Assembly (NCBI GenBank): GCA_963681505.1
Contig: OY811981.1
Coordinates: 1,116,001-1,180,000 of the forward strand
Direction of reading: 5' to 3'
Length of the DNA: 64,000 bases
Origin: Eunapius fragilis
Lineage: Eukaryota > Porifera > Demospongiae > Spongillida > Spongillidae
Shown: in pieces, positions 1 through 64,000 of the stretch
How the letters are laid out: the number at the start of each line of letters is the position of its first letter
Position numbering within the stretch: the first letter of the stretch is position 1
Translations under genes and position numbers: made by a program
Notes under the pieces: generated by a model
What the model saw: the letters and a program-made list of their open reading frames with translations, nothing else
What the model was told of the DNA's origin: nothing
Databases searched by the model: none

Positions 1-579
1 TAAAATAGTCAAAAATTTCCCATAGAAAATCTATGGGTGGGAACCTACTTTTGAATCGCTTGGTAAACCCATACCAAAGCAGGTATCCTCGGGGTGGCAT
101 TAAAAAGAGATAGAGGAGTGGTTACTGCTATCTTCCATGTGAGCAGTGGTTTGCTCGAATTGCATGCCTCATCAACACCTCGATGCTAATATAGTCAATA
201 TTTCCCATAGAGATGTATGGATGGTTTCCCATAAGAATGCATGGGTGGGAACCTACTTTTGAATCGCTTGGTAAACCCATACCAAAGCAGGTATCTTCGG
301 GGTGGCATTTATAACAGATAGAGGAATGGTTACTGCTATCTTCCATGTGTGCCGTGGTTTGCTCATATTGCATGTCTCATCAACACCTCGATGCTAAGAT
401 AGTCAAAAATTTCCCATAGAAAATCTATGGGTGGGAACCTACTTTTGAATCGCTTGGTAAACCCATACCAAAGCAGGTATCCTCGGGGTGGCATTAAAAA
501 GAGATAGAGGAGTGGTTACTGCTATCTTCCATGTGAGCAGTGGTTTGCTCGAATTGCATGCCTCATCAACACCTCGATG

Positions 580-3500
580 CTAAGATAGTCAATACTTCCC
601 ATAGAGATGTATGGATGGTTTCCCATAGGAATGTATGGGTGGGAACCTACTTTCGAATTGCTTGGGTAACCCATACCGAAGCAGGTATGCTCGGGGTGGC
701 ATTTAAAACAGATAGAGGAATGGTTACTGCTATCTTCCATGTGTGCAGTGGTTTGCTCATATTGCATGTCTCATCAACACCTCGATGCTAAGATAGTCAA
801 AAAATTCCCATAGAATTGTATGGGTGGGAACCTACTTTTGAATCGCTTGGTAAACGCATACCTAAGCAGGTATCCTCGGGGTGGCATTGAAAAGAGATAG
901 AGGAGTGGTTACTGCTATCTTCCATGTGTGCAGTGGTTTGCTCATATTGCATGCCTCATCAACACCTCGATGCTAATATAGTCAAAAATTTCCCATGGAA
1001 ATGTATGGGTGGGAACCTACTTTTGAATCGCTTGGTAAACCCATACCAATGCAGGTATCCTCGGGGTGGCATTTAAAACAGATAGAGGAATGGTTACTGC
1101 TATCTTCCATGTGTGCAGTGGTTTGCTCATTTTGCATGTCTCATCAACACCTCGATGCTAAAATAGTCAAAAATTTCCCATAGAAAATCTATGGGTGGGA
1201 ACCTACTTTTGAATCGCTTGGTAAACCCATACCAAAGCAGGTATCCTCGGGGTGGCATTAAAAAGAGATAGAGGAGTGGTTACTGCTATCTTCCAAGTGA
1301 GCAGTGGTTTGCTCGAATTGCATGCCTCATCAACACCTCGATGCTAAGATAGTCAATATTTCCAATAGAGATGTATGGATGGTTTCCCATAAGAATGCAT
1401 GGGTGGGAACCTACTTTTGAATCGCTTGGGTAACCCATACCGAAGCAGGTATGCTCAGGGTGGCATTTTAAACAGATAGAGGAATGGTTTCTGCTATCTT
1501 CCATGTGTGCAGTGGTTTGCTCCTATTGCATGTCTCATCAACACCTCGATGCTAATATAGTCAAAAATTTCCCATGGAAATGTATGGGTGGGAACCTACT
1601 TTTGAATCGCTTGGTAAACCCATACCAATGCAGGTATCCTCGGGGTGGCATTTAAAACAGATAGAGGAATGGTTACTGCTATCTTCCATGTGTGCAGTGG
1701 TTTGCTCATATTGCATGTCTCATCAACACCTCGATGCTAAAATAGTCAAAAATTTCCCATAGAAAATGTATGGGTGGGAACCTACTTTTGAATCGCTTCG
1801 TAAACCCATACCAAAGCAGGTATCCTCGGGGTGGCATTAAAAAGAGATAGAGGAGTGGTTACTGCTATCTTCCATGTGAGCAGTGGTTTGCTCGAATTGC
1901 ATGCCTCATCAACACCTCGATGCTAAGATAGTCAATACTTCCCATAGAGATGTATGGATGGTTTCCCATAGGAATGTATGGGTGGGAACCTACTTTCGAA
2001 TTGCTTGGGTAACCCATACCGAAGCAGGTATGCTCGGGGTGGCATTTAAAACAGATAGAGGAATGGTTACTGCTATCTTCCATGTGTGCAGTGGTTTGCT
2101 CATATTGCATGTCTCATCAACACCTCGATGCTAAGATAGTCAAAAAATTCCCATAGAATTGTATGGGTGGGAACCTACTTTTGAATCGCTTGGTAAACGC
2201 ATACCTAAGCAGGTATCCTCGGGTTGGCATTGAAAAGAGATAGAGGAGTGGTTACTGCTATCTTACATGTGTGCAGTGGTTTGCTCATATTGCATGCCTC
2301 ATCAACACCTCGATGCTAATATAGTCAAAAATTTCCCATGGAAATGTATGGGTGGGAACCTACTTTTGAATCGCTTGGTAAACCCATACCAATGCAGGTA
2401 TCCTCGGGGTGGCATTTAAAACAGATAGAGGAATGGTTACTGCTATCTTCCATGTGTGCAGTGGTTTGCTCATATTGCATGTCTCATCAACACCTCGATG
2501 CTAAAATAGTCAAAAATTTCCCATAGAAAATCTATGGGTGGGAACCTACTTTTGAATCGCTTGGTAAACCCATACCAAAGCAGGTATCCTCGGGGTGGCA
2601 TTAAAAAGAGATAGAGGAGTGGTTACTGCTATCTTCCAAGTGAGCAGTGGTTTGCTCGAATTGCATGCCTCATCAACACCTCGATGCTAAGATAGTCAAT
2701 ATTTCCAATAGAGATGTATGGATGGTTTCCCATAAGAATGCATGGGTGGGAACCTACTTTTGAATCGCTTGGGTAACCCATACCGAAGCAGGTATGCTCA
2801 GGGTGGCATTTTAAACAGATAGAGGAATGGTTTCTGCTATCTTCCATGTGTGCAGTGGTTTGCTCCTATTGCATGTCTCATCAACACCTCGATGCTAATA
2901 TAGTCAAAAATTTCCCATGGAAATGTATGGGTGGGAACCTACTTTTGAATCGCTTGGTAAACCCATACCAATGCAGGTATCCTCGGGGTGGCATTTAAAA
3001 CAGATAGAGGAATGGTTACTGCTATCTTCCATGTGTGCAGTGGTTTGCTCATATTGCATGTCTCATCAACACCTCGATGCTAAAATAGTCAAAAATTTCC
3101 CATAGAAAATGTATGGGTGGGAACCTACTTTTGAATCGCTTCGTAAACCCATACCAAAGCAGGTATCCTCGGGGTGGCATTAAAAAGAGATAGAGGAGTG
3201 GTTACTGCTATCTTCCATGTGAGCAGTGGTTTGCTCGAATTGCATGCCTCATCAACACCTCGATGCTAAGATAGTCAATACTTCCCATAGAGATGTATGG
3301 ATGGTTTCCCATAGGAATGTATGGGTGGGAACCTACTTTCGAATTGCTTGGGTAACCCATACCGAAGCAGGTATGCTCGGGGTGGCATTTAAAACAGATA
3401 GAGGAATGGTTACTGCTATCTTCCATGTGTGCAGTGGTTTGCTCATATTGCATGTCTCATCAACACCTCGATGCTAAGATAGTCAAAAAATTCCCATAGA

Positions 3501-4200
3501 ATTGTATGGGTGGGAACCTACTTTTGAATCGCTTGGTAAACGCATACCTAAGCAGGTATCCTCGGGTTGGCATTGAAAAGAGATAGAGGAGTGGTTACTG
3601 CTATCTTACATGTGTGCAGTGGTTTGCTCATATTGCATGCCTCATCAACACCTCGATGCTAATATAGTCAAAAATTTCCCATGGAAATGTATGGGTGGGA
3701 ACCTACTTTTGAATCGCTTGGTAAACCCATACCAATGCAGGTATCCTCGGGGTGGCATTTAAAACAGATAGAGGAATGGTTACTGCTATCTTCCATGTGT
3801 GCAGTGGTTTGCTCATATTGCATGTCTCATCAACACCTCGATGCTAAAATAGTCAAAAATTTCCCATAGAAAATCTATGGGTGGGAACCTACTTTTGAAT
3901 CGCTTGGTAAACCCATACCAAAGCAGGTATCCTCGGGGTGGCATTAAAAAGAGATAGAGGAGTGGTTACTGCTATCTTCCAAGTGAGCAGTGGTTTGCTC
4001 GAGTTGCATGCCTCATCAACACCTCGATGCTAAGATAGTCAATATTTCCCATAGAGATGTATGGATGGTTTCCCATAAGAATGCATGGGTGGGAACCTAC
4101 TTTTGAATCGCTTGGGTAACCCATACCGAAGCAGGTATGCTCAGGGTGGCATTTTAAACAGATAGAGGAATGGTTACTGCTATCTTCCATGTGTGCAGTG
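580..4200. repeat. 1343-bp, seven-monomer higher-order repeat
   Basis: Variant monomers recur at exactly 1343 bp, for example those at 522, 1865 and 3208, at 995, 2338 and 3681, and at 1286 and 2629. The unit length equals 208+185+185+186+208+185+186. About 2.7 units are present here. Copies differ by very few substitutions, for example a variable base pair giving cattttgc versus catattgc near 1130 and 2470. That is far less variation than between neighbouring monomers, as expected if the 7-mer is the current unit of amplification. Confidence 0.9.
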
Positions 4201-4978
4201 GTTTGCTCCTATTGCATGTCTCATCAACACCTCGATGCTAATATAGTCAAAAAATTCCCATAGAATTGTATGGGTGGGAACCTACTTTTGAATCGCTTGG
4301 TAAACGCATACCTAAGCAGGTATCCTCGGGGTGGCATTGAAAAGAGATAGAGGAGTGGTTACTGCTATCTTCCATGTGTGCAGTGGTTTGCTCATATTGC
4401 ATGCCTCATCAACACCTCGATGCTAATATAGTCAAAAATTTCCCATGGAAATGTATGGGTGGGAACCTACTTTTGAATCGCTTGGTAAACCCATACCAAT
4501 GCAGGTATCCTCGGGGTGGCATTTTAAACAGATAGAGGAATGGTTACTGCTATCTTCCATGTGTGCCGTGGTTTGCTCATATTGCATGTCTCATCAACAC
4601 CTCGATGCTAAGATAGTCAAAAAATTCCCATAGAATTTTATGGGTGGGAACCTACTTTTGAATCGCTTGGTAAACCCATACCTAAGCAGGTATCCTCGGG
4701 GTGGCATTGAAAAGAGATAGAGGAGTGGTTACTGCTATCTTCCATGTGTGCAGTGGTTTGCTCATATTGCATGCCTCATCAACACCTCGATGCTAAGATA
4801 GTCAAAAATTTCCCATGGAAATGTATGGGTGGGAACCTACTTTTGAATCGCTTGGTAAACCCATACCAATGCAGGTATCCTCGGGGTGGCATTTAAAACA
4901 GATAGAGGAATGGTTACTGCTATCTTCCATGTGTGCAGTGGTTTGCTCATATTGCATGTCTCATCAACACCTCGATGC

Positions 4979-6908
4979 TAAAATAGTCAAAAATTTCCCA
5001 TAGAAAATCTATGGGTGGGAACCTACTTTTGAATCGCTTGGTAAACCCATACCAAAGCAGGTATCCTCGGGGTGGCATTAAAAAGAGATAGAGGAGTGGT
5101 TACTGCTATCTTCCATGTGAGCAGTGGTTTGCTCGAATTGCATGCCTCATCAACACCTCGATGCTAAGATAGTCAATATTTCCCATAGAGATGTATGGAT
5201 GGTTTCCCATAAGAATGCATGGGTGGGAACCTACTTTTGAATCGCTTGGTAAACCCATACCAAAGCAGGTATCTTCGGGGTGGCATTTATAACAGATAGA
5301 GGAATGGTTACTGCTATCTTCCATGTGTGCCGTGGTTTGCTCATATTGCATGTCTCATCAACACCTCGATGCTAAGATAGTCAAAAATTTCCCATAGAAA
5401 ATCTATGGGTGGGAACCTACTTTTGAATCGCATGGTAAACCCATACCAAAGCAGGTATCCTCGGGGTGGCATTAAAAAGAGATAGAGGAGTGGTTACTGC
5501 TATCTTCCATGTGAGCAGTGGTTTGCTCGAATTGCATGCCTCATCAACACCTCGATGCTAAGATAGTCAATACTTCCCATAGAGATGTATGGATGGTTTC
5601 CCATAGGAATGTATGGGTGGGAACCTACTTTCGAATTGCTTGGGTAACCCATACCGAAGCAGGTATGCTCGGGGTGGCATTTAAAACAGATAGAGGAATG
5701 GTTACTGCTATCTTCCATGTGTGCAGTGGTTTGCTCATATTGCATGTCTCATCAACACCTCGATGCTAAGATAGTCAAAAAATTCCCATAGAATTGTATG
5801 GGTGGGAACCTACTTTTGAATCGCTTGGTAAACGCATACCTAAGCAGGTATCCTCGGGGTGGCATTGAAAAGAGATAGAGGAGTGGTTACTGCTATCTTC
5901 CATGTGTGCAGTGGTTTGCTCATATTGCATGCCTCATCAACACCTCGATGCTAATATAGTCAAAAATTTCCCATAGAAATGTATGGGTGGGAACCTACTT
6001 TTGAATCGCTTGGTAAACCCATACCAATGCAGGTATCCTCGGGGTGGCATTTAAAACAGATAGAGGAATGGTTACTGCTATCTTCCATGTGTGCATTGGT
6101 TTGCTCATTTTGCATGTCTCATCAACACCTCGATGCTAAAATAGTCAAAAATTTCCCATAGAAAATCTATGGGTGGGAACCTACTTTTGAATCGCTTGGT
6201 AAACCCATACCAAAGCAGGTATCCTCGGGGTGGCATTAAAAAGAGATAGAGGAGTGGTTACTGCTATCTTCCAAGTGAGCAGTGGTTTGCTCGAATTGCA
6301 TGCCTCATCAACACCTCGATGCTAAGATAGTCAATATTTCCAATAGAGATGTATGGATGGTTTCCCATAAGAATGCACGGGTGGGAACCTACTTTTGAAT
6401 CGCTTGGGTAACCCATACCGAAGCAGGTATGCTCAGGGTGGCATTTTAAACAGATAGAGGAATGGTTTCTGCTATCTTCCATGTGTGCAGTGGTTTGCTC
6501 CTATTGCATGTCTCATCAACACCTCGATGCTAATATAGTCAAAAATTTCCCATGGAAATGTATGGGTGGGAACCTACTTTTGAATCGCTTGGTAAACCCA
6601 TACCAATGCAGGTATCCTCGGGGTGGCATTTAAAACAGATAGAGGAATGGTTACTGCTATCTTCCATGTGTGCAGTGGTTTGCTCATATTGCATGTCTCA
6701 TCAACACCTCGATGCTAAAATAGTCAAAAATTTCCCATAGAAAATCTATGGGTGGGAACCTACTTTTGAATCGCTTCGTAAACCCATACCAAAGCAGGTA
6801 TCCTCGGGGTGGTATTAAAAAGAGATAGAGGAGTGGTTACTGCTATCTTCCATGTGAGCAGTGGTTTGCTCGAATTGCATGCCTCATCAACACCTCGATG
6901 CTAAGATA
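4979..6908. repeat. Block copy of satellite positions 1-1930
   Basis: The order of monomer variants at 1-1930 is repeated here at a constant offset of 4978 (128 to 5106, 522 to 5500, 1286 to 6264, 1574 to 6552). The match ends near 6908: the source continues with a 208-bp monomer, but this copy has a 186-bp monomer. This shows multi-kb duplication acting above the 7-mer level. Confidence 0.85.
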
Positions 6909-7069
6909 GTCAAAAATTTCCCATAGAAAATCTATGGGTGGGAACCTACTTTTGAATCGCTTCGTAAACCCATACCAAAGCAGGTATCCTCGGGGTGGCA
7001 TTAAAAAGAGATAGAGGAGTGGTTACTGCTATCTTCCATGTGTGCAGTGGTTTGCTCATATTGCATGCC

Positions 7070-10000
7070 TCATCAACACCTAAATGCTAAGATAGTCAAT
7101 ATTTCCAATAGAGATGTATGGATTGTTTCCCATAGGAATGTATGGGTGGGAACCTACTTTTGAATCGCTTGGTAAACCCATACCAAAGCAGGTATCCTCG
7201 GGGTGGCATTTAAAACAGATAGAGGAATGGTTACTGCTATCTTCCATGTGTGCAGTGGTTTGGTCATATTGCATGCCTCATCAACACCTCGATGCTAAGA
7301 TAGTCAATATTTCCCATAGAGATGTATGGATGGTTTCCCATAAGAATGTATGGGTGGGAACCTACTTTTTAATCGTTTGGGTAACCCATACCGAAGCAGG
7401 TATCCTCGGGGTGTCATTTAAAACAGATAGAGGAATGGTTACTGCTATCTTCCATGTGTGCAGTGGTTTGCTCATATTGCATGTCTCATCAACACCTCGA
7501 TGCTAAAATAGTCAAAAATTTCCCATAGAAATGTATGGGTGGGAACCTACTTTTGAATCTCTTGGTAAACCCATACCAAAGCAGGTATCCTCGGGGTGGC
7601 ATTAAAAAGAGATAGAGGAGTGGTTACTGCTATCTTCCATGTGTGCAGTGGTTTGCTCATATTGCATGCCTCATCAACACCTAAATACTAAGATAGTCAA
7701 TATTTCCCATAGAGATGTATGGATTGTTTCCCATAGGAATGTATGGGTGGGAACCTACTTTTGAATCGCTTGGTAAACCCATACCAAAGCAGGTATCCTC
7801 GTGGTGGCATTTCAAACAGATAGAGGAATCCTTACTGCTATCTTCCATGTGTGCAGTGGTTTGGTCATATTGCATGCCTCATCAACACCTCGATGCTAAG
7901 ATAGTCAATATTTCCCATAGAGATGTATGGATGGTTTCCCATAAGAATGTATGGGTGGGAACCTACTTTTTAATCGTTTGGGTAACCCATACCGAAGCAG
8001 GTATGCTCGGGGTGTCATTTAAAACAGATAGAGGAATGGTTACTGCTATCTTCCATGTGTGCAGTGGTTTGCTCATATTGCATGTCTCATCAACACCTCG
8101 ATGCTAAGATAGTCAATATTTCCCATAGAGATGTATGGATGGTTTCCCATAAGAATGTATGGGTGGGAACCTACTTTTTAATCGTTTGGGTAACCCATAC
8201 CGAAGCAGGTATGCTCGGGGTGTCATTTAAAACAGATAGAGGAATGGTTACTGCTATCTTCCATGTGTGCAGTGGTTTGCTCATATTGCATGTCTCATCA
8301 ACACCTCGATGCTAAGATAGTCAAAAATTTCCCATAGAAATGTATGGGTGGGAACCTACTTTTGAATCGCTTGGTAAACCCATACCAAAGCAGGTATCCG
8401 CGGGGTGGCATTTAAAACGGATAGAGGAATGGTTACTGCTATCTTCCATGTGTGCAGTGGTTTGCTCATATTGCATGTCTCATCAACACCTCGATGCTAA
8501 GATAGTCAAAAATTTCCCATAGAAATGTATGGGTGGGAACCTACTTTTGAATCGCTTGGTAAACCCATACCAAAGCAGGTATCTTCGGGGTGGCATTTAA
8601 AACAGATAGAGGAGTGGTTACTGCTATCTTCCATGTGAGCAGTGGTTTGCTCGAATTGCATGCCTCATCAACACCTCGATGCTAAGATAGTCAATACTTC
8701 CAATAGAGATGTATGGATGGTTTCCCATAGGAATGTATGGGTGGGAACCTACTTTTGAATCGCTTGGTAAACCCATACCAAAGCAGGTATCCTCGGGGTG
8801 GCATTAAAAAGAGATAGCGGAGTGGTTACTGCTATCTTCCATGTGTGCAGTGGTTTGCTCATATTGCATGCCTCATCAACACCTAAATGCTAAGATAGTC
8901 AATATTTCCCATAGAGATGTATGGATTGTTTCCCATAGGAATGTATGGGTGGGAACCTACTTTTGAATCGCTTGGTAAACCCATACCAAAGCAGGTATCC
9001 TCGTGGTGGCATTTAAAACAGATAGAGGAGTCGTTACTGCTATCTTCCATGTGTGCAGTGGTTTGGTCATATTGCATGCCTCATCAACACCTCGATGCTA
9101 AGATAGTCAATATTTCCCATAGAGATGTATGGATGGTTTCCCATAAGAATGTATGGGTGAGAACCTACTTTTTAATCGTTTGGGTAATCCATACCGAAGC
9201 AGGTATGCTCGGGGTGTCATTTAAAACAGATAGAGGAATGGTTACTGCTATCTTCCATGTGTGCAGTGGTTTGCTCATATTGCATGTCTCATCAACACCT
9301 CGATGCTAAGATAGTCAATATTTCCCATAGAGATGTATGGGTGGTTTCCCATAGGAATGTATGGGTGGGAACCTACTTTTGAATCGCTTGGGTAACCCAT
9401 ACCGAAGCAGGTATGCTCGGGGTGGCATTTAAAACAGATAGAGGAATGGTTACTGCTATCTTCCATGTGTGCCGTGGTTTGCTCATATTGCATGTCTCAT
9501 CAACACCTCGATGCTAAGATAGTCAAAAATTTCCCATAGAAATGTATGGGTGGGAACCTACTTTTGAATCGCTTGGTAAACCCATACCAAAGCAGATATC
9601 CTCGGGGTGGCATTAAAAAGAGATAGAGGAGTGGTTACTGCTATCTTCCATGTGTGCAGTGGTTTGCTCATATTGCATGCCTCATCAACACCTAAATGCT
9701 AAGATAGTCAATATTTCCAATAGAGATGTATGGATTGGTTCCCATAGGAATGTATGGGTGGGAACCTGCTTTTGAATCGCTTGGTAAACCCATACCAAAG
9801 CAGGTATCCTCGGGGTGGCATTTAAAACAGATAGAGGAATGGTTACTGCTATCTTCCATGTGTGCAGTGGTTTGGTCATATTGCATGCCTCATCAACACC
9901 TCGATGCTAAGATAGTCAATATTTCCCATAGAGATGTATGGATGGTTTCCCATAAGAATGTATGGGTGGGAACCTACTTTTTAATCGTTTGGGTAACCCA

Positions 10001-10120
10001 TACCGAAGCAGGTATCCTCGGGGTGTCATTTAAAACAGATAGAGGAATGGTTACTGCTATCTTCCATGTGTGCAGTGGTTTGCTCATATTGCATGTCTCA
10101 TCAACACCTCGATGCTAAGA
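7070..10120. repeat. 601-bp, three-monomer higher-order region
   Basis: Related variants start at 7080, 7681 and 8883 (steps of 601 and 1202) and again at 9692. 601 equals 208+208+185. Monomers here carry private changes such as cacctaaatgctaag in place of cacctcgatgctaag, and tttttaatcgtttggg. This stretch is therefore a distinct subfamily from the 1343-bp units on both sides. Confidence 0.8.
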
Positions 10121-10121
10121 T

Positions 10122-13100
10122 AGTCAAAAAATTCCCATAGAATTGTATGGGTGGGAACCTACTTTTGAATCGCTTGGTAAACGCATACCTAAGCAGGTAT
10201 CCTCGGGGTGGCATTGAAAAGAGATAGAGGAGTGGTTACTGCTATCTTCCATGTGTGCAGTGGTTTGCTCATATTGCATGCCTCATCAACACCTCGATGC
10301 TAATATAGTCAAAAATTTCCCATGGAAATGTATGGGTGGGAACCTACTTTTGAATCGCTTGGTAAACCCATACCAATGCAGGTATCCTCGGGGTGGCATT
10401 TTAAACAGATAGAGGAATGGTTACTGCTATCTTCCATGTGTGCCGTGGTTTGCTCATATTGCATGTCTCATCAACACCTCGATGCTAAGATAGTCAAAAG
10501 ATTCCCATAGAATTTTATGGGTGGGAACCTACTTTTGAATCGCTTGGTAAACCCATACCTAAGCAGGTATCCTCGAGGTGGCATTGAAAAGAGATAGAGG
10601 AGTGGTTACTGCTATCTTCCATGTGTGCAGTGGTTTGCTCATATTGCATGCCTCATCAACACCTCGATGCTAAGATAGTCAAAAATTTCCCATGGAAATG
10701 TATGGGTGGGAACCTACTTTTGAATCGCTTGGTAAACCCATACCAATGCAGGTATCCTCGGGGTGGCATTTAAAACAGATAGAGGAATGGTTACTGCTAT
10801 CTTCCATGTGTGCAGTGGTTTGCTCATATTGCATGTCTCATCAACACCTCGATGCTAAAATAGTCAAAAATTTCCCATAGAAAATCTATGGGTGGGAACC
10901 TACTTTTGAATCGCTTGGTAAACCCATACCAAAGCAGGTATCCTCGGGGTGGCATTAAAAAGAGATAGAGGAGTGGTTACTGCTATCTTCCATGTGAGCA
11001 GTGGTTTGCTCGAATTGCATGCCTCATCAACACCTCGATGCTAATATAGTCAATATTTCCCATAGAGATGTATGGATGGTTTCCCATAAGAATGCATGGG
11101 TGGGAACCTACTTTTGAATCGCTTGGTAAACCCATACCAAAGCAGGTATCTTCGGGGTGGCATTTATAACAGATAGAGGAATGGTTACTGCTATCTTCCA
11201 TGTGTGCCGTGGTTTGCTCATATTGCATGTCTCATCAACACCTCGATGCTAAGATAGTCAAAAATTTCCCATAGAAAATCTATGGGTGGGAACCTACTTT
11301 TGAATCGCTTGGTAAACCCATACCAAAGCAGGTATCCTCGGGGTGGCATTAAAAAGAGATAGAGGAGTGGTTACTGCTATCTTCCATGTGAGCAGTGGTT
11401 TGCTCGAATTGCATGCCTCATCAACACCTCGATGCTAAGATAGTCAATACTTCCCATAGAGATGTATGGATGGTTTCCCATAGGAATGTATGGGTGGGAA
11501 CCTACTTTCGAATTGCTTGGGTAACCCATACCGAAGCAGGTATGCTCGGGGTGGCATTTAAAACAGATAGAGGAATGGTTACTGCTATCTTCCATGTGTG
11601 CAGTGGTTTGCTCATATTGCATGTCTCATCAACACCTCGATGCTAAGATAGTCAAAAAATTCCCATAGAATTGTATGGGTGGGAACCTACTTTTGAATCG
11701 CTTGGTAAACGCATACCTAAGCAGGTATCCTCGGGGTGGCATTGAAAAGAGATAGAGGAGTGGTTACTGCTATCTTCCATGTGTGCAGTGGTTTGCTCAT
11801 ATTGCATGCCTCATCAACACCTCGATGCTAATATAGTCAAAAATTTCCCATGGAAATGTATGGGTGGGAACCTACTTTTGAATCGCTTGGTAAACCCATA
11901 CCAATGCAGGTATCCTCGGGGTGGCATTTAAAACAGATAGAGGAATGGTTACTGCTATCTTCCATGTGTGCAGTGGTTTGCTCATTTTGCATGTCTCATC
12001 AACACCTCGATGCTAAAATAGTCAAAAATTTCCCATAGAAAATCTATGGGTGGGAACCTACTTTTGAATCGCTTGGTAAACCCATACCAAAGCAGGTATC
12101 CTCGGGGTGGCATTAAAAAGAGATAGAGGAGTGGTTACTGCTATCTTCCAAGTGAGCAGTGGTTTGCTCGAATTGCATGCCTCATCAACACCTCGATGCT
12201 AAGATAGTCAATATTTCCAATAGAGATGTATGGATGGTTTCCCATAAGAATGCATGGGTGGGAACCTACTTTTGAATCGCTTGGGTAACCCATACCGAAG
12301 CAGGTATGCTCAGGGTGGCATTTTAAACAGATAGAGGAATGGTTTCTGCTATCTTCCATGTGTGCAGTGGTTTGCTCCTATTGCATGTCTCATCAACACC
12401 TCGATGCTAATATAGTCAAAAATTTCCCATGGAAATGTATGGGTGGGAACCTACTTTTGAATCGCTTGGTAAACCCATACCAATGCAGGTATCCTCGGGG
12501 TGGCATTTAAAACAGATAGAGGAATGGTTACTGCTATCTTCCATGTGTGCAGTGGTTTGCTCATATTGCATGTCTCATCAACACCTCGATGCTAAAATAG
12601 TCAAAAATTTCCCATAGAAAATGTATGGGTGGGAACCTACTTTTGAATCGCTTCGTAAACCCATACCAAAGCAGGTATCCTCGGGGTGGCATTAAAAAGA
12701 GATAGAGGAGTGGTTACTGCTATCTTCCATGTGAGCAGTGGTTTGCTCGAATTGCATGCCTCATCAACACCTCGATGCTAAGATAGTCAATACTTCCCAT
12801 AGAGATGTATGGATGGTTTCCCATAGGAATGTATGGGTGGGAACCTACTTTCGAATTGCTTGGGTAACCCATACCGAAGCAGGTATGCTCGGGGTGGCAT
12901 TTAAAACAGATAGAGGAATGGTTACTGCTATCTTCCATGTGTGCAGTGGTTTGCTCATATTGCATGTCTCATCAACACCTCGATGCTAAGATAGTCAAAA
13001 AATTCCCATAGAATTGTATGGGTGGGAACCTACTTTTGAATCGCTTGGTAAACGCATACCTAAGCAGGTATCCTCGGGTTGGCATTGAAAAGAGATAGAG

Positions 13101-15105
13101 GAGTGGTTACTGCTATCTTACATGTGTGCAGTGGTTTGCTCATATTGCATGCCTCATCAACACCTCGATGCTAATATAGTCAAAAATTTCCCATGGAAAT
13201 GTATGGGTGGGAACCTACTTTTGAATCGCTTGGTAAACCCATACCAATGCAGGTATCCTCGGGGTGGCATTTAAAACAGATAGAGGAATGGTTACTGCTA
13301 TCTTCCATGTGTGCAGTGGTTTGCTCATATTGCATGTCTCATCAACACCTCGATGCTAAAATAGTCAAAAATTTCCCATAGAAAATCTATGGGTGGGAAC
13401 CTACTTTTGAATCGCTTGGTAAACCCATACCAAAGCAGGTATCCTCGGGGTGGCATTAAAAAGAGATAGAGGAGTGGTTACTGCTATCTTCCAAGTGAGC
13501 AGTGGTTTGCTCGAATTGCATGCCTCATCAACACCTCGATGCTAAGATAGTCAATATTTCCAATAGAGATGTATGGATGGTTTCCCATAAGAATGCATGG
13601 GTGGGAACCTACTTTTGAATCGCTTGGGTAACCCATACCGAAGCAGGTATGCTCAGGGTGGCATTTTAAACAGATAGAGGAATGGTTTCTGCTATCTTCC
13701 ATGTGTGCAGTGGTTTGCTCCTATTGCATGTCTCATCAACACCTCGATGCTAATATAGTCAAAAATTTCCCATGGAAATGTATGGGTGGGAACCTACTTT
13801 TGAATCGCTTGGTAAACCCATACCAATGCAGGTATCCTCGGGGTGGCATTTAAAACAGATAGAGGAATGGTTACTGCTATCTTCCATGTGTGCAGTGGTT
13901 TGCTCATATTGCATGTCTCATCAACACCTCGATGCTAAAATAGTCAAAAATTTCCCATAGAAAATGTATGGGTGGGAACCTACTTTTGAATCGCTTCGTA
14001 AACCCATACCAAAGCAGGTATCCTCGGGGTGGCATTAAAAAGAGATAGAGGAGTGGTTACTGCTATCTTCCATGTGAGCAGTGGTTTGCTCGAATTGCAT
14101 GCCTCATCAACACCTCGATGCTAAGATAGTCAATACTTCCCATAGAGATGTATGGATGGTTTCCCATAGGAATGTATGGGTGGGAACCTACTTTCGAATT
14201 GCTTGGGTAACCCATACCGAAGCAGGTATGCTCGGGGTGGCATTTAAAACAGATAGAGGAATGGTTACTGCTATCTTCCATGTGTGCAGTGGTTTGCTCA
14301 TATTGCATGTCTCATCAACACCTCGATGCTAAGATAGTCAAAAAATTCCCATAGAATTGTATGGGTGGGAACCTACTTTTGAATCGCTTGGTAAACGCAT
14401 ACCTAAGCAGGTATCCTCGGGTTGGCATTGAAAAGAGATAGAGGAGTGGTTACTGCTATCTTACATGTGTGCAGTGGTTTGCTCATATTGCATGCCTCAT
14501 CAACACCTCGATGCTAATATAGTCAAAAATTTCCCATGGAAATGTATGGGTGGGAACCTACTTTTGAATCGCTTGGTAAACCCATACCAATGCAGGTATC
14601 CTCGGGGTGGCATTTAAAACAGATAGAGGAATGGTTACTGCTATCTTCCATGTGTGCAGTGGTTTGCTCATATTGCATGTCTCATCAACACCTCGATGCT
14701 AAAATAGTCAAAAATTTCCCATAGAAAATCTATGGGTGGGAACCTACTTTTGAATCGCTTGGTAAACCCATACCAAAGCAGGTATCCTCGGGGTGGCATT
14801 AAAAAGAGATAGAGGAGTGGTTACTGCTATCTTCCAAGTGAGCAGTGGTTTGCTCGAGTTGCATGCCTCATCAACACCTCGATGCTAAGATAGTCAATAT
14901 TTCCCATAGAGATGTATGGATGGTTTCCCATAAGAATGCATGGGTGGGAACCTACTTTTGAATCGCTTGGGTAACCCATACCGAAGCAGGTATGCTCAGG
15001 GTGGCATTTTAAACAGATAGAGGAATGGTTACTGCTATCTTCCATGTGTGCAGTGGTTTGCTCCTATTGCATGTCTCATCAACACCTCGATGCTAATATA
15101 GTCAA
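10122..15105. repeat. Second long block copy of the 1343-bp region
   Basis: Positions 128, 522, 995, 1286, 1574, 1865, 2338, 3208 and 3972 reappear at +10855. Positions 4445, 4815, 5106, 5500 and 6264 reappear at +5877. The long block that includes the 1343-bp units therefore occurs twice in the window, flanking the 601-bp subfamily. Confidence 0.88.
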
Positions 15106-16490
15106 AAATTTCCCATGGAAATGTATGGGTGGGAACCTACTTTTGAATCGCTTGGTAAACCCATACCAATGCAGGTATCCTCGGGGTGGCATTTAAAACA
15201 GATAGAGGAATGGTTACTGCTATCTTCCATGTGTGCAGTGGTTTGCTCATATTGCATGTCTCATCAACACCTCGATGCTAAAATAGTCAAATATTTCCCA
15301 TAGAAAATCTATGGGTGGGAACCTACTTTTGAATCGCTTCGTAAACCCATACCAAAGCAGGTATCCTCGGGGTGGCATTAAAAAGAGATAGAGGAGTGGT
15401 TACTGCTATCTTCCATGTGAGCAGTGGTTTGCTCGAATTGCATGCCTCATCAACACCTCGATGCTAAGATAGTCAATATTTCCCATAGAGATGTATGGAT
15501 GGTTTCCCATAAGAATGCATGGGTGGGAACCTACTTTTGAATCGCTTGGGTAACCCATACCGAAGCAGGTATGCTCAGGGTGGCATTTTAAACAGATAGA
15601 GGAATGGTTACTGCTATCTTCCATGTGTGCAGTGGTTTGCTCATATTGCATGTCTCATCAACACCTCGATGCTAATATAGTCAAAAATTTCCCATGGAAA
15701 TGTATGGGTGGGAACCTACTTTTGAATCGCTTGGTAAACCCATACCAATGCAGGTATCCTCGGGGTGGCTTTTAAAACAGATAGAGGAATGGTTACTGCT
15801 ATCTTCCATGTGTGCAGTGGTTTGCTCATATTGCATGTCTCATCAACACCTCGATGCTAAAATAGTCAAAAATTTCCCATAGAAAATCTATGGGTGGGAA
15901 CCTACTTTTGAATCGCTTCGTAAACCCATACCAAAGCAGGTATCCTCGGGGTGGCATTAAAAAGAGATAGAGGAGGGGTTACTGCTATCTTCCATGTGAG
16001 CAGTGGTTTGCTCGAATTGCATGCCTCATCAACACCTCGATGCTAAGATAGTCAATATTTCCCATAGAGATGTATGGATGGTTTCCCATAAGAATGCATG
16101 GGTGGGAACCTACTTTTGAATCGCTTGGGTAACCCATACCGAAGCAGGTATGCTCAGGGTGGCATTTTAAACAGATAGAGGAATGGTTACTGCTATCTTC
16201 CATGTGTGCAGTGGTTTGCTCATATTGCATGTCTCATCAACACCTCGATGCTAATATAGTCAAAAATTTCCCATGGAAATGTATGGGTGGGAACCTACTT
16301 TTGAATCGCTTGGTAAACCCATACCAATGCAGGTATCCTCGGGGTGGCATTTAAAACAGATAGAGGAATGGTTACTGCTATCTTCCATGTGTGCAGTGGT
16401 TTGCTCATATTGCATGTCTCATCAACACCTCGATGCTAATATAGTCAAAAATTTCCCATAGAAAATCTATGGGTGGGAACCTACTTTTGA
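15105..16490. repeat. 579-bp, three-monomer higher-order repeat
   Basis: Equivalent monomers begin at 15115, 15694 and 16273, and at 15406 and 15985, a 579-bp step equal to 185+186+208. It is a third higher-order arrangement built from the same monomer pool. Confidence 0.85.
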
Positions 16491-17819
16491 ATCGCTTCGT
16501 AAACCCATACCAAAGCAGGTATCCTCGGGGTGGCATTAAAAAGAGATAGAGGAGTGGTTACTGCTATCTTCCATGTGAGCAGTGGTTTGCTCGAATTGCA
16601 TGCCTCATCAACACCTCGATGCTAAGATAGTCAATATTTCCCATAGTGATGTATGGATGGTTTCCCATAGGAATGTATGGGTGGGAACCTACTTTCGAAT
16701 TGCTTGGGTAACCCATACCGAAGCAGGTATGCTCGGGGTGGCATTTAATTAGATAGAGGAATGGTTACTGCTATCTTCCATGTGTGCAGTGGTTTGCTCA
16801 TATTGCATGTCTCATCAACACCTCGATGCTAAGATAGTCAAAAAATTCCCATAGAATTGTATGGGTGGGAACCTACTTTTGAATCGCTTGGTAAACCCAT
16901 ACCTAAGCAGGTATCCTCGGGGTGGCATTGAAAAGAGATAGAGGAGTGGTTACTGCTATCTTCCATGTGTGCAGTGGTTTGCTCATATTGCATGCCTCAT
17001 CAACACCTCGATGCTAAGATAGTCAAAAATTTCCCATGGAAATGTATGGGTGGGAACCTACTTTTGAATCGCTTGGTAAACCCATACCAATGCAGGTATC
17101 CTCGGGGTGGCATTTAATACAGATAGAGTAGTGGTTACTGCTATCTTCCATGTGAGCAGTGGTTTGCTCGAATTGCATGCCTCATCAACACCTCGATGCT
17201 AAGATAGTCAATACTTCCCATAGAGATGTATGGATGGTTTCCCATAGGAATGTATGGGTGGGAACCTACTTTCGAATTGCTTGGGTAACCCATACCGAAG
17301 CAGGTATGCTCGGGTTGGCATTTAAAACAGATAGAGGAATGGTTACTGCTATCTTCCATGTGTGCAGTGGTTTGCTCATATTGCATGTCTCATCAACACC
17401 TCGATGCTAAGATAGTCAAAAAATTCCCATAGAATTTTATGGGTGGGAACCTACTTTTGAATCGCTTGGTAAACCCATACCTAAGCAGGTATCCTCGGGG
17501 TGGCATTGAAAAGAGATAGAGGAGTGGTTACTGCTATCTTCCATGTGTGCAGTGGTTTGCTCATATTGCATGCCTCATCAACACCTCGATGCTAAGATAG
17601 TCAATATTTCCCATAGAGATGTATGGATGGTTTCCCATAAGAATGCATGGGTGGGAACCTACTTTTGAATCGCTTGGGTAACCCATACCGAAGCAGGTAT
17701 GCTCAGGGTGGTATTTTAAACAGATAGAGGAATGGTTACTGCTATCTTCCATGTGTGCAGTGGTTTGCTCATATTGCATGTCTCATCAACACCTCGATGC
17801 TAATATAGTCAAAAATTTC

Positions 17820-18440
17820 CCATGGAAATGTATGGGTGGGAACCTACTTTTGAATCGCTTGGTAAACCCATACCAATGCAGGTATCCTCGGGGTGGCATT
17901 TAAAACAGATAGAGGAATGGTTACTGCTATCTTCCATGTGTGCAGTGGTTTGCTCATATTGCATGTCTCATCAACACCTCGATGCTCAAATAGTCAAAAA
18001 TTTCCCATAGAAAATCTATAGGTGGGAACCTACTTTTGAATCGCTTGGTAAACCCATACCAAAGCAGGTATCCTTGGGATGGCATTTAAAACAGATAGAG
18101 GAATGGTTACTGCTATCTTCCATGTGTGCAGTGGTTTGCTCATATTGCATGTCTCATCAACACCTCGATGCTCAGATAGTCAAAAATTTCCCATGGAAAT
18201 GTATGGGTGGGAACCTACTTTTGAATCGCTTGGTAAACCCATACCAATGCAGGTATCCTCGGGTTGGCATTTAAAACAGATAGAGGAATGGTTACTGCTA
18301 TCTTCCATGTGTGCAGTGGTTTGCTCATATTGCATGTCTCATCAACACCTCGATGCTCAGATAGTCAAAAATTTCCCATTGAAATGTATGGGTGGGAACC
18401 TACTTTTGAATTGCTTGTTAAACCCATACTCAAGCACGTA
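17820..18440. repeat. Simple 185-bp monomeric satellite end
   Basis: The last well-conserved monomers (near 17822, 18007, 18192 and 18377) repeat at 185 bp. They share the private variant cgatgctcaaatagtc or cgatgctcagatagtc in place of gatgctaa. They are simple tandem copies without higher-order alternation and lead into the decayed edge. Confidence 0.8.
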
Positions 18441-21330
18441 TGCATGAGGTGGAATCAAATTGAGAAAGAGGGATGGTCACTGCTATCTTCCAAGTGTGCA
18501 TTTGTTTTCTAGTATTATAAGCCTCATCAACACCTCAATGATAAGATAGTCAAACTTTACCATAGAGATGTCCATAGAAATGTATGGGTGGGAACCTACT
18601 TTTGAGTTGCTTGTTAAACACACACTGAAGCTTACATGCCTGAGGTGACATCAATTATATAAAGAGGGATGGTCCCTGCTATCTTCCATGTATGCATTGA
18701 ATTAGAAGCCTCATCAACACCTAGATGTTAAGACAGCCAAACTTCAGCATAGAGATGTTCATAGAAATGAATGGGTGGGAACCTACTTTTGAGTTACTTG
18801 TTAAACACACACTGAAGCTTATATGCCTAAACAGATAGAGAGGGATGGTCCCTGCCATCTTCCAAGTGTGCATTGGTTTTCTTGTTTTAGAAGCCTCGTC
18901 AACACTATGACATTAACATAGTCAAACTTTACCATAGAGATGTCCATAGAAATGTATAGGTGGGAACCTACTTTTGAATTGTATGTTAAACACACACTGA
19001 AGCTTATATGCCTAAGGTGACATCAAGCAGATAAAGAGGGATGGTCCCTGCTATCTTCCATGTATGCATTGGTTTACTTGAATTAGAAGCCTCATCAACA
19101 CCTAGATGTTAAGATAGTTAAACTTTACCATAGAGAATGTATGGGTGGGAACCTAGCTACTTTTGAATTGCTTGTTAATACCACACAGAAGCTTGTATGC
19201 CTAAGGTGACATCAATTATAGAAATAGGGATGGTCCCTGCTATCTTCCAAGTATGCAGTGGTTTACTTCAATTAGCAGCCTCATCTACACCTTGATGTTA
19301 AGATAGTTAAACTTTACCATAGAGATGTCCATAGAATTGAATGGGAGGGAACTTACTTTTGATTTGCTTGTTAAACCCATGCTGAAGCACGTATGTATGA
19401 TGTGGCATCTTATAGAGGAAGAGGGATTGTCACTGCTATATTCCATGTGTGCAATGGTTTTCTAGTATTTGAAGCCTCATCAACACTTTGATGTTTATAT
19501 AGTCAAACTTTCCCATCGAGATGTATCTGTGGGAACCTACTTTTCAATTGCTTGTTGAACCCATACTGAAGCTTGAATCCTGAGGTGGCATCAATTATAG
19601 AAAGTGGGATGGTCACTGCTATCTTCCATGTGTGCAATGGTTTTCTAGTATTAGAAGCCTCATCAATTCCCTGATGTTTGTTCAAATATAGAAAAAGGGA
19701 TGGTCATTGCTATCTTTCAAGTGTTCAGTAGTTAGAAGCCTCATCAACACCTTGGCTTTAAGATAGTCGAATTGTACCATAGAGATGTCCATAGAATTGA
19801 ATGGGTGGGATCCTACTTTTGAATTCCTTGTTAGAACCACACTAAAGCATATATACCTGAGGTGACATCAATTAGAGAAAGAGGGATGGTCCCTTCTATC
19901 TCCCATGATGCATTGGTTTACTTGAATTAGAAGCCTCATCAACACCTTGAAGTTAAGATAGTTAAACTTTACCATAGAGATGTCCATAAAAATGTATGGG
20001 TGGGAACTTACTTTTGATTTGCTTGTTAAACCCATGCTGAAGCACGTATGTATGATGTGGCATCTTATAGAGGAAGAGGGATTGTCACTGCTATATTCCA
20101 TGTGTACTGGTTTTCTAGTATTTGAAGCCTCATCAACACTTTGATGTTTATATAGTCAAACTTTCCCATAGAGATGTATCTGTGGGAACCTACTTTTCAA
20201 TCGCTTGTTGAACCCATACTGAAGCTTGAATCCTGAGGGGGCATCAATTATAGAAAGAGGGATGGTCACTGCTATCTTCCATGTGTGCAATGGTTTTCTA
20301 GTATTAGAAGCCTCATCAATTCCTTGATGTTTGTTAAGGTAGTCAAACTTTCCCATTGAGATGTATGGGTGGGAACATACTTTTCAACGGCTTGTTATAA
20401 CCTTACTGATGCTTGCATGCCTGGTGGCATCAATTAGAGAAAGAGGGATGGTCACCGCTATCTTCCGTGTGTGCAGTGGTTTTCTTGAATACGAAGCCTC
20501 ATCAACACCTTGACGTTAAGATAGTCCTACTTTTGAATCGCTCGTTAAACCCATACTGAAGCTTGTATGCCTAAGGTGGCATCAATTATAGAAAGAGGGA
20601 TTGTCATTGCTATTGTGTATGTGTGCAATAGTTTGCTTGAATTAGAAGCCTCATTAACATCTTGACGATAGGAAAGTCATACTTTACCATAGAGATGTAT
20701 GGGTTCTTTCCCATAGAGATGTATGGTTGGGATCCTACATTTGAATTGCTTGTTAAAACCATCCTGAAGCTTGTATGCCTGAGGTGGCGGTTTTCTTGAA
20801 TTAGAAGCCTCAACAACACCTTGACCATTGGATTGTCATACTTTCCCGTAAAGATGTATGGGTGGGAACCTACTTTTGAATTGCTTGTTAAAGCCATTCT
20901 GAAGCTTGTATGCCTGATTAGGCATCAATTATAGAAACAGGGATGGTCACTGCTATCTTCCATGTGTGCAGTGGTTTTCTTGAATTATAAGCTTCATCAA
21001 CACCTTTACGTTAAAATAGTCAAACAGTCCCATACAGATGTATGGATGAGAACTCGCTTGTTAAACCCATACTGAAGCTTGTATGCCTGAGGGTGCATCA
21101 ATTGTAGAAAGAGGGATTGTCACTGCTATTATTCATGTGTGCAGTGGTTTTCTTTAATTAGAAGCCTCATCAACATCCTGACGTTAGGAAAGTCAAGCTT
21201 TCCCATAGAGATGTATCAGTAGTTTCCAAGAGAGATGTATGGGTGGGAACCTACATTTGAATCGCTTGTTAATCCCATACTGAAGCATGTATGCATACGC
21301 ATCACTGCTATCTTTCATCCATACTATTAC
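18440..21330. repeat. Diverged satellite monomers at array edge
   Basis: The same monomer skeleton persists (gggtgggaacctacttttga, cctcatcaacacc, ctgctatcttccatgtgtgca). Substitutions and indels are now dense, and new shared motifs appear, such as gaagcttgtatgcctgaggtg and agaaagagggatggtc. Repeat-like sequence stops near 21330. I see no gene in this stretch. Confidence 0.9.
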
Positions 21331-21580
21331 TTTCTATGCTAAGTTTTTTAATTAACACATTGATGGTAAGGTAGATATGAAATTGATTGATAAGATGATT
21401 TGAAATTAGAGTTATAAAGGAAGGAGTAGAACCCAAACCAGACATTGAAACCTTTGTGTAACAGTTTTTTTCCATTTACGTTTTTCGCTCCATTTATTAT
21501 TTAGAGGCATTTTGTGTTATAAATTTAGTTACATTATTGCTCTCCCTTTCAGCCACATGCATATACTAGTGTAAAAAATC
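21331..21580. other. Satellite-to-gene boundary, no gene seen
   Basis: AT-rich unique sequence between the last recognisable monomer and the FBF1 stop codon. It probably holds the FBF1 3' untranslated region. No repeat or coding signal is seen. Confidence 0.5.
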
Positions 21581-24500
21581 TCATAAATCACTCAGAAGCG
21601 TGTGAGAATATAAGAAATCTTCCTCTTGTTCTAGCTCTTCACTGTCCTGCAAAATATGAAGAAATATTTTAAAGCCAAATATCCATTACCAAAAAATATA
21701 TACCTCTTGAGTGTGCTGTGCTACTTGGCGTGCACATTTGCTATCGTTAAGCTGATCTATGTATTGCTTGATCGATTTGTACTGGTAACATTGCAGTCTA
21801 TCTTGACCGATAATTGGTTGTTGTTCAATAGATGAGACTGAGGTTGACAGTAGTGCTGAAGAACTATACTCTAATGAAGAACCATTTGCATGATGCTGCA
21901 ATCCTTTCCTGGATCCGCTAATTAAGCATGTTTATACAATTTACGTACCATCCTTCGAATGATGCACAGGTGGTAGTTCTCTTCTCTCCCGAACGAAAGC
22001 AATTCTCTCCTAGACCAGAAATAAAAGCTTAAGCGGTAAGGTTTGTTTCTCGTTTCTCACCTTGGATAGTTCTTGTTCACGTCTTTGTAGCTCGTGTGTT
22101 TGCAGATGCAGAATGTGTGCCTGTTTAACCAGTTCATTGTCATATTTCTGAGCATCCTTCAAACACTTCTCTCCATATTCTTTTGCAGCCTGTGCAATCT
22201 GCATAACATGATACACAACATGATGCCAATACAGACACTGCGAAATACCTTTCTTGTTTCTTCCATCTCCTTTAACTTTAGGCGCAATATTTCTGAAATG
22301 TTAATTAACTGCTCCTTTTCATTTTTTACTGCTTCCAGCTCAACCCTAAGCTTTTCTTGCTGTTGGTTAAGCTGAGCACTTTCATCATAGATACGTGAGT
22401 TTTCATCCTTTAAATGAGCCATTTTAGATAAGAGATCAGCCTTCGCCTCAATAAATGCTAGAAATGAGCACTCTATTACAACATTGTGCTACCATCCATA
22501 CCATCAAATATCGTTCCGCCTCTATTTTCTCTTTCTCTGCAGCCATCCTTTGAATGTTTCCAAATTCAGTTCTTTCTGCTGCCAATCGTCGTTTTTCTTC
22601 ATAGCTCTGTGAAAGAATGCATTGCTGCTCCGCTAAAAATGTTTCCTGAACAAGATGGAGCAGAATATTGAAATGACGCTAGATTTTTTAAAGTGCTAAA
22701 CATAAATGCCCTATAGAATATACATCCCAAATTACTCTGCCCTAAAGATGAATTTAGAGAGTATAAATAGTTCAATAATCAATCTTTTTATGGATGTTTC
22801 TATTTTTCAACCTAGCCATACCTGGTGAACTTTAATTAACAAAAGTTACAATGACAAGCGTTCACATTTCATACATGAGAGAACTAAATTACTGTTTAAT
22901 GCAAATCCATTGTAATAGTGAAGCCGCTTTTTTTTCCTACATTAATAAACAAAGCTCAATGCATTGGTGCCTAGATACTTTTGCTTTCTGCAACTTCTCC
23001 TTTTCTTCGGCAAAGCATTTAAAGGTTCTGGATCTCTCCTCCTCGAAAGCTACCTCTTGGGCTCTAAGTTTCACTGCTGCTTGCTGGATCTGCCAATGCT
23101 CCTAAAATTTCAGAATAAATTACACAACAGGAACATTTCATTTGAAATGACTACAGACATGTTCAATTTGTTGGCTCTGTTGATAAACATGGGCTTCTAA
23201 CTTTGCAATAAGCCCTTGGAGTTTTTCTCTCTCTTGGTCATTGCTGAATTGTTGCTTAACAAGCCTCCCCTCCATCTCTAAAGTATAAAGCTTACTTCAC
23301 CTATAAATTTTAAATTTTCACTTATATGCTGACCATTCAGGTGTTCTTGCTGAAACCTTATCACTTGCTCCCGCTGATCTAGTCCTTTGGAATGTGCTTG
23401 ATCTATTATTGTGTGAATTTGAGCGACTTCCTTTACAGATGCTTCCACTTGCTGTGTAAGTTCACTTAGCGTTCTGGGGTAGTAATGATAATAATGGGGT
23501 AGTAATCAGTATGAGATAAACAAACACAGTGTGATATAAACAAACACTGACGTTACCTGGAATGAGAATATGAGCACTTCAGAGCCTCAATTTCCTGACG
23601 ATGTAGGCTTGAACAATGCTGCAAATTCAGTTCATGCTCTTTTTTTAAATTCTCCACAAGGACCCTACATGGCCATACATTACCAGAATGAAACACAAGC
23701 CATCCTTTAGGATGCATGCAACTTTTTCAACCATAGAAACTAGGTTTTATGGGTGACACTCCTCCCTCATACCCACTCATGGATTGAATTGAGTTTAGTT
23801 TTATTTGTGATATGAGTATGTAACAGCATTATGACAATATTTTATCACCTGGATAGTTCAACATGTAAACAATTAGAGTCCAACTTACTCACACATTTCC
23901 TTCACACTGCTAACTTCATTGGATTTCATTATTTCAAGGGACTCAATCTCTTTCTTTAAAAACACTTCATGCCTTGTATTTTCTTTTGTCAAAGCCACTA
24001 ATTTCTCATTCAAAGTTTTTCGCTCCAGTTCAACATCATCTTGCAGTCTGTAGGATTAGATATCTTTCCTCAAAGTACAGTTAATACAAATCATACTAGC
24101 CTGGCCAATCTTAACTGGAAGGATTCCTCCACATCATGTAGTCTGACACTGATAATCAGAAATAAAGATTAGACTAGTGCACCATGAAAACCACTATTAC
24201 CCATGTTCTTTTTTTATTGATTCCATTTCCTCATGGTGTCTTCTTGTGAAGTTATCTAAAGATATTTGAAGTTTATCTCGTTCCATTGTAACTATATGAA
24301 GCTATAAATTTCAGTCAAAAATATGCTTTTGTCATGCAGGTTCTCTCACCTTGGTACTTAAATCATCCAACTTATCAAGCATGGATCTGCGATCATCTTC
24401 CAGTGCACATAACTTTAGCTTTAATTCTTCCGTAGTTCGTAGTTTATTTTCTTCGGATGCTTTGAGACGATCCTCTAACTCTACGACCCTTGTCTATATG

Positions 24501-27500
24501 GAGGTTATAAGATAATAGCCAAATCGTATAGCCCGGCTAGCTCAGTCGGTAGAGCATGAGACTCTTAATCTCAGGGTCGTGGGTTCGAGCCCCACGTTGG
24601 GCGTTTTTTTTTTTCTCCCTCCCTTAGTATTATCATTAGCGGTTTTTTTTTTCCCCTCCCTTAGTATACAATACCTTATACAACTCTCTTTCTTCATTAG
24701 CAGTTTTCAGTTCTTCCAATCCCTCGTGCTTCTTTTCATATGGCGCTATATTGCTGCTTTGTTTCCATGATTCTAGAGAATTTCCTTGTGGTTCCACAAC
24801 TTCATCACCTGAATGTGCGGTGATGGAGCTAGCAAGTTCATGTTTTGTAATTGGTTTTTCATCTGCTGCAAGNNNNNNNNNNNNNNNNNNNNNNNNNNNN
24901 NNNNNNNNNNNNNNNNNNNNNNNNNNNNNNNNNNNNNNNNNNNNNNNNNNNNNNNNNNNNNNNNNNNNNNNNNNNNNNNNNNNNNNNNNNNNNNNNNNNN
25001 NNNNNNNNNNNNNNNNNNNNNNNNNNNNNNNNNNNNNNNNNNNNNNNNNNNNNNNNNNNNNNNNNNNNNNNNGATGCTATGACTTGTTGAATATTTCTGC
25101 TCCTTAGTAACGGAGCAATATGTAGTGTCTTGCCATGGAAAGAAAGGATGTTTCAAAGGATTATGCAATTTAGACATTGGGTCCAGTTCCTTCTGAGATC
25201 TTTCATCTGCTTTGACAGATTTTACCGCTTGTCCAGGACTTGCTTGTACAATACTTTGGGAGTGAGAAGAAGCTACCATTTAATGCAATATATTTATTAT
25301 TTCTGTTGGACATGCACTTATTCAACACTGATTAAATACAAAATTCAGCTCTATGATAGAGGAACTAGCATTTGCCCTGACCAGGTCGACCATAGATCTC
25401 ATTGAGTAAGACGGACTTTGGCCAGCATATGAAGGTGGCAAGTTACAGAGGAAATAATGGTAGTGCGTGGCTTCTTTTACTCAATCTTCATAAGTTTCAA
25501 TGACCATAGGGACACATATCCATCCTAGATCTGAGCACTTTGGGCTTTCATGTATTCGCTTGTACTGTTATTAAACAACGAAAGAAACTTGAAACGTTCA
25601 TACCACGGTACAAGAAATACTATATTACTGGTACATTAGCAGCATTATATAATTCAATGTACTTAATTAAATAGTCCTATTGGTCAGAAAGCTCTGGCTA
25701 GAATGGTCCTTGCAATGGCCCTCATCAGGGTTAGATTTACACATCCATAGAGATCAGCAATAACTTTTGACTTAAGTGATTTGATGGTATCTAAATCAGA
25801 AACAGAATTTGGCTGTTGAATTTTAGGTGTGGACTATCAACTGCACAAAGGCCTGAGCTAGATGGTGATGCCATGAAAGCTGCACACGAATGAGCAGTGA
25901 GGGAGGAGACCTAATCCACTATAGCTAAGGCTAAGATTTTCCTAAGAACATCTTGTGTTTCTGTGGCTTCCTCACATTATCATCATGACAAACCATGTGA
26001 GTCCAAATTTGGAGTAGTTTGTGCCAGGTATATCAATCTGCAGTAGCTGCCACAAATGCACAACAGAGTTATAGCCACCTGCAGCTGAGAGTCACGAACT
26101 GCAAACTCCACTAATTGGGACAACAACTTCTTGGCTTCATCTCGCTTGCCAGCAATGAAATTTGCACAATCAAGTAGCCACCAATGAGAGCTCCCAGAAG
26201 TCCATATTGGGGAGATGACAACCAGAAAAACTGGAGGTATCATTTTGGCGAAAATGTTCATATTTTGGTAGGTTGATGAAATACTAAGGGTGGATTCCAA
26301 CTTATCAATGAGGGAAAGAGTACACTGTACATTTGACCTCCTGCCAGCTATTACCCCATAATTCAGTAACCGCGCCTGGAAGAGACGGTTTAGGCACTCA
26401 TCAGAATCCACAGTGGAAGCTATCTTGTGGAAAGGAGCAGAGGTCCCAATAGGTCACCGTGTTGCACTCCTGGCTGTGAAGATAGGATCCACAGAAGAGT
26501 AAAACCCGCAGCACCACACTAGCTGTGCTGGGAAATAAATAGCACATTCATCAAGGAAGGCCTGCCTTGATATAAGGTTAAATGCGCTTCGCATGTCAGT
26601 TTTTGCTACAACAAAGTCATCTTCCGTCCAGTGTTCTTCCATGCACTTTCTCAGGCCATGGATGATCCTCCCTGCTACAAGCCACACCCAGCTGAATAGG
26701 CTCAAAATACTCTGATGCCCTGTCTTTTAGCACAACACAGAGACATTTCCCTGTAAAGTTACCTCTTTGATTCACCAACAGCAATTGATCTTATATTTGG
26801 AGAGCATCTTTGTTATTTATTTATTTTGTATTTAATTAGAATAGAAGAGAATACAGTATGCATAATAACAAAAATTACAATGAAGGCCTAATGTTCAACT
26901 CTACAGTATACCACTACACTACCTCTAAAACTTAACCAGCACACCTGAGAACGAATGCAGCATTGCTAGTGCATTGCCTCTTATTTTAAAATGATATCAA
27001 TCAGGATTACAGATACAGCAATACAAGTATAACAACGTTAGACCACTTGAAGAACATGCAATAACTTCCACCCTCAGACCACCTAAAGCCCGAACATGAA
27101 AGCAAAGCTCTGGCATTAGCTTTGATAGTGTTAGACTAAAACAGTATAATTTATTTATTTATTAAAATAACATTAATGCATTTTAATTAAATATTAGTTA
27201 CAACAATATTCAACGAGCCCCTGCAGCGTGAGCCAGCAGCACCTGTGCATTCTGTCGCATCAAGACAACTGACACGTGGCAATATAGTTCACTCGTTGAA
27301 TATTTACAATTAAAATGCATTAATTTGAAATAAAAAAAACACTGATTAAATATTATTAAATAAAATATATATAATAAAATGAAATAAAATTCATGCATGA
27401 TGTTTCTCCTCCAAAATAATAAATAACATTAATAAAAACAATTCTTGCCTCTGTACACTATGTGATTTATTATTACTATTATTATTATCAAGCAATTATT

Positions 27501-29344
27501 ACATACATACAAATGGGTACAATCTGATTAAATTAATTGATAAATCTCTTATACATTAAAATCACAGGCTATTTATTATCAATGTTCATATGCATAATAA
27601 TAATTTGTATGCTGTAAATTATTAATGCAAATTATAGCAACCTAGCAAACATTAAATGACTAACTATTATTTTTTGTTATTATTCCACAAAACATGTTCT
27701 AACCCAACACACAGGCAGAACATATGCATCTTGCCTTTTCTCCAGTCCAGCATTGTCTGACACCATACTTTTTTCCATATTCCTATCCCCTACCAGTCCA
27801 ATTGATTTCATAATGCTGAGATTCTGTAATTTATCACTAATAGTTGCCAATGGTCTGGGTGCCCTATCATCAGTCTTAACAGTCTCAGTAAACTTCACTG
27901 ATTTCTTCCCTGATGGTACTGTATTTTGTAGTGATCTTGATTTGTAAGGATCAAGTTTTGAAATGGCAGAAGGGAGATAATCTCCAAACTGGTATTCCTG
28001 TTCCTTATTTGGATCCAGTGGAATTACCGTTTTATCTGCATCCACACTGGGCCCCATGATTTCATGGTTTTTACTTCTTCTGGTTGTCTGAAAAGAAGTA
28101 TTAACACCCAATAGTTCATCAAACCTTGAGCCTTTCTTTAATTCCTCTTCACTTATAATTTCCATAGGCAATGCATTTGTGTCCAAAGTGGTAACCTCAT
28201 CACTAAGCTCCATGTCACATTCATCTTTCTTGTCTGCACCCTGGACAAGTGTGACATATTCTGACGACATTGCTTCATCCTTAGTGCTGGATATATCACT
28301 CAGTTTGTTCAATCCTGAACTAGTACTTAGCTGCTCAGAAACTTGTAACCCACTGCCAAATGCTTCAAGTGAGATACTGCTTTGTCCAGTTCTCTTTGAA
28401 TTTAACGTAAACTTGGGTTTACCCTTCCTTGAAGGCATTATTTCTTCCTCATCTTGGCCTCCCAAAAGATCCAACAGGTCATCATTATTCAGAGCTACAT
28501 GTAGATACAAATGGCATTTGTGTAACTCATAAATTGTAAAACATCTTCACACATCATGGCTACTAATTTTTTATGCATACGGTATTAAATGGAATACATC
28601 AATATGAAGTTACCCCATATAAAGATAAACCATTATTGTTACAAGATGATTGTATCTATCGATCTATCCGCTACCTATCTGTGTATGATACACTAGCGGC
28701 CAAAACTTACCAGGTTTCACACTACTTGCTGGTTTGGAGGTGAAGTGTTTGCTTTCATTTTGTGTAAATTCAGCACTATTCTCCTCAGTTCCAATATTTC
28801 CTTGAATCACAGAAGTAGCAGGTTTAGTAAAAACTGTTTTTTTTTGCTTTAAGGACAAAGAACTAAACAAGTTTCCCTCAAGGTCATCAATATTCACTGA
28901 AGCATCCAGCTTCATAGACTCCTTAAATACATGAAAATGGCAGAACAAACGTTATGGACCATAGACGCACGTATACGATCATGCTCAACCATAAATGAAG
29001 TCTCTTACGTGAAGGTTCGTGTAAAAGGCCCGTTGATCAGCATATTCTTCTTTACTACTTATGTAAAGGTATTGCATCTTGTTTAAATTAGTTCGTTTTT
29101 GTTTTTTACAAACCTCAACTTTTGATTCCTGGTACTGGTAGACCTTTTATGTTCATTTTCATCGTATAAAAACGCTCCGATGGCGTCGTTCAAGTCTGCG
29201 CGGTTACTCCCCGAGGGCAAATCTTTTGCTATATCTATTTCTGCCTAAATGACAAGCAGATAAATCATCATAGGTAATACCACTATAACCAGAGATCATC
29301 TATATATGATCTCTGCTATAACTTACTCCACTTCCGCTCGCCAT
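21581..29344 (-). CDS. FBF1: Fas-binding factor 1 (transition-fibre protein), spliced
   Basis: FBF1 sits on ciliary transition fibres and helps gate protein entry into the cilium. Clear exons include 29327-29344 (start MASGSG), 29110-29244, 28711-28921, a long exon from 28494 down to about 27740, an exon 24675 to about 25270 broken by an N gap, 24350-24493, and further exons to 21581-21646. The N-terminal half is disordered with FBF1-like short motifs (DDLLDLLGG, FDELLG, YQFGDYLPS). The C-terminal half is coiled coil. The piece EEKRRLAAERTEF and the tail LQDSEELEQEEDFL match the known FBF1 pattern (family knowledge). Codon phases join across the first four exons. Exon limits between 25.3 and 27.8 kb are not resolved. 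One intron holds a retroelement fossil and another an antisense tRNA. Confidence 0.85.
24531..24603 (+). tRNA. tRNA-Lys (anticodon CTT)
   Basis: A complete 73-nt cloverleaf. The acceptor stem GCCCGGC pairs with GTTGGGC, including two G-T pairs. The A box is tagctcagtcggtaga. The anticodon stem TGAGA/TCTCA closes the loop CTCTTAA with anticodon CTT, and the B box is gggttcgagcccc. There is no intron and no encoded CCA. It lies on the opposite strand inside an intron of FBF1, between coding exons 24350-24493 and 24675 onward. Confidence 0.97.
24604..24614 (+). terminator. RNA polymerase III terminator
   Basis: An uninterrupted run of 11 T begins directly after the discriminator base of the tRNA-Lys, the standard Pol III stop signal. 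Confidence 0.9.
24873..25072. other. Assembly gap (200 N) inside an FBF1 exon
   Basis: Exactly 200 N, probably a placeholder length. The FBF1 reading frame is open on both sides (from about 25270 down to 25073, and from 24872 down to 24675), so coding sequence is missing here. Confidence 0.99.
25290..27735. other. Large FBF1 intron, AT-rich, with retroelement debris
   Basis: This 2.4-kb stretch separates the N-terminal and coiled-coil exons of FBF1. It holds a decayed reverse transcriptase fragment (25983-26705). From about 26800 to 27660 it is very AT-rich, with short ATTT and TTA runs. Small FBF1 exons could be hidden here, but I could not identify any. Confidence 0.6.
25983..26705 (-). 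pseudogene. Decayed retrotransposon reverse transcriptase
   Basis: Read on the minus strand, two open pieces joined through a frameshift follow the reverse transcriptase order. First comes a motif-A-like segment AKTDMRSAFNLISRQAF (about 26600). Then GVQHGDLLGPLLL (about 26450) corresponds to the usual GVQQGDPLGPLLF. Then LLNYGVIAG (about 26340) stands where a YLDDG-type catalytic box should be, so both catalytic aspartates are lost. The downstream piece AKKLLSQLVEFA fits the same element type. No intact ends are seen. It is probably a non-LTR-like element and certainly inactive. Confidence 0.75.
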
Positions 29345-29407
29345 ATTGTATTGTTGGGTAAAATCGTTGCTCGGCAACAGTTAGTTAACTATTAATTTCA
29401 TTCTAAG
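29345..29407. promoter_or_regulatory. Bidirectional promoter of FBF1 and unknown gene
   Basis: Only 63 bp separate the FBF1 start codon (minus strand, 29344) from the start codon of the plus-strand gene (29408). Core promoter and both 5' leaders must lie here or overlap the genes. No TATA box is evident. An X-box is present at its centre. Confidence 0.75.
29366..29378. promoter_or_regulatory. RFX X-box motif
   Basis: The sequence gttgctcggcaac is an inverted repeat (GTTGC, TCG, GCAAC). It fits the RFX consensus RYYRYY-N(1-3)-RRNRAC at every defined position. It lies 22 bp from the FBF1 start codon. RFX factors switch on cilia genes in animals, so an X-box before a transition-fibre gene is expected biology. 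Confidence 0.8.
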
Positions 29408-30528
29408 ATGGACGGCTTGGAGTATTTTAAGCCAGACAAAATCCTGCCACTGAATGATAATGGCAATGAAGGATCACAGAAAAACGAAATGAAATATGAA
29501 GCTAATGTCCTCGTTGAAGATAGCAGTCCTGTCTTGAGTACTGAAGAACAGTTTCAAGATACCCACGCATGTACCCACGAAAGCATAGCAATTCCAGGAA
29601 ATCAAGACAAGCCATTAGCTACAGACGAGAGTGACCGCCAACTCAAAGGGCGAAATGAGCCGCAGTGTGTGACGACTTTCTCGAGAGATAGCTCGACTTC
29701 ATCATCCAACTCCAGTTCTGATTACAGATCACCCGCAGCATCTTTGTACGAACGAGAGTTTTTAGCTCCTGCTATACATTATAGCCGGGATAGTATTAAT
29801 CAGAAGTTAATCGCCATTATAGGAAGAGAATTTGACCAGCCTGGACAAATCGCTTCAGACATGCAGGGGCTTCTTCAGAAGTATTCTGATAATTGCACAG
29901 CAAAGTTCGTTCCTTTCACTGTACGGAGAAAAGTTCTTCTTAAAGGAACTTTTGATACCAGAGACCTCAAACAGCATGATCTTATCTGTTTTTGTTATAA
30001 TGCCTCTGAGGCAAGAATTTTGCTAACAGGTCCAGACGGCTTTTATAGCACTCTATTGAGACTTGTCGAAGCACTACTTGGTAAGTATTCATGTGGGGCT
30101 GGGCATCTTTTGGGGGGGGGGCCTATTTGAGCTGGGGTCAAGGCAACAGGTCAACAAGCTTCCAGCCTAAACTACATTCAAATGTAGTGCACCTATATAA
30201 CTATATAACTAGCACACTTGCAAATAGGTCACGTACATATATGTAAGGGATGTTTTCAACTGTCGTTCTTAATTACTTAGGTCCAAACAAAGTGGCATTT
30301 GTTGTGGCAAACTACAGCCCACCAGGGTGTGTGGTTGTGAACAATGCAAATGAGTTGATCTCGCCTGTACTGCAAACAAGGTTATATAATCAAGATTCGC
30401 TAAAATTCTACTTAGACAAGGAGCAAGTTTTGTCATGGAAAACTGGACCAAGTGTTTGGCATTTGGATGCACTTCTCCGCCTTGCTAACTTGGACTGCAA
30501 TCCTGTGCAGTCTTGCTCTCTGCTATAG
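29408..30528 (+). CDS. Unknown protein, 306 aa, ending in a CaaX box
   Basis: Two exons, 29408-30080 and 30281-30528, joined in phase 1 across a 200-bp GT-AG intron (gtaagt...cttag). The first 120 or so residues are charged and Ser-rich and look disordered. Residues from about 130 to 300 look globular (for example GQIASDMQGLLQKYS, VAFVVANYSPPGCVVVNN). The last four residues are CSLL, a CaaX-type prenylation motif whose final Leu favours geranylgeranylation, so membrane anchoring is inferred. I do not recognise the family. It shares its promoter, with an X-box, with FBF1, so a cilia-related role is a hypothesis. Confidence 0.8.
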
Positions 30529-31719
30529 TGGCACTCTTATAATTCTGTCATTTTACTAACTGCAATGCAAACCTCTTACATCAACTAATGGTTATGTCCA
30601 TTTTGTGTGTAATTATATTCTCATTACACACATAACCTCTTGACTATGCTATGTGTAATGTTTGCATAATAATTCTCTTTGTTTCAAGCATACAATTTCT
30701 GTCCACACATGCCATAATCTAATCCACGACACAGTCTTTTGCAAATTCATCCATAACTCCATGTTACCACATATTTCGTGCTGTCAAATGCAACCTAGCC
30801 TGGAGAATCCTTGCTAGAGCCCAGTATGTGCAGTTATAATGTAGGCTAATAAATATAGATGGGATCAAGTAAGAGGCAGCTCCAATGCATGGGAACGGAC
30901 GACATCTTTTTGGCCAACCGAACATGACTGCTGTAGGTATCAGTGGCCATCCATTGTATAATAGATATTTCACCATGAATCCTCTACATGGTTCCTTGGC
31001 TACCATCCTCATTTAGTACTCCTTATGTGTAATGTTCATAGCTATAATTGTTTTAACTATCTGATGATGGGTGTGGCCTTGATATACGTTGACTTGTCAT
31101 GCTCTAAGGGCAGTGGGTTTTCAACTTGGAAAGAGCTCCTTGGTGGGGAGGAATATTCGACAGGATGGTATGTTCAATGAAAAGATGTAGGGCAGGGCTG
31201 GATTGTAGAACAATGAAAGTCAATCAGCAGCAGTTGATGATAATATGTGTGGGTGTACATTGCATTGAGGTAGTATTCATTATGCCATCAGGCAGAAGAA
31301 CATGGCCATACATAGTATTCTGCTGCCAAATGAAACCCAAACAATAGCAGCTGTGCATTGCGAAGAAAGGACTTGTGCACTGAAAAGACCATAGGGGGGG
31401 CCTACCTTGCCACTCAGGAGAAAATTATACTCTGGTTTCAGACACCCGTCCCTCCCCCCTCAACAAAATATCTCTTACATGGCGCAGGCCACATTCTTGT
31501 TCAAATCATTGATACCCTACAGCAAATAATAAACAGTACATGTCCCCTATGCTAAGAGCAAACATATACACTCAACCATTAGGTACTGTGTGCATAAAAG
31601 TTAGGGCTACAATATTTATTAATTGCAGTCTCAACTCTGCCACAATTGTTGAAACCTGGAAGTTGAATCCCATCTGAATGCAAATACATCATTGTGTTAC
31701 TAAAACATTTCAAATACTA
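30529..31719. other. Convergent spacer with retroelement debris
   Basis: About 1.2 kb between the stop codons of two convergent genes. It contains an integrase-like remnant at 31120-31347 and otherwise stop-rich sequence. A short open frame on the minus strand (30764-31012) has no recognisable domain. Confidence 0.55.
31120..31347 (+). pseudogene. Integrase remnant, BEL/Pao-like LTR retrotransposon
   Basis: The translation near 31125-31190 reads ERAPWWGGIFDRMVCSMKR. It closely follows the segment of BEL/Pao-type integrases usually written ERAPWWGG-x-x-ERLV-x-S-x-KR. The following 40 codons keep an alpha-helical look, but the expected asparagine-serine-arginine-proline stretch is gone and no flanking LTR or polymerase is visible. 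Treated as a fossil fragment. Confidence 0.55.
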
Positions 31720-33288
31720 TTACAGAACAGCACAACTACTGTGACTATGTTGATTATATTTGTTTTTTATAAACCTGTCAGCCAGGCTTAAAAGTTCTCT
31801 GTTTAGGTCCACCATTTTCTTTGTTACAATGTCAAATCCTCTGTCAGAAGGATCCCATATCTTCACTCCTCGGTGACCTTGATGGAAATTGGTAACAAAA
31901 TATATACTCTTACCAGTAAGATTTAGGTTCTCGAATGCCTGCAGTACATTCTCTTTCTTATGCTCTAGCTGGACCTCAAATTTCTGGCCCTGGTTAAGTG
32001 CATCTTGGTATATCAGATCCACACACGTCACCACAATAGCTGGTTCATACCCTAAAAAAAGTGAAAGCAGATTAGAACAGCCCATTCTCTTTTATTGTGA
32101 TAGCGTGTATATTTCATAAAGGGACCTAACAAAAAGTTCTCATGAGGGAGCATCAAAGCTGACAAATGCATGAATTGAAATGTATGCAAATTTAAAAATT
32201 CGGGCCACTGTAAGTCCATGGTGGATGGACTAATTTCCAGTGCATACAAAAGAAGTTTAGAATCTCTTTAGAAGACCTAGGTATCTCAGAACATCAATAA
32301 ATGTGATAGAGCCCTTTTCAAGGTGATAATCAATAGCCAAGGATCACACATGTCGGTTGTGATTGTAATAAATAGTTGTCACAAAGCTCAATACAGAGTC
32401 AATCTTATGACTTGCTAGTATGTTTTCATAAATACATCTGCTTACTACATTAAACATACCGTGATGAGCACAGTCCTCAAACACATCTTTAAAAAAGCCA
32501 AGACTTTCGGAGTCAAGAAAAGGATCGCTTGAGCCATCAAATACAAACACAACACAGTGGGGTATCTCAGACAGAGTTCTTTCCCAGAAAAACCTCTGAG
32601 AGGTCCACCAGTCCTTTGAGAGAACACTGGACACCCTCAGCGAAGCACCATCGCGATACATCCCCCTCATAGAAAATTCATGAACAGTTCTTTCCTCTGC
32701 ATCAAACTTCTGTTAAAATTGAGTGCTATATTTAACATTTGTAACATTTATGACCACCCATTGTAGGGTACCTCTACTGGCAACCCAAACATTTCACAAT
32801 CAGTTGTCAAATTCCACCCTGCCTTTCCCCATTGGATGCCAAGACTGCCTACCTGATCGCCTCTTGTGTCCTGGAACACAATCGTTCTCTTCGCGTTTCC
32901 ATAGGTTTCCAACCAACACATGGTGCCATGTGAATCTTCGTCAGGGTGATTGAGAGTGTACCGCAACAGATCAGGAAACTCGTCCACCTCATTAACCGCA
33001 CGGTATAGGCTACCAATCAATGAGGATTTGCCTGAACCGGTAGGTCCAATAAACACTATATCTTAGACATGTGAAGGAAGCGCTCTTTCAAGAGGGATTC
33101 CTACAACTACACTAGCGGTGGATACTGGCATGTTCCACCATTGGAATCTCGACAATCTGCCCTGACACAGGATCCGCATAGTTAGATGACCACTTCGGCG
33201 GCATGTATTCTAATACATCGTTTCTTCGCTTTTCCATTCGTGCCCGATCCTCGGGAGTCAACGCAGTGTATCTGTCATCTGCGGCCAT
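31720..33288 (-). CDS. P-loop GTPase-like protein, 342 aa, CaaX tail
   Basis: Four exons (33126-33288, 32772-33055, 32460-32709, 31720-32051) join with consistent phases into 342 residues. Walker A is GPTGSGKSS at residues 58-66. A G3-like DTRG is at 117-120. A G4-like VTCVD lies in the last exon, after a hydrophobic strand (CVVFVFDGSSDPF) in the exon before. The C terminus is SSCAVL, so the last four residues CAVL form a CaaX box and suggest geranylgeranyl anchoring. The fold is dynamin/IFI44/septin-like in a broad sense, but I cannot assign a named family. The start at 33288 is the first in-frame ATG. It lies head-to-head with the kinase gene. Confidence 0.82.
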
Positions 33289-33358
33289 CAATGCATATGA
33301 AATATATTGTATTCCAATTAAGGCGCGATATTATCAAGCGATTATAAATACTTCTACT
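33289..33358. promoter_or_regulatory. Bidirectional promoter of GTPase and kinase genes
   Basis: Seventy bases separate the divergent start codons. The sequence includes a CCAAT word (attccaatta, about 33311) and a GC-rich aggcgcga. No TATA box is clearly placed. Confidence 0.6.
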
Positions 33359-34890
33359 ATGGGGACCGGAGAAAGCAGCTTATTGTCAAAAGAAGACCAA
33401 CTGCGGGGTCAAACTTCCATTTCGTTTCCCCCCAGTGTTGCCGAAAGATATGAAATACTAACTCCCGTTGGAAAGGGAGCTTTCGGAACTGTGTACAAGG
33501 TCCGAGATACCAAAACAAAAATAATATACGCCATGAAGCAGATGGAATACAATGAAAACAACCGGAAGGAGGTAAGTGTCAATTTGTTGCTACAAATGGA
33601 GCTATTTTTGTCTTTATAGGTTGAAATTCAAGCAGGATTAAACCTTGACCACGTTGTGAGAATTTACGACACAATTCCACTACTGTCTGAAAGAGAGTTG
33701 TTTGTAGTAATGGAATATTGTGAAGCAGGTAACCTCATGCAGTGGATCAAAAGAATCAGGAAACACCAAATGGTCACAGAGCTGGTGAGCCCTGCCATAG
33801 TCAATGGCCTCCTCTTTTATGGTGGTGGCCCATGTATGGACAGTTGATTCTACATATGCTAACAGAGATATGTGAAGCAGTATACAGTTGTCACCAGAAA
33901 AAAATAATCCATCGCGACTTAAAGCCAGAGAATGTCCTCTTGGATCATAGGCGAAGAGTGAAGCTTGGTGAGTAAGCTTGTCATCGCATACTTGTTCAGA
34001 AATCTCTTTGGACTGCACAAAGCTGATTTTGGTGTAGCGCGAATCGTGGACAAAGCATCAATTGCAAAATCATTCTGTGGTAAGTTTACAGTCCTGCTAT
34101 TGACGCAGTACATTTAATTTGGAACACATCTTTATTCAAGGCACACCCCCCTACATAGCACCTGAGCTATTCCTTAGTTACATGAGCTTAATTAACACTG
34201 GTTATCTAACTGGGTAAGCTGTCAATGATTGTGTATCCACTTCAGGTCAGTGTGAAAGTTTTATCCCTTAGGTATGATGCAAAGTGTGATGTCTGGTCTA
34301 TAGGGTGCATTTTATGGGACATGTCCAATCATAAAGACCTCTTTGTATACGTAAGCTACATTTTATAACACCCAGCAGTTTAAATGTCTACTATTTCAGC
34401 AATTGGGCACTAGTCTTGGATACAGTGTTGCTCACAACACAACTGAGCATGCCGGTAGTCTAGAAATTTCTCGTTTCGTTGAAGAGGACATCCCGGGGGT
34501 AGATAGTATATACATCCCATGATGGATTAATTTGACATCTACTTGCATGCATCCAGGATTATGTGCTAACAAAGCAAATACTATATCAGATGCTTAGAAT
34601 AGTCCCAGCTGAGAGAATATCCCTGTCAGAATTACTTCAGAACCGTGATCTCCGAGCAAGATTAGAAAATCCTTTGGATGGTAAGATACATGCACATGTG
34701 TAGAATCTCCTTAGCCATGGTCCTTACCTGTGGTACACAGGCCACTGGTCAGACATATACCGATGTGACAAAGACACTATTTCTTAACATGATTGATTAC
34801 TTCTCTGTACAACTGCCGACATGTGTTTTTATTCTTTGTGTGCGTGTGTTTATGTCCACAGACGATAAATTGTTTATACATATGACATAA
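33359..34890 (+). CDS. Serine/threonine protein kinase, 320 aa
   Basis: Nine small exons: 33359-33571, 33620-33784, 33844-33967, 34022-34078, 34141-34213, 34272-34350, 34400-34498, 34557-34680 and 34862-34890. Phases agree throughout and give 320 residues, almost only a kinase domain. The glycine loop is GKGAFG (38-43), the ATP lysine is in AMK (60), the catalytic loop HRDLKPEN begins at 149, DFG is at 169-171 and APE at 193-195. All catalytic residues are present, so an active kinase is predicted. The domain looks NEK/CaMK-like in general, but no family is assigned. Introns are only about 45-180 bp. Its stop is 56 bp from the ACO2 stop on the other strand. Confidence 0.9.
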
Positions 34891-34946
34891 TATATCACTC
34901 ACTGTGCATACATATATAACTTTTTACACATACAGTCTGTCTGCAT

Positions 34947-43149
<8,203 letters not shown>

Positions 43150-43274
43150 CTTCAAAGCAATATGCACGTGACTGCATGTGACGAAACAAGCGATTAAAAT
43201 TGCTATGTACTGCAGTGTGCATGTGAGATCATGTTAAAATTGAGTATTAACACGTAGTATTACACGTACTACGG
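43150..43274. promoter_or_regulatory. Bidirectional promoter of ACO2 and PLC
   Basis: The divergent start codons are 125 bp apart. The segment contains a canonical E-box CACGTG at 43165-43170 (context gcacgtgac) and a short near-palindrome acacgtagtattacacgta. No TATA box is clear. A second copy lies at about 57801-57927 and is 2 bp longer (extra AT near 57856). Confidence 0.65.
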
Positions 43275-46200
43275 ATGGAGGCGCCGTCACGTAAGCATCA
43301 GTGTGTCATTTAGGGTTGGTACGATCTGGCTTTGCAGTTACTTAATGTTTATGATAGAGATCGTAATAGTGCCTTTTTTGGTGTCGTAGGTTTATGTTGT
43401 GTGCAAGAGTTGAAGTGCGAAAACTACTTCAAATCAGCTGCACTGCATGGTTGTTGTATAATGACTCGTATCATCTTTAATAGATCTCAGCCCACGCCAG
43501 GGGTTATTTGATGAAATTCGTCGATTGCGTGGTGATACGCTTACTAAAGACTCGTCTGAACATCCCATTAAGACTGGTGACCTCAAGAAAACTACGCAGT
43601 CTCGAAAGAATAATTCCACAGTTGGACCGGCAAGAGAGAGACGTTTCCAGCTGACAGAAGTTGCAGTCGAGTATCTGGAGCGCTTTAGTCAGGTGCTGTT
43701 GGTGTGTGCGCGTGTGGGCGTCGTATTTGTGCTGCGTGCGTGTGCGTGTATGTGTGCGTTGTATTCGTGCTGCGTGTGTGTGTGTGTGTGTGTGTGTGCG
43801 TGTGCGTGCGTGTGCGTGCGTGTGATTATATTAGTTTGCTTATTACCTACAGGTCAAGGTTCGTCGTTCATTCCCACTAACTAGCATTGAATCTGTGGAA
43901 GAGGATAAGGAGAATCCTCGCATATTTAAGCTAGTGTTCTCAGCCACGGTAATGCTTCTGGAGGCCCCAAGCTCAGAGGAAGCTACAGACTGGGTCCAGA
44001 AGATCAGAGAAGGTGGGTTGTATTAATTATGTATTATGGGTGTGGTCCTCTTGTGTCCTTAATTTGGGACGAAGGAGGAATGCAATGATACCTTATGCAT
44101 TGCATTGTTGTTCCTAGTGTGGGCCAAATGGCATGTCATACCAACGCCCACTGACTCTCTTCTGGGCACCTCAACTGAAGAAGGGCTTCCGGAGGGGAAT
44201 ACTGCGGCAAAGTGCTCTTGTGAGATTGCATCAGATAGTGCAGGTGAAGGACCAATGGATGACGGCCCCGGCCATAGTGCAGGTGAAGGACCAATGGATG
44301 ACAGCCCCGGCCATAGTGCAGGTGAAGGACCAATGGATGACAGCCCCGGCCATGTGGTGGCACATGACCATAATCCTAAGCAATACAAGTACCCATGGCG
44401 ACGAGGGCTGATTAAGCGGAGAGTGGTAAGTGTAAGGGGTGTGTAGGTGAGGAGGTGAGGTGATGGGTATACACAATTAACCTTATAGCATCACCAACAA
44501 CCGCCTCGCCTTGTGAGGATGATGAGCAACAGCCATTTTGGTAAAAATGTCATGTCGCTACTACCATTCACACATCACATGATCATCACTGTAGAAAGCA
44601 AAGCATTTGAAAAGCTTCATGAGGAATATGCTATGATCAAATACCCTCACAAAAAATGGTCCATACCAAGCGAAAAACTTGTCCACATCGACAAGGATAA
44701 CCTGGTTAGCTGATATTACCCATTGGTTTGAACCATTTGAGGGTTATGTTCCTTTTAGCAAATTCTGTGGCGAAGATCTGGACTGTCTGCTTTTCACATG
44801 AGCAATATTTGTGAGTGGTCAATAGTATGTTACCCCTGGCAACTATCACTACGGCAACATTACATGCACACACAGTACCTCTTCATCATGTGTTGGAGAT
44901 ACGTGAAGGACAGTTGACAAAATGGTTTCATCACTTTCCATATGAGGAGGTTGATGGTCAGTCACTCTCCCTCGTCTATGAAGAAGAGAGAAGTTAGTGC
45001 AAAGAAGATCGCTGATTCCTTTACATGAAGTGTACCACCCTAGATGGTTATGTTAGCCTAACCTCTCTGGACCTGATATGTGATAATCCAGCACACTACA
45101 AGGATTGGATTGAAGGGGTGAGTTAGCTCATGATTGGCTCCAGATGGAGTACCATCTCCTCCCCCATAGCTTGGGGCCTTGATCTCTGGTTCCCGCAAGT
45201 CAATGTGGAGCTCCATTTACCCCACTACAGATCCCTTCATACTGTATGTTCATCCCACACCTACTTATACCTAGTTCAGCACCTGTGTTTCCTGAACTGC
45301 TGTAGCTGGCTCAAGAGTCTGTGGTCCACCAAGCACTCTGACCATGAACTACCAGAGAAAGCAGCCTTGTCATTGTTACTGAAGATCCATCCATCCTGTG
45401 ATGTTCGCCTTGCCAAGGAAATTATAATGGTGGGTAATGTATCTCCTCCCCCTCCCCATTGGCCACACCCTCTTCCTCATTGGCCTCCTCCCCATTGATT
45501 CCTCTCCCTAGGGGTATGAGCACACACACACACACACACTCTCTCTCTCTCTCTCTTTCTCTCTCACTGGTATATGATGTATCAACAAGCCAAACAAAGG
45601 CAAAATAAAAAGTCACATTCATAGAAGGGTCACATGATTGATGGAAGGGTCACATTATTAAAGTTAACTATCTAAATATTTCTTCATTTAGACAGCGCAC
45701 AACCATCAGTGCAGCTCAACCACCAACTATGGCAATGCCATTCTATGGGATGGCTTAACTCTGCTCTTCAATTTGATGTGTGATAATGGAAATGTAAGGA
45801 CTGGGGAACTGAAGAGTCAGTGTACAGATGTGTTTTTGCTTTGTATAGCTATTGAAACTGTTCAGGTCATATACCAAGGAGTACCCTACCCTTGGCATGA
45901 CCAAGGAAGAGTTTGGAGACTTCCTCATTGAAGAATGTATGGTACGTGTATTGATATGGTGGCTGTTAACAATCCACAAAGCATTGCTAACAAGCTGTGT
46001 GTTGCTATGCAGTGGAGACGTGGAGACTGTACCAAGAGTGCTGTGCTGAAGGTGATGAAACACCATGACTATCACCACAAGTCCTTCAAGAAATACGTAG
46101 CTAAGAACAATCCATTGGCTTTCACCATTGCCACTACAAAACCTCTGCTTACATATGCAGGATTTTTGAGGTAAGTGTTCCTCCCCCTCCTTCCCTCCCT

Positions 46201-49200
46201 CCACCTCCCTCCCTCCTCCTGCCCTCCCTCCCCTTCCTTCCTTCCTCCTCCTTCTTCCCTTACTCCTTCCTCCCTCCTGCTTTTTCCCTCCGTCCTCCTT
46301 TCCTCCGTCCTCCTTCCTCCCTACACCCAATGTTGCTTTATTGCAGCTTCTTGAGAAGTCGTGACAATGCAGCATATGAGGAGGAAGAGCAGTGTCAGGT
46401 ATTGCCAACTATCCATTCATATTGTTCCTCCCAATTGAAGCAACGATGCTCTTGGCATAACTAGAACATGGACCAACCTCTGTCGCACTATTTTATCAAT
46501 TCAAGTCACAACACATACCTTGAAGGGGACCAGCTGAAGGGTACATCCAGCTGTGAGGCCTATGTGCGTGCCCTTCTCCAGGGATGTCGCTGTTTGGAGA
46601 TAGACTGTTGGGATGGTGGTATGTTTGACAAATATGGCCATTATAAGTTATTAGCACTTACAATTAGCCCACCCCCCCCTCCCCTTCCCAAGGTTAACGT
46701 TTAATCTCCAATCGTCCTTATGTATGGTGCATGGTTTGTACATAAGGACAATGTTGAAGTATAAAACCAATGGCATCAACTTAGTAGCTAGAATTATCGC
46801 TGACCAAAAGTAGAATTAGTCACATGGCTAAAGTAATTTTATCACAGTGATCTGTCAAATCCTTATAAGGAAATAAGGATATCAAAGGCATCAAGTTGGA
46901 ATCAGGAACATTTGAATGGCAAAGCCGTACCATAGAATTGCATATTTCTTGTACTGCAAGTTGACAGCGGCAATGCCAATGGTACAAACTATGCTTACCG
47001 AGGTCATAGAGGACTACCAAATCATTGAAATATTCACGAAACTCTTTCAATGCGTGACAAAATTTCAATTGCTGATAATCTATAAACCACATGCCTGATT
47101 TCCAACGAAAAGAACTAATGTAATTCTCAATCATTCAGCCTTCTGATAACATAATTTTATTTTCATAATTACGTCAATATGCTACATCCAAGTCATTGTT
47201 AAAAAAAAGACCAATTACAGGTGGACAAGTTGTTAAAATCAGTATAGATTAGCTATTCTTAATACAAAGCTGAAAAAGGAGTGACCTTTTGCAATCGGAA
47301 AATGAAATTAGTTACTCTTCTTATAGTTCAAAAAAAGCACATCCTTAATTAAATACACTAACAGTGCTTAAATAAGGAAGAAGATACATTGATGTGTGTG
47401 TGCTCTGCACATTTGGTTGAAAAGGATATGATTTGTGTCCTACCCCATGTTGCTAGCTACACAAAAAATATTTAGCCCTGGAAGTATGCACAGTTTTAAC
47501 ATTACCTCCTTCCTTCCCTGCTCCCACACCTCTCAATCACTCTCTCCTGATAGCGCTGAGAGTTGGAGGAGACTCCATCATCGTATACCACGGACATACC
47601 CTGACAACAAAGCTTGACTTCACTGCTGTTGTTAATACAATTAGGGTGAGTGGCAATAATTAGGGTGATGGAGCTATGTGGATGTACTTCCTCCAGGACT
47701 ATGCCTTTCACGCTTCGTTGTACCCTGTCATCATATCCATTGAAAACCACTGCTCTCCCAGCAACCAAAGATGCATGGCTGAGCATTTTGTAGAAATCAT
47801 GGGAGATGTCCTTTGCAAAGACAACTTGGTGGAGATAGAAGGTAGGGAAAGACTTCCTTCCCCTACTGAGCTGCAAGGGAAGATCATCCTGAAGGGAACA
47901 AGTAAACGCAAGGAGGTAAATATGCATACCATACATAGAGCATTCGTTCACAGTTGTGTGGTTTGTGTTAGGGTAAGGCTCCTATAGCAACAGCCAGCAG
48001 TGAGGTGAGTTGAGTGGTGTATGGATCTTGCGTTAGTGAACCCCATGCATCTGTTTCTTCAGCTAAACCTCGCTGCAGTGAACACTAATGTAAGGATGGG
48101 TTATCTCATGTTTCATTAGCAGCATCTGCTCCTATTCTAACAGGGTGTGGAAGAGCCAACGTGTGTAGTGTCAGATGATAATCAGCACATGTTGTCCATA
48201 TATGGTCTTGATGCGGTAACAGTGCACTAATGTGTGAGTGCCTATTTAACAAACCTTATTTCATTGTAGCCTAAGATGGCTGAACAGGACGATCAAGAAA
48301 CAACGTTTGTGGATGTGAGTTGTTTTGTTCTGCACTCCAATCTCACCCCCATTTCATTCCACTACATTACATCTCCATTCCATCTCCTATACGATAAATC
48401 ATTTTGGCTGTCACAGGACACTGCAAAGGCCCTAGAGGACTTGATAGTGTACTGCCGCTCGATTAGCATCAAGCCTTGGAGCTGGAAGGAACAGAGAAAG
48501 ACTACAGTTAGTGAGATGTTTTCTTTTGGGGAACCATCAGCCATGAAGCTATGCAGGAAGGAGCCGCACAGTAACTAACTGTTAATAACCAAAAAATATT
48601 GTAATATTTCCTACCTGACAGAGATGCTTGCCTGCACAGAGAGACAGCTAGTGCGTACCTATCCCAGAGGTACAAGGTTTGACTCGTCCAACTATGACCC
48701 AACCCTGATGTGGGGATGTGGTGTGCAAATGGCCGCACTCAACTTTCAAACACCAGGTAAACAATATGTTCTTTGGGAAGCCATTACAAACACCTTTGCT
48801 GACATGTCTAGATGTGTGGATGCACCTGAACCAGGGGTTCTTCAGACAAAATGGAGGGTGTGGCTATGTGCTGAAGCCGGAGGTGATGAGGAGATCCAGT
48901 CACAGTATGGTACCCTGTGGTCCTGTGCATACACTATCCCTGTCTAGCAGTGAATATGCTCAACAGGTTCTGTGGAATACTCTCCCTTGATGACAGAGCC
49001 TCATCCCAACATCCCTACTGTTGACCTGGAGATAGAGGTAAGGGCACACCCCTCCCTCAGTAAACCACAGCTATCTCATGCATAACCAACATACTGGTAC
49101 CTACCTCCTAGCTTATTTCTGGCCAATTATTGTGCCCATACAAGAAAAAATGTGTGGGTTTGACAGTCGATATACGTACATATGGAATTCCAGCAGATAC

Positions 49201-49848
49201 TTGTGTGTCTGATACGCCACTAGCATCGGTAAGCTCTCACATATTCCAAGCACTGTTTACATCATGTGTCCTCTTCTTATACAGCACAACTCGGCATTCT
49301 GGCCCCAGTGGGAACGTGGTACGTGTGTTTATAGGAAGAGGAAAATCCTTATGCCAGAGTTGGTAATGACCTTTCTAATTGCATTGCCCTAGAATTGTAA
49401 ATTAAAATTATCCTTTTGAGGATCTATGATCTGAACCTCACTTCTCCCTCTGTCCTCATTCCAACCTCACTGACTGCACCCTTCCTGTCTAGTGCCTTGT
49501 CTACTTCAGAGTAGAGGTTCAGTATAAAATTGGCAAGCCACAACTCTTTGGGCAAAACTGCATACCTCTCTTCAGCTTGCGACCAGGTAGGTGCCCTGGT
49601 AACGTATCTCAGCAACAAACATGTTATGCACTTCCAGCATCAAGTTTATACCACTAAGAACATCTGGGGGTGAGCTTATACAAGAGTCCGGGCTTTTTGT
49701 CAAGATTACAAAGGAAACAGACAGAAGTGGTGAACATGTGCTCACCTCCATCCACACCTCCATATCCACCCCTTCACTGAAGCAGAAACACACCAGACCA
49801 CGTCTTACACATCAAAACAGCTTTGAAGAAATTCCTGAATGTATGTAA
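43275..49848 (+). CDS. Phosphoinositide phospholipase C, delta/eta-like
   Basis: The enzyme hydrolyses PIP2 to IP3 and diacylglycerol. Exons 43275-43290, 43484-43692, 43853-44012, 44118-44425, 44489-44704, 44759-44810, 44876-44992 and 45044-45117 join in phase. They encode an N-terminal PH-like domain (ending [12 protein letters not shown]), a repeat-bearing linker and a PLC-type PH domain ([32 protein letters not shown]). Degenerate EF-hands follow, then the X domain with SSHNTYL and LEIDCWDGG (46468-46620) and YHGH and SIENHC (47590-47760). The Y domain has [15 protein letters not shown] (about 48655-48705) and [15 protein letters not shown]2-like tail ends at 49848. Catalytic His, Glu and Asp positions known from PLC-delta are kept. 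The end is tentative, because gtatgt at the stop could be a donor. Confidence 0.88.
43755..43825. repeat. GT microsatellite in a PLC intron
   Basis: Interrupted GT/GC-GT run between PLC exons 2 and 3. Repeated near 58408-58478. Confidence 0.85.
44237..44353 (+). repeat. In-frame 39-bp coding repeat in PLC
   Basis: Three copies of a 39-bp unit encode [13 protein letters not shown], then twice [13 protein letters not shown], an acidic 13-residue repeat in the linker between the two PH domains. Copies differ by a single base. Repeated at 58890-59006. Confidence 0.9.
45520..45572. repeat. Compound CA/CT microsatellite
   Basis: A CA run is followed by a CT run in a PLC intron. Repeated near 60173-60225. 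Confidence 0.9.
46180..46325. repeat. Polypyrimidine CCTCC tract in a PLC intron
   Basis: The intron between two EF/X-region exons is nearly all C and T, with irregular ccctcc and tccttc units. Repeated at 60833-60978. Confidence 0.85.
46621..47555. other. Long PLC intron inside the X domain
   Basis: This intron of about 930 bp splits the catalytic X domain after CWDGG. It contains an inverted repeat (tccttatgta with tacataagga, 46712-46748). A 104-codon open frame on the minus strand (46820-47134) has no recognisable domain. A small transposon remnant is possible but unproven. Confidence 0.5.
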
Positions 49849-50506
49849 CTATCAGATTTATTAGGTTATCGAATACTTGCTATTTATATTTTATCACTCT
49901 CTTTATTGTGTATTTGAAAACAACATTGAGTGGAGTAGCTGCTTATATGAGTGGGGGGGGGGGGGGTAGCAAATGAACCACACACAATGGGCCAGAAGCA
50001 CCCATTATGGAAAAATATTGCAATGAGGAACATGTCGCAGAGAGATGCAATATGTTGCATGTACTGCTATGTAGCCTCTAAGGGATTGCACTTCAAAACA
50101 AATTTACCAAAAGGGTATTCAAGACAATTTCCCTCCAAATAGAAGAGCATTCATTAATTTTAATTGTGACGTTAGGTCCAAATGGTGGTGCAGTGAGGAG
50201 GTGGACCAAGGTGCAAATTTGTAGGCAATTTCTACAACCTTGATTGCACTCACTGCATACACTTATTACATCAACACACGCAATTACCAGTCTGGACAGT
50301 TCATGCACTTCATTTCAATTGTATCAAATATGGATATGTGACCTCTATAATTGCCACCCTCATAACTCACCCTCGAGCTATGTTACTGCAATGGTAGACG
50401 TACATGTTCAATAATAATCAGGTGCGTTGAGATTCCGTCCAGACTGCTGCAAAGCAGGCTGTTTCCACAGGTGTTGTGGTGTTTGCCATTATCAGAATCA
50501 TGTAGG
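49849..50506. other. PLC 3' flank to the second gap
   Basis: Unique sequence with a G14-like run (about 49952-49966). No gene is supported. The last 80 bp are open on both strands into the N gap, too short to interpret. Confidence 0.5.
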
Positions 50507-50706
50507 NNNNNNNNNNNNNNNNNNNNNNNNNNNNNNNNNNNNNNNNNNNNNNNNNNNNNNNNNNNNNNNNNNNNNNNNNNNNNNNNNNNNNNNNNNNNNN
50601 NNNNNNNNNNNNNNNNNNNNNNNNNNNNNNNNNNNNNNNNNNNNNNNNNNNNNNNNNNNNNNNNNNNNNNNNNNNNNNNNNNNNNNNNNNNNNNNNNNNN
50701 NNNNNN
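50507..50706. other. Assembly gap (200 N)
   Basis: A second run of exactly 200 N. The sequence resuming at 50707 is the same as that at 36054. Confidence 0.99.
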
Positions 50707-53523
50707 TTATGTGCCAAGTTATGACAATGCACTGAACATGACCATTTTTAACAGCTCACACATACGAAGTCAAATAGCTATACCATGTAATAGTACAGCC
50801 TACTTACAGACTTTTTTGCATGGGATAAATGCCACAAAACTACCTTATTTAGCCTCTCGTAGGTGACCTGATGTACAGCACACAGAATGATGGCAAGGAC
50901 ATTATCAATGCCAAAGCAATTAAAACAAGCAGGTCAATGCATTATACAAGCTCATCATCTGATACATGTACCTACTTCTCAGACATGGTCTTGTTGTACA
51001 TGGACAGTAAATAAATTTTTGGATTGCCTTGGTCATGATGACACAATGTGTACTACACATAACCCATGACGGTCCTTCACTGTTAGCTAGCATACCTTTT
51101 CTGGAAGCTCGTCACCATGAGGGCACTCCAGCTTGAACTTCTCTCCATTTGCACCAGTCAGGTAGTCAGTTTCAGGGTTAAATCTCAGGTCCCCAGCCAA
51201 GGCCAGTGCAGTTACAAGCTAACCATAAATAGAATTCAGTGCATCACCTGACCACATCTTCTGAGATCTCAAATGGTAATAAACACACATGTTGCACACA
51301 TAAGTTCAGATACCTCGGGTGATGCAACAAAGCCATGGGTTTCAGGATTGGAGTCATTGCGGCCTGTGAAGTTTCTGTTGTAGCTAGTAACAATCGTGTT
51401 CTTCTCTCCCTTTTTGATGTCTTTTCTGTTCCACTGACCAATGCATGGGCCACACGCATTAGCCAAGACCACACCCCCTATGTCCTTGAGCGGTGTGTCC
51501 TGCAAAGCGGAAATGTGACCCAAAGTATAACCAATACTTCAGCTGGTGCTTACTATGCCATCTCTCTCCATTGTGGCCCTAATCTGCTCAGAGCCTGGAG
51601 TTACAGTAAAACTGCTCCTGAAGGCATTCTTGCATCACTAACAATACACGCATATTGCACACCACTCACTTGGCCTTGACACCATGCTTCAATGCCTGCT
51701 TTGCAACACTAGCTGACCGAGTCATGTCTTCATATGAGCTGTTGGTGCAGCTCCCAATAAGAGCTATTATTGAAACAAATACACTCATCACCACCAACAG
51801 GGCTGGACACATGCAGTATTAGTATTAATGATCTGATTTATATAAATTATTCGGGTGCAGGAAATAATTATAAAAAACATACCAACTTTGATTTCCAAGG
51901 GCCAACCATTTTCTTTGGCATTTTTTCCTAACTGTGATATAGGATTAGCTCTGTCTGGTGTGAATGGTCCATTGACAAGTGGTTCAAGCTAAATGGAAGG
52001 AAAACATGAAATTTCCCTTAACCAAAGCCAACTTCACCTTGTCCAAGTCAATCTCAACTAGCTGGTCATAGTTTGCCCCTTGGTCTGGTACAAGTAGGTC
52101 TTCATTATTCTCTGCTTGCTCAGCAAGAGCTACAGAGTAGGGAAGCCATAAGGTTGGTAAGCTGAAACGAGCATCAAGCTAACACTGCCCTCCACCTACC
52201 AAGGATCAGGCTAACACTGCCCTCCACCTACCAAAGATCAGGCTAACACTGCCCTCCACCTACCAAGGATCAGGGTAACACTGCCCTCCATCTACCAAGG
52301 ATCAGGGTAACACTGCCCTCCATCTACCAAGGATCAGGGTAACACTGCCCTCCACCTACTGAGGATCAGGGTAACACTGCCCTCCACCTACCAAGGATCA
52401 GGCTAACACTGCCCTCCACCTACCAAGGATCAGGGTAACACTGCCCTCCACCTACCAAAGATCAGGCTAACACTGCCCTCCACCTACCAAGGATCAGGGT
52501 AACACTGCCCTCCATCTACCAAGGATCAGGGTAACACTGCCCTCCATCTACCAAGGATCAGGGTAACACTGCCCTCCATCTACCAAGGATCAGGGTAACA
52601 CTGCCCTCCACCTACTGAGGATCAGGCCCTCCACCTACTAAGGGTCAGGCCTCCACCTACTAAGGGTCAGGCTAACACCCCTCACAAACCTAAACATCCT
52701 GCTAGCAACAACCAAAGCTGGTCACAAGCCCTAATTCATTTAGGTTAAAGGGGAAAGCCCATGTCTTCAAGCCATACCAACAAAATGCCTACAAAGCAGT
52801 GCACACATGAATGATACCTCCTCTAGCTGTGGCTTTGAGATAAGCACTCATCCTCTTGTTGAACGGGAAAAGGGATGTTGTAGCACCAACTTCTGCTCCC
52901 ATGTTGCAGATAGTTGCCATGCCTACACAAAAAAGCAGCATTATACAAGTACTACAATGGACCATTTAACCATAGAGATGACAGCAAAGAGACAACCACA
53001 ACCAAGCAATGATGGTATCAGAGGCACAAGCAATGATGGTATCAGAGGCACAAGCAATGATGGTATCAGAGGCACAAGCAATGATGGTATCAGAGGCACA
53101 AGCAATGATGGTATCAGAGTCACAAGCAATGATGGTATCAGAGGCACAAGCAATGATGGTATCAGAGGCACAAGCAATGATGGTTCAGAGGCACAAGCAA
53201 TGATGGTATCAGAGGCACAAGCAATGATGGTATCAGAGGCACAAGCAATGATGGTATCAGAGACACAAGCAATGATGGTATCAGAGACACACGCATCAAA
53301 GAGATGAACAATGTGATGCATTTAACTAGGAGATTTTCTATCTAATTTCAAACCCAGTAAAGGGTTCATTTCACCAAGCTAGACTGTACCTGTGCAAGAA
53401 ATGGAATCAACACCTGGTCCATGGTACTCTATGATCGCTCCAGTTCCTCCAGCCACAGTAAGGACATCTGCCACTTTCAGTATGATATCTACACACACAA
53501 GCACGAACACGCACACACACAAA

Positions 53524-53558
<35 letters not shown>

Positions 53559-54123
53559 ACATCAGCACAGCATTTAGCAGACCTGGTGTGTGTGGATGTT
53601 ACCTTTTGGGGCTGCCCAGCCCTTCAGTGAGCCAGTCAAACGAACACCTATAACCTGAGCAACAAAATAGCTTCATGTAACAACTGCTGACATGATTGAA
53701 ATCAGTTCTGCACATTTTTAACTGGCACAAAGGAAGCAAACATGCTCGTGAATATATTAGCACCAAATGATCATGTGATATTTATAATGCTACAATCTGC
53801 ATTCCTCAGTTAGAAGGTGTCAACCTTTGTGACTACTTAATCTGAGACCTATTATGTGGAACTAAAAGAATACCAGTAACGGGATGACAATTATATGTAG
53901 CAGTGGAACTGCCCACTTTCCAATACAGGTTACCAGAAGCCCATTAGTATAATCATTACCTTTGGACATTTGAGTTCCCAAGGAAGTCCAGCCATCACAT
54001 CCACAGCATCTGCTCCACCCACACCCACACAAACTCCTGCTAGTCCACCTAATAATAAAATGAAGAAATTTAATACTGAAAGTACACATCATATAATCAC
54101 AACTAAACCTGAAAAGCAAAGTA

Positions 54124-54180
<57 letters not shown>

Positions 54181-55496
54181 GCACACACACACACACCTCT
54201 ACCTACCTGCATTGGGTGTGTGGCTGTCAGTTCCAATCAAAAGCAGTCCCGGAAAGGCATAGTTCTCCAACACAATCTAATATGATTGATGCAAAACTAA
54301 ATAACAGCTCTCAGTGTACATTACCTCATCATCCCCTCCTCCCTACCCCTCCTCCCTCCATTACCTGATGTATAATACCACTGCCTGGTTTCCAAAACCC
54401 AACTCCGTACTTGGCAGCACCAGAGGACAAGAACTGGTACACCTCCTTGTTCACTTCCTACAAGGCAAAGAACTGCTTGTGGGTGTGTGGCTACTGATAA
54501 AACCTAGAGTATAGGGATGAGGGATGAGGGGCGGGAGCTATGGGAGGGTAGCTATGGGAGGGGGGAGCTATGAGAGGAAGAGGGACTAAGAGAGGGGGAC
54601 TATGGGAGGGAGAGGGACTGTAGGAGGGAGGGGGCTATGGGAGGGGGACTAAGAGAGGGGGACTATGGGAGGGAGAGGGACTGTAGGAGGGAGGGGGCTA
54701 TGGGAGGGGACTATGGGAGGGGGACTATGGGAGGGAGAGGGGCTGTAGGAGGGAGAGGGCTATGGTAGGGGGACTATGGGAGGGAGAGGGGCTGTAGGAG
54801 GGAGAGGGCTATGGGAGGGGGACTATGGGAGGGAGAGGGGCTGTAGGAGGGAGAGGGCTATGGGAGGGGGCTATGGGAGGGGGACTAAGAGAGGGGGATT
54901 ATGGGAGGGAGAGGGGCTGTAGGAGGGAGAGGGCTATGGGAGGGGACTATGGGAGGGAGAGGGGCTGTAGGAGGGAGAGGGCTATGGGAGGGGGCTATGG
55001 GAGGGGGACTATGGGAGGGGGACTATGGGAGGGAGAGGGGCTGTAGGAGGGAGAGGGCTATGGGAGGGAGACTATGGGAGGGAGAGGGGCTGTAGGAGGG
55101 AGAGGGCTATGGGAGGGAGACTATGCGAGGGAGAGGGGCTGTAGGAGGGGGGCCATGACAGAGCGGGGTATAGCAGGGGCTATGGGAGGGGGACTATGGG
55201 AGGGGGACTATGGGAGGGAGGGCTATGGGAGGGGCTATGGGTGGGGGCTGGGGCTTTATACTTTTGCTTTCGCCAGATCTTCATTTGCACCGACTTCAGC
55301 TTCGATCAGATGATCGCAATGGATAGTTGAAGGCACAGCTACCTACACACAAACAACGCAGTAACTCCATCTCCCTCATTTACACATTGATTGCCAGCCT
55401 ACCTTTGGTAGACCACTGCTGATAAATTGCAACATGGCCATCTGTTTAAAATGAAACAAAGTTAATTGTGAAATGTCCAAGACAAGCACACACACA

Positions 55497-55533
<37 letters not shown>

Positions 55534-57800
55534 CTGAGCTGTAGCATCTTGCATGGCCACTCGATCAGGTCTGAGGAGAAGGTATGATTCTCCTCGAATG
55601 ACCTCCTATGACCGAGAAGGAACTTAAGAACACACCAGAATACTTGGACTAAAAAGATGGGCAAAATCAACTTCACCCGCTCCATACCTATCTATCACCT
55701 GCCCCATACCTATCTATCACCTGCCCCATACCTATCTATCACCTGCTCCATACCTATCTATCACCTGCCCCATACCTATCTATCACCTGCCCCATACCTA
55801 TCTATCACCTACTCCATACCTATCTATCACCTGCCCCATACCTATCTATCACCTGCCCCATACCTATCTATCACCTGCCCCATACCTATCTATCACCTGC
55901 CCCATACCTATCTATCACCTGCCCCATACCTATCTATCACCTGCCCCATACCTATCTATCACCTGCCCCATACCTATCTATCACCTGCTCCATACCTATC
56001 TATCACCTGCCCCATACCTATCTATCACCTGCTCCATACCTATCTATCACCTGCCCCATACCTATCTATCACCTGCTCCATACCTATCTATCACCTGCCC
56101 CATACCTATCTATCACCTGCTCCATACCTATCTATCACCTGCCCCATACCTATCTATCACCTGCTCCATACCTATCTATCACCTGCTCCATACCTATCTA
56201 TCACCTGCCCCATACCTATCTATCACCTGCTCCATACCTATCTATCACCTGCCCCATACCTATCTATCACCTGCTCCATACCTATCTATCACCTGCTCCA
56301 TACCTATCTATCACCTGCCCCATACCTATCTATCACCTGCCCCATACCTATCTATCACCTGCTCCATACCTATCTATCACCTGCCCCATACCTATCTATC
56401 ACCTGCTCCATACCTATCTATCACCTGCCCCATACCTATCTATCACCTGCTCCATACCTATCTATCACCTGCCCCATACCTATCTATCACCTGCTCCATA
56501 CCTATCTATCACCTGCCCCATACCTATCTATCACCTGCCCCATACCTATCTATCACCTGCTCCATACCTATCTATCACCTGCCCCATACCTATCTATCAC
56601 CTGCTCCATACCTATCTATCACCTGCCCCATACCTATCTATCACCTGCCCCATACCTATTTATGTACAGGTCACCTTTTAATGCGTTCACATGGTTTGGT
56701 TAATGAACTCTGTCAAAGCTGTGCAGTGCCAACCATGCCAGACCCACAGCCATTGGGTACAGTGGCACTCTGCCCACTAGTCATAAGGTCCACTTTATCG
56801 TCTAATGAATTAAATTAATTAATTATGTAAGGTTATAATTGCCAAAGCACACTTGTGTATGCAAGTCTGCTTGTTGGTCCACAGCAAGATCACCAATCAG
56901 ACAGTACCCGCTCAACAGTCGATAATCAGCCTACACCTCTATAAAAATTAATGCTTCATTATTGTCAGGTTTAGCTTTAACGCTAAACTCCCTAACAGCA
57001 TTATGTCTCTTCACTTACAGAATTGCTTTTCAAGGAACCTTAATGGTGCTTAATAATTGTACCTTCAATGGTGCTTAATAATTGTACCCTCAATGGTGCT
57101 TAATAATTGTGACTCATATTCATCATTTCCGTACCACTATGCCAAAATCGTTTTGTGTAAACGTAGTACAAATACCAGCCCAGTGACCACACCCACTATA
57201 CTCCACTGAGAAATGCACCAACACTAAGAAATGCACCCACACTAACACACCTGCCCTATTCACTAACACACACCCTCACACTAACACACCTGCCCTATTC
57301 ACTAACACACACCCTCACACTAACACACCTGCCCTATTCACTAACACACACCCTCACACTAACACACCTGCCCCTTTGGATCATCCAGGTGGCCATACAA
57401 GATCTTTTCTGACAACGTTAAAGGTCGTCCAAGTCTGAAGGATACAGAACATAAGTTCCCCTCATTACCACAACAAAAACCTAAGATTCCAATTAATACG
57501 CACGAACACATAACGTCATTTACCTCTCTCGTACGACCTTTACATTGCTCCGAAGCCTCTCGTAATTAATATATTTATCCTTGTCAAATTTGCTCATCGG
57601 CACCTATGTTATCGAAACGCAACAAGAATAGCGGTGTGTGCGACAGTTTGGTACCCACTTTCTGATGGAGAGCGGTAGAATGTGTCAACCATCTCCTTCC
57701 ACCGCCCGGTACAGCACTTGAAATTTTCTTTTTGAAAACAAAAAAGTATCCATGGGGAAGGCCGGTAACAACTTACCTTCAAGAAAGCGCTCCTCAACAT
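50707..57800 (-). CDS. ACO2: Aconitase, second copy, 3' part missing
   Basis: Carries the same exons as the first copy, from the tentative start (57800) to the CGPC exon and the following exon near 51100-51220. It stops at the N gap. The exons for the C-terminal swivel domain (equivalent to 34947-36053, including [18 protein letters not shown]) are absent, so as assembled this copy cannot encode a working enzyme. No coding difference from copy 1 was noticed in the exons compared. Confidence 0.85.
52178..52673. repeat. 32-bp minisatellite, second copy
   Basis: Same unit order and length as at 37525-38020. Confidence 0.93.
53005..53293. repeat. 24-bp minisatellite, second copy
   Basis: Same as at 38352-38640. 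Confidence 0.93.
54523..55253. repeat. G-rich minisatellite, second copy
   Basis: Same as at 39870-40600. Confidence 0.92.
55680..56659. repeat. 22-bp minisatellite, second copy
   Basis: Same number and order of units as at 41029-42008. One base differs (cacctactcc at 55811 instead of cacctgctcc). Confidence 0.95.
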
Positions 57801-57927
57801 CTTCAAAGCAATATGCACGTGACTGCATGTGACGAAACAAGCGATTAAAATTGCTATATGTACTGCAGTGTGCATGTGAGATCATGTTAAAATTGAGTAT
57901 TAACACGTAGTATTACACGTACTACGG
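57801..57927. promoter_or_regulatory. Second copy of the ACO2/PLC bidirectional promoter
   Basis: Same as the segment at 43150-43274 but 2 bp longer through an AT insertion. The CACGTG E-box is kept at about 57816-57821. Confidence 0.6.
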
Positions 57928-60900
57928 ATGGAGGCGCCGTCACGTAAGCATCAGTGTGTCATTTAGGGTTGGTACGATCTGGCTTTGCAGTTACTTAATG
58001 TTTATGATAGAGATCGTAATAGTGCCTTTTTTGGTGTCGTAGGTTTATGTTGTGTGCAAGAGTTGAAGTGCGAAAACTACTTCAAATCAGCTGCACTGCA
58101 TGGTTGTTGTATAATGACTCGTATCATCTTTAATAGATCTCAGCCCACGCCAGGGGTTATTTGATGAAATTCGTCGATTGCGTGGTGATACGCTTACTAA
58201 AGACTCGTCTGAACATCCCATTAAGACTGGTGACCTCAAGAAAACTACGCAGTCTCGAAAGAATAATTCCACAGTTGGACCGGCAAGAGAGAGACGTTTC
58301 CAGCTGACAGAAGTTGCAGTCGAGTATCTGGAGCGCTTTAGTCAGGTGCTGTTGGTGTGTGCGCGTGTGGGCGTCGTATTTGTGCTGCGTGCGTGTGCGT
58401 GTATGTGTGCGTTGTATTCGTGCTGCGTGTGTGTGTGTGTGTGTGTGTGTGCGTGTGCGTGCGTGTGCGTGCGTGTGATTATATTAGTTTGCTTATTACC
58501 TACAGGTCAAGGTTCGTCGTTCATTCCCACTAACTAGCATTGAATCTGTGGAAGAGGATAAGGAGAATCCTCGCATATTTAAGCTAGTGTTCTCAGCCAC
58601 GGTAATGCTTCTGGAGGCCCCAAGCTCAGAGGAAGCTACAGACTGGGTCCAGAAGATCAGAGAAGGTGGGTTGTATTAATTATGTATTATGGGTGTGGTC
58701 CTCTTGTGTCCTTAATTTGGGACGAAGGAGGAATGCAATGATACCTTATGCATTGCATTGTTGTTCCTAGTGTGGGCCAAATGGCATGTCATACCAACGC
58801 CCACTGACTCTCTTCTGGGCACCTCAACTGAAGAAGGGCTTCCGGAGGGGAATACTGCGGCAAAGTGCTCTTGTGAGATTGCATCAGATAGTGCAGGTGA
58901 AGGACCAATGGATGACGGCCCCGGCCATAGTGCAGGTGAAGGACCAATGGATGACAGCCCCGGCCATAGTGCAGGTGAAGGACCAATGGATGACAGCCCC
59001 GGCCATGTGGTGGCACATGACCATAATCCTAAGCAATACAAGTACCCATGGCGACGAGGGCTGATTAAGCGGAGAGTGGTAAGTGTAAGGGGTGTGTAGG
59101 TGAGGAGGTGAGGTGATGGGTATACACAATTAACCTTATAGCATCACCAACAACCGCCTCGCCTTGTGAGGATGATGAGCAACAGCCATTTTGGTAAAAA
59201 TGTCATGTCGCTACTACCATTCACACATCACATGATCATCACTGTAGAAAGCAAAGCATTTGAAAAGCTTCATGAGGAATATGCTATGATCAAATACCCT
59301 CACAAAAAATGGTCCATACCAAGCGAAAAACTTGTCCACATCGACAAGGATAACCTGGTTAGCTGATATTACCCATTGGTTTGAACCATTTGAGGGTTAT
59401 GTTCCTTTTAGCAAATTCTGTGGCGAAGATCTGGACTGTCTGCTTTTCACATGAGCAATATTTGTGAGTGGTCAATAGTATGTTACCCCTGGCAACTATC
59501 ACTACGGCAACATTACATGCACACACAGTACCTCTTCATCATGTGTTGGAGATACGTGAAGGACAGTTGACAAAATGGTTTCATCACTTTCCATATGAGG
59601 AGGTTGATGGTCAGTCACTCTCCCTCGTCTATGAAGAAGAGAGAAGTTAGTGCAAAGAAGATCGCTGATTCCTTTACATGAAGTGTACCACCCTAGATGG
59701 TTATGTTAGCCTAACCTCTCTGGACCTGATATGTGATAATCCAGCACACTACAAGGATTGGATTGAAGGGGTGAGTTAGCTCATGATTGGCTCCAGATGG
59801 AGTACCATCTCCTCCCCCATAGCTTGGGGCCTTGATCTCTGGTTCCCGCAAGTCAATGTGGAGCTCCATTTACCCCACTACAGATCCCTTCATACTGTAT
59901 GTTCATCCCACACCTACTTATACCTAGTTCAGCACCTGTGTTTCCTGAACTGCTGTAGCTGGCTCAAGAGTCTGTGGTCCACCAAGCACTCTGACCATGA
60001 ACTACCAGAGAAAGCAGCCTTGTCATTGTTACTGAAGATCCATCCATCCTGTGATGTTCGCCTTGCCAAGGAAATTATAATGGTGGGTAATGTATCTCCT
60101 CCCCCTCCCCATTGGCCACACCCTCTTCCTCATTGGCCTCCTCCCCATTGATTCCTCTCCCTAGGGGTATGAGCACACACACACACACACACTCTCTCTC
60201 TCTCTCTCTTTCTCTCTCACTGGTATATGATGTATCAACAAGCCAAACAAAGGCAAAATAAAAAGTCACATTCATAGAAGGGTCACATGATTGATGGAAG
60301 GGTCACATTATTAAAGTTAACTATCTAAATATTTCTTCATTTAGACAGCGCACAACCATCAGTGCAGCTCAACCACCAACTATGGCAATGCCATTCTATG
60401 GGATGGCTTAACTCTGCTCTTCAATTTGATGTGTGATAATGGAAATGTAAGGACTGGGGAACTGAAGAGTCAGTGTACAGATGTGTTTTTGCTTTGTATA
60501 GCTATTGAAACTGTTCAGGTCATATACCAAGGAGTACCCTACCCTTGGCATGACCAAGGAAGAGTTTGGAGACTTCCTCATTGAAGAATGTATGGTACGT
60601 GTATTGATATGGTGGCTGTTAACAATCCACAAAGCATTGCTAACAAGCTGTGTGTTGCTATGCAGTGGAGACGTGGAGACTGTACCAAGAGTGCTGTGCT
60701 GAAGGTGATGAAACACCATGACTATCACCACAAGTCCTTCAAGAAATACGTAGCTAAGAACAATCCATTGGCTTTCACCATTGCCACTACAAAACCTCTG
60801 CTTACATATGCAGGATTTTTGAGGTAAGTGTTCCTCCCCCTCCTTCCCTCCCTCCACCTCCCTCCCTCCTCCTGCCCTCCCTCCCCTTCCTTCCTTCCTC

Positions 60901-63900
60901 CTCCTTCTTCCCTTACTCCTTCCTCCCTCCTGCTTTTTCCCTCCGTCCTCCTTTCCTCCGTCCTCCTTCCTCCCTACACCCAATGTTGCTTTATTGCAGC
61001 TTCTTGAGAAGTCGTGACAATGCAGCATATGAGGAGGAAGAGCAGTGTCAGGTATTGCCAACTATCCATTCATATTGTTCCTCCCAATTGAAGCAACGAT
61101 GCTCTTGGCATAACTAGAACATGGACCAACCTCTGTCGCACTATTTTATCAATTCAAGTCACAACACATACCTTGAAGGGGACCAGCTGAAGGGTACATC
61201 CAGCTGTGAGGCCTATGTGCGTGCCCTTCTCCAGGGATGTCGCTGTTTGGAGATAGACTGTTGGGATGGTGGTATGTTTGACAAATATGGCCATTATAAG
61301 TTATTAGCACTTACAATTAGCCCACCCCCCCCTCCCCTTCCCAAGGTTAACGTTTAATCTCCAATCGTCCTTATGTATGGTGCATGGTTTGTACATAAGG
61401 ACAATGTTGAAGTATAAAACCAATGGCATCAACTTAGTAGCTAGAATTATCGCTGACCAAAAGTAGAATTAGTCACATGGCTAAAGTAATTTTATCACAG
61501 TGATCTGTCAAATCCTTATAAGGAAATAAGGATATCAAAGGCATCAAGTTGGAATCAGGAACATTTGAATGGCAAAGCCGTACCATAGAATTGCATATTT
61601 CTTGTACTGCAAGTTGACAGCGGCAATGCCAATGGTACAAACTATGCTTACCGAGGTCATAGAGGACTACCAAATCATTGAAATATTCACGAAACTCTTT
61701 CAATGCGTGACAAAATTTCAATTGCTGATAATCTATAAACCACATGCCTGATTTCCAACGAAAAGAACTAATGTAATTCTCAATCATTCAGCCTTCTGAT
61801 AACATAATTTTATTTTCATAATTACGTCAATATGCTACGTCCAAGTCATTGTTAAAAAAAAGACCAATTACAGGTGGACAAGTTGTTAAAATCAGTATAG
61901 ATTAGCTATTCTTAATACAAAGCTGAAAAAGGAGTGACCTTTTGCAATCGGAAAATGAAATTAGTTACTCTTCTTATAGTTCAAAAAAAGCACATCCTTA
62001 ATTAAATACACTAACAGTGCTTAAATAAGGAAGAAGATACATTGATGTGTGTGTGCTCTGCACATTTGGTTGAAAAGGATATGATTTGTGTCCTACCCCA
62101 TGTTGCTAGCTACACAAAAAATATTTAGCCCTGGAAGTATGCACAGTTTTAACATTACCTCCTTCCTTCCCTGCTCCCACACCTCTCAATCACTCTCTCC
62201 TGATAGCGCTGAGAGTTGGAGGAGACTCCATCATCGTATACCACGGACATACCCTGACAACAAAGCTTGACTTCACTGCTGTTGTTAATACAATTAGGGT
62301 GAGTGGCAATAATTAGGGTGATGGAGCTATGTGGATGTACTTCCTCCAGGACTATGCCTTTCACGCTTCGTTGTACCCTGTCATCATATCCATTGAAAAC
62401 CACTGCTCTCCCAGCAACCAAAGATGCATGGCTGAGCATTTTGTAGAAATCATGGGAGATGTCCTTTGCAAAGACAACTTGGTGGAGATAGAAGGTAGGG
62501 AAAGACTTCCTTCCCCTACTGAGCTGCAAGGGAAGATCATCCTGAAGGGAACAAGTAAACGCAAGGAGGTAAATATGCATACCATACATAGAGCATTCGT
62601 TCACAGTTGTGTGGTTTGTGTTAGGGTAAGGCTCCTATAGCAACAGCCAGCAGTGAGGTGAGTTGAGTGGTGTATGGATCTTGCGTTAGTGAACCCCATG
62701 CATCTGTTTCTTCAGCTAAACCTCGCTGCAGTGAACACTAATGTAAGGATGGGTTATCTCATGTTTCATTAGCAGCATCTGCTCCTATTCTAACAGGGTG
62801 TGGAAGAGCCAACGTGTGTAGTGTCAGATGATAATCAGCACATGTTGTCCATATATGGTCTTGATGCGGTAACAGTGCACTAATGTGTGAGTGCCTATTT
62901 AACAAACCTTATTTCATTGTAGCCTAAGATGGCTGAACAGGACGATCAAGAAACAACGTTTGTGGATGTGAGTTGTTTTGTTCTGCACTCCAATCTCACC
63001 CCCATTTCATTCCACTACATTACATCTCCATTCCATCTCCTATACGATAAATCATTTTGGCTGTCACAGGACACTGCAAAGGCCCTAGAGGACTTGATAG
63101 TGTACTGCCGCTCGATTAGCATCAAGCCTTGGAGCTGGAAGGAACAGAGAAAGACTACAGTTAGTGAGATGTTTTCTTTTGGGGAACCATCAGCCATGAA
63201 GCTATGCAGGAAGGAGCCGCACAGTAACTAACTGTTAATAACCAAAAAATATTGTAATATTTCCTACCTGACAGAGATGCTTGCCTGCACAGAGAGACAG
63301 CTAGTGCGTACCTATCCCAGAGGTACAAGGTTTGACTCGTCCAACTATGACCCAACCCTGATGTGGGGATGTGGTGTGCAAATGGCCGCACTCAACTTTC
63401 AAACACCAGGTAAACAATATGTTCTTTGGGAAGCCATTACAAACACCTTTGCTGACATGTCTAGATGTGTGGATGCACCTGAACCAGGGGTTCTTCAGAC
63501 AAAATGGAGGGTGTGGCTATGTGCTGAAGCCGGAGGTGATGAGGAGATCCAGTCACAGTATGGTACCCTGTGGTCCTGTGCATACACTATCCCTGTCTAG
63601 CAGTGAATATGCTCAACAGGTTCTGTGGAATACTCTCCCTTGATGACAGAGCCTCATCCCAACATCCCTACTGTTGACCTGGAGATAGAGGTAAGGGCAC
63701 ACCCCTCCCTCAGTAAACCACAGCTATCTCATGCATAACCAACATACTGGTACCTACCTCCTAGCTTATTTCTGGCCAATTATTGTGCCCATACAAGAAA
63801 AAATGTGTGGGTTTGACAGTCGATATACGTACATATGGAATTCCAGCAGATACTTGTGTGTCTGATACGCCACTAGCATCGGTAAGCTCTCACATATTCC

Positions 63901-64000
63901 AAGCACTGTTTACATCATGTGTCCTCTTCTTATACAGCACAACTCGGCATTCTGGCCCCAGTGGGAACGTGGTACGTGTGTTTATAGGAAGAGGAAAATC
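57928..64000 (+). CDS. Phospholipase C delta/eta-like, second copy, cut by window end
   Basis: Begins with the same MEAPS exon (57928-57943) and repeats the PH, linker repeat, PH, EF, X and Y exons at a constant +14653. The window ends inside the C2 region (equivalent to 49347). The only nucleotide change noticed (61839) is in the X-domain intron, so the proteins would be identical so far as seen. Confidence 0.85.

What the first reader, a model, noticed from the sequence alone, without database searches (positions are those of the whole stretch)
29366..29378. Perfect RFX X-box in the FBF1 promoter
gttgctcggcaac satisfies the RFX consensus and is palindromic. It sits 22 bp before the start codon of a ciliary transition-fibre gene, in a 63-bp bidirectional promoter. 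This ties cilia gene control by RFX to this genome, and the site can drive both directions.
Basis: partly seen in the sequence, partly recalled or inferred. Interest (0 to 1): 0.75.

Follow-up and report, generated by a model that had tools for sequence, protein, structure and literature searches.

The report
Cilia gene switch in a sponge
A short mirror-like DNA word just in front of a sponge cilia gene matches the docking site of RFX, the animal cilia regulator, and the same word recurs in front of other cilia genes of this genome, so it is probably a real but expected switch.

Summary
GTTGCTCGGCAAC is at 29366-29378, in a 63-bp gap between two divergent start codons: FBF1 (minus, ATG 29344, 21 bp away) and a sponge-wide CaaX protein (plus, ATG 29408, 29 bp away). 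It fits the published X-box consensus exactly and is palindromic except at its core. The exact 13-mer occurs 9 times in this 219-Mb, apparently demosponge, genome; 4 lie 14-25 bp before start codons of cilia genes (FBF1 itself, B9D1, a SAXO3-like gene, a probable CFAP99). Of 6 cilia genes chosen by protein family, 4 carry an X-box-type site within 45 bp of ATG, against 3.8% of background windows and 0 of 6 proteasome genes. The genome encodes about three RFX genes. Most likely this is a working RFX X-box for FBF1. RFX control of cilia genes is long known, so this is a new member of a known kind; mildly unusual are the tight position next to the start codon and the shared head-to-head gaps. RFX binding, transcription starts and two-way drive were not tested.

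The parts
29366..29378 (.). X-box, two inverted RFX half-sites with 1-bp spacer (GTTGCTCGGCAAC; GTTGCCGAGCAAC on the FBF1 strand)
   Evidence: the same word recurs before other cilia genes
29345..29407 (.). 63-bp divergent intergenic stretch holding the X-box (candidate bidirectional promoter)
   Evidence: transcription starts not known
29327..29344 (-). FBF1 first coding exon, MASGSG, followed by a gtaagt donor
   Evidence: read from sequence; splice sites inferred
29110..29244 (-). FBF1 second coding exon (AEIDIAKDL...); its end is inferred from phase
   Evidence: no expression data
28711..28921 (-). FBF1 third coding exon (ESMKLDASVNIDDL...)
   Evidence: splice sites inferred
27683..28494 (-). 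FBF1 fourth exon region (LNNDDLLDLLGG...), 3' end not fixed
   Evidence: homologue P0121, 50% identity
23281..23505 (-). FBF1 coiled-coil exon region
   Evidence: PF21007 E=0.0046
22451..22678 (-). FBF1 coiled-coil exon region
   Evidence: PF21007 E=2e-10, 40.3 bits (curated whole-protein cut-off 45)
29408..30127 (+). ORF holding the first exon of the divergent partner, a family with sponge members and no Pfam match
   Evidence: 119 homologues at E<=0.001; M1 and D2 invariant in 12 aligned
30247..30525 (+). ORF holding the second exon of the partner, ending CSLL (CaaX-type tail)
   Evidence: homologues P0067 and P0118 end CSVM and CTII

Best explanation
The 13-mer is an RFX X-box in the proximal promoter of FBF1. 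A dimer of a sponge RFX protein would hold the two inverted half-sites (1-bp spacer) and switch FBF1 on together with other cilia genes that carry the same element next to their start codons. Shown: exact consensus, position, RFX genes in the genome, recurrence of the element at some other cilia genes. Inferred: binding, activation, coordination with cilia formation, and that one site may serve both divergent genes.
For: Exact match to GTNRCC-N0-3-RGYAAC. RFX DNA-binding domain at 4 places above cut-off, about three genes. 4 of the 9 exact genome copies lie 14-25 bp upstream of ATGs of FBF1, B9D1, a SAXO3-like gene (PDB 8snb SAXO3, E=7e-12) and a CFAP99-like gene (PDB 9ijj, only hit, E=0.28, N-terminus to N-terminus). 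With a generous 1000 cilia genes and 100 bp each, 0.004 of 9 would be expected (P about 1e-11); leaving out FBF1, which gave the word, it is 3 of 8 with 0.0037 expected (P about 8e-9, worked by hand). Cilia genes found by family: 4 of 6 have a RYYNYY-N1-3-RRNRAC site within 45 bp of ATG against 99 of 2621 background windows (binomial P 3e-5) and 0 of 6 proteasome genes (Fisher P 0.03 for 4 of 6 against 0 of 6). Scored over 300 bp, the best site lies within 30 bp of ATG in 5 of 6, against 1 of 6 controls. B9D1 counts in both tests, so they are not fully independent.
Against: No binding, expression or transcription-start data. The samples are small. DRC2 has only a half-site, DRC1 a weak site, and IFT54 has its site 106 bp away. 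The CFAP99 assignment is weak (E=0.28). In 19 fetched regions holding other variants of the 13-mer no cilia promoter was recognised, though their genes were only partly annotated. DNA of other sponges could not be fetched, so conservation of the site is untested.
Confidence: 0.85

Rival explanations
1. A chance match to a short, loose consensus.
For: Loose X-box patterns are common: 99 of 2621 background 45-bp windows hold one. In the window, shuffles give a mean of 0.68 matches at up to 2 mismatches.
Against: The match is exact (0.002-0.003 expected in the gap), and the identical 13-mer is found before three further cilia or probable cilia genes among only 9 copies in the genome.
Confidence: 0.05
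2. A general core-promoter palindrome for head-to-head genes in CpG-rich gaps, bound by something other than RFX and not specific to cilia genes.
For: All 4 exact cilia copies lie between divergent ATGs (56 to 131 bp apart), and CpG observed/expected around them is 0.76-1.28 against 0.33 for the window; but the other five exact copies have 0.26-1.13, so CpG alone does not set them apart.
Against: 0 of 6 proteasome genes carry it, while IFT81 and B9D2 (and IFT54, further away), found by protein family and not by the motif, do. The sequence is the RFX consensus.
Confidence: 0.05
3. The site belongs mainly to the plus-strand CaaX gene, FBF1 being a bystander.
For: The site lies in a shared 63-bp gap. 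The two genes may also be neighbours in another sponge: homologues P0002 and P0121 both report a longest contig of 6868 bases.
Against: FBF1 is the cilia gene and is nearer (21 against 29 bp). In the other three exact copies the cilia gene is also the nearer one, unless the KIF18A-like gene starts at its first ATG (18 bp against 25 for SAXO3).
Confidence: 0.04
4. An RNA hairpin in the 5' leader (GUUGC...GCAAC) that acts on translation.
For: The perfect copies fold as a 5-bp stem (-3.2 kcal/mol) right before the ATG.
Against: The IFT54 and B9D2 elements fit the RFX pattern but form no hairpin.
Confidence: 0.01

Closest known systems
X-box bound by RFX factors in animal ciliary genes
   Same: Same inverted half-sites, same N0-3 spacer range, same class of target genes (passages of PMC2873420, for C. 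elegans; of PMC4498915, for mouse RFX2).
   Different: Of the nine cilia genes seen here, eight have their best site 0-28 bp from the start codon and one at 106 bp (four of the nine hold the exact word). PMC2873420 states 100-250 bp upstream of the coding sequence for C. elegans; mouse RFX2 sites cluster near transcription starts.
RFX motifs in choanoflagellate ciliary promoters (PMC10530576)
   Same: RFX half-site enriched at ciliary promoters (21.9% against 2.0% of all promoters; passage seen).
   Different: That enrichment is for a single half-site; FBF1 here carries a full two-half-site X-box.

Membership tests
X-box (RFX binding site) | Matches GTNRCC-N0-3-RGYAAC | tested here: met
X-box (RFX binding site) | RFX factor encoded in the same genome | tested here: met
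   PF02257, 4 exon matches over the cut-off
X-box (RFX binding site) | Lies in the promoter of a ciliary gene | tested here: met
   21 bp from the FBF1 ATG; promoter inferred from position, transcription start not known
X-box (RFX binding site) | Recurs at other ciliary genes of the species more than at other genes | tested here: met
   4 of 6 cilia genes against 0 of 6 proteasome genes and 99 of 2621 windows; 4 of 9 exact copies, FBF1 included. Small sample.
X-box (RFX binding site) | Bound by RFX and needed for expression | not testable with these tools
   needs ChIP/DAP-seq and reporters
X-box (RFX binding site) | Conserved before FBF1 in related sponges | not testable with these tools
   no DNA of related sponges was reached; scans of genome contigs and viral contigs with the partner gene gave no relative
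FBF1 | FBF1 coiled-coil region (PF21007) | tested here: met
   two exon regions on the minus strand, E=2e-10 and 0.0046, scanned one by one, so each is below the whole-protein cut-off (40.3 and 16 against 45 bits)
FBF1 | Located at transition fibres | not testable with these tools
   known for homologues (titles and abstracts in the listing)

The most novel reading that the evidence does not exclude
In this sponge the X-box is a start-codon-proximal core-promoter element of cilia genes: a CpG-bearing palindrome with 1-bp spacer fixed about 12-25 bp before ATG, often in gaps of about 60-130 bp between head-to-head genes, which positions transcription starts and makes the neighbouring gene part of the cilia programme.
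Probability: 0.3. Interest if true: 0.55.

Novelty: new member of a known kind. Interest (0 to 1): 0.4.

Why it matters
Sponges branch near the base of animals (established knowledge). Position-fixed full X-boxes at transition-zone, transition-fibre, IFT and axoneme genes of a sponge would support the view that the RFX cilia programme was in place in early animals, and they give a concrete list of sites to test. In the held library no paper joins FBF1, X-box and RFX, and one paper joins X-box, RFX, sponge and cilia, which is about choanoflagellates; searches for sponge with RFX and choanocyte (4 papers) and for Amphimedon with promoter, motif and RFX (3 papers) showed by title and abstract none on sponge X-boxes. 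Most subscription journals are not in that library.

Tried and rejected
Raw genome counts of GTTGCYNRGCAAC (250 against 48 control sites) were not used as proof: several sampled sites lie in repeats or near transposase-type frames. The 14-bp version gave 489 sites; the same few variants recur often among the places listed, so repeats are suspected; it was not followed up. The tool's own reversed control was not used, because it contains two CpGs and the window is CpG-poor. BBS5 (PF07289) gave no match, but nothing rang in the control genomes either, so this says nothing.

Rows dropped: a third B9-domain gene (L033) and the DM10 genes (12 exon matches) were located, but their start codons were not in reach, so they are not in the six. 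Of 17 proteasome matches, seven loci with matches near the N-terminus were looked at and six were used; L051 was dropped as a near-copy of L050. In one search four of these seven loci (six with L047 and L048 counted as having only 3-mismatch sites out) show 2-mismatch sites within 430 bases, none shows 0 or 1. The start codon chosen for L047, L050 and L055 is uncertain.

The other exact copies: L004 and L044 lie in long open frames (310 and 557 aa; the L004 frame had no Pfam match, as L012), L046 lies in a 67-aa frame that by eye reads like part of an acyl-CoA dehydrogenase-type protein, L043 lies near a frame that looks transposon-like by eye, and L039 stays undecided. The names B9D1 versus B9D2, DRC1 versus DRC2 and the first hunch of CFAP99 are recalled; the calls show the B9-C2 and NYD-SP28 family matches and the PDB matches only. 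The weight matrix was written from memory as an approximation. The B9D1 peptide found nothing in the PDB. Papers in which I looked only for words and found nothing useful: PMC8353261 (no RFX or X-box), PMC10256747, PMC10393296, PMC13331133.

Full report
What is there. The 13-mer GTTGCTCGGCAAC is at 29366-29378 and has no other match in the window at up to 2 mismatches. It lies in a 63-bp gap between two divergent start codons. On the minus strand an ATG at 29344 opens a short first exon (MASGSG, then gtaagt) that leads into a gene whose later exons match FBF1 (PF21007, E=2e-10 and 0.0046). On the plus strand ATG 29408 opens a gene with 119 homologues at E<=0.001; two of the few named ones are sponge proteins (Geodia, Amphimedon) and one is from a bacterial MAG, probably sponge DNA in it. 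The genome is therefore taken as a demosponge. The window is part of an unnamed 218.9-Mb genome in 24 contigs.

Fit to the consensus. On the FBF1 strand the word is GTTGCCGAGCAAC, an exact GTNRCC-N1-RGYAAC (consensus seen in passages of PMC10530576). The outer five bases on each side are inverted repeats; the core T/G pair is not, so 'palindromic' is nearly right. About 0.002-0.003 such sites are expected in 63 bp.

The exact 13-mer has 9 copies. Four lie just before a start codon of a cilia gene: FBF1 (21 bp), B9D1 (15 bp), a SAXO3-like gene (25 bp; PDB SAXO3 E=7e-12) and a probable CFAP99 (14 bp; the only PDB hit, E=0.28, aligned N-terminus to N-terminus) (gaps). FBF1 gave the word, so the independent count is 3 of 8. 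Of the other five, two lie in long open frames, one in a short frame that reads as coding by eye, one near a transposon-like frame and one is undecided. Even with 1000 cilia genes and 100 bp each one expects 0.004 hits among 9. The broader pattern was sampled too: 20 regions (21 of the 250 sites, one of them the exact word) were fetched. The 19 regions with other variants showed no recognised cilia promoter, but Pfam was run on only 7 ORFs from 4 of the 20 regions, the rest being judged by eye. The contrast 4 of 9 against 0 of 19 (P=0.006) is therefore rough. One possible reason is that the exact word carries a CpG, which in CpG-poor DNA (0.33 in the window) survives mainly in promoters; the four cilia copies have 0.76-1.28 around them, the other five 0.26-1.13. 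This is inference.

B9D1 and B9D2, IFT81, DRC1 and DRC2 and IFT54 had readable start codons; a third B9 gene and the DM10 genes did not. The best site in 300 bp upstream was at 15, 0, 12, 16, 28 and 106 bp from ATG for B9D1, B9D2, IFT81, DRC1, DRC2 and IFT54. The share of 777 background windows scoring as high was 0.3%, 5.3%, 1.0%, 16.7%, 52.5% and 1.8%. So B9D1, IFT81 and IFT54 are clear, B9D2 is moderate, DRC1 weak, and DRC2 only a half-site. Six proteasome loci gave 27-90% (the start codon is uncertain in three of them). With a fixed loose consensus within 45 bp of ATG, 4 of 6 cilia genes (B9D1, B9D2, IFT81, DRC1) and 0 of 6 proteasome genes have a site, against 99 of 2621 background windows and 12 of 236 windows upstream of ORF ATGs.

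RFX. The DNA-binding domain PF02257 gives four matches above cut-off, two of them adjacent parts of one gene, so about three genes.

Known or new. RFX control of cilia genes through X-boxes is established in animals and, through single half-sites, in choanoflagellates (passages of PMC2873420, PMC4498915, PMC3493443 and PMC10530576). This is a new member of that kind. The position close to ATG differs from the 100-250 bp stated for C. elegans, but mouse RFX2 sites also cluster at transcription starts, so the closeness may only reflect very short 5' leaders.

Noticed in passing
29408-30127 and 30247-30525 (+): Protein family with sponge members, no Pfam match, a CaaX-type tail (CSLL; homologues CSVM, CTII) and a predicted Ras-like fold without an evident P-loop: a possible prenylated pseudo-GTPase.
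   Followed up: partly
36054-49347 and 50707-64000: A 13.3-kb stretch repeated at 99.96% identity, the second copy starting right after a 200-N gap (50507-50706); probably a false haplotype duplication in the assembly.
   Followed up: partly
1-19700: Long satellite-like tandem array at the left end of the window (self-comparison).
   Followed up: no
24531-24603 (+): tRNA-Lys (CTT) gene apparently inside an FBF1 intron, antisense to FBF1.
   Followed up: no
25986-26726 (-): Open frames that look like a reverse-transcriptase (LINE) remnant inside a large FBF1 intron; judged by eye only.
   Followed up: no
L040 1501-1513: A KIF18A-like kinesin (E=5e-45) and a SAXO3-like gene share a head-to-head gap with the same exact X-box.
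   Followed up: partly
G000:C15:5758054 and 5872741: Two near-identical proteasome loci in opposite orientation about 115 kb apart, perhaps an inverted duplication or an assembly artefact.
   Followed up: no
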